Assembly (NCBI RefSeq): GCF_006538165.1
Contig: NZ_BDLU01000070.1
Span: 1 to 64,000, forward strand
Length of the DNA: 64,000 nt
Source of the DNA: Komagataeibacter diospyri
GTDB lineage: Bacteria; Pseudomonadota; Alphaproteobacteria; Acetobacterales; Acetobacteraceae
Direction: 5' to 3'
In this document: positions 1-64,000 of the stretch, piece by piece
How the letters are laid out: each line of letters begins with the position of its first letter
How positions within the stretch are numbered: the first letter of the stretch is position 1
Made by a program: the position numbers and the translations under genes
Notes under the pieces: generated by a model
The model's input: the letters and a program-made list of their open reading frames with translations, nothing else
Database searches by the model: none
Told to the model about the DNA's origin: nothing

Positions 1-149
1 TTGGGGTCATTCATCCAGTTGCGTCGGGGCGTATAATGCAGCAGCGGCCGCCACTGCGGGGTGGTGGCCTGTAACGGGGCAGGCTGCTGCTGTGGGCCAG
101 TAGCCTGCACCGCTGTCGACTCAGGCAGATGGTCATTAATATCATTCAT
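1..149 (-). CDS. GH32 beta-fructosidase (levanase/invertase family), N-terminal part only
   Basis: Five-prime fragment of a minus-strand gene running off the left edge. Translated from the ATG at 149 it gives about 49 residues ending in HYTPRRNWMNDPN, the hallmark N-terminal block of glycoside hydrolase family 32, in which the Asp of WMNDPN is the catalytic nucleophile. Family knowledge says such enzymes hydrolyse sucrose, levan or inulin. The start is supported by a GGTGGA ribosome-binding site 4 bases upstream. There is no signal peptide in the 35 residues before the motif, so a cytoplasmic enzyme is more likely than a secreted levanase, although an unusual leader cannot be excluded. Substrate cannot be set from this fragment. 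Confidence 0.8.
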   Translation of the reverse strand, partial: MNDINDHLPESTAVQATGPQQQPAPLQATTPQWRPLLHYTPRRNWMNDP

Positions 150-513
150 ACAGTCCACCGTATCATTTCTGTCCGCATGGTATAGAGGGCTTCCCTTCAG
201 AATATCGGTGGCGCATGGATGGTTGCCGCATAGCTGTCATGGTGGGGCTGGGCAGGGCGCGATCCCTTGGTTACAGGATCTCTTACGCATGTATGCATAT
301 CCCGGCCATCAAGGGCGTATCGACGTTGGAACGGTTGTGAGCAGTCGTCCATTGTAACTGCACTGGCAGACGGAACGGGCGACGGATGGCCTATGCGATC
401 GTGTCAGATTCATGCTGTCAGACCATGAAATTCAGGTATGGCCCGATATTATCCTCGCTGGCGTATGGAACTCCGTAACAGTTTTGAACCCGCAATGCCG
501 CCGATACATATGT
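150..513. other. Intergenic, upstream of the GH32 gene
   Basis: About 360 bp between two minus-strand genes. No ORF with a convincing start or protein-like composition was seen on either strand. It presumably holds the promoter of the GH32 gene; no clear operator or terminator was recognised. Confidence 0.5.
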
Positions 514-2001
514 TCACGCTTTTACCTGCCTGAACAGCCAGTCCCGTGCTGCCTTGATATAAAAGAATTTTCGTGCGGATCCCATGTGATCGACGCCTTC
601 AAAGGTCAGGAAGGTGATATTGGCGTCGGGGGCAAGATAGCCATTGACCTGATCGGTCAGTTTCTGCTGGCTGTCGAGCGGGAATATGAGGGCGGGATCA
701 AGGCGTTCGGCTGGCCGGACGACCCTGCCGCCTGCCTGTTCCCAGACCGGTACGCATTTTTCATTCCACGGCGTGGCCTTGTCATCCTCCGACCCGGTAA
801 TGATCAGGACTTTCTGACCGGCAAGGGGGACAAGGTCTCCGGGCCGCTGCTGCCCCGCGATAATCAGTCCTGCCGCAAAGGTCTGCGGATGTTTTGCCAT
901 CAGCCACAGCGATGTCATGGCCCCCATGGACCAGCCGGTGCAATAAACCCGTCTGGGATCAATCTTCAGGACCTTGTCGCGCCGGTCATCCAGATTGGGA
1001 TTGCCATAGTTCCATGTGTTGCCGAGAAGGGATGCGACAAGCCTGTAGGTATTCTCGACATCGGACGTATGTTCCCAGTAATCGTTCATCGTCGTGCGTT
1101 CATAGCGCGGGGTGATGACGACACATTCATGCCGGTCCTGTTCTTCTGGCAGGCTCCAGATACTGGCAATGCACTGTTCCGTCAGCGTCTGGGCACAGGT
1201 GCCATCCGGACTGGTTCCGGAATGGGTTATGGCAAGGACGAGGGGATAGGCCCTGTTTTCCCCACCTTTTTCCAGAAAGGACTTCGGCAGGTAGATGCTG
1301 TATTCAAGCCAGGCCGAACGCGTGTCATCCCACCACCAGTGATGCTGTTCCCACGCATCGACACCACGAATGACAACACTGTTCCCGCGTTGTCCCGCGT
1401 TGCTCCATACGGTTTTGCTGGCAGCGTAGATAGCGCCGTCCGTTGTCCGGACATTGCGGTCCTGTGTCAGCGCGACCCTGTCGCTGTCGGTTGTAGGCAG
1501 GCTCAGGTCCGGGTCATGCCCGAACTCCGTGATGACATACCTGCCGGTGACATTCTTCCTGTCGGGACGGAGCGCCGGTTCGTCATTGGTGTATATGGCC
1601 GCGACAGGGCGCCGCTTCGGGGCCGCCGTGGTATCGTTCTTGTCAGGTTCCTGCGGCATTCCCGCAAAAAAACCTTGGGCCGCGGGAAAGACGGACGTGG
1701 TGTATGTATCGTGTGCCAGGCTGGCAGGATCGATCGCGGCATCGTATTCTACTGCAATGCCGTAAACCTTCTGTCCGCCGCCCGTGACTTCACATAATGC
1801 GCAGATGCCCTGCAGGCCCGGCGCCCTGTGTCTGTGGGGGCCGGGACCGTCGGGGCCATCCGGCCCGCCTGCAGATGCCGCCATGAAGCCATTTCCGCCC
1901 CCTGCGGCACGGGCCGCGTGAACACCGGTCCCCATGGCGGAGACCGCACCGGCGAAAGCCGCCCCGACCGTCATGAAGTTACGTCTTGATACATCGGTCA
2001 T
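514..2001 (-). CDS. Tat-exported alpha/beta hydrolase (PHB-depolymerase/esterase-like)
   Basis: A 495-residue protein starting with a twin-arginine signal (SRRNFM followed by a hydrophobic stretch and an AARA cleavage region), so it is predicted to fold in the cytoplasm and go to the periplasm. After a Gly/Pro-rich linker comes an alpha/beta hydrolase domain. The nucleophile elbow GWSMG is near residue 350, a plausible acid is in TGSEDD, and the histidine is in EGVDHMG near the C-terminus. This arrangement resembles polyhydroxyalkanoate-depolymerase/feruloyl-esterase-like hydrolases; the substrate is unknown. The start is backed by GGAGAAAG 8 bases upstream. A tandem 9-bp repeat lies immediately upstream of the ribosome-binding site. 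The gene is monocistronic as far as can be seen. Confidence 0.75.
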   Translation of the reverse strand: MTDVSRRNFMTVGAAFAGAVSAMGTGVHAARAAGGGNGFMAASAGGPDGPDGPGPHRHRAPGLQGICALCEVTGGGQKVYGIAVEYDAAIDPASLAHDTYTTSVFPAAQGFFAGMPQEPDKNDTTAAPKRRPVAAIYTNDEPALRPDRKNVTGRYVITEFGHDPDLSLPTTDSDRVALTQDRNVRTTDGAIYAASKTVWSNAGQRGNSVVIRGVDAWEQHHWWWDDTRSAWLEYSIYLPKSFLEKGGENRAYPLVLAITHSGTSPDGTCAQTLTEQCIASIWSLPEEQDRHECVVITPRYERTTMNDYWEHTSDVENTYRLVASLLGNTWNYGNPNLDDRRDKVLKIDPRRVYCTGWSMGAMTSLWLMAKHPQTFAAGLIIAGQQRPGDLVPLAGQKVLIITGSEDDKATPWNEKCVPVWEQAGGRVVRPAERLDPALIFPLDSQQKLTDQVNGYLAPDANITFLTFEGVDHMGSARKFFYIKAARDWLFRQVKA

Positions 2002-2013
2002 GTGTGCTTTCTC

Positions 2014-2094
2014 CAGTCAGGGCAGTCAGGGCAGTCAGGGCAGTCAGGGCAGTCAGGGCAGTCAGGGCAGTCAGGGCAGTCAGGGCAGTCAGGG
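2014..2094. repeat. Tandem repeat, nine perfect copies of a 9-bp unit
   Basis: The unit CAGTCAGGG (CCCTGACTG on the minus strand) is repeated nine times without a mismatch, followed by a partial unit. It sits 12 bp upstream of the hydrolase start, directly before its ribosome-binding site, so it is in the transcribed leader or the promoter. Copy number could vary by slippage and change leader length. Confidence 0.95.
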
Positions 2095-2472
2095 TCAGGA
2101 AACTTTGCGGTTGCCATGGCAACGTGCAACGGCGTTGTTATCGGGTAGATCCTGCATGGCAGGGATTGCAGCCGTCGCCGGGCCGGGCGGCCTGTTTCTG
2201 TCACAATCCCCATGCATGATATCGTCCCGGCTGCTCCATGTCGCCGGACGATGCGCAGGGTTGCTGAATATACGGCGCATGCGCTCCCCTGCAGGCATCA
2301 CCCTGTTCATTGAAATGACGGCGACGGTTTGATGCAGGCCGTACGGACCAGTGACAACACCATCAGGGGATGTGTCTGCAAAGGAACCATCTTCCCTGTG
2401 TATCCGTTGACTTGTGGCCAAAGCAATGTGTGACAGGTGATGGTGTTTGTTCTTCATCATCGGGAGGTCCTC
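2095..2472. other. Intergenic between divergent genes
   Basis: About 380 bp between the minus-strand hydrolase (with its repeat) and the plus-strand small secreted protein. Short ORFs here lack start signals and look like chance. It should contain both promoters; I could not place them with confidence. Confidence 0.45.
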
Positions 2473-2760
2473 ATGTCCTGTTCTACAAACATGAAGTGGT
2501 TGTATCTGGCTGTAATGATCTGCAGTTTCCCCCTGACGGCGCATGCACAGTTTGCAACGCCCCGCTCCTCTCCCGGGAAACCGGTCACTACCACTCCGCC
2601 TGTGCATGACCAGAATGGGTCAGGCACAGGAACGTCGGAACGGCAGCATATGAAAACCCATAAAAAACATGAACAATATCCTTCAGGCCAGTCATCGACA
2701 GGACCGGAACCGGTAACGGGGGATCAGAACAGAACGGAACAGGCTGCCCCCATGCAGTAA
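2473..2760 (+). CDS. Small secreted protein, unknown function
   Basis: A 95-residue ORF beginning MSCSTNMKWLYLAVM, a typical Sec signal with hydrophobic core and a likely cleavage after TAHA. The mature part is hydrophilic, low in complexity, and rich in Thr, Pro, Gln, Gly and Glu, suggesting a disordered periplasmic protein. The chosen start has a GGGAGG ribosome-binding site 5 bases upstream; a longer in-frame start lies 36 bases earlier but lacks one. Not recognised as a known family. Confidence 0.55.
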   Translation: MSCSTNMKWLYLAVMICSFPLTAHAQFATPRSSPGKPVTTTPPVHDQNGSGTGTSERQHMKTHKKHEQYPSGQSSTGPEPVTGDQNRTEQAAPMQ

Positions 2761-2900
2761 ATCCACGAATATGGCCTGTGTGGCTGTATGCTTGGGGTAA
2801 CGGACTGCGGTCTGTTGCCTCAGGCCGCAATCCCGCAGTACCGGGCCAAAAGGAAGCATGCACTGCCGGATCCTTATGGTATATGGCGGGGCCGGGGACG

Positions 2901-4745
2901 TTATGCCGGGACATAAAGGGGCATGGAATCCTCCCACAGGCTGTCCGTCAGTATCCGCTTGTGGCTACCATCGGCATTCATGATGAAGATCTGACCGTAA
3001 GGCTGGAATGTATTGTCATACAGGGCGGCTTCATCACGGAAGCCATACATGCCACTTGACCACATGATCCGCCCGTCGGCCGTCCACACGGCATGGCCGT
3101 CATTGGCGCCACTGGTGGTCAGTCGTTTCAGTCCGGTTCCGTCGGGGCGGATGGTGAAAATATCATAATTTTCGTCATCCACCCGGCGCGTGAACACGAT
3201 CCGGCTACCATCGGGCGACCAGCCGGGCAGGTTGTCGTATGCGGTGGTCAGCACGCGTGTCTGCCGGGTCTGCAGGTCCAGTATGCGCAGGCCCATGTTG
3301 TTTTCGCCCCATACCCGATACACAACCTGCCTGCCATCAGCGGAATAGCTGGGAAAACCGGAATGTATGGTGCCATCGGTCAGGGGTTCGACCGCGCTGC
3401 CGTCGCGGCGCATGCGCATGACCGTTGCCTTGCCCGTGCGCCGTGCCTGGAACCACTGGCCCAGCCCGAAGGCAATCCACTGCCCGTCGGGCGACCATGC
3501 GGGGGCAAACGCCCCGGCCATGCCGTGGCCCACCTGTGTCGGGTTGAGGGCTGTGCGGGAGACATCAAATATGCGTTTCCGGTCAGATCCGTCCGGGTTC
3601 ATGGTGGCGATGGAGGAATTGAGCGCCTTTTCCGTCAGCACCAGCCTGCCATCACATGACAGGCCGGGAAAGACATCCGTATGCCGGTAATCCCGCTGCG
3701 GGTCCCAGCTGTAAAGCTGCCGGTTCTGGGTAAAGGGGCGGAAACTGACCTTTTCATAGATGACTGTCCGGCCATCGGGTGACCATGCGGGGGAACGCAG
3801 CGTCCGGTGTACGCTGGCGATGCCAGTAGTGTAGGCCAGTCCCTCATCCGGGCCGCCCTTGCGATGATACCCGATGATTTCCGCCGTCACGAACTGGGGA
3901 AAGACCTTCAGGCCCGGGCCGGACGTGTGCTGGACCCGTTCCCCACTGGTGATATCGACGGACACGATCTGGGAAACTACGGATGCCACCCCTTCGGGTC
4001 GCCTGGCACCCCATGTGCTTTCGGTCAGCATTTCATAAAACACCACCCGTCGGCCATCCGGTGACCATTTGGGGGAGCCAAGGCAGTAATCGGGGCGGGT
4101 GGCGATACGGCGGAAACCCCGGCCATCCACACCGATTATGTAGATGCTGAGTTCCTGCGTGTGTTCCCAGCCCCGGCCATTGTCATGGCCGCGCCATTGG
4201 GTGTTGCGGTCGGACGAAAACGCCAGCCACCTGCCATCGGGCGACCATGCGGGGCGGAAGAAACAGTCTGGTCCCTGCCGATCGCCCTGCACGCGGGCCG
4301 CTCCGGTCAGGTTACGTACCCTGCCCGTGCGAAGGTCCATGACCCAGATATTCGCACGGTATCCATCGCGCGTGGAAACGAAGGCCAGGCGCGTGCCATC
4401 GGGTGACAGGACGCCCGTATCGTCCACTGATGGATGGCGGATCAGGGGCATAACGTCGGTTCCGTCCAGACGGGCGCGGAAGATGTCTGCCTGTCCCAAC
4501 CCGTTACGTTCCGATGTAAAGAGGACGGACTGTCCATCCGGGGCAAAAGACGCATGGTAATCAAGGCCATTTCCCGGCAGGAATGGCCGTTCATCACTTC
4601 CGTCCGCGTTGGCAAGGTAAAGCTGTGATGCTGATGGCCCGATGCGGTTCATCAGCATCACCCCCTTCGGGCGGGGAGCCGCCATGGCACCTGCGGGCAG
4701 CAGGAGTGTCGCCCCCAGCATCTTCAACATATTCCGACGGTTCAT
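2901..4745 (-). CDS. Tat-exported TolB-like beta-propeller (PD40/WD40-like) protein
   Basis: 614 residues from the ATG at 4745, which has GGGGAAG just upstream. The N-terminus (NRRNMLKMLG then LLLPAGAMAA) fits a twin-arginine signal. The rest is a chain of PD40 repeats with the recurring motif W/A-SPDG-xx-(V/L)-xF, for example WSPDGRWLAF, WSPDGRRVVF and WSPDGQWIAF, making one or two beta-propellers like the C-terminal half of TolB. Such domains usually bind proteins or oligosaccharides in the periplasm; no catalytic motif is visible. It lies 74 bp downstream of the sensor kinase on the same strand, so it may be co-transcribed with, or a partner of, that two-component system (inference). Confidence 0.8.
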   Translation of the reverse strand: MNRRNMLKMLGATLLLPAGAMAAPRPKGVMLMNRIGPSASQLYLANADGSDERPFLPGNGLDYHASFAPDGQSVLFTSERNGLGQADIFRARLDGTDVMPLIRHPSVDDTGVLSPDGTRLAFVSTRDGYRANIWVMDLRTGRVRNLTGAARVQGDRQGPDCFFRPAWSPDGRWLAFSSDRNTQWRGHDNGRGWEHTQELSIYIIGVDGRGFRRIATRPDYCLGSPKWSPDGRRVVFYEMLTESTWGARRPEGVASVVSQIVSVDITSGERVQHTSGPGLKVFPQFVTAEIIGYHRKGGPDEGLAYTTGIASVHRTLRSPAWSPDGRTVIYEKVSFRPFTQNRQLYSWDPQRDYRHTDVFPGLSCDGRLVLTEKALNSSIATMNPDGSDRKRIFDVSRTALNPTQVGHGMAGAFAPAWSPDGQWIAFGLGQWFQARRTGKATVMRMRRDGSAVEPLTDGTIHSGFPSYSADGRQVVYRVWGENNMGLRILDLQTRQTRVLTTAYDNLPGWSPDGSRIVFTRRVDDENYDIFTIRPDGTGLKRLTTSGANDGHAVWTADGRIMWSSGMYGFRDEAALYDNTFQPYGQIFIMNADGSHKRILTDSLWEDSMPLYVPA

Positions 4746-4819
4746 GAAGGCTTCCCCTGTCTTTTGGACGTTACAGATCCGGTGCATTCTTCGGGTATCC
4801 ATCTTTTCTGGCGGGTCAT

Positions 4820-6196
4820 TTAATGGACGGCATGGACGTCAGGGTGGCTGCGTTGCGCCCCGTGCGGGTCAAGGGGCAAGGCGATGCGCACACGCAGGCC
4901 GGATGGCTGGTTGTGGTGAAAGGTCAGCGTACCCTGATGGCGTTGTACGATATCGTGAATGATCGACAGGCCCAGCCCCAGCCCGCCATCCGTGCTGCGG
5001 GCCGGGTCCAGCCGGGCAAAGGGAAGCAGCACGATATCGTGCATTTCGGGCGGGATGCCCGGACCGTTATCCGCGACCTCGATAATGGCCACGTTGCCAT
5101 TCCGTCTTGTGTCAACCTGCACCAGACTGCCAAATTTGCAGGCATTGTCGATCAGGTTATTGACCATGCGGGCCACGGCAACGGGCTGGCACAGGCAGGT
5201 CAGGCCCAGATCACCCTGATAGATCACATTCCGGCCAATGGCTTCGAATTCCGCGCACACGCTTTCCACCAGCGCACCGATATCAACCCGTTCCGCCGGT
5301 TCCGTGTCGCCCTGGCCCTTCAGGAACGACAGCGCCCCGTTCAGCATCCGGTTCATGAGCCATAAATCGTTGCGCAGGGCGGCGGGAGTTGCATCGGGGC
5401 CGCCCATTTCGATCCGCATGGACAGTCGGGTCAGCGGCGTGCGCAGGTCGTGGCCGATCGCCATTAGCATGCGGGTGCGCTCTTCGGTGGCGGCCGCGAT
5501 CCGGGCCTGCATGCGGTTGAACGCCCGGGCGACGCGACGCAGTTCCACAGGTCCCTGTTCGGTCAGTGGTTCGGGGGTGATCTCGTGGCCAAAGGTGTCC
5601 GCCTTGTTTGCCAGTACCTTCAGCGGGCGGTTGATGCGCCACAGGCTCCATAGTGACAGGGTGCCCATTATGACCAGCAGCGACAGGAACGACACGATCA
5701 GCGGCAGCGTCGTGCGCATGAGTTGCGGCAGGTGGTGATTGATCCCGTTATGGGCGGTAATGAAGATACCTTCGCGTGGCATGTCGACATGGGTGGAGGT
5801 CATGCCGCTTGAATCGGCAGCACAGGTCGATTCGGTTATGACAGCGCTCCGGTTGTCCGGCTGTGCCTTGAGGATGCGCCGCAACAGGACCGAAAAATGC
5901 TCGGTCGGGATCCGCGCGCAGGGGAAGGGGCCTGTGGTCTGGAACCGTGCGTCCGGCATGGACATGCCGCGTGCAATGGCTTCGCGCGTTTCGGGTGGGC
6001 TTGCGCGCAGGGCGTCAATCGCGGTCTCGATCGCCAGCGCGTTTGGCCATGGCCCTTCAGGCAGCGGCGGCACGGTCGGGCGCAGAGCGACGACAAGGAA
6101 AGCGACGACAAAAATGGTGACCAGCATGCTGGAAATGACGATCGCGACCATCTGCCCGTAAACCGTGCGGGGAAGCAGGGAAAAACGGTCCGTCAT
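4820..6196 (-). CDS. Membrane sensor histidine kinase (EnvZ/OmpR class)
   Basis: 458 residues. One transmembrane helix near residues 15-40, a periplasmic sensor region to about 165, a second helix near 165-190, then HAMP, the dimerisation/phosphoacceptor box GHDLRTPLTRL (His about residue 245), an N box with NLIDNACK, and the ATP-lid glycine motifs DNGPGIP and GLGLGLS. It should autophosphorylate on His and pass the phosphate to the adjacent regulator, whose gene overlaps it by 4 bp (ATGA). The signal is unknown. The short periplasmic domain has no recognised fold. Confidence 0.9.
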   Translation of the reverse strand: MTDRFSLLPRTVYGQMVAIVISSMLVTIFVVAFLVVALRPTVPPLPEGPWPNALAIETAIDALRASPPETREAIARGMSMPDARFQTTGPFPCARIPTEHFSVLLRRILKAQPDNRSAVITESTCAADSSGMTSTHVDMPREGIFITAHNGINHHLPQLMRTTLPLIVSFLSLLVIMGTLSLWSLWRINRPLKVLANKADTFGHEITPEPLTEQGPVELRRVARAFNRMQARIAAATEERTRMLMAIGHDLRTPLTRLSMRIEMGGPDATPAALRNDLWLMNRMLNGALSFLKGQGDTEPAERVDIGALVESVCAEFEAIGRNVIYQGDLGLTCLCQPVAVARMVNNLIDNACKFGSLVQVDTRRNGNVAIIEVADNGPGIPPEMHDIVLLPFARLDPARSTDGGLGLGLSIIHDIVQRHQGTLTFHHNQPSGLRVRIALPLDPHGAQRSHPDVHAVH

Positions 6197-7014
6197 TGCT
6201 GTGGCATTTCCCCATTGGGATCGGTCATGCCCGGGTCGAAAACATAACCATCCCCCCGGACGGTCCGGAGCATTTCAAGCTGGCGGCCACCATGGGCCAG
6301 TTTACGGCGCAGGCGGCTGACAAGCAGATCGATGGTACGCTCCTCGACCGCGCCCGGGGCATTATAGAGCAGTTCTATAATCTGCTCCCGACCCAGCAAC
6401 ATCCCGGCATGATTCCAGAATAGCAGGAGAAGGTCGGTTTCGGCACCGGTCAACGTCATGCGCACGCCTTCCGTGCTGTAAAGGGCGCGTTTTTCCGGTG
6501 TGAAGATCCAGTTTCCAAATCTGTAACCGTAACCGGGTCTGCGCGCGGCATGATCGGTCGGGATGGGCGGGCGACGCATGACCGCCCGCATGCGGGCCGC
6601 AAGTTCTTCCAGGTCAAAAGGCTTGCTGATGTAGTCGTCCGCCCCAAGGTCAAGACCCGCGATCCGTTCCCGGACATCAGCCAGTGCCGTAACCATGATG
6701 ATCGGGGCACGGCTTCTGTCACGGATCAGGCGGCAGATGTCATGACCACTTTCCTGCGGCAGCATAAGGTCAAGCAGGACAATATCAGGTGGTCGCTGTG
6801 CAATGATCGCCAGAACTTCGGCCGCCGTCATGGCGGATGCAACATGATAGCCCCTGTGTGACAGGAAACGTGCCAGCAGGCTGCGGATATCCATGTCGTC
6901 TTCCACAATGAGGACGGAATGATGTCCCCTGTGCGCCGGGATGCCGTCGCAACCGTGCCTGTCCGGGCGATCATTGTCTGAATACCCCGCTACCAATCCC
7001 GTGCTCCGCGTCAA
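6193..7014 (-). CDS. OmpR/PhoB-family response regulator
   Basis: About 273 residues: a receiver domain with acidic pocket VEDD, phosphoacceptor Asp in VLLDLMLP and conserved Lys in SKPF, then a winged-helix DNA-binding domain (TGAETDLLLLF through RTVRGDGYVF). It pairs with the histidine kinase, whose start overlaps its stop. The start is uncertain. The position given is a TTG without a strong ribosome-binding site, and the first ~30 residues are not part of the receiver fold, so the true start may be a little downstream. Confidence 0.88.
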   Translation of the reverse strand: MTRSTGLVAGYSDNDRPDRHGCDGIPAHRGHHSVLIVEDDMDIRSLLARFLSHRGYHVASAMTAAEVLAIIAQRPPDIVLLDLMLPQESGHDICRLIRDRSRAPIIMVTALADVRERIAGLDLGADDYISKPFDLEELAARMRAVMRRPPIPTDHAARRPGYGYRFGNWIFTPEKRALYSTEGVRMTLTGAETDLLLLFWNHAGMLLGREQIIELLYNAPGAVEERTIDLLVSRLRRKLAHGGRQLEMLRTVRGDGYVFDPGMTDPNGEMPQQ

Positions 7015-7282
7015 TCCATACAGATCTGTTTGCTGACAGGGACTATATCCACTCCCGCCGCATCGCGTAGCAAAGAGAACGGGCGACAGGCATTTATGTC
7101 AGGATTGACAAAAAACCATGCAGGTGGGTGGTTGTCACCTTGCCATGGGCTGCCAGTGAACGCACCCTGTTGCACGCGCTGTCGCATGCCGGACCATGAT
7201 CCCGTGACATGGGGTGCCGCATACATATGCATGCCGGCAGATATTGTGACAGACAGACGTCATTCATTGGAAACCAGCCTGC
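7015..7282. promoter_or_regulatory. Divergent promoter region, two-component system / MFS exporter
   Basis: About 270 bp between the divergently transcribed response regulator and MFS exporter genes. The layout suggests that the regulator may control the exporter, but no direct-repeat OmpR-type box was firmly identified. No gene is supported here. Confidence 0.45.
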
Positions 7283-8737
7283 ATGCCCATTTCAACCACA
7301 CAGCATCGCCGGACGCAAACGGTTGGCACGGGTGCCACGGTTGTGCGGTATTCACCACTTCTCGCCTTTATCATGGCCATGGCGACGTTCATGCAGAATC
7401 TGGATGGGGCCATCATCAATACTTCCCTTCCGGCCATGGCCCGATCCTTTGGAGTGAAAACGCTGGATCTCTCGCTGGGGGTTACGGCCTATATGCTGGC
7501 ATCTGCCGCCATTTCGCCAGTTTCCGCCTGGCTGGCCATGAAATACGGCGAAAAGCGCGTGATGTGGGTGGCCATGCTGCTTTTCACGTTCTCGTCCTTC
7601 CTGTGTGGCATCGCGCATGGACTGGACGCGTTTGTATGCGCACGTATCGGGCAGGGACTGGCCGGGGCCGTCATGATGCCGGTCGGCATGTCCATCATCC
7701 TGCGCTACACGCCCAAAAGTGACCTGCTGAAAGCACAGTCGGTTACGGTCTGGCCTGCACTCAGCGCGCCCATCATCGGGCCTGTGCTTGGCGGTTACCT
7801 GACCCAGACCGTGGGATGGCGGTGGAATTTCTGGCTCAACCTGCCAGTGGGCCTGATCGCCGTATTCTGCGTGCTGCGTGTTGTGCCTGCGGAACCGCCA
7901 GAAGGGGCGCCCCGGCTGGATGTCCGGGGGTTCGGGCTATGCGCCTTCAGCCTGACATGCCTTCTGTCCGGGCTCCAGCGCTCGGCTGAAGTCGGTACGG
8001 AGCGGTTTGTGGCCCTTGGGCTGCTGGGGATCGGTGCGGTGACGGGGGGTGCCGCAATCCATCACCTGGGGCGGCATCCCACGCCCATTCTTTCCCTTGC
8101 GCCGCTGAAGCGGGCCAGCCTGCGTTATGCCGCGCTATATCCGGGGCTGATATTTCGCGCCGTATTTTCGTCGGCACCGTTCCTGCTGCCGCTGTTTTTC
8201 CAGCTTGGCTTTGGTTTTTCGCCTGCGCGCACGGGCACGTGGCTGCTGGCCTATTTTTGCGCAAATCTGGGTATCAAACCGGCTACATCGGCCATCATCC
8301 AGTGGGCTGGTTTCCGTAAAGTTTTGTTCTTGAATGGTTTCCTTGTGTGCGCTTCCCTGTTGCCCTTTGTATTCCTGACGCCAGATACGCCCGCCATCCT
8401 GCTTGGCCTGTCGCTTGCCTTTGCCGGTATGACCCGATCCCTGCAACTGACAAGCCTGTCTACTGTCGCGTTTGCTGATGTGGGTCAGGATGAACGTGGC
8501 AGGGCCGCCAGCGTCATGTCTATTCTGGGGCAGACCGGTTCGACCGCAGGGGTTGCCATTACGGCGTTCTGTCTGACTGCTCTGGAAAGCGTATATGGCC
8601 ATGCCACGGTCAGCCTGCAGGAACTTCACATCGCTTTTCTCATAACGGCGGTCTTCGTATTGGTGGGTACGCTGGGTTTTAAAAAAATGCCCGCAGATAT
8701 CGGTCAGGAGGTTTCTGGCCATGGATTGCGTCAATGA
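7283..8737 (+). CDS. MFS transporter, DHA2 family (EmrB/QacA-like drug exporter)
   Basis: 484 residues, very hydrophobic, with the DHA2 pattern: motif D1 in the first helix (FMQNLDGAIINTSLPAMA), motif A-like MKYGEKRVM after helix 2, and motif C-like (GPVLGGYL) in helix 5. About 14 membrane segments are expected. Proteins of this family export drugs, dyes or organic acids with the proton gradient and often work with an HlyD-type adaptor, but no adaptor gene is next to it. Divergent from the two-component genes. Substrate unknown. Confidence 0.85.
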   Translation: MPISTTQHRRTQTVGTGATVVRYSPLLAFIMAMATFMQNLDGAIINTSLPAMARSFGVKTLDLSLGVTAYMLASAAISPVSAWLAMKYGEKRVMWVAMLLFTFSSFLCGIAHGLDAFVCARIGQGLAGAVMMPVGMSIILRYTPKSDLLKAQSVTVWPALSAPIIGPVLGGYLTQTVGWRWNFWLNLPVGLIAVFCVLRVVPAEPPEGAPRLDVRGFGLCAFSLTCLLSGLQRSAEVGTERFVALGLLGIGAVTGGAAIHHLGRHPTPILSLAPLKRASLRYAALYPGLIFRAVFSSAPFLLPLFFQLGFGFSPARTGTWLLAYFCANLGIKPATSAIIQWAGFRKVLFLNGFLVCASLLPFVFLTPDTPAILLGLSLAFAGMTRSLQLTSLSTVAFADVGQDERGRAASVMSILGQTGSTAGVAITAFCLTALESVYGHATVSLQELHIAFLITAVFVLVGTLGFKKMPADIGQEVSGHGLRQ

Positions 8738-8985
8738 TTCATTGGAAAAAACAGGGGGCGCTCGCTACGGCCTCCTGTTTTCGTGCTGCCATCGGGCAGG
8801 GGACACACGCCAACTTGGGCCTGCGTGCCGGTTCGGTTCTGGGATGGCTTTTCCGGCTGTGTCTGGCTGGGGCAGAGTATATTAAGATATATCTGAAAAT
8901 ATATCGGAAATTATGAAACACAGAAACAGACTTGCAGGCGGTCGTAACTGTCAGACTTGCTGCTGAAAATGCTCCGGCGGGGTTA
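8738..8985. other. Intergenic before the IS element
   Basis: About 250 bp with no supported gene. It contains an AT-rich stretch near 8880-8915 with a short imperfect inverted repeat (GATATAT...ATATATC) of unknown meaning. Confidence 0.4.
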
Positions 8986-9747
8986 GGCTCAGGACCCATT
9001 GATTTTTGTGTGAGATTTTGATTCAGGCTCTGCTAGGAGACTGGAGATGAACGACCTGTTTTCGCTGACGGACGAACAGATGGAGCATCTGCGGCCGTTC
9101 TTTCCCAAGAGCCATGGCTGCCCTCGGGTTGATGACCGCCGAATGCTGAGCGGGATCATTTTCGTGAACCGGAATAGTCTGCGCTGGCGTGATGCGCCCC
9201 GGGAATACGGCCCACACAAGACGCTCTAGAACCGCTGGGGCGCCATGGGGATCTTCATTCGAATGATGGATGGTCTGTCTATCGAAAAAGCAGAGCCCCG
9301 GACGGTTATGATTGATGCGACGTATCTCAAGGCACACCGCACGGCTTCGAGCCTGCTGCTGGAAAAGGGGATCCGGGCGGTTACTGACAAAAATGGACGT
9401 TCGTCCTGACAGCGGGACAGATCAGTGATTATACCGGTGCCGCTGCCCTGCTGGACAGTCTTCTGCAGCACAATGAATGTCGGGCGACCAGGGCTATCAC
9501 GCTGACTGGTTCAGGGATGCACTGGAAAAAAAGGAGATCAGGCCCTGCATTCCAGGACGGAGATCCCGTGGAAAACCTGTCAAATACGACAGGCAGAAAT
9601 ACAAACGCCGCAACCGCATCGAGATCATGCCTGGAAGGCTTAAGGACAGGCGGCGTGTCGCAACACGCCAAGACAGATGCCCAACCGTATTCTTCTCGGC
9701 CATCTGTCTCGCTGCAACCGTCATGTTCTGGCTATGCGTCCTGAGCC
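8986..9747 (+). mobile_element. Decayed IS5-family insertion sequence (about 760 bp)
   Basis: The ends form an inverted repeat: left GGCTCAGGACCCATTG at 8986, and right, read on the other strand from 9747, GGCTCAGGACGCATAG. Both ends are flanked by TA (8984-8985 and 9748-9749), consistent with the 2-bp target duplication of this group. The transposase inside is broken. The element is shorter than usual because of an internal deletion. Its right end lies in the stop codon of the neighbouring DUF2905 gene. Confidence 0.85.
9047..9746 (+). pseudogene. IS5-family transposase remnant
   Basis: The reading begins MNDLFSLTDEQMEHLRPFF, typical of IS5-group transposases. It is interrupted by a TAG at 9227, where a Tyr is normally found (LYNRW). 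Translation resumes through MIDATYLKAHRTASS, then jumps to AVTDKNGR, with the usual stretch between them missing (in-frame deletion). At least two frameshifts follow, near 9400 and 9470. The C-terminal part reads GDQGYHADWFRDAL...RNRIEIM, holding the second Asp and the Glu of the DDE triad. No functional protein can be made from it. Confidence 0.9.
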
Positions 9748-9947
9748 TAGCGCCTGATAATCCACAGAACGAATGAAAATATGATACTTGCAAGCACGCA
9801 GGTCGTAATGGGGATGTAAACAGTAAAATTCTGCCTCTGTATCAGGATGTCTCCCGGTAGCCTGCCAAGCGGCAGGCGCGAAAGCAGGGGCCAGCACAGG
9901 CCTGCCAGAAGAAGGAGCAGGCCGATGACAATCAGAATGCGGGGCAT
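9747..9947 (-). CDS. DUF2905 family small membrane protein
   Basis: 66 residues with the DUF2905 pattern: an N-terminal helix (ILIVIGLLLLLAGL), the conserved centre LGRLPGDI followed by a short polar turn and YIPITT, then a second helix ending in LWIIRR. It is a two-helix inner-membrane protein of unknown function. Its stop codon TAG consists of the TA target site plus the first base of the IS element. Without the insertion the codon would be TAA, so the protein was not changed by the transposition. Confidence 0.88.
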   Translation of the reverse strand: MPRILIVIGLLLLLAGLCWPLLSRLPLGRLPGDILIQRQNFTVYIPITTCVLASIIFSFVLWIIRR

Positions 9948-10289
9948 GAAAGGTTATCCCTAACTGGTCGGTCAATCTGTGTAATACAAGATGGATGTGG
10001 CTCTATCGGGATACAGTCCGACAAGAGAACTTTATACGTCAGGACAGGTTCATGACGACCATATAATGGCGATATACCGCCATTTCTACTCCTGTATCAG
10101 TGCCAGTGGATCAATGCTGGATATGTGTACTGTTATGCTGGCTGCATATGTACACGATCAGGTATCTGGACCTAAACTGTCTATATACGATATGATGCTT
10201 ATTCGGAATGATCTGGATACGCAATATTCGTGGGTCTGCTCCCGGCTGACTGAAGCCTTATTGCGGTGGAATCATTTTTTTGGACGGAA
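9948..10289. other. Intergenic, upstream of the TonB receptor
   Basis: About 340 bp, notably AT-rich, without a convincing gene (a plus-strand ORF through it lacks a start signal and protein-like composition). It should contain the promoter of the TonB receptor cluster. Confidence 0.45.
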
Positions 10290-12653
10290 ATGGCAGGAAT
10301 GGTCAGAAAATTGCCCTTGTGTGGTCTCCTTCTTGCAGCGACGGCACTTGACTGTCAGCTGGCTTGGGGGGCGGATCTGACGCGTACGGATCAAGGTCAT
10401 AATCCAGCGATCAAGGGCCATACGGCAGCCAGGCATGCGGAAGGGGCGCGTCCTGTTGAATCCCTTTCCGTCAGTGCACGTCGTAATGTCTCGCATGGTA
10501 CGGAACAGCGCATGGGCCAGAAGGTCATGCAGCAGTTCGTGGCGGGGACGAACCCCATGAAAATACTGGCGGCGCGCACGCCGGGGCTGAGCTTCAGCTC
10601 CAGCGATGCGCTGGGACTGGATGCATGGTCGAGCAGCCTGTACATGCGTGGGTTCTACTGGAATAACATCGGCATGACGCTGGACGGCATTCCGCTAAAT
10701 GACCAGTCCTATGCGACGCTGAACGGCCTTAACCTGTCTCAGGCCATTATTACCAACAATATCAGTGGTATGTCCGTATCACAGGGTGGTGGTTCGGTTG
10801 ACACCATGTCCACCACCAACCTTGGGGGTGCCATTCAGGTCAGCAGTGCCAATCCGTCTGACAAGATGGGTGGTGACGTCTCGCAGATGTTCGGCAGTAA
10901 CGCTTCTTTCCGTACTTACGGGCGATTTGATACGGGTGCCATGAATAGCACCGGAACCAAGATGTATATCGCCTATGCCCGCTCCGATACGCATAAATGG
11001 AGGGGGTATGGTGACCAGTTGCAGCAGCAGGCAGAAGCGAAGCTGGTGCAGCCAGTAGGAAAAGACAGCAGCATTTCCGGCTTCATGAGCTGGGCAAACA
11101 ACTCCCAGTGGGGTTATGTCGACCAGTCGCTTACTGAAATCAAGAACGGTGGGTGGAGTGACGATTACCTATACCCCAATTATGGCGCTGCCTATAAACA
11201 GGCCCAGAAATATGGGGGCGATGCACAGCTGTATGATGGTGGCCAGCATCAGGTCGACTACCTTGGTGGTCTGACATTCGACATGGCGATGACCAGGAAC
11301 CTGCGCTGGAAAACCCTGTTCTACGGTAACAGTCAGGTGCTTTATTCCACCTATGCTGATCCCGGGCAGTCATCGCAGGTATTGCCGGGCGCGACAGAGG
11401 CTGCCCCCCTGTCCGAGCAGGTCTGGCAGTCCCACCAGGTGCGCTATGGCATGACGTCATCCATCAAATATAATATTGCGCATAATACGTTCCAGACGGG
11501 TATCTGGCTGGAAAACAACAATCAGGAAATGGGTCAGTTTTTCTATAACGAACCGTCCCTGTCCAGTGGCCTTGCACCACTCAAGACGATCGGTCCGTAC
11601 AATACCTATGGCCGCGCCTTCCTCAGCCCGTATGATTTCAAGTGGACTACGGATACATTCCAGTATTTCATGTCCGATACGTATCATGTGCTGCATAACC
11701 TGGATATCCATGCCGGTTTCAAGTCCATGATCACCACGACATCGGGAGGGGCGCAGTATAATGACTCTGCCTTTACTGGTGCATCCGCGCTGGCGAATGG
11801 CAGCATGACGGCAGCGGCGGCTTTCCTGCCTCATGTCAGTGTGAACTGGCGTTTCCTGCCCGGTCATGAACTGTATTTTGACGTGGCCGAGAACATGCGT
11901 GGCTATGGTGTTCAGTCCTGGGGGTCGGCAGGGCAGGCGTCGCTGTGGGCGGTGCAGGATCAGGCGACCTTCCGTAAACTGCAGGGTTCGACACCTGCGG
12001 AACGGGACTGGGTCTATCTTGTCGGTTATCGCTTTAACGACAAATACGCCAATTTCTCGGTTGATGCATACCATGTCAACGATAACCATCGCCTGCTGGA
12101 AGTGAATGCCGGCACGCTGAACAACCCGGTCCTGTCGGTACAGCAGACTGATATTTCCATGTATGGTGTTGACGCCACGCTGACATTGCATCCGTTCCAG
12201 AGCGGGGTGATGAAGGGCCTGTCGATGTTCAACAGCATCAGCTACAATCATGCTACTTATGGTAGTAATCTTGAATCGGCTGGTCATACTTATGATGTGA
12301 ATAAAAAGAATATCGTGAACTATCCAAAGTTCATGTATAAATCCAACCTGACATATGCATTCCATCGGGCGGAAGCGCATATTGACGCCAATTATTATTC
12401 CCGTCGTTATTACAGCTATACCAATGATACATCCGTGCCGGGTTACTGGCTGGTTACGATGGGGGCACGTTACCGTTTCGGAGATTACGGCCCCCTGAAA
12501 AACCTGACCCTTGATTTCAGCGTATATAACCTTACGAATACGAAATATATCTCTATGATGGGTGAAAACGGCAACCCGATGTCTGGCGATCTGTATTCCG
12601 TCGAACGCGGTGCGCCACGACAGTATTTCGGAACGATCAGCGCACATTTCTAA
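10290..12653 (+). CDS. TonB-dependent outer-membrane receptor
   Basis: About 787 residues. A Sec signal (KLPLCGLLLAATALDCQLAWGA) is followed by a plug domain, with LAARTPGLSF, a GMTLDGIPL segment and GGSVDTMSTTNLGGAI, and a 22-strand-type barrel rich in aromatic and Gly residues ending in Phe (GTISAHF). It should import a substrate across the outer membrane using TonB energy. No clear TonB box was picked out. The start is uncertain: the ATG at 10290 has GGACGG just upstream, with alternatives at 10266 and 10299. The downstream permease and FAD oxidase suggest that the ligand is an amine, amino acid or peptide rather than iron (inference). Confidence 0.88.
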   Translation: MAGMVRKLPLCGLLLAATALDCQLAWGADLTRTDQGHNPAIKGHTAARHAEGARPVESLSVSARRNVSHGTEQRMGQKVMQQFVAGTNPMKILAARTPGLSFSSSDALGLDAWSSSLYMRGFYWNNIGMTLDGIPLNDQSYATLNGLNLSQAIITNNISGMSVSQGGGSVDTMSTTNLGGAIQVSSANPSDKMGGDVSQMFGSNASFRTYGRFDTGAMNSTGTKMYIAYARSDTHKWRGYGDQLQQQAEAKLVQPVGKDSSISGFMSWANNSQWGYVDQSLTEIKNGGWSDDYLYPNYGAAYKQAQKYGGDAQLYDGGQHQVDYLGGLTFDMAMTRNLRWKTLFYGNSQVLYSTYADPGQSSQVLPGATEAAPLSEQVWQSHQVRYGMTSSIKYNIAHNTFQTGIWLENNNQEMGQFFYNEPSLSSGLAPLKTIGPYNTYGRAFLSPYDFKWTTDTFQYFMSDTYHVLHNLDIHAGFKSMITTTSGGAQYNDSAFTGASALANGSMTAAAAFLPHVSVNWRFLPGHELYFDVAENMRGYGVQSWGSAGQASLWAVQDQATFRKLQGSTPAERDWVYLVGYRFNDKYANFSVDAYHVNDNHRLLEVNAGTLNNPVLSVQQTDISMYGVDATLTLHPFQSGVMKGLSMFNSISYNHATYGSNLESAGHTYDVNKKNIVNYPKFMYKSNLTYAFHRAEAHIDANYYSRRYYSYTNDTSVPGYWLVTMGARYRFGDYGPLKNLTLDFSVYNLTNTKYISMMGENGNPMSGDLYSVERGAPRQYFGTISAHF

Positions 12654-12701
12654 GCGTCGGACCGGGGCCGGGATCACCTGATGGGAATGGGGTAAGAACG
12701 T

Positions 12702-14153
12702 ATGAACAGCCTTTCACCGCCTTCGCCAAAGGTTAAGACGGCTCCGGAGAACGCGGTGCTCAAGGACCGGCACGTTTCCATGATTTCAATCGGGGGGGTG
12801 ATCGGAGCCAGCCTGTTCGTGGGGTCGGCTACGGCCATCTCCACGGCTGGGGCGGGGGTGCTGTTTTCATATTTTCTCTGCGGCCTGCTGGTCATGTGCG
12901 TGATGCGGATGCTGGGGGAGATGACTGTTGCTTCCCCTGTTACCGGTTCATTTGTCGGGCAGATTCGCCGGGGATTGGGACTGCGGGTCGGTTTTATCGC
13001 TGGGTGGATCTACTGGATCATGTGGGCCACCCTGCTGGGACTGGAGGCGATTGCCGCTGCCAGTTTTCTCAGTCCCTATCTGCCGCTTCCCTATCTTGTC
13101 ATCGAATTGCTGGTGATCGGAATCATGACAGGGGTCAACCTGTTTTCCGTAAGGGGGTATGGGGAGTTCGAGTACTGGTTCTCGGTTCTCAAGATTACCA
13201 CGATCGTCGTTTTTATCCTGATTGGCGTTTCCGTCCTTTTTGGCATGAAAGGCGCAGCCAGCCCGGGCGGGGCGCTGTTTTCCGCCGCAGGGTTGATACC
13301 GCACGGCCTGTTTACGCTGCTGGCGGTCATTCCCGGTATCATGCTTTCCATGGCGGGGTCGGAAATAACGACCATCGCCGCATGCGACAGTAGCGACCCG
13401 GCGGGTAACGTGGCCCGGTCCACCCGGACGGTGGTGCTGCGGATCATGATTTTCTATCTTGTATCCATCGGGCTTATTATCTTTCTGCTTCCGTTATCGC
13501 GTGTCGTGCCGGGATATTCGCCGTTTCTGGCGACGCTGGAATATATCGGCGTGCCGTTTGCCTCGGCAATGATGACGGCCGTCATGTTGATCGCAACATT
13601 ATCGGCCCTTAATTCAGGTATATACATAACATCGCGCATTCTGTGTGAACTGGCGGAAAACGGTGACGCGCCAGGTGTCTTTCTTCAGCGCGACACAAAA
13701 GGCACCCCCGTGCGGGCCATCCTGTGTGGCTGCGGGGTCGCTGTTATCGTGGCGGTGGTGGGCATGATGGCGCCGGGGCGGGTATTCGGTTTTCTGGTCA
13801 GCGCGAGTGGCACTTTCATCCTGTTTGACTACGTACTGATTGTCGTGGCGCATATCCGCCTGCGTCGCGCCAGTATGGCAAAGGGGGAGTCGCCTGCGCT
13901 TCCCATGTGGGGGTTTCCATTCCTGTCATATGCAACATTGGGTGCGTTGCTGGCCACACTGGTCACCATGTTCTTCGCGACTGAACATACGCGTCAGGAA
14001 ATCGTAATGAGTACGATCAGTCTTGGCATCATCATCGTGATCGAAAACTTCTCTTTCGGGCGCTGGCGTCGCAACGGACACGCGCAGATGACCCGGGCAG
14101 GGCGCAAGGCAACCGTTCCAGTGGGGACGTCCGATACATCACGTCTTTCGTGA
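12702..14153 (+). CDS. APC-superfamily amino acid/amine permease
   Basis: 483 residues with about 12 transmembrane segments. The N-terminus shows the amino-acid permease signature HVSMISIGGVIGASLFVG in the first broken helix, and later MLGEMTVASPVTGSFVGQ, as in the AAT/GabP group. It would import an amino acid or related amine by proton symport. It starts 48 bp after the TonB receptor and ends 47 bp before the FAD oxidase, so the three are probably one transcript. Confidence 0.88.
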   Translation: MNSLSPPSPKVKTAPENAVLKDRHVSMISIGGVIGASLFVGSATAISTAGAGVLFSYFLCGLLVMCVMRMLGEMTVASPVTGSFVGQIRRGLGLRVGFIAGWIYWIMWATLLGLEAIAAASFLSPYLPLPYLVIELLVIGIMTGVNLFSVRGYGEFEYWFSVLKITTIVVFILIGVSVLFGMKGAASPGGALFSAAGLIPHGLFTLLAVIPGIMLSMAGSEITTIAACDSSDPAGNVARSTRTVVLRIMIFYLVSIGLIIFLLPLSRVVPGYSPFLATLEYIGVPFASAMMTAVMLIATLSALNSGIYITSRILCELAENGDAPGVFLQRDTKGTPVRAILCGCGVAVIVAVVGMMAPGRVFGFLVSASGTFILFDYVLIVVAHIRLRRASMAKGESPALPMWGFPFLSYATLGALLATLVTMFFATEHTRQEIVMSTISLGIIIVIENFSFGRWRRNGHAQMTRAGRKATVPVGTSDTSRLS

Positions 14154-14200
14154 CAATCTGAACCCGATCGTTCAGGGTTCATGGTGGAGTACACGTAGTC

Positions 14201-15490
14201 ATGGCTTCCGTTTCATATAAATCCCTTCCCTCCAGCCTGTATGCCGCTGTCAGCCCGCCCGGGCCGGTCACGACCGCATTGCAGGGGGAGCACATATGTG
14301 AAACCGTGCTGATTGGCGCAGGCTTTACCGGCCTGTCGGCGGCGCTGCACCTTGCCCGGGCCGGGGCTGAGGTCATGGTGCTGGAAGCCAACGAAATTGG
14401 CTGGGGCGCATCGGGCCGTAATGGTGGACAGGTTAATCCCGGTCTCAAGACCCTGCCGTCCGAGGTCGAGCGTGACCTTGGTCCCCATGGGGCCGCGCTG
14501 GCCGATGCGGCGTGGGAGGCTCCTGATGTTGTATTTAACCTGATCGAGAAATACGGCATCAAATGCGATGCGGCACGTGGTGGCACGATCCGTGCATCTA
14601 CGGCGGAAGGGCAGCTTCCCCATGAACAGAAACTATTCAATGAATGCCGTGACCGTGGTGGGCCAGTAACATGGCTGGATCGTGCGGACATCGCCACCCA
14701 CACGGGGACCAGCCGTTACTGTGGTGGTTTTATTGATGCGCGTGGAGGACAGGTCAACCCACTGGCCTATACGCGTGGGCTTGCGCAGGCTGCGATCGAT
14801 AACGGTGCGATTGTCCATGCCAATTCGCCCGTCATATCCCTGCGTCGTGCAAACGGAAAATGGCTGGTCAGGACACCCCATGGCAGCGTAAACGCCAGAC
14901 ATGTCGTCTTTGCCACCAATGGGTATACAGGACGGTTGTGGAACCGCCTGCGTCGCACCCTTGTCCCCGCTTACAGCGCCATTATCGCGACAGATCCGCT
15001 GCCTGTCCCCTTTGTAAAGCGCATTCTTGCTGAACGTGAAGTCGTGTATGAAATGGGCGAGCTGGTAACATATTACCGCATTGATGGCGCAGGGCGTCTG
15101 CTTATTGGTGGGCGGTCAGCGTCCCGCGATCTGTCAGGCCCCGCGACATTTCCGTTTCTACAGAAGCATGCCTGTACCCTGTGGCCATTTCTGAAGGGGA
15201 CTGCATGGCGGTATGGATGGAATGGGCAGATTGCCATTACCCTTGACCATTATCCCCACTGGCATGAACCGATCGAGGGGATCATGGCCTGTGTCGGGTA
15301 TAATGGCCGCGGGGTGGCGATGGCTACCCTGATGGGACGTGAGATCGCACGTCGGATCAGTGGGGTGCCCGCTGAGGAAATCCTGCTGCCGGTTTCTCCC
15401 TTGCGGCCTATTCCTGCACATTTTGGCTGGCGCCTGGGGGTTGCGGGGGCAGTGCTGCGGGGAAGGATTCTGGACGCCTTGGCTAAGTGA
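14201..15490 (+). CDS. FAD-dependent amine oxidoreductase, PuuB-like (DAO family)
   Basis: 429 residues. The Rossmann dinucleotide motif VLIGAGFTGLSAALHLARAG is at about residues 32-51, then the FAD-contact segment GWGASGRNGGQVNPG, and a C-terminal GYNGRGVAMATLMGREIA. This is the pattern of the D-amino-acid-oxidase fold and specifically resembles gamma-glutamylputrescine oxidase PuuB and related glycine/amine oxidases. It would deaminate an amine with O2 or a quinone as acceptor. Its position behind a permease suggests breakdown of the imported compound. The exact substrate is not determinable from sequence. Confidence 0.85.
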   Translation: MASVSYKSLPSSLYAAVSPPGPVTTALQGEHICETVLIGAGFTGLSAALHLARAGAEVMVLEANEIGWGASGRNGGQVNPGLKTLPSEVERDLGPHGAALADAAWEAPDVVFNLIEKYGIKCDAARGGTIRASTAEGQLPHEQKLFNECRDRGGPVTWLDRADIATHTGTSRYCGGFIDARGGQVNPLAYTRGLAQAAIDNGAIVHANSPVISLRRANGKWLVRTPHGSVNARHVVFATNGYTGRLWNRLRRTLVPAYSAIIATDPLPVPFVKRILAEREVVYEMGELVTYYRIDGAGRLLIGGRSASRDLSGPATFPFLQKHACTLWPFLKGTAWRYGWNGQIAITLDHYPHWHEPIEGIMACVGYNGRGVAMATLMGREIARRISGVPAEEILLPVSPLRPIPAHFGWRLGVAGAVLRGRILDALAK

Positions 15491-16217
15491 CCTTCTGCTA
15501 TAACCTTGATGGAATGCATCGTGTCATCAGGGATAATGAATTTCCATGATGTAGGGACTGTCGATGGGCTGATCTGGTGGGGATGATCTGTTCCATCCTC
15601 CGGCCTGGAGGCGTCAGAGACTGGCAAAAGGCATAGACGCCGCAGTCTTTCAAAGGCTGATTGACTGGGCGTCTGTTCGCGGATTGATAGGACCTTGATC
15701 ACGGTGGCCAACAATCTGACGACCATATTGATGGTAAGGTTGCAGATAGCTGCCTATTTTTAAAACCTGACGAAAACGATAAATAATTTTCAAAAGTTCA
15801 GCAGTTTAATTATTTTAATTAATAAATAAAAACATATCATATATAAAAAGTTTTAATATCCGTGCGCAATATTACGGATGTTTGTGAAAAGAAAGCTGCA
15901 GGGAAGCTGTTGGATGGTCCTGTTGTGCGCTGATTACGCAAATTCACGCCATCTGTGTGGTTGTGGAACAAAATCTGGCAGGAAAATCTTCAACCGGCAG
16001 CCTTCGTTCAGGGACATCGCGACACGATGCGACAGGCCCTTTGTCGCGATGATCCGGTTTGCATTCATTGTCATCCTGTTTGATGGATAACACATTATCA
16101 GGCATCGCCTGTCATTTTGTTGCCAATTCGGATCAATTCATATATACAGTTTAATATGCTGGCCTGAAGAAGGTGGTAACTGACGATATATGCATTGATC
16201 AGGCAAAAGGGGCAAGT
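15491..16217. other. Intergenic before the MocR-type regulator
   Basis: About 730 bp without a supported gene. The first part (15,500-15,730) is GC-rich and contains a CCTCC/GGAGG hairpin; the part from 15,740 is strongly AT-rich and probably holds the regulator's promoter. A minus-strand ORF ending over 15,490-15,726 has no start signal and overlaps the oxidase gene antisense. Some of this could be a mobile-element remnant, which I cannot confirm. Confidence 0.4.
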
Positions 16218-16258
16218 ATATATGAAAAATTTGACCTGCATATCAGATTTTCATATAT
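16218..16258. promoter_or_regulatory. Perfect 11-bp inverted repeat before the MocR-type gene
   Basis: ATATATGAAAA at 16218-16228 and its exact complement TTTTCATATAT at 16248-16258, 19 bases apart, end four bases before the chosen start codon. It could be an autoregulatory operator of the GntR/MocR protein or an RNA hairpin hiding the start. Confidence 0.55.
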
Positions 16259-16262
16259 CATT

Positions 16263-17675
16263 ATGAATATTAATATAGACAATTCAAGTACAGTTCCACT
16301 GGTCAATCAAATTGTTTCCGGTGTCCGCGATCTGATTCTGGGCATGAAGTTGCAGACAGGTCAACGGTTGCCTTCGGTGCGGCAACTGGCAGAACAGTGC
16401 GGGGTCAGTACGCTTACGGTTTCCAATGCCTATAACAAGCTCGTTGCGGAAGGGTTGCTGGAAGCGCGACGGGCGAGGGGCTATTTCGTAACCCATAACA
16501 ATACCCTCAACCGGACACTGATTACCACGGCCACGCTGGTGGACAGGTCGGTGGATTCACGGTGGCTGCTACAAAGCGCGTATGAGGACAAAGCGCCCAT
16601 TATCAAGGCCGGTTGTGGCTGGCTGCCCGAAAGTTACCTGTTTGTGGATGCGATCAAGCAGGCCCTTGTTTCATTGGGGCGCAAGCCGCCGTCTTCCATT
16701 TTTGAATATGGCAATCCGTACGGCTACACGCCGCTGCGACACAGCATCCAGCTCATGCTGGCACAGCGCAAGATACGGACATGCGATGCCGGGATTATCC
16801 TGACGCACGGGGCCAGTCAGGCGCTGGAACTGTCCGTGCGGGCCTTTACCCACAAGCAGGATACCGTGCTGGTGGACGATCCGGGTTATTGTAATCTGAA
16901 TCCCGCATTGCAGGGGCTGGATCTGAATGTGGTCGGGGTGCCGCGTACATTTGAAGGGCCGGATATTGAACGCCTTGAATATCTTGCGCGGCTACATCAA
17001 CCACGGTTGTTCATTACCAATACAATTCTTCATAATCCAACCGGGACCAGCTGTTCGCCGGCAAATGCTTTTCATATTTTGAATCTGGCAGAAAAATACA
17101 ATTTTCTTATTGTCGAGGATGATATATTTTCCAGTCTGACAACAGATATTACAACCAACCTGGCCTATCTGGACCAGATGCGGCGTGTGATACAGGTCGG
17201 CAGTTTTTCAAAAACGATCGCGCCGGGCGTAAGGGTCGGGTTTACCGCATCGCACCCCGAACTGGCACAGGTTATCCTGCGCCAGAAAATGGCCAGCAGT
17301 CTGACAACGTCCGGTATTAATGAATATGTTATTCATAGTATCATCAAGGACGGGAAATATCGTCATCATCTGACACGCCTGAAGGAACGTCTGGAACGCA
17401 TGCAGGCCAGCGTTGGCCGTGCGCTGACCAATACTGGTATGCGGCTATATTTTCGGCCACCTGGTGGTATGTTTGTCTGGGCACGGTTTGACAGGGAGGG
17501 GATCAACATGCAGGCGCTGGCGCAGTCCGCAGCGGAGGAAGATATTCTTCTTGCGCCCGGTTATCTGTTCCGGCCGAATTATGAACCTTCTCCATGGATG
17601 CGCTTTAATGTCGCGCATTGTAATAATCCATATCTTTTTGATTTTCTTAAAAAATATCAGGATGATCATTGTTAG
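16263..17675 (+). CDS. MocR-type regulator (GntR HTH plus PLP aminotransferase domain)
   Basis: 470 residues from the ATG at 16263. The N-terminal winged helix of the GntR family spans about residues 10-75 (TGQRLPSVRQLAEQCGVSTL). After a linker there is a fold-type-I aminotransferase domain with HNPTGTS, EDDIFSSL and the PLP lysine in GSFSKTIAPGVRVGF. Such proteins sense PLP-amine adducts and control vitamin B6, GABA, taurine or amine genes. It probably regulates the upstream receptor-permease-oxidase genes and itself (inference). There is no strong ribosome-binding site before this ATG. An in-frame extension begins at 16173 but its first 30 residues do not belong to the HTH. Confidence 0.87.
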   Translation: MNINIDNSSTVPLVNQIVSGVRDLILGMKLQTGQRLPSVRQLAEQCGVSTLTVSNAYNKLVAEGLLEARRARGYFVTHNNTLNRTLITTATLVDRSVDSRWLLQSAYEDKAPIIKAGCGWLPESYLFVDAIKQALVSLGRKPPSSIFEYGNPYGYTPLRHSIQLMLAQRKIRTCDAGIILTHGASQALELSVRAFTHKQDTVLVDDPGYCNLNPALQGLDLNVVGVPRTFEGPDIERLEYLARLHQPRLFITNTILHNPTGTSCSPANAFHILNLAEKYNFLIVEDDIFSSLTTDITTNLAYLDQMRRVIQVGSFSKTIAPGVRVGFTASHPELAQVILRQKMASSLTTSGINEYVIHSIIKDGKYRHHLTRLKERLERMQASVGRALTNTGMRLYFRPPGGMFVWARFDREGINMQALAQSAAEEDILLAPGYLFRPNYEPSPWMRFNVAHCNNPYLFDFLKKYQDDHC

Positions 17676-18090
17676 GAAGGATTTTATACAGTAAATTCTG
17701 TTACGTATTTTTCAGAGATCGGAATGAATGGTTTTACTATTTTCCGGACAGATTATTCATCTGACAGCACGTTGTGATAGAAGAAAGTGCCTTAACGGCT
17801 AATCCGATAGACAGCCTGCACAAATCCGTGGCGCGTCCGCCTCGCGGACCGGGCCACCGGCTCATATGGCCCGACAACGACAGCGGAGATAGACCCTTGA
17901 TATCGTTGTCATCATATAAACCATGGGCCATAAAAACAGGACACTTTTTTTGAGTCGAGGCGGAAAGGGGAGCGCATCAGATTATTCCACATTGGTGGAA
18001 GCATACATGATCGCGAAATCTGTTGTATGAGGCTGTCCGTCCCGGTCGCAGCAAAGATATGAGGACATATCGTCTGTGGCGACATGCAGG
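17676..18090. other. Intergenic between the MocR-type and CBS genes
   Basis: About 415 bp between convergent genes. A hairpin at roughly 17,826-17,852 (GTCCGC...GCGGAC) has no T-run on either side, so it is not a standard terminator. A 64-codon minus-strand ORF (17,737-17,931) has no ribosome-binding site. Nothing could be assigned; a mobile-element remnant is possible. Confidence 0.4.
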
Positions 18091-18591
18091 TCAGCTTTCC
18101 TTTCCCCCGCATTGCATGGGCGGTGTGTCATTGGGGGACTGGACGGCAGCATGGTCACTGCCCGTTACGTAATCCTGCAGCTCCTGCGCTTCCTGTTCGG
18201 CATTTTCGGCGCGCAGCTTGACAATATCCCCGATACTGACCAGTCCCGCCAGTTTTCCGTTTTCCAGAACGGGTACATGCCGGTTGCGGGAATACGTCAT
18301 GCGGCAGGCAATATCATAAATACTGTCATCAGGGGTTGCGGTCGGCATATCCCTTGCCATGATGTCCTTTGCGGTCAGGGCCGCTATATCCGCGCCATGT
18401 TGGGATAAGGCATGGACAATCATCTTTTCCGATACAAGGCCAACCAGCTGCTCATCAGGGCCAAGAACGGGTGCGCCACCAATATTATGTCGCGCCAGCG
18501 CGGTGGCGACGTCCAGAATGGGGTCATCTGCCCTGACGGTAATGACCGTGCGGCCTTTCTGCGCCAGAATGTGAAAGACACGAGAGGACAT
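18091..18591 (-). CDS. Tandem CBS-domain protein
   Basis: 166 residues made of two CBS motifs, about residues 10-70 (ILDVATALARHNIGGAPVL) and 77-135 (DSIYDIACRMTYSRNRHVPV), with no other domain. Stand-alone CBS pairs bind adenosine nucleotides (AMP/ATP/SAM/NAD) and act as energy sensors. It follows nuoN by 43 bp on the same strand and may be in the complex I transcript. This suggests, but does not prove, a role in sensing redox or energy state. Confidence 0.85.
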   Translation of the reverse strand: MSSRVFHILAQKGRTVITVRADDPILDVATALARHNIGGAPVLGPDEQLVGLVSEKMIVHALSQHGADIAALTAKDIMARDMPTATPDDSIYDIACRMTYSRNRHVPVLENGKLAGLVSIGDIVKLRAENAEQEAQELQDYVTGSDHAAVQSPNDTPPMQCGGKES

Positions 18592-18634
18592 GGGACAATC
18601 CTTTCCATGTTCAGGATAATCGAAAATAGTTCCG

Positions 18635-20089
18635 TCAATGCCTTATTCCATCCCGCGTTTCGGGTGGGACAGTGGCGGCAGGAAGCAACGGATGGATGGC
18701 ACGGGCAGGAAAAAGCCCCCCGATCACCACGATTATGGTCAGAACGATGACAAGCGCCGTCAGTTCCGGGCGGGCATGCCGGTTCAGGGTGCTGGAGGGT
18801 GACGATGGCGCCGCCATCATGACACGGATAATGTTCAGGTAATAATACAGCCCGATAATGCTGCCGATTACGAGTACACACAGCAGTATGTCACGCTGGT
18901 GTTCAACGCCGGTTGCCGCGACCTCGAATTTCGCAAAAAAACCGATGCCCGGCGGAATGCCCGCAAGTGAAAACAGCATGAGCGACATGGCTGTCGCCAG
19001 GAACGGGCGGCGGAAAAACAGTCCCCTCCATTGTGCAATAACCGTGCCATCCGGCCCATCCGGGACCACAAAGGCGGTCATGGTCGCAAATACACCCAGT
19101 GTACTGGCGGTATAGGCCGCAAGGTAGACGGTTATGGCCCCCGATTGCAGATGACCGGGACAAAGGAACGCAATCAGCAGATACCCCACATGCGCAATGG
19201 ATGAACATGCCAGAAGGCGTGTGAGGCTGGCCTGACGCAGGGCAAGCAGGTTGCCCACCATAATGGTCAGGATAATGACGACAGACAGGATATCATTAAG
19301 GAACGGAGGCTGCGCCCCTGTTCCGAAATAACGGACAAGTGAAGAAAATATCGCGATTTTTGAAACTATGGCCAGAAACGCCGCCACCGGAATGGGCGCG
19401 CCTTCCATTACATCCAGCAGCCACATATGGAAGGGGACTGCGGAAAGCTTGAAGAACATGCCGACAAGAACCATGACCGTGGCGGCAACCGGCAATGCGG
19501 CGGGAACTTCTCCGGTTGCGATGGGCGGCATGAACCGCAGGGATCCCGTAACACCATAGGCGAGGCCGATACCAAACAGAAGAATGGCGGAAGATGCTCC
19601 GGACAGGACCAGGTACTTCATCGCGGCTTCATACCCCAGCATGACAGGGCGGTGGCGAAAGGTCACAAGTCCCATGATGGAGATGCCCAGTATTTCCAGC
19701 CCCAGGAAAAAGGGCATGTAATTCGCGCTGAATACCATAGCCAGCGCGCCAAGCGTGCCCAGCATGAACAGCAGCGGATATTCATCCACCAGTGTGGTCC
19801 CGTCATGCGCCACATCCCGCCATGACATGAACAGGATACACATGGTGGAAAATATGATCAGGATGGCGGTATAGGTCGTCCAGCGATCCTGAATGAACAG
19901 GCTGTCGCCATTCCCCGACATTCTGCCCGGATGGTGCCCCACAACGGCAAGGGACAGCAGCAGTGTCACCAGTCCATACGCAAAGCTGCGTCCCACCGAA
20001 CGGCGCCATACCATTGCGGCCAGCATGATCATGATGCCGGAAGATATGACCAGCAGCGGAGTCGGCAGGAAGATATCATGCCCGATCAT
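18635..20089 (-). CDS. nuoN: NADH-quinone oxidoreductase subunit N
   Basis: 484 residues, about 14 transmembrane helices, of the Mrp-antiporter-like proton-pumping family. Characteristic segments are the Lys-containing helix KYLVLSGASSAILLFG, GMFFKLSAVPFHMWLLDV, and SKIAIFSSLVRYF. It is one of the three proton channels in the membrane arm of complex I. The start at 20089 overlaps the nuoM stop (ATGA) and has GGGAGGG upstream. It is the last nuo gene of the operon. Confidence 0.95.
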   Translation of the reverse strand: MIGHDIFLPTPLLVISSGIMIMLAAMVWRRSVGRSFAYGLVTLLLSLAVVGHHPGRMSGNGDSLFIQDRWTTYTAILIIFSTMCILFMSWRDVAHDGTTLVDEYPLLFMLGTLGALAMVFSANYMPFFLGLEILGISIMGLVTFRHRPVMLGYEAAMKYLVLSGASSAILLFGIGLAYGVTGSLRFMPPIATGEVPAALPVAATVMVLVGMFFKLSAVPFHMWLLDVMEGAPIPVAAFLAIVSKIAIFSSLVRYFGTGAQPPFLNDILSVVIILTIMVGNLLALRQASLTRLLACSSIAHVGYLLIAFLCPGHLQSGAITVYLAAYTASTLGVFATMTAFVVPDGPDGTVIAQWRGLFFRRPFLATAMSLMLFSLAGIPPGIGFFAKFEVAATGVEHQRDILLCVLVIGSIIGLYYYLNIIRVMMAAPSSPSSTLNRHARPELTALVIVLTIIVVIGGLFPARAIHPLLPAATVPPETRDGIRH

Positions 20090-21594
20090 GGTGTGGCGCC
20101 CTCCCGGCTGGTCACGGCTGTAACGGACAGGGGGGATGGCGCGGAAAACATCATGAAAGGCTGCGGATAAAGGCCCAGCACGACCAGAAAGACCATGATG
20201 CAGGCGAAAACTGCCATCTGCCGGACCGGAAAGTCCTGTATGGGGTGCTGGTCGGGCCGGGAAGCCGCCAGGAATATGCGGTTGACCATCCGCAGCGCGT
20301 AGATCGCGGACAGAACCAGTCCGGCCGTCGTCAGTGTCGCAGTAGTGGGGCTGACATGCCATGTCGCCAGCAGGACAAGGAATTCGCCCGCGAAGTTACC
20401 CAGTCCCGGCATGCCGAGTGAGGCCACGGCAAAGAACAGCCCCGCGGTGGACAGGCGTGGCATTGCCGTCCACAGCCCGCCAATACGGTACATGTCCCGT
20501 GTATGCAGCCGGTCCTGAATGGCGCCTGCGATCAGGAACAGGGCTGCCGTGCTCAGCCCATGGGCCAGCATCTGTATGATCGCCCCCTGCATCCCCATGC
20601 GGGAACCGGTAAAGATGCCAAGCAGTACGAAACCCATATGACTGATGCTGCTATAGGCAATCAGCCGCTTGACATCATCCTGTGCGCACGACAGCCACGC
20701 CCCGTACAGGATCCCCGCGACGCCAAGCCCCATGGCGATAGGTGCGAAATGGCTGGCTGCATCGGGGAACAGCATGACATTGAACCGGATCATGCCATAC
20801 CCCCCGGTCTTGAGCAGTATACCCGCCAGCAGCACGCTGGCCGCCGTAGGGGCCTGCGTGTGGGCATCCGGTAGCCAGACATGGACCGGCACGACAGGCA
20901 GCTTGACGGCAAAGGCGATGAAGAATCCCAGCATAAGCAGCATGGACACGGCAGGGGATAATGGTGTGTGGGCCAGCGTGAAGTAATCAAACGTCAGTTC
21001 GCCGCTTTCCTGATAATGCGCAATGACCAGACCAAGGATGGACAGCAGCATGAGCAGGCCGCTGCCCTGCGTGAACATGAAAAACTTCATGGCGGCACGC
21101 TGCCTGTCCTCATGCCCCCATGCGGCAATCAGCACGAACATCGGCACCAGCATCAGTTCCCAGAAAAAGAAGAACAGAAACAGGTCAGTGGCCAGGAACG
21201 TGCCGATAATGCCCGTAAGGGTCGCAAGAAAAAGAAAATGGAATGCACCAGCATTGACCGTGACCTGACGGGTGGCAAGAAACACGCACAGGAAGCACAG
21301 GATAAGCGAAAGCCAGATCAGCGACAGTGAAAGACCATCCATGTCCAGCCTGATCGCAATACCCATGGCCGGGATCCATGGCACGGAAAAATGTCCAAGC
21401 CACGGCCCCGCATGGGCAGGATGGTGGAATGTGACCATCACAAGCAGCAGCGTTTCCACAGTCAGGATACCGAGCACCACCCACCATGATGCATCGCGCG
21501 CGGGGGTGGTGGTATGAGGCTGGATGTGCTCGGCCAGCCATGCCAGTCCGCCGCCCACGACAGGCAGCAGCACAAGGGCGGGCAGGGGGTTCAT
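20086..21594 (-). CDS. nuoM: NADH-quinone oxidoreductase subunit M
   Basis: 502 residues, about 14 transmembrane helices. It carries the antiporter-family core FFFWELMLVPMFVLI, the helix KLPVVPVHVWLPDAHTQAP, and LIAYSSISHMGFVLLG. It pumps protons in the membrane arm of complex I. The start at 21594 overlaps the nuoL stop by 4 bp and the end overlaps nuoN, so translation of the three antiporter-like subunits is coupled. Confidence 0.96.
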   Translation of the reverse strand: MNPLPALVLLPVVGGGLAWLAEHIQPHTTTPARDASWWVVLGILTVETLLLVMVTFHHPAHAGPWLGHFSVPWIPAMGIAIRLDMDGLSLSLIWLSLILCFLCVFLATRQVTVNAGAFHFLFLATLTGIIGTFLATDLFLFFFFWELMLVPMFVLIAAWGHEDRQRAAMKFFMFTQGSGLLMLLSILGLVIAHYQESGELTFDYFTLAHTPLSPAVSMLLMLGFFIAFAVKLPVVPVHVWLPDAHTQAPTAASVLLAGILLKTGGYGMIRFNVMLFPDAASHFAPIAMGLGVAGILYGAWLSCAQDDVKRLIAYSSISHMGFVLLGIFTGSRMGMQGAIIQMLAHGLSTAALFLIAGAIQDRLHTRDMYRIGGLWTAMPRLSTAGLFFAVASLGMPGLGNFAGEFLVLLATWHVSPTTATLTTAGLVLSAIYALRMVNRIFLAASRPDQHPIQDFPVRQMAVFACIMVFLVVLGLYPQPFMMFSAPSPLSVTAVTSREGATP

Positions 21595-23561
21595 GACAGC
21601 ACCGCCATGGCCAGGCCCGCGCACAGCCCACCCGCAATCCATGCCGCATACCACCGCACACGGCCATTATCCAATTGACCCAGCAGGTATGCCATCCATC
21701 CGGTCCCCCGGCTTCCCCATATGGAAAGAATGTCCAGAAAACCTGTCCGCGCCTGGAAAATCCGGCCACTGACGGCCTGCGTCAGCCGCCCTGTCGCAGT
21801 GATGGCATGAGCAAGAACATCATGGTGTGTCAGCCACGTCAGCAGGCGGAAGGGCTGCACGAATACACGGTCATACAGCGCATCCATGCCCCAGCCGGTA
21901 CGGGCAAGGCGGATGATGGCTGCCTGTCCGGGTATTTCATGCATGACGGGCGTAGCACGTCCCCACAGCACCCATGCAACCCCAAGCCCGGCAAGGGGGG
22001 CAAGTGCTCCCGCCAGCACAAGCCAGATCGGTTCATCTGCATGTGATAATGGCGTTTTCGGGTCAAGAAGGGTGCTGAACAGGTGAAGGGGGGGAAGCGT
22101 ATCGGGCATTTCAATGACTCCGCCGCATAGGGAGAGGAAGCACAGGCAACCCAGCGGAATGCTCATCAGGCGTGACGTCCGGCCCGTGGCCGAAGTTCCC
22201 TGTTTTTTTCCGCAAAAGACGATGAAAACGCAGCGGAAAATATACAGCGCGGTCAGGAAGGCCCCCAGCAGGGCAATCCCCCATAACGGATGCCCGCTCA
22301 GGGTCCATTCCCGCGTCAGGCCAAAATGGACGTGCCATACACCCGACAGGATCATTTCCTTGCTGTAGAATCCCGCCGTCACCAGTGGCAGGCCAGCCAG
22401 TGCGGATGCGCCCACGGCAAAGGCTGCACTCAGTCCAGGCATGGCGTGGCGCAGGCCACCAAGGCGGAAAATATCCTGTTCATGACCAGTGCGCATGATC
22501 ACGGCGCCAGCCGTAAGGAAAAGCAGCGCCTTGAAAAAGGCATGGGTCATCAGGTGAAACAGCGCCGCCTGCCATACTCCACACCCAAGGGCGAGAAACA
22601 TGTAACCAAGCTGGCTGATCGTGGACCATGCAAGGATACGCTTGAGGTCGGACTGCACCAGGGCCGTGCAGGCCCCCATAAGCAGCGTCAGCGTTCCAAG
22701 TATGGCCGTGAGCGCCATGATGGGGGTTGCCATGGCAAACAGGTCATGCAGTCGCGCGATCAGGTAGATGCCTGCAGTTACCATGGTGGCCGCATGGATA
22801 AGGGCGGAGGTCGGCGTCGGACCGGCCATGGCGTCTGGCAGCCATGTCTGGAACGGGATCTGCGCCGATTTGGCAAGTGCCCCCACCAGTATGAAAAGGG
22901 CCGCCAAATTGACACCGGACGGAGCCAGCTGCCCATTCGTGACCGCCGCCAGCACGGCCCCGATGCGCAGGGAACCTGTAGCCGTGGCCAGCAGCAGCAG
23001 GCCACACAGCAATGCCACATCCCCCATGCGGGTCATGTAGAAAGCCTTGCGCGCGGCAGCGGTATTGGCCGGGTCGTTATACCAGAACCCGATCAGCAGG
23101 TAGGAACACAACCCCACGCCTTCCCACCCGATAAACAGGCACAGCAGGTCGGACGCCAGCACCAGCACCAGCATGGCCGCCACAAACAGCGTCATGCAGC
23201 CAAAAAAGCGTGCGATCCCCGGATCATCGCGCATGTAGCCTGCGGCATAGACATGGATCAGCAGCCCCACGATCGTGACGACAAGGATCATGACCATGGA
23301 AACCCGGTCCAGCATGAAGGCGATATCCGCTGAAAATCCCGCAATATGCATCCAAGGCCACAGCGTTACCTGCAATACTCCCGCTGGTGGCCCGGACAGG
23401 AGCGTGATGGACAGGATGATGCTGATGACGGCGGATATCCCTACTCCGGTGCAGGCAACCGTCCCGATGGCACACGCTCCCATGCGACCGGCCGATACAG
23501 ACACGATCATGGATGCCGCAAGCGGGCAGAGGATGAGAAGGGGGAGAAGGATTTCACCCAT
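21591..23561 (-). CDS. nuoL: NADH-quinone oxidoreductase subunit L
   Basis: 656 residues, the largest antiporter-like subunit. It has GWEGVGLCSYLLIGFWY, KSAQIPFQTWLPDAM and LAWSTISQLGYMFLALG, followed by the extended C-terminal part expected to form the long lateral helix. It is the distal proton-pumping subunit of complex I. The start at 23561 lies inside the last codons of nuoK (8-bp overlap), fitting translational coupling. Confidence 0.96.
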   Translation of the reverse strand: MGEILLPLLILCPLAASMIVSVSAGRMGACAIGTVACTGVGISAVISIILSITLLSGPPAGVLQVTLWPWMHIAGFSADIAFMLDRVSMVMILVVTIVGLLIHVYAAGYMRDDPGIARFFGCMTLFVAAMLVLVLASDLLCLFIGWEGVGLCSYLLIGFWYNDPANTAAARKAFYMTRMGDVALLCGLLLLATATGSLRIGAVLAAVTNGQLAPSGVNLAALFILVGALAKSAQIPFQTWLPDAMAGPTPTSALIHAATMVTAGIYLIARLHDLFAMATPIMALTAILGTLTLLMGACTALVQSDLKRILAWSTISQLGYMFLALGCGVWQAALFHLMTHAFFKALLFLTAGAVIMRTGHEQDIFRLGGLRHAMPGLSAAFAVGASALAGLPLVTAGFYSKEMILSGVWHVHFGLTREWTLSGHPLWGIALLGAFLTALYIFRCVFIVFCGKKQGTSATGRTSRLMSIPLGCLCFLSLCGGVIEMPDTLPPLHLFSTLLDPKTPLSHADEPIWLVLAGALAPLAGLGVAWVLWGRATPVMHEIPGQAAIIRLARTGWGMDALYDRVFVQPFRLLTWLTHHDVLAHAITATGRLTQAVSGRIFQARTGFLDILSIWGSRGTGWMAYLLGQLDNGRVRWYAAWIAGGLCAGLAMAVLS

Positions 23562-23877
23562 GGTTCCATCCTCGCAAAAGGTTGCCGGTGTCGGCATCCA
23601 GTGTGGGGCGTCCGTGGGCATGCAGACACAGGATGATGGCAAGCCCGACTGCCGTTTCCACGGCGGCAAGGGCCAGAATCAGCACAAACATCACCTGTCC
23701 CGTCGCATCATGCCAGCGTGCGCCCGCCCCCACGAACACAAGGGCTGCTGCATTGAGCATGATGTCCAGCGACATTAGCATGAACACCATGTTGCGCCGG
23801 ACCAGCACGCCTGCCAGCCCGACCGAAAACAGGGTCGTTGCCAGCAGCAGGATGTCATTGAAGGAAAAGGCAGGCAT
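23554..23877 (-). CDS. nuoK: NADH-quinone oxidoreductase subunit K
   Basis: 107 residues with three transmembrane helices. It holds the conserved acidic residue in MSLDIMLNAAALVFV and the second in LALAAVETAVGLAII, both part of the hydrophilic axis of complex I. Length is normal for the family (about 100). It is tightly packed between nuoJ and nuoL. Confidence 0.95.
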   Translation of the reverse strand: MPAFSFNDILLLATTLFSVGLAGVLVRRNMVFMLMSLDIMLNAAALVFVGAGARWHDATGQVMFVLILALAAVETAVGLAIILCLHAHGRPTLDADTGNLLRGWNHG

Positions 23878-23878
23878 G

Positions 23879-24379
23879 TCAGTTTCCCCCCACCCGGTTG
23901 CGTCCGATGTGAAAGGCTGAGACCAGACCGGCCAGCAGCAGGAACGACGCCAGTTCGACCATCAGTACATAGCGGCCAAACAGGCTTAACCCGACATCAT
24001 GCGCCGTAATGGGGGCGAAAGGTCGTGCAGGACCGGAAAATGTCCCCATGCAATAAAGAAGTTCCGCACACACTATGGCGGCCAGAAGCCCCGGTCCGCA
24101 CCATGCGCGCGGACGCAGCCATTCCTTTTCACGTGCACTGTCCGGGTGCCCTAGATTGAGCATCATGATGACAAAGACGAACAGCACCATGATCGCACCG
24201 GCATAGATGATGACTTCCAGCATCGCCGCGAATGATGCGCCCTGCATGACAAGTATCACCGCCAGCGACAGCAGCGTCACCACCAGGTACAGCACCGCAT
24301 GCACCGCCACGCGCCGGGTAATGACCATGACGGCCCCCACAACGGTCACACTGGCGGCAAGAAGGGCCAGGGCATGCAT
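23879..24379 (-). CDS. nuoJ: NADH-quinone oxidoreductase subunit J
   Basis: 166 residues, five predicted transmembrane helices, including EVIIYAGAIMVLFVFVIMML, the signature helix of this subunit that contains the pi-bulge near the quinone/proton coupling region. It stops one base before the nuoK start and begins 6 bp after nuoI. A normal, intact subunit. Confidence 0.95.
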   Translation of the reverse strand: MHALALLAASVTVVGAVMVITRRVAVHAVLYLVVTLLSLAVILVMQGASFAAMLEVIIYAGAIMVLFVFVIMMLNLGHPDSAREKEWLRPRAWCGPGLLAAIVCAELLYCMGTFSGPARPFAPITAHDVGLSLFGRYVLMVELASFLLLAGLVSAFHIGRNRVGGN

Positions 24380-24385
24380 GACGGG

Positions 24386-24898
24386 TTACGGTAGCAGGGA
24401 ATGGAGGTCGACCGGCGGGCGTTCGCGTTCGGACGCGCCGCGATCCTTGCCGGGAATGGGAATGCCCGCGACATTGTAGAAACTGTAATCGGGATGTTTC
24501 CCGGTCCCGCTTATCAGCAGGTCGTCCTTTTCATAAACAAGGTTGGGGCGCGCATATTCGCCCATTTCAAAATCAGGCGTCAGCTGTATGGCATAGGTGG
24601 GGCAGGCTTCCTCGCAAAAGCCGCAGAAAATACAGCGCGAGAAATTGATCCGGAAATATTCCGGGTACCACCGGCCATCGGCTTCGGTTTTCTGCAGGCT
24701 TATGCAGTCCACCGGACAGGCGACGGCACACAGGTTGCACGCAACGCACCGCTCCGCCCCATCGGGATCGCGCGACAGGATGATCCGCCCGCGATAACGC
24801 GGCGGCAGGTAGGGCTTCTGTTCAGGATACTGCACGGTCGCGCGCCGGTGGAAGGCATGCAGCGCCGTCAGGAACAGGGTACGCAGGGTATCAAGCAT
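24386..24898 (-). CDS. nuoI: NADH-quinone oxidoreductase subunit I (two 4Fe-4S clusters)
   Basis: 170 residues with two ferredoxin motifs, [15 protein letters not shown] and [15 protein letters not shown], which bind clusters N6a and N6b and carry electrons from NuoG towards N2/quinone. The N-terminal amphipathic part contacts the membrane. The start was set at the internal Met of MLDTLRTLF (24898), giving the usual family length; the longer reading overlaps nuoH. Confidence 0.95.
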
Positions 24899-24923
24899 GG
24901 GAAATGCCTTTGCATCAGGCGTG

Positions 24924-25880
24924 TCACAAAGACGCGCGCAGCATGAGGATGGTTCCGGTCGCCATGACATTGAAAAGGGAAAGCGGCAGTAGGACCTTCC
25001 AGCCCAGCGCCATCAACTGGTCGTAACGCGGGCGTGGCAGGCCTGCCCGCAGCAGGATGAAAAACCCTACCATGCCCCCGGTCTTGAGCGCGAACCACAC
25101 GCCAGCGGGCAGCCACGGCCCGCGCCAGCCACCAAGGTAGAGCGTGGTCACGAGGCTTGCGACCAGGACGATCCCGGCATATTCGGCAATGAAGAACATG
25201 CCGAATTTCATGCCTGAATATTCGGTATGGAACCCCGCACCCAGTTCGTTTTCCCCTTCGGGCAGATCGAAGGGCAGGCGGTGCGTTTCTGCAATGCCAG
25301 CCAGCATGAACACGCCAAAGCCGAGACATTGCGGGATGATGAACCATAGTCCCGTCTGTGCAGCCACGATATCGTGCAGGTTGAATGACCCCGCCATCAT
25401 GACCACGCCCAGCAGGGATAGCCCCATGAAGACTTCGTAGCTGATCATCTGGGCCGCTGCCCGCATGCCGCCCAGCAGTGCGTATTTGCTGTTGGATGAC
25501 CACCCTGCCAGCACCACCGCATAGACCCCAAGTCCCATCATGCCGACGACGAACAGCAGCCCGACATTCATGTTCCCCGCAATGCCAGCGCCCATCGTGA
25601 CGGGAATGACGGCAAAGGACAGCAGGACCGTCATCATGCCAATGGCAGGTGCCGCGACAAACACGCCCCGGTCGGCAAAGGGAGGAATCCAGTCCTGCTT
25701 GAACAGGATCTTGGTCCCGTCTGCCACGGCCTGGAACATGCCGCCCGGTCCCACGCGGTTGGGACCATGCCGGTCCTGCCACAACCCCAGCAGACGCCGT
25801 TCGATCCATGTCAGCACGGTGGCAAGACCAAGGATGACCAACGGCGTAAAAATGATGGTCGTAAGCGCCGTATATGTCAT
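24924..25880 (-). CDS. nuoH: NADH-quinone oxidoreductase subunit H
   Basis: 318 residues, eight transmembrane helices. It has the quinone-chamber signatures [19 protein letters not shown] and, later, [20 protein letters not shown] with conserved acidic residues. It joins the membrane arm to the peripheral arm. The start at 25880 overlaps the nuoG stop by 4 bp, and the first 28 codons of the longer reading were dropped for that reason. Confidence 0.96.
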
Positions 25881-28618
25881 GATCCTTCTCCCCCGTCTGG
25901 CGCCCTGTCCAGCCGGGCCATGCAGGGAAAACGCAGCGCCCGCGCGACCATGTGCGCCGGGCACAGCGCAATGCCCGCAGGCAGCCCTGGCACCGGTTTC
26001 ACAGGCAGAACGTGTGGCCCGTCTTCCAGATGCAGCACCATGCGGCCTGATGTCACCATGTCGGCAGGCAGACCCAGCGTTGGCGCGGGTGCGCGCGCCA
26101 TGACGGGTGGGGAGAACATGCTCAGTTCCTCGCTGCCGAACAGGCGCGTATCGGGTAGCACCAGAACAGTATCCGTCCGCGCGGCGTAAGGGGCGGGAAT
26201 ATCATTGACGTAAGCATACGGAGGGGGATCCGCATTCTGATTCCCGGCGCGGGACAGCAGCCGCAGACCGGATGCCCCGTCACGCATGTCCCCACCAATT
26301 TCATGCTGGAAACGGTTGAGCGCCTGAACCGAATTCCATGCTGGCGCCTGATAGCCGGGAACCAGTGTGGCGGGCATGTCGGGACCATAGGCACCTTCCA
26401 TTGAACTGCTGAACGGGGTGTCCGGGCTGCCGGGCGGTGGCTGGTCATGTACGTTTACGAAGGAACGGATGACGGTCCGTCCGCTGGCGCGGTAGGTCTG
26501 GCTGCGCAGTTTCTGGCCATTCATGCGGTAATCTGCCCCCGGTGCGGCCATGACTGCCGGAGCAAGGGGGGGAAATGCCACCGCCAGTGCGGCAAGGACA
26601 TCATCCAGATCCCGCCACCCGGTCAGGCCTGAAATATGGAGCATGGACGGGTCAAGGTGCTGCGCCAGCGCCTGTACCCACCGCCAGCCCGCCTGTATGG
26701 GGGCAGTGGGAAAGACCGCCTGGAAAAATCGTTGCGCCCTGCTGTCCTGACTGACCAGCGTGCCGCTGCATTCACTGAAGGCGGCAACCGGCAGGACAAG
26801 GCTGGCCTGCTGGCACAGCGGCGTTGCCGTGTGGTCGATCATGACGATATCGGGGACTGCCGCCACCAGTTCCGCCACATCGGCCGGGGGCAGGTGGCGG
26901 GTCAGGTCGTTTTCCACAATGACCAGGGTGGAAATCGCACCCGCCCGTGCCTGTTCCATCACCGTTTCCAGCGACAGCCCCCCCATCATGGCCAGCCCCA
27001 TGCTGTTGCATTCCGGCAGCACCAGCGACAGGCCCGCTTCAGGCGTGGCGCGCGCAAGGGCTGCGGCAATACTGCTGGCTGCCTGCAACAGTGCCGGGGA
27101 GCCATATTGCATGCCCGATACGACCAGCGGTTTTCTGGCTGCCATAAGCGTATGCGCAATGCGTGTGGCACGCGCCGCATCATCTGGCGTCAGATCCGTG
27201 ACGGGTGGGGCTGCGGGATCAATTTCGTGGGCGATGGCAAAGCCCAGCCGCGCGATATCATCGGGCGCGGCGCGAAACGCTTCCGCCGCCACGCTGTCCA
27301 GATTGGTTGGCGCAGGTGTCAGGACATGCAGGGTGGACGGACATTCGGCTCCCAGCGTGCGCACTGCCGCATCCATCCAGCGTGGTACTTTGGCGCCGTC
27401 TGCCATATGGAAGGATGCCTGACGCACGGACTGTCGCAGCGACAGACCCAGCCGGGGGGCGGTGGCGCATGCGTCCTCTCCCAGAACCAGTACGGCATCG
27501 GCGCTTTCCATCTCATGCAGGGTGGGAAGGGCGCCGGGATGCCGGGTAAGCAGGGCATGGACCAGTTCCACGCATTCCTGTTCATGCCGTGTCTGGCCGG
27601 TGCAGAAATGCTGGGGACCCACCAGCGCATACAGGCTGAAACAGGTTTCCAGTGTCGCACGGGCGGAGGCGATGCCCACGATCGGGCCATCTGCCGCCAT
27701 GCGGGCGAAGGCCTGCAGGGCATCCGTTATCGGGACGGATACCTGCTGGCCGCCGATGGTGCGCAGCGGCGTGCCGATACGTGTCGGCGCATTGACAAAA
27801 CCATGCCCGAACCGTCCCCGGTCGCACAGCACGTAGCGGTTGATATCGGTATTGTAGCGGTTGAGGACACGGCGGAGGGTTTCCTCGCGCGCATTGACAA
27901 TGGTGTTGCAGCCCACCGCACAATGCACGCATATCGAGGGTGCGCCACGCATGTCCCATTTGCGGGTATAGGTAGTGGAAAAGGGTTTGTCGGTAAACAC
28001 GCCTGTCGGGCAGATTTCCACCAGGTTGCCGCTGAAGGCATTTTCCAGCGTACCGTCCGCCGCACGGCCAAAATACACATTGTCATGCGATGCAAAGGCC
28101 GCCAGATCATCCCCGCCCGCATAATCACGGTAAAAGCGCACGCAGCGGTAGCAGGCGATGCAGCGGTTCATTTCGTGTTTTACGAACGGCCCCAGATCCT
28201 GATTGCGATGCGTCCGTTTCGTGAACCGGTAGCGGCGGGGATTGTGCCCGGTCATGACCGTCATGTCCTGCAGGTGGCATTCGCCGCCTTCCTCACATAC
28301 CGGGCAGTCATGGGGATGGTTGACCATCATCCATTCGATGATGCTGGCGCGAAAATCCCGGGCTTCCGGGTCATCGGTGGATATGATGGTATTTTCGCTG
28401 ACAGGCGTCATGCAGGCCATCACGATGCGGCCCTTCGTGTCATCCGGCCCGCTGAACTGTTTGATGGCGCACTGGCGGCATGCCCCAACGGAGCCCAGTT
28501 CGGGGTGCCAGCAGAAATAGGGCAGGTTGGCCCCCGCTTCCAGACAGGCCTGCAGCAGGTTGATGCCGGTGCGGGTCAGGCAGTCCCGTCCATCAATGCG
28601 GATGCTGGTCATGGTCAT
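25877..28618 (-). CDS. nuoG: NADH-quinone oxidoreductase subunit G
   Basis: About 913 residues. An N-terminal 2Fe-2S domain (FCWHPELGSVGACRQCAIKQF region) is followed by the His/Cys 4Fe-4S site HPHDCPVCEEGGECHLQDM, the CIACYRCVRFYRD site, and a further CVHCAVGCNTI site with a later Cys in VLCDRGR, so the extra cluster N7 is probably retained. The rest is the molybdopterin-oxidoreductase fold without cofactor function. The start at 28618 overlaps the nuoF stop (ATGA); the second ATG at 28612 has a better-spaced ribosome-binding site. It is downstream of the interrupted nuoF. Confidence 0.95.
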   Translation of the reverse strand: MTMTSIRIDGRDCLTRTGINLLQACLEAGANLPYFCWHPELGSVGACRQCAIKQFSGPDDTKGRIVMACMTPVSENTIISTDDPEARDFRASIIEWMMVNHPHDCPVCEEGGECHLQDMTVMTGHNPRRYRFTKRTHRNQDLGPFVKHEMNRCIACYRCVRFYRDYAGGDDLAAFASHDNVYFGRAADGTLENAFSGNLVEICPTGVFTDKPFSTTYTRKWDMRGAPSICVHCAVGCNTIVNAREETLRRVLNRYNTDINRYVLCDRGRFGHGFVNAPTRIGTPLRTIGGQQVSVPITDALQAFARMAADGPIVGIASARATLETCFSLYALVGPQHFCTGQTRHEQECVELVHALLTRHPGALPTLHEMESADAVLVLGEDACATAPRLGLSLRQSVRQASFHMADGAKVPRWMDAAVRTLGAECPSTLHVLTPAPTNLDSVAAEAFRAAPDDIARLGFAIAHEIDPAAPPVTDLTPDDAARATRIAHTLMAARKPLVVSGMQYGSPALLQAASSIAAALARATPEAGLSLVLPECNSMGLAMMGGLSLETVMEQARAGAISTLVIVENDLTRHLPPADVAELVAAVPDIVMIDHTATPLCQQASLVLPVAAFSECSGTLVSQDSRAQRFFQAVFPTAPIQAGWRWVQALAQHLDPSMLHISGLTGWRDLDDVLAALAVAFPPLAPAVMAAPGADYRMNGQKLRSQTYRASGRTVIRSFVNVHDQPPPGSPDTPFSSSMEGAYGPDMPATLVPGYQAPAWNSVQALNRFQHEIGGDMRDGASGLRLLSRAGNQNADPPPYAYVNDIPAPYAARTDTVLVLPDTRLFGSEELSMFSPPVMARAPAPTLGLPADMVTSGRMVLHLEDGPHVLPVKPVPGLPAGIALCPAHMVARALRFPCMARLDRAPDGGEGS

Positions 28619-29529
28619 GCTCCCGATTGCTGCGGGCATCGACGCTGCTGGATGTGGGCTGCAAAATCGGCGGCAAAAAGCTTCAGCCCGCTGGCTAGTG
28701 GCGCCATTGCCCCTGGTGCGTGGGCGCAGAAGGTCCGGCCCGGTGCCCCCAGCATGCGGGCATGACGGCCAAGCTGGTCCATGTCCTCGTCCTGTCCGGT
28801 TCCGTCTTCGATCGCGTCCAGCAGGCGTTCCACCCATGGCAGCCCGTCACGGCATGGGGTGCACCACCCGCAGGATTCCTGCGCAAAGAAATGTTCCAGG
28901 TTGCGGATCATGCCGATGGGGCAGGTCCGGTCATCCAGAATGATGGCCATGCCGGTCCCCAGCCTGCTGCCTGCTTTTTCAACCGACCCGTAATCCATCG
29001 CGACATCAAGGGCGGTTCCGTCAAGAAAGGCGGTGGACGCCCCGCCGGGCAACAGGGCGCGCAACTGGTAGCCTGGAATCATGCCTCCTGCATGGTCCTC
29101 GATAATCTGGCGCAGCGGCGTGCCTATGGGCAGTTCCCACGCGCCCGGTCTCGTTACCCGGCCGCTGACACCATAGATCTTGGTGCCGCCATCTTCCCCC
29201 AGCCCGAGGTCCGCGAACCATTCCGGCCCGTTGGTGATGATATGGGGCAGGTTGCACAGCGTCTCGACATTGTTCACCACGCTCGGCGCGCCCCACAGGC
29301 CGCCGGTCTGGGGAAAGGGCGGCTTGCTGCGCGGTGTGGCGCGCCGGCCCTCCAGCGCGGTCAGCAGGGCGGTTTCCTCGCCGCATATGTAGCGTCCGGC
29401 GCTGGAATGCACATGGATGTCAAAACTGAAGCCGGAGCCAAGGATATTCTTCCCCAGCCAGCCCTGTTGCCGTGCTTCCCCGATTGCATGGTGCAGACGG
29501 GCGCAGGCAAGATGGTATTCCCCGCGCAT
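28615..29529 (-). pseudogene. nuoF: nuoF, 3' three-quarters only; 5' end cut off by a prophage
   Basis: The remaining 304 codons match NuoF from the conserved RGEY segment to the C-terminus. They contain GRYICGEETALL, NNVETLCNLPHI, and the N3 4Fe-4S site ESCGWCTPCRDG with its last Cys in TFCAHAPGA. About 130 N-terminal residues of the usual ~430-445 are missing, including the glycine-rich FMN/NADH site. The ATG at 29529 is the internal Met before RGEY, and a TAG lies three codons upstream in frame. The prophage integrase gene ends 28 bp away. A working FMN site cannot be formed from this piece. The 5' fragment should be at the far end of the prophage, outside the window. Confidence 0.9.
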
Positions 29530-29557
29530 GGATACCTAATCAAACGTAATCAACAAC
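29530..29557. other. Prophage-host junction (attachment site region)
   Basis: The 28 bp between the integrase stop and the truncated nuoF reading must hold or border the crossover. Without the other junction the core cannot be fixed. It may extend into the first nuoF codons after 29529. Confidence 0.6.
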
Positions 29558-30535
29558 TTATGGCTTAGTTTCTTTCTGGTTTAAGAAACTGGTATCTATG
29601 CGTGCGATCGCATCCTTTGCCAACTTCTCCTGACTGACGGCCAATGTATAATGCTGGACCATCGCAAGCGTCTTGTGCCCTGTTATGGCGGCAATTTCGT
29701 GGGTCGTGCATCCGGCTTCAGCCAAAAGCGTTGCTGACATTTTGCGCAGGCCATGGATATTGAAGCCCGGTGGTATTCTCCCGGATAAAGACGCCTCGCT
29801 TAATGAGGATGTGATGCTGTTAGGCTTCCATGGATCGCCATTGGTGTTGGTCAGAATAAATTCTCCGGAGTGCCTCCATTGATCCAGATAGATTGCAAGT
29901 TTAGGGTGGATGGGAATCTTTAGCGCGGTTCCGGTTTTTCCTTGGATCACATGGATAAAGTTCCCTGATATATCGGACCACTTCATCCGGCAAAGATCGC
30001 TGCGCCTCTGTCCAGTGAACAGAGCCATAATAATCGCTCTTTGCAGTGCATGATTTAAGCTCCCCATTGCCTGCTGGACGATTTCCGGTGTCCATGTAGG
30101 CAGCGGCTTGGAGGGGAGCATCTTAATCCCCGAGGCTGGGTTTACTTCAATCCAATCTCGGGTGACTGCCCACCCAAAGAATGACCGAACTATTGAAAGA
30201 AAACCATTAGAAGCGCCATGCCCCCGACATGAGGCAATCATGTCTCTGATCGCCAGTATATTCCGCCTCTTGATATCTTGGATCGGCATATCCCTAAAAA
30301 TATCAAGCTCGCAAAGATAGTATTGTTTGATCCTCTGCGTTGCCGGTCGGGTTTGTCTAAATTCAATGCTTTGCCGATATGACCGGATGACGCTTTCTAC
30401 AGATCCCTGTGCGGGCAGCCGAGAGGTGTCCTCGCCAGCAGATTTAACAGGATAGCGGTATTCCTTAATTGACCCGTCTGCCAGCCGCTTTTTTACGACC
30501 TTGAAGCGCCGCGTGCTGTCTGATTTTTTCTTCAC
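29558..30535 (-). CDS. int: Phage tyrosine-family site-specific integrase
   Basis: 325 residues. N-terminal SAM-like core-binding domain about residues 45-145, then the catalytic domain with the family residues: Arg in FTGQRRSDL, Lys in QGKTGTALKI, His-x-x-Arg in HGLRKM, His in ITGHKT, and the nucleophile Tyr in VQHYTL. It would recombine attP with an attB inside nuoF and, with the excisionase, reverse it. The start is a GTG, and the first codons overlap the upstream excisionase-like gene by 71 bp. Its stop lies 28 bp from the nuoF fragment, the normal place for an integrase next to its attachment site. Confidence 0.95.
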   Translation of the reverse strand: MKKKSDSTRRFKVVKKRLADGSIKEYRYPVKSAGEDTSRLPAQGSVESVIRSYRQSIEFRQTRPATQRIKQYYLCELDIFRDMPIQDIKRRNILAIRDMIASCRGHGASNGFLSIVRSFFGWAVTRDWIEVNPASGIKMLPSKPLPTWTPEIVQQAMGSLNHALQRAIIMALFTGQRRSDLCRMKWSDISGNFIHVIQGKTGTALKIPIHPKLAIYLDQWRHSGEFILTNTNGDPWKPNSITSSLSEASLSGRIPPGFNIHGLRKMSATLLAEAGCTTHEIAAITGHKTLAMVQHYTLAVSQEKLAKDAIARIDTSFLNQKETKP

Positions 30536-30764
30536 AATGCCGCTCTAATATCTCGTCCATGTCCCGTTTGATCTCAATGCCCTGACTTTTCATCATGAGG
30601 GCATCAACTGCGTGTCTGTCCCATCGCGGGCTGCGCTCGCCAAGGTGATAGCTGGGGCGTGGCAATTTCCCCTGCTTAACCATCCGGGCCACATTGTGGG
30701 GCTTCACATCTATGCGTCGGGCCAGCCCCTCTCGGCTAAGCCAGCGTTCCAATGCTTCACCCAT
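30465..30764 (-). CDS. Putative excisionase / AlpA-MerR-like small HTH protein
   Basis: 99 residues. The N-terminal half (WLSREGLARRIDVKPHNVAR, then GKLPRPSYHLGERSPRW) has the winged-helix pattern of AlpA/Xis-type proteins, which choose excision over integration. It directly precedes and overlaps the integrase, the usual position. The C-terminal third is charged. Function is inferred from fold-like pattern and position. Confidence 0.65.
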   Translation of the reverse strand: MGEALERWLSREGLARRIDVKPHNVARMVKQGKLPRPSYHLGERSPRWDRHAVDALMMKSQGIEIKRDMDEILERHCEEKIRQHAALQGRKKAAGRRVN

Positions 30765-30927
30765 TCTGAACCTCCACTACGCGCCCGCTATCCACAATCC
30801 TCTGCCAGGCTGCGGCATTCATCGCCACGATTTCTCCATTGCGCCGCAGAAAAACGCGGTATCGGTTCTGGGCGATCAGCTCCACGGTTTCGGTCAGGTC
30901 GCCTGCTATGCGGATTTTGTGGGTCAT
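30757..30927 (-). CDS. Small phage protein, unknown
   Basis: 56 residues starting MTHKIRIAGDLTETVEL. The start overlaps the preceding stop (ATGA) and the end overlaps the next start, so it is one link of a tightly packed operon. It has a mixed beta-like composition and no recognised family. Confidence 0.6.
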   Translation of the reverse strand: MTHKIRIAGDLTETVELIAQNRYRVFLRRNGEIVAMNAAAWQRIVDSGRVVEVQNG

Positions 30928-31097
30928 GCCAATTCCTCCCCGGCAATCACCCTCTCTATGTCCTGTTCGATAGCGGACCGCGTGGCACCCTTGGATATCC
31001 CCACGACCTTCCCGTCCAGAATGATACGGGCTTCTTTCCGGGTGCACTCCACCCGGCACCCCTTGTAGAAGAAGCCGAAGCATGTGGAGATGTTCAT
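30924..31097 (-). CDS. Small phage protein, unknown
   Basis: 57 residues starting MNISTCFGFFYKGCRV. It fills the gap between two operon genes with 4-bp overlaps on both sides, which is the main support. Contains KEARIILDGKVVG and a charged C-terminus. Not recognised. Confidence 0.6.
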   Translation of the reverse strand: MNISTCFGFFYKGCRVECTRKEARIILDGKVVGISKGATRSAIEQDIERVIAGEELA

Positions 31098-31669
31098 GAT
31101 GCCTCCCGCCGCGCGATTTCAGCAGTAATGGCAGGAATGACCGCCGCCATTACGAGGGACTGTCCATGGAAGCGGTCTCCCGCCATATTCTGACCTACAT
31201 ACGTGTCTGCCATGAAAATCCGGTCCAATATCGGCACCTTCCAACCGTCTACTGCTTGGTGGTCGCATAGCAGGCAGTTCACGCGATGCCTCACATCGGG
31301 ATCAACTTCCCTTATCGGAACATCATTCGCGCACCAGTCTTCCAGAAAATCGACGGCCTTTCGTAGATCCGTAATGGCATCCTGATCCGACCCCTTACGC
31401 CCGCACCGATAGACATACTGCCATGCCTGGGCCATATCGCCGGACAGGTAGCGCGTCACATCCCATGCCTGAAATTGGCCGGTCCGGTAGTGTTCGCCGC
31501 GTGTATCGTCGGCGATTTCTGTGCGCTGCGTACCGCGAATGCTGTCGAAACCCGCAAGCCATGGTCTACGGTATTGGCCAAAATCTATATCCTTCGGCAC
31601 TTCCCTCGGAGCGCCACGCTCAGCCGCCCGGCGCCCTCGCTGATAGGGAGTGTGCGTCTGTTCAGTCAC
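31094..31669 (-). CDS. DUF3310-containing phage protein
   Basis: 191 residues. The centre (about 55-115: HYRTGQFQAWDVTRYLSGDM, then AWQYVYRCGRKG and DLRKAVDFLEDW) matches the DUF3310 pattern, found in many phages and often annotated as a nucleotide-kinase-like protein. It lies next to the thymidylate-synthase-like gene, consistent with a role in nucleotide metabolism, but no catalytic motif is evident. Overlaps both neighbours by 4 bp. Confidence 0.7.
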   Translation of the reverse strand: MTEQTHTPYQRGRRAAERGAPREVPKDIDFGQYRRPWLAGFDSIRGTQRTEIADDTRGEHYRTGQFQAWDVTRYLSGDMAQAWQYVYRCGRKGSDQDAITDLRKAVDFLEDWCANDVPIREVDPDVRHRVNCLLCDHQAVDGWKVPILDRIFMADTYVGQNMAGDRFHGQSLVMAAVIPAITAEIARREAS

Positions 31670-32502
31670 TGGTATTTCTCCATCAGGGCGCGGTTCTGGA
31701 CCCAGCCCCGGAAATTGCGTTGGTCGGTTTCGTCATGGAAACCGGGAACATAGGGTGACGCAGAATGCTCGAAAGGACTGGCATGGAACGGACGGGAGCG
31801 CGTCAGGCGTTCACCTAGAGCCAAATCCTCAGCCAGTGAGGAAGGTCGCCCATCATGCGTCAGGTAGGACGTGCGCGCACACCGGGCAGCCGACACGATA
31901 CGCAGGTTGCCAGTCGGGTCTGTGAGGCCCTGATGCTCGCGGATTTCCTCTGGCGACACGAACGGGAGATGCCATTGGTCGCTATAGAGGTGCTGCGTAT
32001 CCGCTGCCGAAATAGCCGCTTTCATCGCCTGAGCCAGCGCGCGGATTTCCGGCTGGGCGTCCTCACGGTCGCGTAGAGCGAAGAAGTTATCCCATTCCGT
32101 TGCCGTCACCACCACGTTGATATGAGAGAATGGCTCAAGGACACGGTTGACGATCTGTTTGTGAGCGGCATGCCCAGACATGAGGCGTGCAGTTTCGACG
32201 GCATACCGCGCGCCGTCATGCCAAAGCATTTCGGTCGCTGACCTGTCATGGATTGACATTTCCTCACGTGCCTGCATCCCTTTCTGGTTCTTACCCCAGA
32301 ACACCGGCGCGGCTGGATCGCGTTCAACGTCCGCAATCAATCGCTCAACCGGGATGGCCCGGCTGCTGCTGGCGTTGCGGCTGAACTGACGATGCGTCAT
32401 GAACTCAGCATGAATAAACCGAGGATATCGTAGCAGGAGCGTGTCAATGCGCTTCCCGGCATTGCTGATGCTGGCAAGGATGGATGTGGCTGTGATGGTC
32501 AT
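31666..32502 (-). CDS. ThyX-like flavin-dependent thymidylate synthase
   Basis: 278 residues. The segment FMTHRQFSRNASSSRAIPV corresponds to the ThyX signature (RHR-x7-S in cellular enzymes), in the variant form with Thr in place of the first Arg that I associate with phage members. Later blocks VVTATEWDNFFALR and HASPFEHSA fit the nucleotide/FAD-binding parts. ThyX makes dTMP from dUMP with folate and FAD. In a phage it would raise the thymidine pool for replication. Whether the changed motif is fully active is unknown. Confidence 0.78.
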   Translation of the reverse strand: MTITATSILASISNAGKRIDTLLLRYPRFIHAEFMTHRQFSRNASSSRAIPVERLIADVERDPAAPVFWGKNQKGMQAREEMSIHDRSATEMLWHDGARYAVETARLMSGHAAHKQIVNRVLEPFSHINVVVTATEWDNFFALRDREDAQPEIRALAQAMKAAISAADTQHLYSDQWHLPFVSPEEIREHQGLTDPTGNLRIVSAARCARTSYLTHDGRPSSLAEDLALGERLTRSRPFHASPFEHSASPYVPGFHDETDQRNFRGWVQNRALMEKYQ

Positions 32503-32816
32503 CCCTGCGCCTCCCGTGCTGCGTCGATGGCGGCGCGTAAATTACGATCTATTTCGGGTACATGACTCACGAGACAAACACCGCAGCCAACGCCTCTCTG
32601 ATATTGTTTCGGCGCATACGCATGAATGCAGCATTCTGCCAACCAATCCAATCGCTCACTATCCCGCGCAATCGCTTCCCGCACGCGCTGTTCTGCCCGG
32701 CGCTCGGCTACGATGATATGCTTGGTCGCGGCGTCCCGGTCATCCACGAATGAAAATGTGCCTTCCTCGCCAAATAGGTTGGTGAGATCAGCAATCTGTT
32801 CTTCCCGGCTTCTCAC
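32499..32816 (-). CDS. Phage protein, unknown
   Basis: 105 residues, 4-bp overlaps with both neighbours. Predicted helical with charged stretches (HIIVAERRAEQRVREAIARD) and a Cys-containing centre (AECCIHAYAP, GCGVCLVSH). This could bind metal but matches no family I know. Confidence 0.6.
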   Translation of the reverse strand: MRSREEQIADLTNLFGEEGTFSFVDDRDAATKHIIVAERRAEQRVREAIARDSERLDWLAECCIHAYAPKQYQRGVGCGVCLVSHVPEIDRNLRAAIDAAREAQG

Positions 32817-33202
32817 GACTTCTTCCCTTCATCGTCGGTTAGGGCGCGGATGGCCAATGGATTGGCACGGATACCAGCAGCGATATTTCGGCAATCAGAA
32901 CCTAACGTAGGGAACGGTTGCGCGAATTGACTTGCGTATCTTTCAGCCACCTGAGCGTCTTTTTCACGCTGGTCACTAAGCATCTGCGCGAGTTCGGATG
33001 ACGAATAGACGGCACCGGCATAACGATATTCTGCTGCCATTTCCTCAATGGACCAGATCAGATCGCCGCCTTCACATGTGGTCCAGTATTGGTAGTTCGG
33101 ACCTTCCCACCAGAACTCGTGACGGTCGCCGGTATTGTCGAGGATGATATGCCAGCCTTTCCGCTCCGGCTGATCTGGCAGGCCGTGCCATGGTTTGGTC
33201 AT
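32813..33202 (-). CDS. Phage protein, unknown
   Basis: 129 residues in the leftward operon with 4-bp overlaps. Trp/Tyr-rich N-terminal half (GWHIILDNTGDRHEFWWEGP) and a helical C-terminus. No recognised domain. Confidence 0.6.
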   Translation of the reverse strand: MTKPWHGLPDQPERKGWHIILDNTGDRHEFWWEGPNYQYWTTCEGGDLIWSIEEMAAEYRYAGAVYSSSELAQMLSDQREKDAQVAERYASQFAQPFPTLGSDCRNIAAGIRANPLAIRALTDDEGKKS

Positions 33203-33399
33203 ACCTCAACCCCGTAAAGCGCAAGAATTTCTTTTGCCGCTTCAATCTGCCATCCGCGCCACATTACAGGCCCTTCTGGCCTGCGGTTACGACTGTCATT
33301 ATCAATGCGCCCATGACAGTTAGAGATAATCGTCATAGCCTTATGCAATTTGCATTCAGGATTGCGGACGATTTTCATTGTTTCTTCTTTGGAAATCAT
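33199..33399 (-). CDS. Small phage protein, unknown
   Basis: 66 residues starting MISKEETMKIVRNPEC. This start overlaps the preceding stop (ATGA), which is why it is preferred to the longer reading from 33459. It has two Cys/His-containing segments (NPECKLHK, SNCHGRID). Function unknown. Confidence 0.55.
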   Translation of the reverse strand: MISKEETMKIVRNPECKLHKAMTIISNCHGRIDNDSRNRRPEGPVMWRGWQIEAAKEILALYGVEV

Positions 33400-33773
33400 T
33401 CCCCATCCCCCGGCAGGACTTCGCGGACGTGGATTGTGCGCTGGAAACGCACTCTGCATTTCTCTGCTTCTTCTTCTGACAGGTAAACCGATCGTCCACC
33501 GCCATAATACTCATTAACCCAAAACTCCCGCGCCACAGGGACTTCGCGGGCGTTCATGAGGTCGTCTGGTTTCGGCCCAGCAGCTGAAAAAACAGAACCG
33601 TCAGCTTCAAAGCTTCCGGCCAAATCACAACCATCTATGATTGCGACAACGGGGTATTTCGTACTGCCACCAGTCCGGCTGATGATGCGAGCAGGTAGCC
33701 CATCCCGCGTGCAAAACGGCCCCTCATGCTCCGGGGTGTAGGGGCCGATGATTTCAAGTTTTGTTTTGGTCAT
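33396..33773 (-). CDS. Phage protein, unknown
   Basis: 125 residues, operon member with 4-bp overlaps. Contains a beta-rich stretch (YPVVAIIDGCDLAGSFEADG) and a charged C-terminus. Not recognised. Confidence 0.6.
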   Translation of the reverse strand: MTKTKLEIIGPYTPEHEGPFCTRDGLPARIISRTGGSTKYPVVAIIDGCDLAGSFEADGSVFSAAGPKPDDLMNAREVPVAREFWVNEYYGGGRSVYLSEEEAEKCRVRFQRTIHVREVLPGDGE

Positions 33774-33958
33774 TCTCCAAACGCCTCAAGCTGCTCGTTC
33801 TGCGCCGCCTTTGCGCCATCGCAGAACTGATCGTGTTCTTTGCTGGTAAAATCCCAACCATGCGCTTCTATGGCGTCTCCGCAGTCCATTCCTGAAAATT
33901 CACCTTTATCGTAGGCCCAGTCGTAACCGGCCTGCCATGCTACGGGCATTCCCATCAT
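33770..33958 (-). CDS. Small phage protein, unknown
   Basis: 62 residues, acidic (EFSGMDCGDAIEAHGWDFTS). Flanked by ATGA overlaps on both sides, which supports that it is translated. No family assigned. Confidence 0.55.
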   Translation of the reverse strand: MMGMPVAWQAGYDWAYDKGEFSGMDCGDAIEAHGWDFTSKEHDQFCDGAKAAQNEQLEAFGE

Positions 33959-34452
33959 GCCTTCTCCCCTACGACCGATCCTTCGTTGAGAGCCGTCCGG
34001 GCGATTTCTCGAAGATAGCGGCCATCGTAGATGCTAGGTTCAGCGCGCACAATTTCGAGAAGGACCGCGCTAAGCCGCGCAATCTCTGCATCCTTCTCCG
34101 CCGCCACCTTCGCAACCTGCGCTTCCATGTCGGTGCGGCGGACGAGGGGGATTCCGCCGTCCCATTCCTTGTGGATTGAAACCGCATGGCATCCGGGAGC
34201 CTTGATATCGACAAAGGATGTTTCCCGGCCCCATCCGACCGTCTCCACGTCCGCGCACGGCGGGATGGGGGCGCTGATGGCGATGAGTGCTGCTTCGGCG
34301 CTGTCCCGACGAGTGAGGCGGTAGAACGTATCATGCTGTTCATCTGACAGCGGCAACCGCACCATAACAAACTGTTCTTCGTTCTTCATGATCAATTCTT
34401 CCAAATGAACCTGCCGCGCATCGTGGATCAGTTCGTTTTCAGAACTGCACAT
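33955..34452 (-). CDS. Phage protein with C-terminal coiled coil, unknown
   Basis: 165 residues. Residues about 105-150 (VAKVAAEKDAEIARLSAVLL) are predicted coiled coil. The start at 34452 has AGGA 7 bases upstream; another possible start is the Met of MKNEEQF (34389). No recognised function. Confidence 0.55.
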   Translation of the reverse strand: MCSSENELIHDARQVHLEELIMKNEEQFVMVRLPLSDEQHDTFYRLTRRDSAEAALIAISAPIPPCADVETVGWGRETSFVDIKAPGCHAVSIHKEWDGGIPLVRRTDMEAQVAKVAAEKDAEIARLSAVLLEIVRAEPSIYDGRYLREIARTALNEGSVVGEKA

Positions 34453-34645
34453 GGTCGGTTCCTATGATCTGGGTGAAAGCTTCCCACGGTTCGACGCCGT
34501 TATCGCGGGCAATACACAGGCGACGTTTCTGCCGGGAATTGCAGGGCGCGGAGTTATGCGCCCTCATGTGCAGTTCGACCTGCTGCATCCACGTAAGCCG
34601 CGTGGCGAGGTAGTCGGGTTCGGCGGCGTCGCTGGTGGGGGTCAT
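34439..34645 (-). CDS. Small phage protein, unknown
   Basis: 68 residues, basic in the centre (HNSAPCNSRQKRRLCIARD), starting in an ATGA overlap with the exonuclease stop. Perhaps nucleic-acid binding; not recognised. Confidence 0.5.
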   Translation of the reverse strand: MTPTSDAAEPDYLATRLTWMQQVELHMRAHNSAPCNSRQKRRLCIARDNGVEPWEAFTQIIGTDHVQF

Positions 34646-35277
34646 GCTGCACCTCCTACCTGCTGCATCATCCCGCGCTGCCGTGCCCGTTCCAGCAGTT
34701 CCAACTTCATGTCGTGGAAGTCTTTGAGGGCCTGTTCCAAGTTCTTGATGAACGGTTCGTCACGGAATACCCGCTCCACATAGGATGGCATTTCCTCGCA
34801 GTAGGAATACTTATCCGTCCATTCACGCTCACAGACCATCATCTGGCCTTGCGTCTGGGTATTATACTTGTGCCCAAAGCCGTCGAACTCGTATTCTATG
34901 TGGGTCTCCACCTTCGGGCACTTGATTTCGAGAAGCCCGTCATCACCCACCATTCGGTCAGGACTTGCCCCGGCAATACCGCTGTCAAGCGTCACAAAGC
35001 CAACCTTCTGCAGGACACGTCCGGTCTCAAACGCGTAAAGGTCAGCTGCGACCGGCTCAAGTTCATTCCCGCGCTGCACATCGTAGTTGTTTGACAGGTC
35101 AGCACCGAGGGGGCGCTGGAGAATGATTTCTCCGACAAGCCGGATGGCATACTTGCGGGACTGCGTAGAAAGCTTTCCCGTGTTGCTTACGATCTTGTCG
35201 AACTCGGATGCTGTAGGAAGGCCGAGGCGCGCCTGAAGCCACGCCTCGCTACCCTGTTCCATGGTATGGATCTTCAT
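34642..35277 (-). CDS. YqaJ-family phage exonuclease/recombinase
   Basis: 211 residues with the lambda-exonuclease-like YqaJ fold. N-terminal EQGSEAWLQARLGLPTASEF, then catalytic acids in GIAGASPDRMVGDDGLLEIKCP (the D and the E-x-K pair), and the C-terminal YNTQTQGQMMVCER. It would digest one DNA strand from double-stranded ends to make single strands for the annealing protein. Encoded directly downstream of the Erf gene with 4-bp overlap, the standard pairing in phage recombination systems. Confidence 0.88.
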   Translation of the reverse strand: MKIHTMEQGSEAWLQARLGLPTASEFDKIVSNTGKLSTQSRKYAIRLVGEIILQRPLGADLSNNYDVQRGNELEPVAADLYAFETGRVLQKVGFVTLDSGIAGASPDRMVGDDGLLEIKCPKVETHIEYEFDGFGHKYNTQTQGQMMVCEREWTDKYSYCEEMPSYVERVFRDEPFIKNLEQALKDFHDMKLELLERARQRGMMQQVGGAA

Positions 35278-36050
35278 TTCGCCTGCGCTCCCGTCTGGCG
35301 GCGCTTGTTCAGGGAGTTCACAATCCGGGCGAACTGATTGGCCGGAAGTTCCTGGATCGAATTGGCACCAAAATGCTTGAGAACATCCGTCAAGGGCATG
35401 CCAATTTCAAAAACCATATCCTGAATAGCTTTTGCCTGCGCTGCATCCACAGTGCGGACAAATCCCTGCACACCATCGTCATCGGCATTTTCACGCACGA
35501 TGTTGAACAGCATCTCCGCGCAATACCGCTTACCGTAGGAAAGCGTTGATCCCATTGCCTGCAGGGCATTGCGGCCAGGGCCGTTATCGATCGGAAGCGG
35601 CATGGATGCCGTCTGGCTGTGCCCACTGCGATGCCTGACGGTTCCGGTTATGGTCAGGCCGCCCTGACGCTCCTGCGCGTCAAACGACAGGGAAAAGCCG
35701 AACTTCTGCATGACCGGACGGAGCATCCGATCCATATCTTCCCATCGGGCAAAGCTGTATTTCCCCTTGCCGGTATCGACCTTGCCCATCTTTGCAACGC
35801 GCTGGATTTCCCCAGTGGCGTCGGCCATAGCCTGGTTGAACTCGGCCTCTGCCTGCCGCTTCATGATGCTGTCCTGCAGTTTAAGCAGTTCGTGCATCTT
35901 GTCCACGTCAACGGACGGGTCAGCGGCCGCGCGCGCGATGACGTTCAGGATGCTATTGGATACGGCTGGGTCCTGTTCCTGCCTTGTCGCCACCGCCTGA
36001 TCCTGCTTGACGGATACTGTGGTTGCTTTGCGCTCAAGCGTTTCAGACAT
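35274..36050 (-). CDS. erf: ERF-family single-strand annealing protein
   Basis: 258 residues from the ATG at 36050, which has GGAG 9 bases upstream; the ORF also allows a start 15 bp earlier without such a site. The core has the ERF pattern: AEAEFNQAMADATGEIQRVAK, SFARWEDMDRMLRPVM, then GFSLSF, and GSTLSYGKRYCAEMLFNI. It anneals complementary single strands during phage recombination and works with the YqaJ exonuclease encoded next. Confidence 0.9.
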   Translation of the reverse strand: MSETLERKATTVSVKQDQAVATRQEQDPAVSNSILNVIARAAADPSVDVDKMHELLKLQDSIMKRQAEAEFNQAMADATGEIQRVAKMGKVDTGKGKYSFARWEDMDRMLRPVMQKFGFSLSFDAQERQGGLTITGTVRHRSGHSQTASMPLPIDNGPGRNALQAMGSTLSYGKRYCAEMLFNIVRENADDDGVQGFVRTVDAAQAKAIQDMVFEIGMPLTDVLKHFGANSIQELPANQFARIVNSLNKRRQTGAQAK

Positions 36051-36051
36051 A

Positions 36052-36222
36052 CTAGGGAACTCCATATGATGGCGGAAAGTAGATCTTTTCGTAATCAGGG
36101 AACGGCCACGCGGGGATTTCCAGATCGTCGCGTCCCGTGATGCGCTGCCAGTCGGTGCAAGGGTCCATCATGCGCAGGTTCCGGCGCGCTGCCTCAAGCT
36201 GTCGGGTGGTGAGGGTTTTCAT
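36052..36222 (-). CDS. Small phage protein, unknown
   Basis: 56 residues starting MKTLTTRQLEAARRNLRMM. Its stop is next to the erf start and its own start overlaps the stop of the upstream gene. Contains CTDWQRITGRDDLEIPAWP. Too short for family assignment. Confidence 0.55.
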   Translation of the reverse strand: MKTLTTRQLEAARRNLRMMDPCTDWQRITGRDDLEIPAWPFPDYEKIYFPPSYGVP

Positions 36223-36767
36223 GCCGAGATGCTCCTGAATGCGTCAATTCGTTCCTTGGCATCTTCGCGGGTTGTCCACGCAAGGCCGCGCTTTGCCGCC
36301 TTGTCACGGTAATATCCTTCGATCTTTCCGCCCGGCTGAGCATATCGATCATAGTTGTAGGAACGGCACATTTCCTTAAACCAATCCGCATCGCGCCAAT
36401 GAAGATAGACCCTGAACATGCTAGGATTGCGCAACTCTAGGTCTCTATCGCGAGGAACCATTTCATAGATGACAGGTGGTTCCGGCTTATATGGAGACAC
36501 TTCGTCCAAAGGCCCCCAGCCATGAATTACCGTCCCGTTTCGATCTCCGCTTTCAATGGAAAATGAAAACCACTCGCCTGCATGCTCAATATCTCCATCT
36601 ACAACGTGATTGCATGCATTGATGGTATGGATATTGCTGATGATTAGACGATCATTTCCCTTCTGGTCCCACATCGCATCCGCGATGCGCTCCATAACTT
36701 CGGTTCCAGCATCTGCTCCGTATTTCTTCTCGAAGACCTCGAAAGCTTTTTCACCGGGATATGTCAC
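36219..36767 (-). CDS. Phage protein, unknown
   Basis: 182 residues from a GTG at 36767, chosen because GGGGAGG lies just upstream and GTGA overlaps the stop of a short ORF; a longer reading from 36908 overlaps the upstream gene. It contains a KYGADAGTEVMERIADAMWD helix and a Trp/Tyr-rich C-terminus. Not recognised. Confidence 0.6.
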   Translation of the reverse strand: MTYPGEKAFEVFEKKYGADAGTEVMERIADAMWDQKGNDRLIISNIHTINACNHVVDGDIEHAGEWFSFSIESGDRNGTVIHGWGPLDEVSPYKPEPPVIYEMVPRDRDLELRNPSMFRVYLHWRDADWFKEMCRSYNYDRYAQPGGKIEGYYRDKAAKRGLAWTTREDAKERIDAFRSISA

Positions 36768-36853
36768 AGCCCCCGCCTCCCCAAATGGGCAGGCACAGGC
36801 CGCCGGTTGACCCGGACGCGGGCGTACTGGTGGGATGTCAGGGGGAAGGTCAT
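36764..36853 (-). CDS. Very small phage ORF, possibly translated
   Basis: 29 codons (MTFPLTSHQYARVRVNRRPV...). Support is only positional: its ATG overlaps the previous stop and its stop overlaps the next GTG. Basic. May be just a coupling ORF. Confidence 0.35.
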   Translation of the reverse strand: MTFPLTSHQYARVRVNRRPVPAHLGRRGL

Positions 36854-37146
36854 TCGGCTGCCTCCAACTGAGGCGCGTTGGCTGCACGCCATTCGTCCTC
36901 GAGATCACACTGGTCCTTGTCCAGACGCTCGATTTCCGCCGTCACTTCCTCGATGCAATCTGGCAGGAAACCGACCGTGTCGGATACTTCGCCGAAGAAC
37001 ACCTGCTTTGCTTCATGCAAGCAGTTCTCGAGATCCTTCTTCAGCTTCTCAGCACGCTGCGCCTTACGCACAATCGCTATGCTCTGCGTCTGAAACCGAC
37101 GATCGATGTCATTCATCGAACAACCGTCAGGAAGATTACTGCACAT
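36850..37146 (-). CDS. Phage coiled-coil protein, unknown
   Basis: 98 residues. The helical segments QSIAIVRKAQRAEKLKKDLE and EEVTAEIERLDKDQCDLEDE predict a coiled coil. The ATG at 37146 has AGAGG 9 bases upstream. Function unknown. Confidence 0.6.
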   Translation of the reverse strand: MCSNLPDGCSMNDIDRRFQTQSIAIVRKAQRAEKLKKDLENCLHEAKQVFFGEVSDTVGFLPDCIEEVTAEIERLDKDQCDLEDEWRAANAPQLEAAE

Positions 37147-37228
37147 AATCAATTCCTCTCATTACTTGGAAAATACTCGGCCAACTCGGCCAGACTGCCG
37201 GGACCGCAATCCCGGTGGCCTGGGCGTG

Positions 37229-37339
37229 TCAGGGCATTGCAATGATGGTGAAGGCCCAGAACATGACACCCAGAAGCATGGCGCCGAGCAGGGCCATGCC
37301 GAGGAAGCGGGTTAGGTGGTTGTCGGGGAGGGGAGGCAT
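37229..37339 (-). CDS. Single-pass small membrane protein, unknown
   Basis: 36 residues with one hydrophobic helix (FLGMALLGAMLLGVMFWAFT). Excellent AGGAGG ribosome-binding site 7 bases before the ATG, which overlaps the stop of the hexapeptide-repeat gene (TGATG). A tiny phage membrane protein; a superinfection-exclusion or regulatory role is conceivable but unproven. Confidence 0.6.
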   Translation of the reverse strand: MPPLPDNHLTRFLGMALLGAMLLGVMFWAFTIIAMP

Positions 37340-38034
37340 CAGGCCGCCTCCTGATCCGTTTCTTCATTGATCCACGAGGACGAGCGCAGTTTGATGAAGT
37401 CGATCAGGCAGCGATATTCTTTGGCTGTCTGGTTGTCGCCGTGCGTTTCCTCAACGGCAGCATTGAACGCCTCCAGCGTCCCATAAAAACATCCCCGATT
37501 GACCTGAACCCCATCCTTGGAGCGATACCAAGTCAGAGTTCCGTCCTCAGACCCAACGTGGCTGATCCAGCCAAAGTGAATATCGAGAGAGACCTGCGCG
37601 TCGCCGGAGACCCACGCGTTGCCGTAGACCCGCGCGTTGCCGGAGACCCACGCGTCGCCGTAGACCTGCGCGTTGCCGAAGACCCGCGCGTTGCCGGAGA
37701 CCCACGCGTTGCCGGAGACCTGCGCGTTGCCGAAGACCCACGCGTCGCCGAAGACCTGCGCGTCGCCGGAGACCCGCGCGTTGCCGGAGACCCGCGCGTT
37801 GCCGGAGACCTGCGCGTCGCCGGAGACCCACGCGTCGCCGTAGACCTGCAGGTTCGCCTCAGCTTCGACGTAACCACCAAGATCGCCAGCCGCGACACCG
37901 ATTACCGTAATCGCGACGAGGGCGCGGATACGATAGAGCGTCCGGCCATCCCACGACTTCACGGTATCTGTAGTCAGGAGTTCGTATTTGTTGTTTTCGG
38001 GAGCATCCGTCTGCTCAACCGTGGAATTGTTCAC
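37339..38034 (-). CDS. Hexapeptide-repeat (left-handed beta-helix-like) phage protein
   Basis: First gene of the leftward operon, 231 residues from a GTG at 38034 (GGAG 7 bases upstream; the ORF stays open to 38091). About residues 62-151 are 15 six-residue repeats of the form A-(W/Q/R)-V-(S/F/Y)-G-(N/D), as in trimeric left-handed beta-helix proteins (LpxA/carbonic-anhydrase-like). The N-terminal 60 residues include WDGRTLYRIRALV. The C-terminal 75 residues have GWISHVGSEDGTLTWYRSKD and look like a separate domain. No catalytic His ligands of the gamma-carbonic anhydrase type are present. Function unknown; probably a structural scaffold or binding protein. Confidence 0.7.
   Translation of the reverse strand: MNNSTVEQTDAPENNKYELLTTDTVKSWDGRTLYRIRALVAITVIGVAAGDLGGYVEAEANLQVYGDAWVSGDAQVSGNARVSGNARVSGDAQVFGDAWVFGNAQVSGNAWVSGNARVFGNAQVYGDAWVSGNARVYGNAWVSGDAQVSLDIHFGWISHVGSEDGTLTWYRSKDGVQVNRGCFYGTLEAFNAAVEETHGDNQTAKEYRCLIDFIKLRSSSWINEETDQEAA
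37582..37851. repeat. Array of 18-bp coding repeats
   Basis: About 15 imperfect copies of an 18-bp unit (for example GCCGGAGACCCACGCGTT) encoding the hexapeptide repeats. High DNA identity between units leaves several other frames open across the region and should favour copy-number change by recombination. Confidence 0.85.
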
Positions 38035-38064
38035 TGCCCATCTCCGTGTTGGTGATGGGAACAA

Positions 38065-38081
38065 TGTCGGATAATCCGACA
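38065..38081. promoter_or_regulatory. Perfect palindromic operator at the head of the leftward operon
   Basis: TGTCGGATAATCCGACA is an exact 8+1+8 palindrome. It has the same half-site (TGTCGGA) as the three sites between the repressor and cro-like genes. It lies 31 bp before the first leftward gene, in the place of the lambda left operator. A CATAAT hexamer just upstream on the minus strand could be the -10 box. Confidence 0.75.
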
Positions 38082-38189
38082 AATTATGCAAGAGGAAAAG
38101 TTAGAAGCCCCGACAAAATATCACCCATGCGAAAATCGCCTTCGCGAATCTCAAAGAACATAATATGAACATAATTGGAAGGATTCGCC

Positions 38190-38447
38190 ATGCCCGCACC
38201 CCAGACCGAGACCTACGTGTTCCAATCCTACAAGCTGGAAGGGAAGCCAGGCGCACAATATCCATGGCCGACAGGGCTTGTGCACTGCCGGTCGCGCCAA
38301 GATGCCCTGATGCGGCTCTATAAGGTCAAATCAGGATTGACCGACGATATAGGCGCCAGCGTGTTCCGGTTCTATGTGGGGGAGGATGGCGCGCCACGGA
38401 CCGAGACGGTGGACGAAGTGGGGCAGGTGGCTGTGGTGCAGGCATGA
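38190..38447 (+). CDS. Small phage protein, unknown
   Basis: 85 residues from an ATG with GGAAGGA 6 bases upstream. Divergent from the leftward operon, with its promoter region next to the palindromic operator, and convergent with the next minus-strand gene. Composition is normal (YVFQSYKLEGKPGAQYPWPT). Not recognised; it may be expressed in the lysogen. Confidence 0.6.
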   Translation: MPAPQTETYVFQSYKLEGKPGAQYPWPTGLVHCRSRQDALMRLYKVKSGLTDDIGASVFRFYVGEDGAPRTETVDEVGQVAVVQA

Positions 38448-38467
38448 AAAACCCCGCCGGAGCGGGG
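38447..38467 (-). terminator. Rho-independent terminator (minus strand)
   Basis: CCCCGC-CGGA-GCGGGG stem-loop at 38452-38467 with five T on the minus strand side (38447-38451). It would end leftward transcription of the two genes downstream of the repressor. Confidence 0.8.
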
Positions 38468-38480
38468 GAGGGGACGCACT

Positions 38481-38930
38481 CTATCTATGAAAGCTACTTA
38501 GAATATCATGCCATCTAGTGACCAAGGTAATAGCACCAATCGCAAGAGCCATCATCACTCCGGCGGATCGTGTTGTTAATAGTTTGGTTGTTCGCTCGTC
38601 AAGCACAGCAAGGCGTGTATTGGATGCCGCCAAGGACTCTGACGTCGCCATAGTGTGCTCAATGGTATTGAGTCGAATATCCAGCTTGGATATATCATCC
38701 TTAGTCGCGATGGACGCTTTAATTTCGGCAAGCGTAACCTGAATGCCTGTCAATGTTTCCTTGACGGCCTTCATGTCGCTTTCAAGATTGGTTATGCGCC
38801 GATCCATACCTCCATTATCGTTGCCCCCTGAGCCATTTTCAAGATGACGAATTTCCTGCTTTTCAGCATCTAGTTTGGCAGAGAAAGACCGGAACTGCTC
38901 GCGTAGGGCTTCTTCAGTGCTCATCGGCAT
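38481..38930 (-). CDS. Phage coiled-coil protein with C-terminal membrane segment
   Basis: 149 residues: a long coiled coil (about 15-110, with RITNLESDMKAVKETLTGIQ) and one hydrophobic helix near the C-terminus (AGVMMALAIGAITLV). In the repressor transcription unit, so probably expressed in the lysogen. It resembles many small membrane-anchored prophage proteins whose function (exclusion or holin-related) is unknown. Confidence 0.6.
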   Translation of the reverse strand: MPMSTEEALREQFRSFSAKLDAEKQEIRHLENGSGGNDNGGMDRRITNLESDMKAVKETLTGIQVTLAEIKASIATKDDISKLDIRLNTIEHTMATSESLAASNTRLAVLDERTTKLLTTRSAGVMMALAIGAITLVTRWHDILSSFHR

Positions 38931-39138
38931 CTATCTCTTTTAAAAGCTGCCCGCATAAGTCGATCATTTGCTGTGCAGTCTTATTCATATCTTCTTGAAT
39001 TTTTTTTAAATCGGCCGGGAGAAGTGCGTTTCGCTCTCCACGGGCTATCTGTGCGATGGCATCGCTAACCATTGCGACCCCTAAAGCGGTTTTTGCCGCG
39101 ACCACTCGCAAATCTGATCGTTGTTCAAAATCAGTCAT
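38914..39138 (-). CDS. Small phage protein, unknown
   Basis: 74 residues from an ATG at 39138; a TTG 12 bp earlier is possible. Helical (VVAAKTALGVAMVSDAIAQI and EDMNKTAQQMIDLCGQLLKE). Overlaps the downstream coiled-coil gene. Likely made in the lysogenic state with the repressor. Confidence 0.55.
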   Translation of the reverse strand: MTDFEQRSDLRVVAAKTALGVAMVSDAIAQIARGERNALLPADLKKIQEDMNKTAQQMIDLCGQLLKEIDADEH

Positions 39139-39285
39139 CCGAGGTTCCAATCGCAGATTTCATTATAAGCAATATCCAAATTACGTATATCAACCGCCCG
39201 GTCTGTTCTGCTATCGTTCCATGAGAACGAAAGGGAAACAATGAACGGGAACGCGGCGAAAGACCTGCGGGCGCTTGGGGATTGG

Positions 39286-39654
39286 TCAGGCTGCATCCGA
39301 GCGAATAGCCTTCTCAAAAAGAGTGAGAAGCAATTTGCGCTCATCGTGATTGAGGGCGCGCCAGAGGCCAAGGAGGGCCAATTCGTCGGGATCTTCGACC
39401 GATTGCGGCGACAGGTCCGAATTAACCGGCGCCGCGCCAGCTATATAATCGACGGGGACACCATAGTACTGCGCTAACGCAATCATAGTCTCGCGTCCCG
39501 GCTTATCGTGAGCCTTTTCGTATGACGCAAGCGTACTGCGTCCAATGCCTACAGCATCAGCCGCCTCTTGCTGGGTAATCCGTCGCCCTTCTTTCTTTCC
39601 CTTCTGCAACCGCAGGCCGGAAAGACGGGCGCCCATGTCTGTCTCAAGGCTCAT
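39286..39654 (-). CDS. XRE-family phage repressor (CI-like)
   Basis: 122 residues. An N-terminal helix-turn-helix of the XRE/Cro type at about 25-80 (ITQQEAADAVGIGRSTLASY, then RETMIALAQYYGVPVDYI) and a C-terminal helical part (LWRALNHDERKLLLTLFEKA) likely for oligomerisation. It has no LexA/CI-type S24 peptidase domain, so RecA-dependent self-cleavage is not expected and induction must work another way. Divergent from the cro-like gene across three operators. The start has no good ribosome-binding site; the Met at 39636 is an alternative. Confidence 0.85.
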   Translation of the reverse strand: MSLETDMGARLSGLRLQKGKKEGRRITQQEAADAVGIGRSTLASYEKAHDKPGRETMIALAQYYGVPVDYIAGAAPVNSDLSPQSVEDPDELALLGLWRALNHDERKLLLTLFEKAIRSDAA

Positions 39655-39666
39655 GGGAAGCAGTAT

Positions 39667-39738
39667 GGTTGATATTTCTAACCCCTGTGTCGGAACTACC
39701 GACTTTTCTGTTGCGTGCTAAAGTCGGAAATACTAACA
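39667..39738. promoter_or_regulatory. Tripartite operator of the immunity switch
   Basis: Three related 17-bp pseudo-palindromes lie between the repressor and cro-like genes: GGTTGATATTTCTAACC (39667-39683), TGTCGGAACTACCGACT (39688-39704) and AGTCGGAAATACTAACA (39722-39738). Centres are 21 and 34 bp apart. The shared half-site is approximately TGTYRGWA. They match the isolated palindrome at 38065, which supports that all bind the same repressor pair. Confidence 0.75.
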
Positions 39739-39745
39739 TTCCGGC

Positions 39746-39964
39746 ATGACACCAGCAGAACTCATGAAGCGGGTAGGCGGCGCTGCAAAAGTCGCCCGCG
39801 CCGCTGGCCTTCGGTCCCATGCGACAGTGCTGGGATGGGAGCGTATTCCTGACAAGCATCTCATTACAATCGAAGCCGCCACCGGCATCCCCCGCGAAGA
39901 ACTGCGCCCGGACCTATTCCGAGGCGTGACGGTCGTGCGGCCTGAAGGGGAGGGGGTGCGATGA
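39746..39964 (+). CDS. Cro/YdaS-like antirepressor HTH protein
   Basis: 72 residues with the YdaS-type Cro pattern: ELMKRVGGAAKVARAAGL, then VLGWERIPDKHLITIEAATG, then IPREELRPDLF. First gene of the rightward operon and divergent from the repressor. It would bind the operators between them and push the switch to the lytic side. Confidence 0.85.
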   Translation: MTPAELMKRVGGAAKVARAAGLRSHATVLGWERIPDKHLITIEAATGIPREELRPDLFRGVTVVRPEGEGVR

Positions 39965-40446
39965 ACACACAGAACAATCGACGTGAAGCCATTGACCTTG
40001 CACTCCGCTGGACTGAAGTGCGCGGCGGCGCACAGGCAGCCACCAGCACTGATCTTGTGAAGGCGGCTGCCATCATTGAAGCCTATCTGACGGGCGCCCT
40101 ACAGCTTCGTGTCGTCGGGGACAACGCTCATGGAAATGGGGTTGCCAGTGCCGTCGACAGCCATGCGGGCGGCCGAGATCACATCAATGATGTATGCCCG
40201 GTCTGCATCAATAGTATTGTAAGACGTTTCTTTTCCTTCATTGGCGGCAATGACTTTGGCAATATGCCAGATCAGACCTTCTCGGCTCATTGTTTCCATA
40301 CTCATAAAGCTTCATCCTCTGCACAGGGTGGAGAAAAGCCGGAGAGGGGTGCGACTCTCTCCGGCGCTGAAACTGTAATATCCCGCTGCTCGTGCGACCT
40401 ATGCCGTCGCATGCATGGCACCCGTGACAGGGAGGACCGCTCATGA
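39961..40446 (+). CDS. Rightward early phage ORF, unknown
   Basis: Starts MNTQNNRREAIDLALRWTEV in an ATGA overlap with the cro-like stop, and the first ~50 residues look protein-like. The rest runs antisense to a plausible minus-strand ORF and is poorly protein-like (Cys/His scattered), so the gene may be real but its C-terminal part is doubtful. Confidence 0.4.
   Translation: MNTQNNRREAIDLALRWTEVRGGAQAATSTDLVKAAAIIEAYLTGALQLRVVGDNAHGNGVASAVDSHAGGRDHINDVCPVCINSIVRRFFSFIGGNDFGNMPDQTFSAHCFHTHKASSSAQGGEKPERGATLSGAETVISRCSCDLCRRMHGTRDREDRS
40099..40305 (-). CDS. Possible antisense small phage gene
   Basis: 68 residues (MSMETMSREGLIWHIAKVIA..., then YIIDVISAARMAVDG) with better protein-like composition than the plus-strand reading over it. 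It opposes the rightward operon. Either this or the plus-strand 3' part is real. No family recognised. Confidence 0.45.
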   Translation of the reverse strand: MSMETMSREGLIWHIAKVIAANEGKETSYNTIDADRAYIIDVISAARMAVDGTGNPISMSVVPDDTKL

Positions 40447-40652
40447 GCAAAACCTTCCCCCTCTCAAGCACAATGCGCCGCCTCGGCCTTGCGACCACGA
40501 CCGACGAAGCCTGCGCCCTGATCCGCTGCGGGCGGGTCCGTGTGGACGGCGATGCCGCGCCAAGCGGGGCGTATGTCGGATACGGCGTGACCGTCAGCGT
40601 TCGCGGGATTGGCGAGCGCGTGGTCAGTCGGCAGGCTTTGGGGGTGCGGTGA
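40443..40652 (+). CDS. S4-domain-like RNA-binding small phage protein
   Basis: 69 residues. MRRLGLATTTDEACALIRCG followed by RVRVDGDAAPSGAYVGYGVT follows the S4 RNA-binding pattern (LxxLGLAxSxxEAxxLIxxGxVxVNG). The gene overlaps ssb (TGATG). It may bind RNA or be a translational regulator of the operon; the resemblance is by eye only. Confidence 0.55.
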   Translation: MSKTFPLSSTMRRLGLATTTDEACALIRCGRVRVDGDAAPSGAYVGYGVTVSVRGIGERVVSRQALGVR

Positions 40653-41122
40653 TGGCCGGTCATTTCTCCCAGACGATCATCCTTGGCAATGTGGGTAAGG
40701 ACCCTGAAATACGGACCACACAAGGCGCACAGAAGGTCGCCAGCTTCACGCTCGCCACGTCTGAAACATGGAAAGACAGGCAGTCCGGCGAAAAGCGCGA
40801 AAAGACTGAATGGCATCGCGTGGTCTGCTGGAATGAAGGACTGACCAGCGTGATCGAACGGTTTGTTCGCAAGGGGTCTAAAGTGCAGGTCATCGGCCAG
40901 AACCAGACCAGAAAGTGGACCGACCGGCACAGCCAGGACCGATATACGACCGAAGTCGTGATCCAGAAGTTTGGCGGTGATCTGGTTCTGTGTGGTGAGC
41001 CAGCCGGGGAAGGCTGCTCATCCTCTCAGCAGTCCCAGCCGCGCCAGCAGGCCGCCCAGCAGCGTTCAGGCGGGTGGGACGCGCCGTCCGGTAATGATCT
41101 GGACGACGAAATACCGTTCTGA
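40652..41122 (+). CDS. ssb: Single-stranded DNA-binding protein
   Basis: 156 residues: an OB fold at about 1-110 (QTIILGNVGKDPEIRTTQGA, TEWHRVVCWNEGL, GSKVQVIGQNQTRKW), a Gln/Ser-rich linker, and the acidic tip DLDDEIPF that recruits partner proteins. It protects single-stranded DNA in phage replication and recombination. The start at 40652 overlaps the previous stop; the longer upstream reading belongs to another frame. Confidence 0.95.
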   Translation: MAGHFSQTIILGNVGKDPEIRTTQGAQKVASFTLATSETWKDRQSGEKREKTEWHRVVCWNEGLTSVIERFVRKGSKVQVIGQNQTRKWTDRHSQDRYTTEVVIQKFGGDLVLCGEPAGEGCSSSQQSQPRQQAAQQRSGGWDAPSGNDLDDEIPF

Positions 41123-41126
41123 TGCG

Positions 41127-41303
41127 TCACCGCCCCGCCAGTTCCGTGGCTATCATGGCCGCTAGATGCTGCCGGACCTCGATGGTAGCATTCGGGTGTA
41201 GCACAGCCCAGGTGCGGGCATCGTTTACGAGCATCCACGCGAGGAAGGGGGTTCGGTCTCCCTCGCGTGCTCCATCAACATTTCTTCGTTCATGTTCCTC
41301 CAA
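41127..41303 (-). CDS. Possible minus-strand small phage gene, unknown
   Basis: Protein-like C-terminal reading (DRTPFLAWMLVNDARTWAVL, then EVRQHLAAMIATELAGR) of about 58 residues. The start is unclear: a TTG at 41303 has GGAG 9 bases upstream. An ATG with a strong GGAGGAAC site sits nearby but in another frame, giving only 22 codons, so a frameshift or sequence error is possible. It opposes the rightward operon. Confidence 0.4.
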   Translation of the reverse strand: MEEHERRNVDGAREGDRTPFLAWMLVNDARTWAVLHPNATIEVRQHLAAMIATELAGR

Positions 41304-41393
41304 GTGCAGTTTCTCCAGTTCCGTCCGTCGCAAGAGGGAACATGGAGAATCTGAATGCCGAACTCTTGGGGAAAATTCCGAAAGGTTAGGGGA

Positions 41394-41693
41394 ATGAGCG
41401 GCGCAACTGCCTCGTTTGATCCTCGCCCACGGCTGCTGAAAGTAATCCGTAGCCATTTTGCACCATTTCGATTTGCCGCGCAGAAGCTCGCCGACATGGC
41501 TTCGAGCACACCTCGCGCGGCGGAAAACTGGTTGTCCGGCCAATGCGCGCCGGGCGTTCCGCAACTGATCGAGCTTATGGCCTCCTGCGACGAAATCGAA
41601 CGCGAGGTCATGCAGCTTGTCGAAGAACGCCGCAAGGCAAGGGAAGAAGAATGCCCTGGATCAAAATCAGGTTCCGACGCTTCGTCTGGCTGA
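41394..41693 (+). CDS. Putative HTH phage regulator
   Basis: 99 residues from an ATG with AGGGGA directly upstream. The centre (RFAAQKLADMASSTPRAAEN, then WLSGQCAPGVPQLIELMASC) looks like a helix-turn-helix of the XRE/CII kind. It is in the rightward operon between ssb and the helicase. Function inferred from fold-like pattern only. Confidence 0.55.
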   Translation: MSGATASFDPRPRLLKVIRSHFAPFRFAAQKLADMASSTPRAAENWLSGQCAPGVPQLIELMASCDEIEREVMQLVEERRKAREEECPGSKSGSDASSG

Positions 41694-41821
41694 AGCGTGA
41701 AGATGGTCCGCCTCCCTCGTGTCACGTCCTGTGCCTGCACATTTCGTGGTTCGATTGGGACACATGGGCCAACAAGATGAACCGTGCCCTGAAGGCTGCA
41801 CAGGAGGAACTGCGCAAATGA
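41651..41821 (+). CDS. Small basic phage protein, unknown
   Basis: 56 residues (MPWIKIRFRRFVWLKRED...), with GGGAAGAAGA upstream. The stop overlaps the helicase start (ATGA). Rich in Trp and Arg. Not recognised. Confidence 0.55.
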   Translation: MPWIKIRFRRFVWLKREDGPPPSCHVLCLHISWFDWDTWANKMNRALKAAQEELRK

Positions 41822-43248
41822 CAGCAGTAACCCTACGCCCGTACCAGCAGGACGCAGTAGAGGGTGTCCGCGACGCATTCCGGCAGGGGCACCGTGCCCC
41901 GCTGCTTGTGGCGCCTACCGGAGCAGGCAAGACGGTGATGTTCAGTCACATCGCGTCAAGTGCCAAGGCGCGCGGCTCCCGGGTGCTCATTATTGCGCAT
42001 CGCAAGGAGCTTATTCGGCAAGCAAGTCGTAAGCTGCGCGATGCTGGCGTATCCCACGGCATCATCGCGCCATGGGCTGATCCCACAGGCGATCTGGTGC
42101 AGGTTGCGTCGGTGCAGACACTGGCCCGCAGGCTGGAGACGCTGCCGCGCTTCGATCTGATCATTATGGACGAAGCGCACCATGCCGTGGCGGGCACCTG
42201 GGCCAAGGTCATCGCGGCACAGCCTTGGGCAAAGATCCTTGGAGTAACGGCTACGCCTGAACGTATGGACGGAAAAGGTCTGGGCGTATCCGCTGGCGGC
42301 GTGTTTGACACACTGGTCATGGGTCCGCTGATCGGCGACCTGATCGGAAACGGATTTCTCACGCCTAGCCGGGTGTTCGCGCCGACTGATGCGCCTGATC
42401 TGTCCGGCATTAAGACGCGCGGTGGTGATTATGACACCACGGCACTGTCCTCAATCATGTCAGAGCCTAAACTGACCGGGGACGTAGTGGCGCATTACGC
42501 AAAATATGCGGCCGGGCTGCCTGCTATTGCTTTCTGCGCCTGCGTGCAGGATGCCCAGATGTATGCAGAGGCATTCCAGAACGCGGGCTGGCGCGCCAGG
42601 GCTGCGTATGGAGCGATGCCCGGCGAAGAGCGCGATGCTGCGATAAATGGTCTGGCTGACGGATCCGTGCAGGTTCTGACTACCTGCGACCTTGTTTCCG
42701 AGGGTCTGGATGTCCCGTGCGTAGGGGCGGTGATCCTGCTGCGTCCGACAAAATCCCTTGGGCTGCATGTCCAGCAGGTTGGCCGCGGTTTACGTCCAAT
42801 GCCGGGCAAGACGCATCTGATCGTTCTTGATCATGCGGGAAACACGTTCAAGCATGGCCTGCCGGATAGCCTGCATAACTGGTCCCTCGAAGGCCGGACC
42901 AAGAAAGAACGGGACGGATCGGCTATCGCGACCTGGCGGTGCGAGCACTGCTTTTCCGTCAATGCTGCAACAGCACGCAAATGCCAGGAGTGTGGAGAGG
43001 CGCGGAAGCAGGACAAGCCTGAAGAAGATGACCGACGCATGGAAGTTGCGGATGGTGAACTGGTCGAACTCGATGAGGCCGCGCAGGCCCGTCTGAATTA
43101 CCTGCGCCAGCAGCCATACAAGCAGGTTCTCAGGGAAGCCCGGACCGAAGATGACCTGAAAGAAATCGCCAAAGCCCGCAATTACAAGCGGGGATGGGTT
43201 TTCCACCAGATGAAAATGCGCGCTGAACGTGCAGGAGCGCAGGCATGA
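41818..43248 (+). CDS. Superfamily 2 DEAD/DEAH helicase with zinc finger
   Basis: 476 residues. Q-like motif RPYQQDAV, Walker A APTGAGKTVMF, motif Ia, DEAH box (IIMDEAHHA), SAT-like VTATPER, and motif VI QQVGRGLRP, as in type III restriction-R/Rad25-like helicases. A C4 zinc finger (CEHC...CQEC) sits near residue 385, followed by a helical tail. It would unwind or remodel DNA at phage forks. It is coupled to a VRR-NUC nuclease (4-bp overlap) and a primase/helicase, a common phage replication set. The start at 41818 follows CAGGAGGA. Confidence 0.9.
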   Translation: MTAVTLRPYQQDAVEGVRDAFRQGHRAPLLVAPTGAGKTVMFSHIASSAKARGSRVLIIAHRKELIRQASRKLRDAGVSHGIIAPWADPTGDLVQVASVQTLARRLETLPRFDLIIMDEAHHAVAGTWAKVIAAQPWAKILGVTATPERMDGKGLGVSAGGVFDTLVMGPLIGDLIGNGFLTPSRVFAPTDAPDLSGIKTRGGDYDTTALSSIMSEPKLTGDVVAHYAKYAAGLPAIAFCACVQDAQMYAEAFQNAGWRARAAYGAMPGEERDAAINGLADGSVQVLTTCDLVSEGLDVPCVGAVILLRPTKSLGLHVQQVGRGLRPMPGKTHLIVLDHAGNTFKHGLPDSLHNWSLEGRTKKERDGSAIATWRCEHCFSVNAATARKCQECGEARKQDKPEEDDRRMEVADGELVELDEAAQARLNYLRQQPYKQVLREARTEDDLKEIAKARNYKRGWVFHQMKMRAERAGAQA

Positions 43249-43637
43249 ACGAAGCCCAGATACAGGCGGAGATCATGCTCCGCGTTGGCTCTCTCCATGG
43301 GGTACGTCTGTTCCGTAATTCGGTTGGTGAAGGCTGGGTTGGGCGTACCATCCGCCATGAAGGCAGTCGCCTCCTGCTGGAACATCCGCGTCGCGTTACA
43401 TTCGGTTGGTGTCCGGGGTCATCTGATCTTCTGGGCTACCGGTCGCGTGAAATCACGCCTGATATGGTCGGGCAGACGGTGGCGCAGCTTGTGGCTATCG
43501 AGGTGAAAGGACCGCGTGGACGTGCGACCATGGAACAGGCCCGGTTCATCGAAGTGGTGCGCCGTCATGGTGCAACTGCAGGCGTCGCCCGTTCAGTTGA
43601 TGAAGCGTTGGCGACGCTGGGACTGGTGCAGGCATGA
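43245..43637 (+). CDS. VRR-NUC domain nuclease
   Basis: 130 residues: EAQIQAEIMLRVGSLHGVRL, PGSSDLLGY (catalytic Asp), VAIEVKGPRGRATMEQARF (E-x-K), and a closing GVARSVDEAL. This is the minimal single-domain VRR-NUC nuclease of phages, thought to cut branched DNA, Holliday junctions or flaps. Overlaps the helicase and the primase by 4 bp each. Confidence 0.88.
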   Translation: MNEAQIQAEIMLRVGSLHGVRLFRNSVGEGWVGRTIRHEGSRLLLEHPRRVTFGWCPGSSDLLGYRSREITPDMVGQTVAQLVAIEVKGPRGRATMEQARFIEVVRRHGATAGVARSVDEALATLGLVQA

Positions 43638-46159
43638 TACCATTCGACCAGATCAATTCCGTTGCCCTGTCTCAGTTCCCGCAACTGGTTGCAACCTGGC
43701 TGCCTGCAGGGAAGCGCCGGGGTGATGAATGGGTGCTGGGTGACCTGTCAGGAAACCCGGGGCGCTCCCTGTCCATCAACACGCGCACCGGGAAGTGGAG
43801 CGATTTCTCCGGCGCAGGGAAGGGGGGCGACCCGATCAGCCTCTATGCAGCAATCAATACGAATGGCGACCGGGTAACTGCGGCCCGCGCCCTTGGGGAA
43901 ATTCTTGGCGTGACTTCTGATACCGTTGATCCTGTCCCTGTTCACCGAGATCAGCCTTTGCACCAGTCAGACTGGTCGCCGATCGTTCCGCCGCCGGCCG
44001 ATGCCCCTGCGCCGGATTTTACCGGTTGGGACGAGGTTTACGCTTACCGCGATGCCGCAGGCTTCCCACTACGGTACGTCGTGCGGAAAAATGCGACCGA
44101 GCATGAGCGAAAGAAAATCATGCCGCTCACATACGGCACGTCGCCCAAAGGAACGCGGTGGCACCTGAAGCATGATGCCGCACCACGCTGCCTGTATGGT
44201 CTCGACCGTGTAGCACAACATCGTGCCGTTCTGGTGTGTGAGGGAGAGAAGGCCGCCGATGCCGCCCAATCCATGTTCCCACGCATTGCGTGCGTGACGT
44301 GGACGGCCGGGACCGGAAACGTGAGCAAGTCGGATTGGTCTGTTCTCGAGGGGAAAAATGTCCTGATCTGGCCGGACAATGATGAACCGGGCCTGAAGGC
44401 AGCCGAGGAAATCCGCTCCATCCTCGCCGGAATTGCCGATACGGTGCGGATGGTTGATGTGTCCGGTCTAAACCCCGGCGATGATGCTGCTGACCTGAAC
44501 GTGCCCAGCCCACGCGACTGGCTGCGTGAACACTGCGGACCCGTACTATGCGGCATGACCGTCAAGCGTGCGCAGGAAAGCGCACCCGTCATGCAGCCGG
44601 GTCGGCGCGTAGCCGGTCTGGAACCGATACAGGTACGCGCTGGCGAACTGGATCTTGTCGCTACTGCGGGTGAACAGGCGTTGGTTGCGTCCGGCATGCC
44701 GGTGTACCAGCGGGGCACGGCCCTTATGCGTCCGGGACGCAGGGAAGTGGCCGCCGCCAACGGTCGCACGACTTATGCTGCATGCCTGATCGACCTGGGC
44801 GCATCGGCACTGACTGATCTGCTGTGTCAGGCAGTGGAGTGGCAGAAATACGATAAGCGCACTCAGGGCTGGAAGCAGATCGACCCGCCGCCGACAGCCG
44901 CCCAGACCATTCTGGCCCGGGCTGGCACATGGGCGTTCCCGTCGATCGCAGGTGTCATCACCACGCCAACCCTTCGGCCTGATGGCAGCGTGCTCATGGC
45001 GCCGGGCTATGACGCTGCAACGCGCCTGTTCCACGTTGATGATCCGCTGCTGGACCTGCGCCTGCCAAACCCGAGCAAGAATGCGGCATTTGACGCGCTG
45101 AATACGCTGAACACCCTGCTGGAAGAATTTCCGTTTGCCGCGGATGTAGATCGGTCCGTTGCCGTTGCCTCGATCATCACGGCCGTAGTGCGCGGCATGA
45201 TGCCGGTCAGCCCGCTCTTTGCCTTTCGCGCCAACGCTCCCGGGTCGGGAAAATCATTTCTGGTGGATGTCGCTAGCGTGATCGCCACGGGCCGCGTGTG
45301 CCCGGTAACCAGTGCAGGGGAAGACACGACCGAAATGGAAAAGCGCCTCGCCGGTCTGCTGCTCGCCGGGTATCCCATCATGTCGCTGGATAACGTGAAT
45401 GGAGAACTGGGCGGCGACCTGTTGTGCCAGGCCACGGAACGGCCGATCGTTCGTATCCGTGAGCTGGGATCGTCATCATCAACCGAGATCGAGAACCGGG
45501 CCGTGATTTTCGCGACAGGAAATGCCCTGCGCGTTAAGGGCGACATGACCCGACGCAGTCTGGTTGCTTCGCTTGATGCCGGAATGGAGCAGCCCGAACT
45601 GCGCAAGTTCCGGCATAACCCAGTTGAGGAAGTGATGGAGAACCGCGGGAAGTATGTCGCGGCCTGCATCACAATCGTGCGCTCATACATGGAAAGCGGC
45701 GATGATATGCAGCTGACGCCTCTGGCCTCATTCGAGGTGTGGAGCAGGACGGTGCGGAGTGCCCTGGTCTGGCTTGGTCAGGAAGACCCCTGCGACAGCA
45801 TGGAAGCTGCACGCGAGGATGATCCTGAACGTATCGAGCATCGTGAGGTTGTGGGCCTACTGGCTGAAGCGGCGGGATCGGGAAGGCAATGCGCCCTGAC
45901 AATTCGTCAGATTGAGGAACTATCACTGCAAACCACATACGGCGATGATGGTCACATGTCAGGATTGAAGTTTCCGGAACTACGGGATGCGCTGGTACGG
46001 ATAGCCGGAAATGCATCCGGAAAGGTAAGTTCTCGCCGCCTTGGAAAGTGGTTCTCCGACCACAAGGGTCGGATCACCGATGGCGCACGTATTATGGACA
46101 GCGGGGTTACGCGGGATAAGGTAAAGCGCTGGTATATCGCATCTAGAGCGTCAAACTAG
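43634..46159 (+). CDS. Phage primase/helicase (Toprim plus AAA-like ATPase)
   Basis: 841 residues. The N-terminal part (GRSLSINTRTGKWSDFSGAG) resembles the primase zinc-region variant. A Toprim-like domain is at about 190-300 (AVLVCEGEKAADAAQ, then LIWPDNDEPG). The C-terminal half has Walker A FRANAPGSGKSFLVDV near residue 540, Walker B-like MSLDNVN, and an arginine-finger-like DMTRRS. It should prime and unwind DNA at the phage origin. It is the largest gene of the replication module. A gene on the other strand overlaps its last 9 bp. Confidence 0.88.
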   Translation: MIPFDQINSVALSQFPQLVATWLPAGKRRGDEWVLGDLSGNPGRSLSINTRTGKWSDFSGAGKGGDPISLYAAINTNGDRVTAARALGEILGVTSDTVDPVPVHRDQPLHQSDWSPIVPPPADAPAPDFTGWDEVYAYRDAAGFPLRYVVRKNATEHERKKIMPLTYGTSPKGTRWHLKHDAAPRCLYGLDRVAQHRAVLVCEGEKAADAAQSMFPRIACVTWTAGTGNVSKSDWSVLEGKNVLIWPDNDEPGLKAAEEIRSILAGIADTVRMVDVSGLNPGDDAADLNVPSPRDWLREHCGPVLCGMTVKRAQESAPVMQPGRRVAGLEPIQVRAGELDLVATAGEQALVASGMPVYQRGTALMRPGRREVAAANGRTTYAACLIDLGASALTDLLCQAVEWQKYDKRTQGWKQIDPPPTAAQTILARAGTWAFPSIAGVITTPTLRPDGSVLMAPGYDAATRLFHVDDPLLDLRLPNPSKNAAFDALNTLNTLLEEFPFAADVDRSVAVASIITAVVRGMMPVSPLFAFRANAPGSGKSFLVDVASVIATGRVCPVTSAGEDTTEMEKRLAGLLLAGYPIMSLDNVNGELGGDLLCQATERPIVRIRELGSSSSTEIENRAVIFATGNALRVKGDMTRRSLVASLDAGMEQPELRKFRHNPVEEVMENRGKYVAACITIVRSYMESGDDMQLTPLASFEVWSRTVRSALVWLGQEDPCDSMEAAREDDPERIEHREVVGLLAEAAGSGRQCALTIRQIEELSLQTTYGDDGHMSGLKFPELRDALVRIAGNASGKVSSRRLGKWFSDHKGRITDGARIMDSGVTRDKVKRWYIASRASN

Positions 46160-46810
46160 GTGCCATTTTGCAATCCCGCCCGACGCCATGCCGCATCGCT
46201 CCATAGTGGGAGACGATGCGCTTGGGCGGGGTACGCTCATAAAATGACGCCCCAAGGATCGCAGGCTTATTTCCGGGCCATTTTCTCCGCGTTTTCCTGC
46301 AAGATTTTCCGTAATTTCAGTGAAGACGTCACCTTCAAGGGATTTTTTAGCGTTATACATTTTGAGGATGTCGCGGGTCGTAAAAGGGATATGTTTCCCG
46401 AACATGCCTGCCAAAAGTCCATAATATTTCGCTAATTCCTTGTCGCGACGTTCCTCGTAGGTTTCTTCGTGATGTAACCATTCCTGGCAGTGCTCCAGCT
46501 TCCCTACTGGTCGAATTACCGCAAAATACTTCCGGCGGGCAGGCTTCATGCCCGTCACGGGAACAATTCGATAATTGCCGATTGTTTCTCCACAAACCCG
46601 CTTGAGGAAATTAACGACCGACAGGCCGGGACTGTTGGCAGTCGTCCACTTCGCGACGACATAAACGTCAGACGCACCCCCTAAATCATGGGCGCAATTG
46701 AGGATGTCATCGGCCTCAAACGGCCGCCCTAAGCCCCAGTTTTTCTCGACAAACGAGCAAAATCGCGGGTGATTATCTATGTCTTTTTTCATGCTTGAAA
46801 CATGAGTCAT
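46151..46810 (-). CDS. Minus-strand phage protein, unknown (moron-like)
   Basis: About 219 residues from the ATG at 46810 (MTHVSSMKKDI); a start 18 bp downstream is also possible. Neither has a strong ribosome-binding site. Contains FCSFVEKNWGLGRPFEADDI and YNAKKSLEGDVFTEITENLA; the C-terminal region looks basic and winged-helix-like, but this is not a firm assignment. It is the only convincing leftward gene in the right arm and sits directly behind a large inverted repeat, so it may be an independently expressed cargo gene. Confidence 0.6.
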   Translation of the reverse strand: MTHVSSMKKDIDNHPRFCSFVEKNWGLGRPFEADDILNCAHDLGGASDVYVVAKWTTANSPGLSVVNFLKRVCGETIGNYRIVPVTGMKPARRKYFAVIRPVGKLEHCQEWLHHEETYEERRDKELAKYYGLLAGMFGKHIPFTTRDILKMYNAKKSLEGDVFTEITENLAGKRGENGPEISLRSLGRHFMSVPRPSASSPTMERCGMASGGIAKWHLV

Positions 46811-46830
46811 CCCGGTCGTCTTGTCAATTT

Positions 46831-46976
46831 GTTTGTATGGTTTGCGGGTTAGGAAGGGTTTGTGCGGCATTTCCGCCCCGCAACCCTGAAATTTGCATAT
46901 TACTATCTCTGCATTTTTCCTCCCGCCAAGGGAAAGTGGTTGTGCAAACCCTTCCGTACCCGCAAACCATACAAAC
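46831..46976. repeat. Large inverted repeat, 32-bp arms (30/32 match)
   Basis: Left arm 46831-46862 begins GTTTGTATGGTTTGCGGGT; the right arm 46945-46976 is its complement with two mismatches in the middle. The arms are 82 bp apart. Related CCCCGCAAACC motifs recur at about 47017-47034. It lies between the primase/helicase and the next rightward gene. A replication origin, a site for the primase, or an operator pair are the likely roles. Confidence 0.85.
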
Positions 46977-47124
46977 ACTAATATTTCTGCGTTTATTTAC
47001 GGCCTTCCAAAAACATACCCCGCAAACCCCGCAAAGTATAAAATAAGTAAATATCACCATTTTTCCTTCTCTCCCTATCCGATCCGTACTAGAATTCCGG
47101 AAATCCAATAATTTCCGGTGATCT
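46977..47124. other. Intergenic, AT-rich, with further GCAAACC motifs
   Basis: About 150 bp of low-GC sequence with a CCCCGCAAACCCCGCAAAG direct repeat near 47020. No gene supported. Together with the inverted repeat it makes an origin-like region. Confidence 0.45.
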
Positions 47125-47451
47125 GTGGATACCCAAGAAATCTGGCCCGAACGCTGTGGCGCCGACTATGTGGCGAACCTTGCCCCGGCCCGAAACTGGA
47201 ACGTGGCCGTAACCGCGTGTCAGATGCGGGCCGGATACGATATCGGGGAAACGGGACGGGCTGTGCTGGCTGGTATAGCCCTGAGAGCGTCGAGGATTGG
47301 CGCTGAGTGTGGTGTAATCGGTTCCGAGGGTAGATTACCGTGGGTGATGGGAAAGGCGCTGTGTGGGCAAATATGGAGGGTTGGTTCGGATGATGGATCT
47401 GAATTCTCTTTCTCCCCAAGCCCTAAAGGCCGCGGTGAAGGGCGGAACTGA
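47125..47451 (+). CDS. Phage protein, unknown
   Basis: 108 residues from a GTG. The N-terminal two-thirds is protein-like (ERCGADYVANLAPARNWNVA, then GETGRAVLAGIALRA). The end overlaps the next gene by about 60 bp, so the last codons may be less conserved. Not recognised. Confidence 0.55.
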   Translation: MDTQEIWPERCGADYVANLAPARNWNVAVTACQMRAGYDIGETGRAVLAGIALRASRIGAECGVIGSEGRLPWVMGKALCGQIWRVGSDDGSEFSFSPSPKGRGEGRN

Positions 47452-47878
47452 TGGTTGGGGGAAATCGGCATGCGAAACTGAGTGTCGATATATCGAGCCG
47501 CAGGACAGGAAGTATTGCCGACGGAAGTGCCCTTGCGGTTGCGGTGGACGAATTTCTCATCGTGGAATGGTCAAGGGGATCGCTCTGGCGGAAGGGTGTG
47601 AACTTTCCATGAAGCGATGGGAGCGCGACCCTCGGACATTCCGGCAAGAAAGGGTGTTTCAAATCGGGGATGAGGTGCTTATCAGCACGAAAAGTATTCC
47701 GAGGCCTGGTGTCATTATTGGCTGCGATAAAATGCCCGGCATGCCCACTTTTTTCCGGGTCCAGTTTCCTCACGGGGGAAATTGCCTGATCCATCCGCGA
47801 GAGATCAAATTGGTAAAATCGAAGGGCGCTTATAGTGCCGTATCGAATGTCGTTCGGCTTGGAGGCCGCAATTCATGA
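47390..47878 (+). CDS. Cys-rich phage protein, unknown
   Basis: 162 residues from the ATG at 47390 (GGAGGG upstream). It has a Cys cluster, CETECRYIEPQDRKYCRRKC followed by PCGCGGR, that probably binds zinc, and a later beta-rich part (RVFQIGDEVLISTKSIPRPG). Likely nucleic-acid binding; family unknown. Confidence 0.6.
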   Translation: MMDLNSLSPQALKAAVKGGTDGWGKSACETECRYIEPQDRKYCRRKCPCGCGGRISHRGMVKGIALAEGCELSMKRWERDPRTFRQERVFQIGDEVLISTKSIPRPGVIIGCDKMPGMPTFFRVQFPHGGNCLIHPREIKLVKSKGAYSAVSNVVRLGGRNS

Positions 47879-48156
47879 TCCGCTTCCTGAAACGCTACGT
47901 GTGGCCTTGGTCGGAGATTGAGAGGCTGAAGCGTGAGCGGATTACGGAACGTGAGCGGCGCGATCTTCTTGAACTGCTTGATTATACTGATCATCTCGTA
48001 GGGTTCTGCGCGGCGCATATGCCTGACGTGCAGAAGTATTACGATGGGGCAAATGCATTCTGGTCAGTTGCGCATCGTATCGCAGGAAATGATAAAATCG
48101 CCGATCGTCTTCGGGATGAGATTGGGAAAAGCAGGAGGTTTGCCCGGAATGGCTGA
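47875..48156 (+). CDS. Phage protein, unknown
   Basis: 93 residues, helical and charged (SEIERLKRERITERERRDLL...). ATGA overlap with the previous gene. Not recognised. Confidence 0.55.
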   Translation: MIRFLKRYVWPWSEIERLKRERITERERRDLLELLDYTDHLVGFCAAHMPDVQKYYDGANAFWSVAHRIAGNDKIADRLRDEIGKSRRFARNG

Positions 48157-48253
48157 CACACTGACAACCGCCCTGATCTGGACCCTGTTCATCCTCGTGG
48201 TCGCACCCGTGTCCGCAGCGGCTTGGGTGTTTGTCTGGTGGTGCGGAGAATGA
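48149..48253 (+). CDS. Very small membrane protein
   Basis: 34 residues with one long hydrophobic helix (TALIWTLFILVVAPVSAAAW). AGGAGG ribosome-binding site 9 bases upstream and overlaps on both sides. Unknown role. Confidence 0.55.
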   Translation: MADTLTTALIWTLFILVVAPVSAAAWVFVWWCGE

Positions 48254-48444
48254 AAATCCGCCTCCACCGCAAACTGCAACGCGAAATGGCAGACAGGGGA
48301 TGGTCGGCCATCGCAATCACCGGCAGCGGGCATATCAGGTGGCAGCACAGTAACGGCGCTCTGTATTTCTCAAGTGCTACGCCGAGTGACTGGCGGGCGG
48401 CGTGGAAAATGCGGGCAGATATGAGGAGGTTGGAGGAAAGATGA
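48250..48444 (+). CDS. Small phage protein, HicA-like in pattern
   Basis: 64 residues (LHRKLQREMADRGWSAIAIT, then GSGHIRWQHSNGALYFSSAT, then PSDWRA). The GxGHxxW...P pattern is common in small phage proteins resembling HicA/dsRBD folds. No HicB antitoxin gene follows, so a toxin role is doubtful. Confidence 0.55.
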   Translation: MKIRLHRKLQREMADRGWSAIAITGSGHIRWQHSNGALYFSSATPSDWRAAWKMRADMRRLEER

Positions 48445-48656
48445 CTGAAAGCAGAAATTCTAAAAGTTTCGTAACGGTTCCATATGCAGGCGAAGAAAAG
48501 GTGATGTATTTTATCAGGCGCAATGGGGAGTTGTATTTCAATGAAATGCTAATCGGCTCCGATAAAAGCGCGGAAAATCTTGTAAATACGGCCCGTCTTT
48601 TGGCTAAAAACATTGAACCAACGGCACGACGCATTGCCGAACTCGAAACGAAGTGA
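48441..48656 (+). CDS. Small phage protein, unknown
   Basis: 71 residues (SKSFVTVPYAGEEKVMYFIR...). ATGA overlap with the previous gene. Not recognised. Confidence 0.5.
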   Translation: MTESRNSKSFVTVPYAGEEKVMYFIRRNGELYFNEMLIGSDKSAENLVNTARLLAKNIEPTARRIAELETK

Positions 48657-48669
48657 TTTGGAGGGGCAG

Positions 48670-49218
48670 GTGGCGCAGACCAGTGAACTTGACCGCGTAT
48701 CCCAGATCCTGAAATCAGACCGGCGCTATAATCGCCTGCGCCGTGAGATAGAAGCCGGGACAGCCACAGACCCGGGGGCAGACGGACCAGCCGCAATCCG
48801 CCGCAGGATTGTGCAGGATGCTATTGCGATTGCAGGCGGCGGTGGCAAGACGCAGGCAGTTCGCCGGGTCGCGGATGAATGTGCGCTGGACCGGTTCTAC
48901 CATCGGCCAAACAGCAACCTGACACCGCAGCAGCATGCTGCCGGGATGCGTTTCCGTCAGGCATGGTTGCGTTCCGCCCGACGGGCGCGCGTGACCCAGA
49001 CTTACGACACGCAGGAAATCGAACGTGGCGGCGATCTGACAGGGCCGGAAAACACCAGCTACGCCCGCGAACTGGTTTCCGAGGCGCTGGAAGTTCTTAC
49101 ATCAGCGCAGCGGCGCGCGATCGTTGCCGTATGTGGCGAGGATGAGCGTGTGGGCATGCGCGGCAAAACCCTGTGCTATGGCCTCGATAAACTGGCTGAT
49201 CTGTGGTTCAAAAAATAA
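48670..49218 (+). CDS. DUF6456-like protein, probable late-gene regulator
   Basis: 182 residues from a GTG (GGAGGGG upstream); an overlapping longer reading starts at 48613. The second half has NLTPQQHAAGMRFRQAWLRS, ELVSEALEVLTSAQRRAIVA and LCYGLDKLADLW, similar to the DUF6456 type found just before terminase genes in alphaproteobacterial prophages. The position between replication and packaging genes suits an antiterminator or activator of late genes (inference). Confidence 0.6.
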   Translation: MAQTSELDRVSQILKSDRRYNRLRREIEAGTATDPGADGPAAIRRRIVQDAIAIAGGGGKTQAVRRVADECALDRFYHRPNSNLTPQQHAAGMRFRQAWLRSARRARVTQTYDTQEIERGGDLTGPENTSYARELVSEALEVLTSAQRRAIVAVCGEDERVGMRGKTLCYGLDKLADLWFKK

Positions 49219-49516
49219 GACTTGTACTTTTTCCAGTAACGTGCATTATTCGGTCCATCATGGAATAAATGCGCCGCAACGGCACGATATAATCCACCCA
49301 CCGAGGGCGGTTTTTCGTATTCGGCCATCCCTGTTCCATGTGCATTCGGGCGGCTGACAACCTTACGGTTCTGGCACGGAGCCGATATCCCCGTCCTCCC
49401 TAACCGATTGGTGCCCGTTAGTTTCATTGCCGATCGGCATGGGTAAATCCTGTCAGCCCGCAAGCAACGGGGGATAAGGCGGGGAGTGCATCAAACATCA
49501 TTGCCTGGAGGATCGT
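49219..49516. promoter_or_regulatory. Intergenic, putative late promoter region
   Basis: About 300 bp without a gene, between the late regulator and terminase. It contains a weak hairpin followed by five T near 49,297-49,312 (ACCG-AGGG-CGGT then TTTTT), possibly a terminator overcome by antitermination. A good place for the late promoter, which I could not pin down. Confidence 0.45.
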
Positions 49517-49978
49517 ATGGCTGGGCGAAAGGGTCCGGCTAAAGCTGAGAAGCGAACGAGCCGGACACGTCCTACGCGCGATGCACGCGAGGTTTTCCTT
49601 GAGCATCTGCGTAAAACATCAAACGTATCAGAATCTGCTCGTGTTGCTGTGGTCGGGCGAACGACCGTTCATGAATGGCGGGATCAAGACCCTGCGTTTG
49701 CCGCCGCATGGGACGATGCGATCGATGAGGCGACAGACGCCCTTGAGGCGGAAGCGCGTCGTCGCGCCGTCGATGGCCACGAAGAATACGTGATTTCCAT
49801 GGGGCAGATAGTGCGCGATCCGGAAACCGGGAAGCCGCTGAAACAGAAGAAATACAGCGATGCGTTGACAACGCTTCTTCTCAAAGCGCACCGGCCCGAG
49901 AAATTCCGTGAACGCTATGACGTTCAGCAGACCGGCAACATCACCATGAACATCACATCGGATGACGACGCGCTGTAA
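49517..49978 (+). CDS. Terminase small subunit
   Basis: 153 residues: a basic N-terminus, a helix-turn-helix at about 30-60 (HLRKTSNVSESARVAVVGRT, then TVHEWR), a central acidic helical part and a LKAHRPEKFRERYD segment typical of small-terminase-like proteins. It recognises the packaging site and recruits the large subunit. Overlaps the large-subunit gene (TAATG). Confidence 0.85.
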   Translation: MAGRKGPAKAEKRTSRTRPTRDAREVFLEHLRKTSNVSESARVAVVGRTTVHEWRDQDPAFAAAWDDAIDEATDALEAEARRRAVDGHEEYVISMGQIVRDPETGKPLKQKKYSDALTTLLLKAHRPEKFRERYDVQQTGNITMNITSDDDAL

Positions 49979-51288
49979 TGGTCGCCAAGCTGAACCCGGC
50001 CCAGCAGGAAGCAAACCGACTGCTGGGCAGCCCGGCCACGCACATCCTGCTTCGGGGCGGTTCGCGGTCGGGGAAAACCTTTCTCCTGATCCGCGCTCTG
50101 GTCATCCGCGCAGCCAAGGCGCCGGGCACGCGCCACGGCATTTTCCGCCACCGATTCAATGCGCTGAAACACTCCATCATCGGGGACACGTTTCCCAAGG
50201 TGATGCGCCTGTGCTTCCCCGGCGTGCCCTACAACCTGAACCGCACGGACTGGTTCGTGACCCTGCCGAACGGGTCCGAAATCCTGTTCCATGGCCTTGA
50301 TAGTTCCGACCGCACAGAGAAGATCCTCGGTCTTGAGTTCGCCACTGTTTACCTGAATGAGGCCAGCCAGATCGGATACGGCGCGCGCAACATGCTGCTG
50401 ACACGGCTGGCGCAGAAATCGACGCTGAACGTCAAGGAATATATCGACGCCAACCCGCCCACGACTTCGCATTGGCTTTACAGCCTGTTCGAGCGGCACG
50501 TTGAGCCGAAGTCGGGCGAACCGCTGCCCGACCCGGCCGATTATGCAACCATGCAGATCAACCCGGACAGCAACCGGGCCAACCTGTCGCCTGAATATCT
50601 GAAGCAATTGGAAAGCCTGCCGGAGAAGGAACGCCAGCGGTTCCTGTTCGGCAATTACCAGACTGCAATCGAGGGAGCGCTGTGGACGCTGGACCGCATT
50701 CGGCGCGAGGCCGCGATAACGGACGCCAACCGTGCCGCCGTGCTGGCGCGTATGCGGCGCATCGTCGTGGCCGTCGATCCTTCGGGCTGTTCAGGGCCGG
50801 AAGATTATCGCTCGGATGAGATAGGCATTTCGGTGTGCGGTGTTGACGTTGACGGCAACGGCCATGTGCTGGCTGACCTGTCATGCCGCACCGGCCCGGC
50901 CGGATGGGCCAAGATCGCACTGGATGCGCTGGACCTTTGGCGCGGCGACCGGATCGTGGCCGAAAAAAACTTTGGCGGCGCGATGGTCGAAAGCACGATC
51001 AGGGCGGCGCGTGCCACGGCGCCGGTCACGCTTGTCACGGCCTCGCGCGGAAAGTTCGCTCGGGCTGAACCTGTGGCGGCGCTCTATGAACAGGGGAAAG
51101 TGACCCACCACGGCAGGTTCCCCGACCTTGAGGACCAGCTTTGCCAGTTCTCCATGTCGGGGTTTGAGGGCGCGCGTTCGCCCGACCGGGCCGACGCGCT
51201 GGTGTGGGGCCTGACTGATCTCATGCTGGGGCCGCCACCGGCCGCACCGGCGCGCTTCGCACCAACACGTTTCAATCTGGGCCGATAG
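49978..51288 (+). CDS. Terminase large subunit (ATPase and nuclease)
   Basis: 436 residues. Walker A LRGGSRSGKTFLL at about 25-37, Walker B ATVYLNEAS near 121-129, and a C-terminal RNase-H-like nuclease with acidic residues in VVAVDPSG, VAEKNFGG and SPDRADALVWGL. It drives DNA into the prohead and cuts it at the end. Length and motifs fit the T4/lambda-like family. Confidence 0.95.
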   Translation: MVAKLNPAQQEANRLLGSPATHILLRGGSRSGKTFLLIRALVIRAAKAPGTRHGIFRHRFNALKHSIIGDTFPKVMRLCFPGVPYNLNRTDWFVTLPNGSEILFHGLDSSDRTEKILGLEFATVYLNEASQIGYGARNMLLTRLAQKSTLNVKEYIDANPPTTSHWLYSLFERHVEPKSGEPLPDPADYATMQINPDSNRANLSPEYLKQLESLPEKERQRFLFGNYQTAIEGALWTLDRIRREAAITDANRAAVLARMRRIVVAVDPSGCSGPEDYRSDEIGISVCGVDVDGNGHVLADLSCRTGPAGWAKIALDALDLWRGDRIVAEKNFGGAMVESTIRAARATAPVTLVTASRGKFARAEPVAALYEQGKVTHHGRFPDLEDQLCQFSMSGFEGARSPDRADALVWGLTDLMLGPPPAAPARFAPTRFNLGR

Positions 51289-51303
51289 CGGCCACGGGGC
51301 CGT

Positions 51304-52821
51304 ATGGACTGGCAGCAGCTAAAGAAAACCTATCCGCAGGACAACGATCTGCCAGCGCGTGCAAACCGCCTGACCGCGCTGATGAAGGTCAGGGACTGCA
51401 CGCAGTATGACGCGATCCAGAACCCGTTCAGCAGCGAATACAACGGGGCAGGGGAATACATCCCGCTATCGCAGCGCAGACCGTCGGTGCGCACCAACAT
51501 GTGCGCAACGGTGGTGGATGAAAGCGCTTCGTTGGTGTTCGGCGAATGCCACTGGCCCGCCCTGAGCGCGGACAGTCCGGATGTTGCCGCCGTCATGGCC
51601 GATCTGGACCGGGAATGTGCATTGCCCGCGGTCATGATCGAAGCGGTTATTTCTGGCTCTGTCGGTTCGTCTGCCCTGCTGGTCGAGGTTGTGGATCGTG
51701 CGCCGTGTGTGTCGATGCACGATACCCGGTTTCTTACGCCCGTATGGGACGCGGCGAACCACCTGGTGAGCGTGACCGAGTGCTACAAGGTCAAGGGGGC
51801 TGATCTGGCCGCGAATGGCTGGCCCCTCTCTGATGATGACATGCCTGCCGTGTTCTGGTGGCGGCGCGAATGGGACAAAAAAGCCTGTCGGGTCTACGTT
51901 CCAACCCGTGTGGCCGATGGCCTGCCCGACCGGATAGATGCCACACGCACCACGCACCACGGCCTAGACTTTGTCCCGTGGATCTGGATGGCCAATCTGG
52001 CGCAGCCGGGCGTTGTGGACGGTCCATGCACCTTCGAGCGCGCCATCGATACGGTCATCGAGTGCGATTACCTGTTGTCCCAGTCTGGACGCGGCCTGAA
52101 ATACAGCGCCGACCCGAAGTTGGTTATCAAAGCCGGTGCGGCTGATCCGGCCGGCGCGGCGGATGATGGCGGGATAACCGGCGGCGCAGCGTCTGCCCTG
52201 ACGCTCCCGCTTGATGGCGACGCCAAGATGCTGGAGATCAATGGCGACGCATCCGGCGCCATGTTGGCGCACTACAAGGAACTGCGCGCCATCGTGATGG
52301 AGCAGATCCACGGCAACCGGGCCAGTGCGGACAAGATCAGCGCCGCGCAGTCTGGCCGGGCCATGGAAATGATGTGCCAATCGCTGGTGTGGCTGGCTGA
52401 CCGCCTGCGCCTGTCATACGGCGAATACGGACTGCTGGCGCTGTATCGCATGATCTGCCGGTTTTCCAGCGTAGTGGCTGGCGGCATCCGGATTGGCGGC
52501 AAGGATCACGTCAATCTGCCTGACGCCGGTCTGGCGCTGCAATGGCCACCCTACTTCCCCAGCACGGACCCCGAACTACTGCAGCTTGCGCAGGGGCTGG
52601 CGACGGCTGTGGCGTCGGGCTTTATGTCCAACGAGACCGCCTGCAACATCTATGCCGCCAAGGTCGGAACGGCCAGCCCGCAGGAGGAATGGGACCGGGT
52701 GCTGGATGAACTGTCCGACCCGGTTCTGGCCGCCAAGCGGCAGAACGCCGCGAACGCCGCCAAAGCCGACCGGCAGGCTGCTGGTGCAGGCCGAACAGAG
52801 ACACGACAAGCCACGGCCTGA
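51304..52821 (+). CDS. Portal protein (SPP1 gp6-like)
   Basis: 505 residues: N-terminal KVRDCTQYDAIQNPFSSEYN, followed by the long clip/stem region and a helical C-terminus with EWDRVLDELSDPVLAAKRQN. The pattern and position right after terminase indicate the dodecameric portal that forms the head vertex and DNA entry channel. The C-terminal Ala/Gln-rich tail looks disordered. Confidence 0.88.
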   Translation: MDWQQLKKTYPQDNDLPARANRLTALMKVRDCTQYDAIQNPFSSEYNGAGEYIPLSQRRPSVRTNMCATVVDESASLVFGECHWPALSADSPDVAAVMADLDRECALPAVMIEAVISGSVGSSALLVEVVDRAPCVSMHDTRFLTPVWDAANHLVSVTECYKVKGADLAANGWPLSDDDMPAVFWWRREWDKKACRVYVPTRVADGLPDRIDATRTTHHGLDFVPWIWMANLAQPGVVDGPCTFERAIDTVIECDYLLSQSGRGLKYSADPKLVIKAGAADPAGAADDGGITGGAASALTLPLDGDAKMLEINGDASGAMLAHYKELRAIVMEQIHGNRASADKISAAQSGRAMEMMCQSLVWLADRLRLSYGEYGLLALYRMICRFSSVVAGGIRIGGKDHVNLPDAGLALQWPPYFPSTDPELLQLAQGLATAVASGFMSNETACNIYAAKVGTASPQEEWDRVLDELSDPVLAAKRQNAANAAKADRQAAGAGRTETRQATA

Positions 52822-52866
52822 CGTTCCCCCGGCTGATGCCGGATCATTCACAAAACAGAGGGTCAG

Positions 52867-53484
52867 ATGACCGAAAACACCACGCCTGTAATCGATCCCA
52901 ACACGGTGCGAGAACTCGAAAAAGCCCGCGCCGATCTCGTAACGGTGCGCGGCGAACTGAAATCCGCCCGTGCTGAACGCGACACCATTCGCGGTGAGCG
53001 CGATGAGGCAATCAAGTCGCGTGATGGCCTCAAGGCCCAGTTCGACAAGCAGAAGGCTGACGGCGAAAAGGCCCTGGCCGATGCGAATGCTGCCGTCGAG
53101 CAGGCCAAGGCCGACGCCGAGGCCGCAACCAAGGGTGCGACTGAAAAGGCGAACGCCGCCGTCATTCGCGCCGAGGCCAAGGCCGCCGCCGTCCGTCTGG
53201 GCGCGGTCAATCCCGAGGATGTGGTCAAGCTGATCGACCTCGGCACCGTCAAGATGGGCGATAATGGTCAGGTCGAAGGTCTTGATGCAGTCATGGAAGC
53301 CGCCAAGGAAAGCCGTGGCTATCTGTTCACTGCACCGGCCAAGCCCGGCACAGAAACCGGCACGACCAAGACGACGCCCGCGCCCAAGGCCGGAGACCCC
53401 GAACCGTTCAACGCGGTAACGGCAGACGCGAAAGACGTGGCAGCAAATGCCGCAACCATCGGTCTGCGCTGGCCGCCTCGCTAA
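52867..53484 (+). CDS. Prohead scaffolding protein
   Basis: 205 residues. Long coiled coil from about 15 to 115 (ELEKARADLVTVRGELKSAR and KADGEKALADANAAVEQAKA), then a small folded part (VVKLIDLGTVKMGDNGQVEG) and a Thr/Pro/Lys-rich tail. The type and location between portal and capsid fit the internal scaffold, released during maturation. Confidence 0.82.
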   Translation: MTENTTPVIDPNTVRELEKARADLVTVRGELKSARAERDTIRGERDEAIKSRDGLKAQFDKQKADGEKALADANAAVEQAKADAEAATKGATEKANAAVIRAEAKAAAVRLGAVNPEDVVKLIDLGTVKMGDNGQVEGLDAVMEAAKESRGYLFTAPAKPGTETGTTKTTPAPKAGDPEPFNAVTADAKDVAANAATIGLRWPPR

Positions 53485-53564
53485 CACAAAACAAATCCCG
53501 CCGCTGATGCGCGCACCGCTTCCTGCTGATGCCGGGGCGAATTTCTGACATCAAGGACATAAAC

Positions 53565-54953
53565 ATGGCCATCGCCAATTTCCCCGCAGTTCTTCAGCCC
53601 GTCATTCAGCAGGGCTACCTCGCGCGTGCCTTTCAGGATTCCCTCCAGTCGCGCCTCGGGTTTCGTTCCGTTGCGGATCGGATGGATTTTCCGGCACGCA
53701 TCGGCCAGACCATTACCGATACCCGGCGCGGCCTGCTGGCTCCCGCGACAACCCCGCTGAACCCCAGCAGCAACACCAACTTCGATAACGGCATGTCGCC
53801 CACGAACTGGTCGGTCGAGCAGTACACGCTGTCGATCGATCAGTATGGCAACACCATGGACCTTAACCAGGTGACCGAAGGCGTGGGCATTGCCAACCAG
53901 TTCGTGGAAAATGCGCAGGTTCTCGGCATCAATGCCCGTCAGACGCTCGACCGGCTGGCCCGCAACGCGCTGTTCGGTGGTGTTCAGAGCGGTGTCGGTG
54001 GCTACCTCGGTGGCAATACGCGCGTCACCACCACGCTGACCGCTGCGGGCACCACGGTCGCGGTGGATGATATTCGCGGATTCCAGAATATCCTGTCCGA
54101 TGAGGGACAGGTGGTCGCGGTCAGCAGCAGCAACGGAATGACGGTTACCGTCGGCGGTGATGCCTACACACTGGTTGGTGTCGCGGCTGATGCGACCAAC
54201 ACCACAACCGCTCCCAACGGAATCTCCGGCACGCTGACGTTCTCCAGCAACGTGACCGTGGCAGACGGCACGGCTGGGCAGGCTGTTGTTGCCGCCACGG
54301 CCCCGCTGGTTCTGCGTCCCAACGGGCGTTCGACAACGCTTGGCCTTCTGGCTGGCGGGCAGAAGGACTCCGATGGAAACGTGGTGACTGGCGATCTTCT
54401 GACCATTCAGGCGATGCTGGCCGCCCTTTCCGCGCTGCGTGACAACAACGTGCCTACGCTGGAAGGTGGCGTCTATCACTGCTACCTCGACAATGCGCAG
54501 CTTCTGGGCCTGTTCCGCGATGACGACTTCAAGCTGCTGTATCGTGGTCAGTATGGGTCCGATACCTACCAGACCGGCCAGATCTTCGACCTGCTGGGTA
54601 TTCGCTTCATCCCCACGACAGAAGCGCCGCAGCAGGCGTCTCTGGGGGCAGGGGCCATCCACCGCGCCATCATCTGCGGTCAGGGGGCGCTGATCGAGGG
54701 CGATTACGCGAACATGGGCAACCATTACGCGGGCATGCTGGACGGTGGCGAACTGACGCATGTGGACGACGTGTGCATGATCACCCGCCCGGCGCTGGAT
54801 CGTCTGGCGCAGATCATTGCGCAGTCGTGGTCGTGGATTGGGGGCTTTGCGCTTCCCACTGACCTTACGGCTGATACCACGATCATCCCGACCGCGACCA
54901 ACAGCTATCTCAAGCGCGGCGTGGTGATCGAAAGTCTGGGCGCCAGCGCGTAA
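53565..54953 (+). CDS. Major capsid protein
   Basis: 462 residues from the ATG at 53565; the longer reading from 53529 has no better site. N-terminal ARAFQDSLQSRLGFRSVADR, and a central region with several beta-rich, Thr/Ala/Val segments at about 155-255 (TVAVDDIRGFQNILSDEGQV...) that look like an insertion domain. The C-terminal half resembles an HK97-fold shell protein (YHCYLDNAQLLGLFRDDDFK). It follows the scaffold. Identification rests on position, length and composition. Confidence 0.78.
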   Translation: MAIANFPAVLQPVIQQGYLARAFQDSLQSRLGFRSVADRMDFPARIGQTITDTRRGLLAPATTPLNPSSNTNFDNGMSPTNWSVEQYTLSIDQYGNTMDLNQVTEGVGIANQFVENAQVLGINARQTLDRLARNALFGGVQSGVGGYLGGNTRVTTTLTAAGTTVAVDDIRGFQNILSDEGQVVAVSSSNGMTVTVGGDAYTLVGVAADATNTTTAPNGISGTLTFSSNVTVADGTAGQAVVAATAPLVLRPNGRSTTLGLLAGGQKDSDGNVVTGDLLTIQAMLAALSALRDNNVPTLEGGVYHCYLDNAQLLGLFRDDDFKLLYRGQYGSDTYQTGQIFDLLGIRFIPTTEAPQQASLGAGAIHRAIICGQGALIEGDYANMGNHYAGMLDGGELTHVDDVCMITRPALDRLAQIIAQSWSWIGGFALPTDLTADTTIIPTATNSYLKRGVVIESLGASA

Positions 54954-55177
54954 TGGCGCGCCCTCGCAAGGTGCAGGGGGAGGGGGGTGGCGAAATTGCC
55001 GCCCCCGTTCGGCTTGTGCGTGACCACGGGTATATCGAACCCCGGTTCAACCGGGGCCGATACCACTGGTCCGCCGGGGAAATCATCACAAGCCCCGAGG
55101 AAATCGCCCACCTGCGCGAACGGGGGGCAGAGATGGAGCCGGTCGAATGTCTGGAACAACCACGGGCCAAGACGTAG
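54953..55177 (+). CDS. Small phage structural protein
   Basis: 74 residues, starting in an ATG overlap with the capsid stop. It has RFNRGRYHWSAGEIITSPEE, a pattern seen in small head-completion or capsid-associated proteins. Exact role unknown. Confidence 0.6.
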   Translation: MARPRKVQGEGGGEIAAPVRLVRDHGYIEPRFNRGRYHWSAGEIITSPEEIAHLRERGAEMEPVECLEQPRAKT

Positions 55178-55557
55178 TCAGCACACCCCTGACCGACGAC
55201 GAGCTTGTCCAGTGCCGCCGCTATATGGGCTATCCAGCCATGGGCGGCATTAACAGCGGCCAGCAGTCATGGCGATTTTTTCAGGTCTATGGCTTCAACG
55301 AATGGCGCATGCGCAATCTTGCGCCCGACGAATGCGTGCAGGCCCGTACCTTTCTGACCCAGTGCCAGACATTGGAGACCGCCATCATGGGCGCGTCGGA
55401 CAATCTGGACACGGATCAGGCCGCCGTGTGGCATCACAACCGATCCGAGGTTCAGGACAGGTTTGGCCTTTACAACAGGTGGCGCAGGCAGCTGTGCGCG
55501 TTTCTGGGAGTGCCACCGGGGCCTGGTCTGCGCCCTGCCAATCGCATCACAATATAG
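55147..55557 (+). CDS. Probable head-tail connector protein
   Basis: 136 residues (DELVQCRRYMGYPAMGGINS, then RRQLCAFLGVP near the end), helical, in the usual position for a head-completion/adaptor protein after the capsid gene. Overlaps the previous gene by 31 bp. Identification by position. Confidence 0.6.
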   Translation: MSGTTTGQDVVSTPLTDDELVQCRRYMGYPAMGGINSGQQSWRFFQVYGFNEWRMRNLAPDECVQARTFLTQCQTLETAIMGASDNLDTDQAAVWHHNRSEVQDRFGLYNRWRRQLCAFLGVPPGPGLRPANRITI

Positions 55558-55565
55558 GAGGCAGC

Positions 55566-55976
55566 ATGTTCGCTGTTGACAGCAACAGGCCGCGACCATC
55601 GCGGATTTGGGCGCAGGTTAAAGATGGCGTGATTGTCGCAGTCAGGCGCGCTCTTGCGCGTGACCCCCAACCGTTCGGGGCGGATGCCGGTCGCGTGGTC
55701 GAGGTCACTGGCACCGATGCGATGATCGGATACCTTGTTGATCGCATGGGAAACGTCACCCCGCGCGAGCGCCGGACCGGGCCGATACCTGATGGCCAGC
55801 CCGCGTATCTGGAAGGGCCGCCGGTTCCTGCTCCCATGTCCGGACCGCTTTCCGTGGCTTTGACTTCGGCAGGCATTGTGCCCAGCAAAGATCCTGACCA
55901 TCCCGCAAACTGGCCGCAGAACAAGGCCAAGAAACAGGAGGGCGACAATGGCGGCCCTGAGCACCCGCAGGCGTAA
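55566..55976 (+). CDS. Phage structural-region protein, unknown
   Basis: 136 residues from the ATG at 55566 with AGGAGG 5 bases upstream. Contains WAQVKDGVIVAVRRALARDP and a Pro-rich end (GPPVPAPMSGP). Not recognised; the frame upstream of this start belongs to another gene's shadow. Confidence 0.6.
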   Translation: MFAVDSNRPRPSRIWAQVKDGVIVAVRRALARDPQPFGADAGRVVEVTGTDAMIGYLVDRMGNVTPRERRTGPIPDGQPAYLEGPPVPAPMSGPLSVALTSAGIVPSKDPDHPANWPQNKAKKQEGDNGGPEHPQA

Positions 55977-56157
55977 CGCCCTGCCGAAATCCGCTTTCGG
56001 CCTTCCCGGATCGCGGCGGTTCCCGATGCCTGATCGCGCCCATGCGATTAACGCCAAGGCGCGCGCCGCGCAGCAGGTGAAGGCGGGAAACCTGTCCAAA
56101 TCCTCGCAGGCGAAAATAAACGCCAAGGCCAACAGCATCATCAGGCGGAAGAAGTAA
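55948..56157 (+). CDS. Small conserved head-region protein
   Basis: 69 residues (LSTRRRNALPKSAFGLPGSR, then FPMPDRAHAINAKARAAQQV). The RRNALPxxxFxxPGxRxFPxPDxxHAxNA pattern is widespread in phage head modules, of unknown role. Strongly basic. Confidence 0.75.
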   Translation: MAALSTRRRNALPKSAFGLPGSRRFPMPDRAHAINAKARAAQQVKAGNLSKSSQAKINAKANSIIRRKK

Positions 56158-56352
56158 ATGGCACGTCCCGCAAAGCGCATGACCATGGCGCAGTATCTCA
56201 AGTCGAACACCGACCGGAAGGAGGATGGTCAGAACGCCGCCTTGGTGGGCATGACCACAGCGGCGTTCAAAAAGACCCAGCAGGCCAAGGCCATTGACCG
56301 GCAGATGGTATCGTTGATGAACCGCACATCGACCAAGGGGCGGCGTCGCTGA
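56158..56352 (+). CDS. Small basic phage protein, unknown
   Basis: 64 residues, basic (MTMAQYLKSNTDRKEDGQNA...), starting directly after the previous stop and overlapping the next start. Not recognised. Confidence 0.55.
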   Translation: MARPAKRMTMAQYLKSNTDRKEDGQNAALVGMTTAAFKKTQQAKAIDRQMVSLMNRTSTKGRRR

Positions 56353-56780
56353 TGACCGTTATTGTCTGGAAGGATGGCCAGATGGCCGCCGATAGTCTGG
56401 CCGCAACTGAATATGGTTGTGTTACTGGATCTGTGCGCAAGGTCATGCTTCTGGGGGATGGCAGATACCAGCTTGGTGTCTGCGGGACAGCCATGGCCAT
56501 CCTTCCTCTTGCAAATTGGATTGCGGAAGAATGCGTCGGGTCGCCTTCTGCGCTTCCTGTCGGCAAATCATATTCCGCCATCCTTGTGCAGGACCGCAGG
56601 CACGGATTGATCATTCAGGATGGGGGCACGGAAGAATTCGACGTGTCCCAGCCTCTATGCATCGGATCGGGCGCTGAAATCGCATATGGCGCGCTGGCGA
56701 TGGGCGCGACGCCAATTCAGGCAGTGCAGGCCGCTATTGATCGCAGCATCTATTGCGGCGGCGATATTCATTTTGTGTAG
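56352..56780 (+). CDS. Ntn-hydrolase-like (proteasome-fold) phage protein
   Basis: 142 residues. The N-terminus MTVIVWKDGQMAADSLAATE has the T-x-I-x-x-x-D-G-x-x-AADS pattern of proteasome beta/HslV-type N-terminal nucleophile hydrolases. After removal of Met, Thr2 could be the nucleophile. The end has IGSGAEIAYGALAMGATPIQ, then AVQAAID, as in the family. In phages such genes occur in head/tail modules and may act as a structural-protein protease or a modifier of host proteolysis. The catalytic Lys was not confirmed. Confidence 0.7.
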   Translation: MTVIVWKDGQMAADSLAATEYGCVTGSVRKVMLLGDGRYQLGVCGTAMAILPLANWIAEECVGSPSALPVGKSYSAILVQDRRHGLIIQDGGTEEFDVSQPLCIGSGAEIAYGALAMGATPIQAVQAAIDRSIYCGGDIHFV

Positions 56781-56790
56781 GTAACGCGGC

Positions 56791-57468
56791 ATGTATCAGG
56801 CCCTCGTCCAGCAGAAGGTGGCGCGTGGCTATGCCAAGGCCGCCCTGCGGCTGGGGGCCACGACCGCGCAATACCGTCCGGCATCGCTGACCGCGCCGAT
56901 GGAGACCGTCCACGCGACGTTTCTGGCCGCGTTCAACGATGACAAGGCGTTCGGGTTCGCTCGCCCGGCCCTGTGGGGAAAACCCGCCGTATTCGGCCTG
57001 TTCGACACCACGGATGTGCAGTCGGGCGACCTGCTGACCTGCGCGGGTGAAAATTATTTTGTGGCGCGCCTTGAGCCATTCCGGCCACCGCTGTGCATGC
57101 TGTGTAATCGGGTCGTGTCTATCGCGGGGCAGTCAGGACAGGGCAGCACCAATGGAGATGGCGCGGCCTGCACGGACGTTGGCGCGTCGGACGGTTACGG
57201 CACGGCGGGCGATACGAGCGCCCAGACCACGCTTGCCTCGAGCTGGCCTGTCTTCATCCAGATCAAGGGGAAGGGCAGTCCGACCGGTGATGGCATCCCC
57301 GGATCGATCAAGGCTGCTGATTACGAGATGCTTCTGCCGGTCATGCCGGGCTTCATCCCGACTGTGGAGATGGCTGTCACAACCGACCTCGGAACGACTT
57401 ACACCGTGACTGCGGTGGAGCCGAGCCAATACGGCAATCGTTGCCTGATGAGCGTGAGGCAGGTGTGA
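56791..57468 (+). CDS. Probable head-tail joining / neck protein
   Basis: 225 residues (KVARGYAKAALRLGATTAQY, then LTCAGENYFVARLEPFRPPL), with a beta-rich C-terminus (TTDLGTTYTVTAVEPSQYGN). Located between head and tail genes. No domain recognised; role by position. Confidence 0.55.
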   Translation: MYQALVQQKVARGYAKAALRLGATTAQYRPASLTAPMETVHATFLAAFNDDKAFGFARPALWGKPAVFGLFDTTDVQSGDLLTCAGENYFVARLEPFRPPLCMLCNRVVSIAGQSGQGSTNGDGAACTDVGASDGYGTAGDTSAQTTLASSWPVFIQIKGKGSPTGDGIPGSIKAADYEMLLPVMPGFIPTVEMAVTTDLGTTYTVTAVEPSQYGNRCLMSVRQV

Positions 57469-57469
57469 T

Positions 57470-58351
57470 ATGGCCGATATTGTCTCGATTTCCCACGCTA
57501 TCGTGGCGCAGATGGCGGCCATCGCCTACCCGAACGGGAAAGGAAAGCCGTCCGTAACGGGCAGGCCAACCAAAATATTCCGTGGCTGGATCACGCAGGC
57601 CGATTATACGGGCGCGGACTGCGCGCTGAGGAACGGTGTGGACTTCATCACCGTCATGGACCTGCAGGGCGGCTGGCGGCGCATTGATGAGCCTCTGGGG
57701 CGACCGTGGCGACAGGACGGCACTCCCGTTCCGGCCACGGTGTCAGTCACGACCGACGGAACCACGGCCACGATCACGCTGCAGGACGGGGCAACTCCTG
57801 CAGGCATTGTTGGCCTGCGCCTTCGTTCCGATGGCGCGGCCATCCCTGACAGGTCTGTTGCAGCCTACGCGGTGCAGCCGACTGATACCGTGGCAAGCAT
57901 TGCAGCCGCCCTGGCAGACCAGATCGATGGCGCGACCTCAAGTGGTGCGATTGTCAGTGTGCCCGGAGCCACGACACTGGAAGGTGCGGTTGGCGCATAT
58001 GCTCCAGCAGTACGAACCGCGCGCAGGCAACAGCAGTTGTTTCAGGTCACGGTCTGGTCGGCTACGCCGTCTGCCCGCGATGCGCTGGGGACAGCGATCG
58101 ACAGCGGCATGGCCTTTATCGACTGGCTGACGGATGCCAACGGCTCAACCTTCCAGATCGAGAGCCGGGGGAACTGGAACAACGATGCCGCACAGAACAG
58201 CGGCATTTTCATGCGGCCGTTCCGTTTCATCGCCACCTACGACACCGACATGCGCGAGAACATGGCGCAAATGCTGTTCCATTCAGGCGTGATGTCCCTT
58301 CCGGGCGACACGACCCACACCGCAGGAGATGGCGCGATAAGCGCCTCCTGA
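57470..58351 (+). CDS. Probable tail completion/neck protein
   Basis: 293 residues. Begins ISHAIVAQMAAIAYPNGKGK, then beta-rich central repeats (VSVTTDGTTATITLQDGATP) and a C-terminal domain with FQVTVWSATPSARDALGTAI. It directly precedes a tail sheath, as tail-terminator genes often do. Identification tentative. Confidence 0.55.
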   Translation: MADIVSISHAIVAQMAAIAYPNGKGKPSVTGRPTKIFRGWITQADYTGADCALRNGVDFITVMDLQGGWRRIDEPLGRPWRQDGTPVPATVSVTTDGTTATITLQDGATPAGIVGLRLRSDGAAIPDRSVAAYAVQPTDTVASIAAALADQIDGATSSGAIVSVPGATTLEGAVGAYAPAVRTARRQQQLFQVTVWSATPSARDALGTAIDSGMAFIDWLTDANGSTFQIESRGNWNNDAAQNSGIFMRPFRFIATYDTDMRENMAQMLFHSGVMSLPGDTTHTAGDGAISAS

Positions 58352-58368
58352 CCACATCCGAGAGAAAA

Positions 58369-58560
58369 ATGACGGACACCCCCCAGAATGCGGCCCCGGC
58401 AACGCCCACACCGCCTTCGGTCGCCTATGTCGTGACCATTCCAGGACACGGATACCCGATGGGAACGCAGATCACCGATGCAGCCACCATCGCGAAACTG
58501 AAGGCTGCAGGAACGCTGGACCGCTTTACGGTTCGTGTGGCTCTCACGCAGGAGAAATAA
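58369..58560 (+). CDS. Small phage protein, unknown
   Basis: 63 residues, Pro/Thr-rich N-terminus, then a short domain (VVTIPGHGYPMGTQITDAAT). It lies 3 bp before the sheath gene. Not recognised. Confidence 0.5.
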   Translation: MTDTPQNAAPATPTPPSVAYVVTIPGHGYPMGTQITDAATIAKLKAAGTLDRFTVRVALTQEK

Positions 58561-58563
58561 CCA

Positions 58564-60054
58564 ATGCCGCAGCTTTATCAGGCAGGCTCCCTGAACACCA
58601 ACAGCCTGAACGTGCCAAACCTGTATGTGCAGATCCAGAAGCCCACCACGCTGGCGCTGAATGCTGTATCCAGTGGGCGGATTGGTCTGGTCGGCACTGC
58701 TTCATGGGGGCCACTCAATACCCCCATGATTATTGGCAGCATGGGCGACCAGCTTGCCGCGTTCGGTCCCAAACAGGCGCTGGCCACCGACATCGGCACG
58801 GCGGTCAACATCGCCATCCTGCAGGGGGCTTCCGATTTCCGCTGCGTGCGCGTGACCGACGGCACGGATGCGGCCGCCACTGGCACGCTGGCAGGCGCGA
58901 CACTCACCGCCCGCTATACCGGCAGCGCGGGCAACGCCATCACGGCCACCCTGACCCAGAACAGCATCGTTACCAGCAAATACACGCTGACCACCAGCCA
59001 TGCCACGCTGGGTAGCCGGTCCTATACCGGAACGACGTGGACGGCCATTGCCGCAGCCATTGCGGCTGATACATCCGCGCTGGTCGTGGCGACGGTGCCG
59101 ACAACCGTTCCTGATCTTGCAGCCGGGACCGAAATCCTGTCCGGCGGCAAGGATGGTGGCACACCCACAACAGAGCAGTTTATCGGCGCAGACGACACGA
59201 CGCGGACCGGCATGTATGCGCTGCGCAAGCAGGGGTGCGCACTTGGCATCCTGCATGGTCTGACGGATAGCACGTCGTGGACCACGCAGGCGACATTCGG
59301 CCTGGGCGAAGGGCTGTATATGATCGGGTGCGGCCCGTCTGGCGACACGATCAGCAATGCCGTCAGCATGAAAGATGCCGCCGGCCTGGACAGTTATGGC
59401 GTCAAGCTGATGTTCGGTGACTGGCTGTGGTGGGACGACGACACCAACGGTGACATGCTGGTGACCCCGCAGGCGTTCGTGGCGGGTCTGTTTGGTGGCC
59501 TGTCGCCGGAACAGTCCAGCCTGAACAAGCAGCTTTCGGGCGTGATCGGCAGCCAGAAGGCCGGGCTTGTGTCCAGCGGCACGACGCAGACCTATTCCGA
59601 TGCGGAACTAGGTGCGCTGTTCGATGCCGGTATTGACGTGATCTGCAACCCCGCGCCGGGTGGCAGCTACTGGGCGGTGCGCGGCGGGATCAATACGTCC
59701 TCGGACGATACCACCGACGACGACAGCTATACCCGCCTGACCAACTACATTGCCGAAACCATCAATTCCGGCATGGGCACGTTTGTCGGTGATGTCATCA
59801 ATGACACGCTGTTCGGTGATATCCGCGCCGTGCTGCTGGGCACACTGTCCAACATGGTCAGCAATGGCATTCTGGGCAGCACAGCGGCCTATGCCGTAGT
59901 CTGTGACAGCACGAACAATCCCCAGTCCGAAACAGCGCTGGGCTACGTCCGCGCCGATGTGCAGGTCACGTATCAGGGCATCAACCGCTTCTTCGTGGTC
60001 AACCTGCAGGGCGGTTCCAGTGTGGTGGTTACATCGGCCACGTCCGCGTCCTGA
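58564..60054 (+). CDS. Contractile tail sheath protein
   Basis: 496 residues. Typical sheath N-terminus (GRIGLVGTASWGPLNTPMII, then FRCVRVTDGTDAAATGTL), a central beta-rich insertion, then DAGIDVICNPAPGGSYWAVR and the C-terminal SETALGYVRADVQVTYQGIN region that forms the interlocking arms. It shows that the phage has a contractile (myovirus) tail. A terminator follows the gene. Confidence 0.9.
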   Translation: MPQLYQAGSLNTNSLNVPNLYVQIQKPTTLALNAVSSGRIGLVGTASWGPLNTPMIIGSMGDQLAAFGPKQALATDIGTAVNIAILQGASDFRCVRVTDGTDAAATGTLAGATLTARYTGSAGNAITATLTQNSIVTSKYTLTTSHATLGSRSYTGTTWTAIAAAIAADTSALVVATVPTTVPDLAAGTEILSGGKDGGTPTTEQFIGADDTTRTGMYALRKQGCALGILHGLTDSTSWTTQATFGLGEGLYMIGCGPSGDTISNAVSMKDAAGLDSYGVKLMFGDWLWWDDDTNGDMLVTPQAFVAGLFGGLSPEQSSLNKQLSGVIGSQKAGLVSSGTTQTYSDAELGALFDAGIDVICNPAPGGSYWAVRGGINTSSDDTTDDDSYTRLTNYIAETINSGMGTFVGDVINDTLFGDIRAVLLGTLSNMVSNGILGSTAAYAVVCDSTNNPQSETALGYVRADVQVTYQGINRFFVVNLQGGSSVVVTSATSAS

Positions 60055-60071
60055 TCCCGTTCCGTTTTACC

Positions 60072-60100
60072 AGCCGCCCCACGTCGGGCGGCTTTTTCTT
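60072..60100 (+). terminator. Rho-independent terminator between sheath and tube genes
   Basis: AGCCGCCC stem, CACGTC loop, GGGCGGCT stem and a T-run (TTTTTCTTT): an 8-bp GC-rich hairpin. It lies between the sheath stop and the tube start and would lower transcription of the downstream tail genes unless antitermination acts. Confidence 0.85.
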
Positions 60101-60111
60101 TGGAGGATTGA

Positions 60112-60543
60112 ATGGCCACGAAGCCATTTAACGTAGGCCGCGACTGTCGTGTCGTGCTGATCTACAACGGGTCGCGCATCAAGCTGCCGACCGTGACCGG
60201 ATTTCAGGCGCAGCAGCAGACGCACCGCCTCACGTCATCGCCACTGAACGATATGCCCGCGTTCTATGACACGCCGAACGGCTGGTCCGGCACCTTCAAT
60301 TTCCAGCGTGACAATTCCGGTGCCGATGACCTGTTCGCGGCCATCGAAAGCGGGTTCTGGGACGCGGGCACCATGATCCTGGGCAGCATCTACCAGTATC
60401 TGGACGAGTGCGATGGCACCACGACCACCTATGAGTTCATGGGCGCGACGATTGCCCTGAACAACGCGGGCAATTTCCAGTCGGAAAATATCGTAAACCA
60501 GAGCGTCAGCTTTATGGCGCGTATCCGGAATAAGATTTCATGA
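60112..60543 (+). CDS. Tail tube protein
   Basis: 143 residues, beta-rich (VGRDCRVVLIYNGSRIKLPT, then PNGWSGTFNFQRDNSGADDL), directly after the sheath gene, and ending with SVSFMARIRNKIS. Size and position match the inner tube subunit of contractile tails. Confidence 0.85.
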   Translation: MATKPFNVGRDCRVVLIYNGSRIKLPTVTGFQAQQQTHRLTSSPLNDMPAFYDTPNGWSGTFNFQRDNSGADDLFAAIESGFWDAGTMILGSIYQYLDECDGTTTTYEFMGATIALNNAGNFQSENIVNQSVSFMARIRNKIS

Positions 60544-60887
60544 GCACGATCCCCAAGGAAATCACCACCGCCTCTGGCAAGAAGCTGGAACTGCGCGAAC
60601 TGGACCCCGGCGATATGCTGGACCTGATTGAAGTGGCGGGTAGCGCCATGCAGTCGGCCTCGGCTGGCGCGTGGATGGGCTATGCCCAGATGATCTGCTC
60701 GGTTGACGCCATTGACGGCGTGCCGGTGGAAATGCCCGCGACCAAGGAGCAGGTGAAGCAGGTGGCCCGTCGCATCGGCAATGACGGCATTGTTGCTCTA
60801 CAGGCCGTGTTCTATCCGCCGAAGAAGCCTGACACCCCCGAGCAGCCGGGCGCTGCCGATGTGGACATGGAAACGGCAAAAAACTGA
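60540..60887 (+). CDS. Tail assembly chaperone, short form (gpG-like)
   Basis: 115 residues (LRELDPGDMLDLIEVAGSAM...AQMICSVDAIDGVPVEMPAT), the short tail-assembly chaperone that coats the tape measure. Overlaps the tube gene by 4 bp. It ends in a slippery site (A AAA AAC) just before its stop, enabling the longer fusion. Confidence 0.8.
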   Translation: MSTIPKEITTASGKKLELRELDPGDMLDLIEVAGSAMQSASAGAWMGYAQMICSVDAIDGVPVEMPATKEQVKQVARRIGNDGIVALQAVFYPPKKPDTPEQPGAADVDMETAKN

Positions 60888-61084
60888 GCAGGCACCCCGT
60901 GATGCAGGAAATGCTCCTGCTGGCCGATAGCGGGGTGCCCTGGGACGTTGCAAGCAAATGGTCACGCACGCGGCGGTTTGCGGCCTGCGTGGCTATCACC
61001 GAACGCCGGAGCCGGGAGACGTACGGCCTGATCCCGGCCCGTTTTGACTGGTCTGCCAGTCGCTACGTGGATGCCGAAGCATGA
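60540..61084 (+). CDS. Tail assembly chaperone, -1 frameshift fusion (gpGT-like)
   Basis: The heptamer A AAA AAC at 60878-60884, in the correct phase for -1 slippage, is followed at once by the zero-frame stop TGA. The -1 frame then runs LSRHPVMQEMLLLADSGVPW to YVDAEA at 61084 without a stop. The fusion would have 181 residues. The second part has no good start of its own, and the layout is the same as in lambda G/GT. The T part binds the tail tube protein in the known systems. Confidence 0.82.
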
Positions 61085-61593
61085 CCCGGAAGTTCAACAC
61101 GCTGGAAGGCTTTGTGCGGCACCTGCGCGAGCGTGTGAAGCCGAATATTGCCCGCGCCGTGCATCGCGGCGTGCAGGATGGCGCAGACCTGATCAAAACC
61201 GAAACCAAGGTGCAGATCGGGCAGTATCTGGATGGACCGGAAAGCGGACTGCCCACAGCGCCATTGGCTGACCGCACCATTGATGACCGTATCCGCAAGG
61301 GCTTTTCACCCGACGAGCCGGGCCTGCGGACAGGCGACATGCGCGACAGCTACGGTACGCGGGTGAGTGGCGAGGCGTTGCGTGTAGAGGCGTCAATCGG
61401 GTCAGACGACATCAAGGCCGCGGTGTTCGAGGTCGGGCGCATGGAACAGAACAACTACCAGCCGCCACGCCCTGAACTGGCTGTTGCCGCCTTCAGGAAC
61501 GAAGAGAAAGTCGCGCGCGGCATCGGTCGCATGGTCGTGCGGGCCATTGAAGGACGGTCGATGCCTAATGCGCGGGCGACCGATAACGAATAG
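61081..61593 (+). CDS. HK97 gp10-like tail-completion protein
   Basis: 170 residues (VRHLRERVKPNIARAVHRGV, then LADRTIDDRIRKGFSPDEPG and MRDSYGTRVSGEALRVEASI), resembling the gp10/tail-completion type. The position after the tail chaperone is unusual for it, but common in Acetobacteraceae-like prophage layouts as far as can be judged. Starts in an overlap with the previous stop. Confidence 0.65.
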   Translation: MTRKFNTLEGFVRHLRERVKPNIARAVHRGVQDGADLIKTETKVQIGQYLDGPESGLPTAPLADRTIDDRIRKGFSPDEPGLRTGDMRDSYGTRVSGEALRVEASIGSDDIKAAVFEVGRMEQNNYQPPRPELAVAAFRNEEKVARGIGRMVVRAIEGRSMPNARATDNE

Positions 61594-61602
61594 AGAAACA
61601 CC

Positions 61603-63825
61603 ATGGCCGTTGAAGCCTATGAAATCGGCGTAAACCTCGTCGCCAATGCTGCCCGCGTGACGGGGCCGATTGGCGAAATGATCGAGGCTCTGGAACGTCT
61701 GCTGTCCGCCCAGCGGGAGGCGCAGCAGGGCTTTAACGGCATGGTGTCGTCGCTGGGCGGCGCACGCCGTCTGGCTGGCGGCATGGCCGACGACATGGAG
61801 CGCGCGGCCCGTGCTGCGCGGGATATTGCTTCCAGTTCCGGTCGGTTTCGTGGTGGCGGTTCTTCGCGCGGAAGCTATGGAGGCGATGGCGGTAACGCGC
61901 GTGGCACTTCCGCGCCGCCGATGCCGCCGGTTCCTCCTGCTGACCTCGGGCGCGGCAGCTACGTTTCGCCATATTCCGCCGCCGCCACCCATGTGCCCGG
62001 TGCGCCGCAACTGCTCCTGCCGCCGCCGGAAGTGCGCACGCCGGGAACCGCGCTGATGGTGCTGCCCAATCAGGGCGACAGCATGGGGAATGGGGCCAAT
62101 TTCCGCGCATCCGTGCGCCCTACGGATTACCAGCCCAACTGGACGACGCCGCCATTCTCCATGAATGGGGAACACGGGCCATACCCATACAACGGCCCCC
62201 ATGCCGTCAATCCGGGTGAAGTAGGAGAGGGGGTGATGGCGGCCCGTGGGGCACTGTCTGGTATCGGTATGCCGCGCGTTGGGCCGCTGGCGGCTGGAAT
62301 GGCCGCATACGCTGGGATGCATGGGGTGGGGGAGACGCTTGGGTCCGCGTTCAACCAGACCGGCCAGTATGACCAGACGTTCTTGAGCATGCAGGGCGAT
62401 CCTGTGGCGCGCGCAAACATGTCGGCGATCATGGCGAGCGCAGATAAAGCGCTGAGGAACAACCCTTTCTTGACCGCACCAGAGTCAGCTCAGATCGCGC
62501 AGGACGCCTTTGAGCTAAGCGGCGGCAATATGGAAGAGCAGGATCCGATTGCCGTCCTGCTAAATAGGGTAAACCGAACGTTTCAGGCCCAAGGGAAGTC
62601 TCCCGAGGCCGCTATGGCAGAAAGTAAAGCGTTCATCCGCGCCCAGGATATTTCGAACAGGTTCTATAACCCACGAACAGGTGAATTCGATCTAGACCGC
62701 GCCGCTCGGTCGACCGAATCCGCTCTGGGGATGCATATCGCCAACCAGCAGTTCATGAGCGGACAAAAATATTTGACGTTTGCCCGGTCAGCCGGAGTCG
62801 CCGCTCAGCATATGTCCGATGAGGGCACGCTGAATATGGCTCATTTCATCGACGTAAATCCAAGCCGGGCTGCAACCGCCGTTAAGTCCCTCGAGAACCT
62901 TTTCGGAGGCGATCATACGCGCATGACCGATAAAGATTTCGCATATTTTAGCCACTTGGGTTTGACGGGAAAAAACGGTCAGTTTTTAGGGCAGGATCAA
63001 CTTGCCTCCGACCCTATTGGATGGATTACGCATTACCTGTCTCCGCTGATAAAGAGCCATCCGGAACTTCTCGGCCATATCCAGAGGATGAATGTGGCCG
63101 ATCTCGCGGCGGAAACGACAGGCGCTGAAGGGAATATCGCAAGACAGTATGCTACCGCCAAGCGGACAGACGCTGCTCGCGCCGTGACCGCCATGGAAAG
63201 CGGGCAACGGGATCAGTCTCTCATCATGCACACAGCGTGGGAGCGACTTGAATTCACCATAGGCCGTGCCGCACAGGGTCCGTTCATCAGTTCGCTGCAA
63301 TCACTGACCAATGCCTTCAATGGGATCAGTGATTTCGTGGGAAAGCATCCGGATGACATTCGGCAGTTTGCTAATGATATTTCGGCCCTGATTAATGTTA
63401 TTGGTGCCATCGCTGGCGGCATCGGCAAAATTATGGGTATGGTGCCGGGGCCAATCCGACGCATCCTTGAGAGTGCCGCTGCAGGCGCAGCCACAGGTGC
63501 GATCGGGGGGTCGGTAATACCAGGACTAGGAACGGCTGCTGGGGCGATAACTGGAGCGGCTGGAGGCGTTGTTTTGGGCGTTACGAACGAAGCGAGTCAC
63601 CAAGCTAGTCGCATTTCAACCATGCAGTATCCGCAGGTGAGCGGTAGCAGTGCGCAGCATGTGGGGACGGCGCAGATCGTGGTCATGATGCCCAATGGCC
63701 GAGAATTGGCGTCAGCAGTGCAGGAAGTGCAGTTCCAGCAAGCCAGGCAGGAGCTGCGATCGAGCGGGACCGCTCCTGATGTGGTGCAGTACCCGCAGTT
63801 GCCGGGGAGGGCGATTGGAAGGTGA
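61603..63825 (+). CDS. Tail tape measure protein
   Basis: 740 residues, long, with an N-terminal helical start (PIGEMIEALERLLSAQREAQ), Gly/Pro/Ser-rich linker (110-230), helical middle, and a hydrophobic, Gly-rich segment near 590-665 (GAIAGGIGKIMGMVPGPIRR, then AAGAITGAAGGVVLGV) for membrane insertion. It sets tail length; about 740 residues implies a tail of roughly 110 nm by the usual ~0.15 nm per residue rule. From about 62,400 to 63,400 base composition shifts to a lower GC. Confidence 0.85.
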   Translation: MAVEAYEIGVNLVANAARVTGPIGEMIEALERLLSAQREAQQGFNGMVSSLGGARRLAGGMADDMERAARAARDIASSSGRFRGGGSSRGSYGGDGGNARGTSAPPMPPVPPADLGRGSYVSPYSAAATHVPGAPQLLLPPPEVRTPGTALMVLPNQGDSMGNGANFRASVRPTDYQPNWTTPPFSMNGEHGPYPYNGPHAVNPGEVGEGVMAARGALSGIGMPRVGPLAAGMAAYAGMHGVGETLGSAFNQTGQYDQTFLSMQGDPVARANMSAIMASADKALRNNPFLTAPESAQIAQDAFELSGGNMEEQDPIAVLLNRVNRTFQAQGKSPEAAMAESKAFIRAQDISNRFYNPRTGEFDLDRAARSTESALGMHIANQQFMSGQKYLTFARSAGVAAQHMSDEGTLNMAHFIDVNPSRAATAVKSLENLFGGDHTRMTDKDFAYFSHLGLTGKNGQFLGQDQLASDPIGWITHYLSPLIKSHPELLGHIQRMNVADLAAETTGAEGNIARQYATAKRTDAARAVTAMESGQRDQSLIMHTAWERLEFTIGRAAQGPFISSLQSLTNAFNGISDFVGKHPDDIRQFANDISALINVIGAIAGGIGKIMGMVPGPIRRILESAAAGAATGAIGGSVIPGLGTAAGAITGAAGGVVLGVTNEASHQASRISTMQYPQVSGSSAQHVGTAQIVVMMPNGRELASAVQEVQFQQARQELRSSGTAPDVVQYPQLPGRAIGR

Positions 63826-63876
63826 TGCCGGGATAGATTATAGGCATCCGCTTCTATAAAGGTTGTTTCAACCAAT

Positions 63877-64000
63877 ATGGAGGATCGCGTGGCGGACAAA
63901 GCTGGATGGAAAAAAGGTGCAGGATGGTGTCTGCTTGGAACGGTAGGCGTCCTATTCTTGTACAACTTGGGCGCCCATCAAGATGGCAACCATCCAGCCT
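63877..64000 (+). CDS. Small membrane protein, partial at window edge
   Basis: Reading open to the window end (KAGWKKGAGWCLLGTVGVLF, then YNLGAHQDGN). The first ATG is at 63877, and a GTG at 63889 with GGAGG 6 bases upstream is as likely. One hydrophobic helix. Function unknown; it follows the tape measure gene. Confidence 0.5.
   Translation, partial: MEDRVADKAGWKKGAGWCLLGTVGVLFLYNLGAHQDGNHPA

Follow-up and report, generated by a model that had tools for sequence, protein, structure and literature searches.

A contractile-tailed prophage within the nuoF gene of an accessory complex I operon in Komagataeibacter diospyri

The first 64,000 nucleotides of contig C70 (74,055 bp) of the Komagataeibacter diospyri draft genome (3.76 Mb, 105 contigs, estimated 100% complete), referred to here as the window, carry genes of respiratory complex I in which nuoF breaks off beside a phage integrase. 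This arrangement raises the question of whether a prophage has entered nuoF, and of what such an insertion would mean for NADH oxidation in the host. In a preliminary description of the window, NuoF-likeness was proposed to end around residue 130, at the segment RGEY, with the integrase 28 bp away. Pfam domains and coordinates agree with this, the distance from the integrase stop codon to the ATG of the remaining frame (nuoF′) being 28 bp. The protein encoded by nuoF′ is without the first ~130 residues of NuoF and retains positions 77–149 alone of the Pfam FMN-binding domain, followed by an SLBB and a 4Fe-4S domain (Table 1). Its ATG is a hybrid, in which the A is phage DNA and the TG belongs to a short core sequence at the junction.

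The 5′ part of nuoF is located on contig C13, downstream of nuoA, nuoB, nuoCD and nuoE (A, CD and E assigned by Pfam), where it ends with FLRGEY followed by 17 residues read from phage DNA and a stop. NuoF is split at codon ~132. The part missing from the window had been thought to hold the FMN/NADH site; the first ~130 residues are indeed gone, but the Pfam FMN domain is cut in two, with a piece on each side. Both junctions have in common a 14-bp core, TGCGCGGGGAATAC, which occurs in exactly two copies in the 3.76-Mb assembly. The reversed pattern, used as a control, gives no copies in the assembly, and by our own arithmetic about 0.03 chance copies of the core would be expected in random sequence. 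Joining the host flanks in silico over one copy of the core yields a stop-free NuoF of 432 aa, exactly in frame. The far junction, expected earlier to lie beyond the window, is thus placed on C13, and the suggestion that excision would restore one full gene with a short core agrees with this uninterrupted product. No tRNA gene that could serve as an integration target is present in the 64-kb window. The sequences at both ends support the view that a prophage sits within nuoF.

Table 1. Features of the interrupted operon and of the prophage. Positions refer to the window (bases 1–64000 of C70) unless a contig is named.
Feature	Position	Strand	Remarks
nuoH to nuoN	18635..25880	-	intact frames
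nuoG	25877..28612	-	intact frame
nuoF 3′ part (nuoF′)	C70 28615..29529	-	304 aa, start MRGEY; Pfam
att core TGCGCGGGGAATAC	C70 29515..29528	-	integrase-side junction
Prophage, C70 part	29529..64000 in window, onward to C70 74055	.	44.5 kb
Tyrosine integrase (int)	29558..30535	-	325 aa; PF00589, 9.2e-21; reads towards nuoF′-N
Excisionase-like small DNA-binding protein	30465..30764	-	PHROG 597 and 66; Pfam: none
Phage exonuclease	34642..35277	-	
Erf-like ssDNA-annealing protein	35274..36065	-	
Phage repressor-like regulator	39286..39654	-	
DNA helicase	41719..43248	+	
Terminase small and large subunits	49517..51288	+	
Portal protein	51304..52821	+	
Major head protein	53529..54953	+	
Tail sheath (contractile tail)	58564..60054	+	
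Probable tape measure protein	61603..63825	+	weak PHROG match, 8.7e-5
Prophage, C13 part	C13 1-8484	.	8.5 kb
att core twin TGCGCGGGGAATAC	C13 8484-8497	-	far junction
nuoF 5′ part	C13 8430-8882	-	150 aa; Pfam FMN domain positions 1-81

The C70 part, the C13 part and an unassembled gap give the prophage a total length of 53.0 kb or more. The separation of nuoA–E from nuoF′–N, put at more than 34 kb in the preliminary description, is confirmed, and the figure is raised to at least 53.0 kb. The end of C70 falls inside a baseplate J gene. The terminal 1.1 kb of C70 and that of contig C15, which is part of a second phage-like element, are 92% identical; a break at this repeat is therefore the likely cause of the gap. 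As the prophage is spread over two or more contigs and is interrupted by this gap behind the baseplate J gene, we infer its wholeness and the physical link between C70 and C13. Head, tail, packaging and lysogeny modules are all represented, and primase-like, scaffold, baseplate and antirepressor-like proteins were found in addition to those listed in Table 1; many other frames in the prophage are without an assigned function. Its gene content identifies the insert as a contractile-tailed temperate prophage.

Comparison with 35 loci from IMG/VR reveals five contigs with 79–86% identity over most of the region compared (48.5–60.4 kb), while the remaining loci are less alike, the window's own contig excepted. 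The IMG/VR contig with an identical integrase is 44,498 bp long, a size equal to that of C70 29558–74055, and is therefore probably from the same assembly as the window. One host of the prophage is known. The large terminase was compared with a phage collection, and all 525 records are below 60% identity, the best two being Synechococcus phages (51%).

The interrupted operon contains nuoA, B, CD, E, F and G–N in this order, with NuoCD fused (Pfam). By NCBIfam, its L scores above the equivalog cut-off and its M above the subfamily cut-off, and the best match of its N (315 bits) is below the cut-off of 332.6. The gene order and the fused NuoCD mark the interrupted operon, which is the accessory one, as that of an E. 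coli-like complex I. The best solved relative of an intact congener NuoF (residues 7–423 of 432) is the NuoF of PDB 7p64, which we take to be E. coli complex I. The accessory operon resembles this enzyme in the NuoF match and has its NuoCD fused, whereas the NuoF of 7p64 is uninterrupted.

A second set of nuo genes is present on contig C32 and consists of A, B, C, D, E, F, G, H, I, J, K, L and N, the last being a 480-aa antiporter gene. nuoM is absent from this operon, and likewise from the same operon in another genome (G281); contig C37, however, carries an isolated gene of the nuoM family. Counting the latter, all 14 complex I subunits have a second copy, and the C37 nuoM presumably serves the C32 enzyme. 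The C32 nuoF is full length and is found in 19 of 19 Komagataeibacter genomes (the source genome and 18 congeners) with 95–100% identity. Only three Complex1_51K matches occur in the whole genome and two of these are the split halves, which rejects a third nuoF copy. A complete second nuoF next to nuoA–E, which the preliminary description had regarded as evidence against an insertion, does exist on C32, but it is a divergent paralogue of the split gene and the insertion stands. The expectation that complex I is inactive in the lysogen does not hold, as the second full gene set (C32, with nuoM on C37) contradicts a loss of complex I altogether. Because of this second set, and because the C32 nuoF is universal among these genomes and the accessory NuoF is not, the lysogen should lose just one of its two complex I enzymes, namely the accessory one. 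It is conceivable in principle that the two in-frame NuoF fragments could associate. Acetic acid bacteria also oxidise NADH by means of type II NADH dehydrogenases.

Accessory nuoF is whole in 11 of the 18 congeners, with 84–94% identity to the joined NuoF over 426–432 of its 432 residues, and no match at E ≤ 1e-80 was obtained in the other seven. The gene is thus intact in these relatives, as had been anticipated, and a start at MRGEY, which would have made the short frame an ordinary form of nuoF, is not seen in any of the 11 full-length copies. None of the 18 congeners has an interrupted nuoF. At least 80 named NuoF loci are listed, of which 79 have a single stop-free match over nearly the whole protein; in the 80th, the match runs from residue 81 on and still spans the insertion site. 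A search of 397 Acetobacteraceae genomes, with up to four candidates scored in each, gave 70 matches with E ≤ 2.3e-133 among the matches listed, and only the nuoF of the window is broken off at the insertion site with its other half missing among these 70 best matches listed. In G286 the reading frame breaks near the site, but through a frameshift, and its two halves lie side by side; the frameshift of G307, whose halves are likewise adjacent, is located elsewhere in the gene. The copy on contig C6 of G325 spans the site, and its start at residue 115 coincides with the end of the contig. These were rejected as interrupted nuoF genes.

Relatives of the integrase were also analysed. Five of 12 related virus records match it at E ≤ 0.001 (its own record at 100% identity, one at 53% and three at 20–28%); no integrase match is found in the other seven, and these records may be fragments. 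The closest integrase among the 397 family genomes, in a search that drew 13 of the 18 congeners, is that of G142 (53% identity), and the integrase of G281 is 43% identical. A piece of nuoF is not present beside the integrases of the relatives at 29 loci, in flanks of up to 1.5 kb. In both G142 and G281, the end of the integrase abuts a TonB-dependent receptor gene with a cut-off appearance. A Plug-domain search did not find the rest of the G281 receptor gene (14 matches, the cut-off one beginning at profile position 17), and integration into this gene is not proven; one attempt, in G281, found no far junction for the integrase relatives. The integrase abuts an MBOAT gene apparently without a start in G249 (its profile match begins at position 71 of 337) and a WbsX-type gene matching just the first 86 of 350 positions in G259 and G307, and in G355 it precedes a gene that by eye begins like exonuclease III. 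In all, 12 loci were viewed and five flanking genes scanned. Since the integrases of these relatives abut cut-looking coding genes, integrases of this group may tend to insert into coding genes, with differing targets.

We consider it highly probable that a temperate contractile-tailed phage integrated at the 14-bp core in the accessory nuoF by means of its own tyrosine integrase, which would have recombined at the core inside the gene. With the FMN domain divided between them, neither NuoF fragment is expected to work in the lysogen, and the accessory enzyme would be inactive or would be left without its NADH-oxidising module. For their transcription, nuoF′–N would depend entirely on read-through from int or from promoters elsewhere in the prophage. 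NADH oxidation would be carried by the standard complex I (C32, with the nuoM on C37), so that the insertion might be tolerated, and excision on induction would rebuild nuoF passively.

A plain and recent lysogeny is a sub-case of this explanation and does not contradict it. Here the lysogeny would be near-neutral: nuoF would serve the phage as an expendable landing site, and decay of the operon would follow. We regard this as likely. Absence of the accessory nuoF from seven of the 18 congeners, with the other nuoF in 19 of 19, points in this direction, as do the truncated-looking receptor genes beside the G142 and G281 integrases. However, the nuo genes show no decay so far. dN/dS was calculated against nine relatives with our own Nei-Gojobori counting script, with gap columns dropped, and the relative–relative values come from six pairs among four of them. 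Values against the nine relatives are 0.079–0.117 for nuoF (0.085–0.135 relative–relative), 0.171–0.207 for nuoG–N (0.203–0.220) and 0.108–0.157 for nuoA–E (0.155–0.195). For the 5′ piece of nuoF, with 132 codons only, they are 0.087–0.208, and the relative–relative values are slightly lower (0.076–0.191). Apart from the split, the frames from nuoA to nuoN are stop-free in the source genome, and these values give no clear sign of relaxed selection. The undecayed nuo genes make a recent or reversible insertion probable. Most of the measured divergence is older than the insertion and dN/dS gives no date for it; a recent insertion would account for the intact frames no less well than a maintained switch would. 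Among the relatives, the nuoCD of G379 contains one in-frame stop, and nuoK is four residues shorter at its end in eight of nine.

The preliminary description also speculated that the prophage is a genetic switch of NADH oxidation (active lysogeny). Reversible, lysis-free excision under some condition would then govern whether the accessory complex I is active. Such a role would agree with three observations: nuoF is rebuilt exactly in frame in silico, an integrase and an excisionase-like gene are present, and the nuo frames are undecayed and under purifying selection much like that in relatives. However, the excised form is absent from the assembly, where the core search detects the two junction copies only and neither an empty attB nor an attP, and one exact 26-base pattern did not find attP in IMG/VR. 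Nor does the association recur among the congeners, none of the 18 having a split nuoF, or at this site among the other best family matches listed. The integrase relatives viewed lie at other genes, seven of the 12 virus records, possibly fragments, are without an integrase match, and intact frames equally fit a recent insertion, most divergence being older. The restoration is one on paper, and no result obtained here supports the switch itself; regulated switching is unlikely on present evidence, and active lysogeny as a whole appears very improbable.

It is also conceivable that the MRGEY fragment is a functional short NuoF, expressed from the integrase promoter and giving an NADH-independent complex. 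Its open ATG lies close behind int on the same strand, and the 28-bp gap is free of terminator-like sites on the int strand. Read-through from int into nuoF′–N is possible. However, half of the FMN domain is gone, and a terminator-like site is located inside int at 30225–30209; others are within nuoF′ and nuoG, with seven sites found against 3.8 expected by chance. A simple promoter scan of 28000–33000, which has low power in this bacterial group, gave a single site, on the opposite strand, against 2.8 expected by chance. A functional short NuoF is therefore very doubtful. It also seems extremely improbable that a quorum-sensing prophage switches respiration here, with its LuxI/LuxR pair controlling the integrase or excisionase and thereby making the rebuilding of the accessory complex I dependent on cell density. 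A chance joining of unrelated contig ends in assembly or binning, which the 105-contig draft and the break of the prophage at the similar C70 and C15 ends might suggest, is rejected on the evidence of junctions deep within contigs (29.5 kb from the nearest end on C70 and 8.5 kb on C13), of the exact shared core with an integrase beside one junction, and of halves that are complementary to the base.

The integration of a phage at the accessory nuoF, as we propose it, can be compared with known systems. Excision of SPbeta from spsM of Bacillus subtilis is tied to sporulation and involves the accessory factor SprB (PMC4191935). As in our case, a coding gene is split, there by an active prophage, and precise excision gives a composite gene (PMC4191935). 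In contrast, excision with its cue has been shown for SPbeta, while the Komagataeibacter case is known from its anatomy alone. Similarly, phiSa3 inactivates its target gene hlb in Staphylococcus aureus, and protein-producing variants arise (PMC6597384); its target, however, is a secreted enzyme, whereas here it is a respiratory enzyme subunit known from sequence. Acetic acid bacteria are also hosts to mitomycin-inducible phages of myovirus-like form, among them phiAP1, phiKX1 and phiKM1 (PMC8566455). Contractile tails, sizes of 34.1–53.8 kb and tyrosine integrases in five of six are features that they share with the present prophage, but the integration site of phiAP1 is the 3′ end of a tRNA-Ser gene (PMC8566455). 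The main text of that paper mentions neither 'nuo' nor 'NADH', and 'nuo', 'quorum' and 'integration site' are all absent from the accessible part of PMC13028821. Titles and opening lines of abstracts in the literature searched contain no description of a prophage in nuoF. The locus presents a clear-cut case, open to testing, of a prophage inside the gene for the NADH-binding subunit of a complex I. Since a second complex I gene set remains, lysogen and cured strain would be directly comparable, which might reveal the role of the accessory enzyme in these cellulose- and vinegar-making bacteria.

The presence of luxI and luxR on the prophage was unexpected. A prophage luxI in Komagataeibacter is not named in the titles of the literature searched. 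This luxI is the sole one detected in the genome and adjoins luxR, which suggests that a LuxI/LuxR pair in Komagataeibacter can travel on a temperate phage.

The prophage inserted in nuoF of the accessory complex I also carries genes for a LuxI-type synthase and a LuxR-type regulator, which lie past the end of the window and are flanked by a probable tape measure gene and later tail genes. The synthase is recognized by a domain search (PF00765, 5.5e-18) and is the only match to this family in the genome. A luxI gene is present in 6 of the 18 other Komagataeibacter genomes (congeners), with 76–88% identity to the prophage copy, and the congener counterparts of the pair are presumably GinI/GinR. 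The pair is found again in another genome of the family (G397) and on one IMG/VR contig (L324), in both cases near genes resembling a few of those of this prophage. Two further prophage genes, one of them placed amid the baseplate gene cluster, are included in the table.

Coordinates of the features (C, contigs of this genome; L, loci cut out for comparison; G281, a congener)
Feature	Location	Strand	Family match
Thymidylate synthase, prophage-encoded	window 31666-32502	(-)	PHROG 85, 2.6e-71
LuxI-type synthase	C70 67031-67660 (L004:12031-12660)	(-)	PF00765
LuxR-type regulator	C70 67739-68449 (L004:12739-13449)	(-)	PF03472, PF00196
HicB-like antitoxin, amid baseplate genes	C70 72291-72821, beyond window	(-)	
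Second phage-derived cluster	G281:C1 about 693,500-711,800 (L330, L331); matching place in G060, G303; C15 of this genome		
Standard complex I operon, nuoL-nuoN without nuoM between	C32 116,065-119,453 (L006:6065-9453)		
Lone nuoM	C37 31,907-33,448 (L339:2907-4448)		

A second phage-derived cluster, whose head protein is 83–85% identical to that of the prophage, is present in this genome and in 16 of the 18 congeners, and a seventeenth (G354) retains a short remnant. In the three congeners compared (G281, G060 and G303) it is co-linear, including the neighbouring sequence on both sides. This cluster is a candidate domesticated phage element, perhaps of the particle or gene-transfer-agent type.

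Relatives of the prophage integrase in G142 and G281 are sited at truncated-looking TonB-dependent receptor genes (L012 and L018). Phages of this integrase group may thereby knock out receptors used for uptake.

In this genome and in G281 alike, nuoL and nuoN of the standard complex I operon have no nuoM between them. The lone nuoM of this genome adjoins parE-like and mutL-like genes, as identified by eye. In the congener G379, the accessory nuoCD (L310) contains one in-frame stop codon, which is perhaps another loss of the accessory complex I or else a sequencing error.
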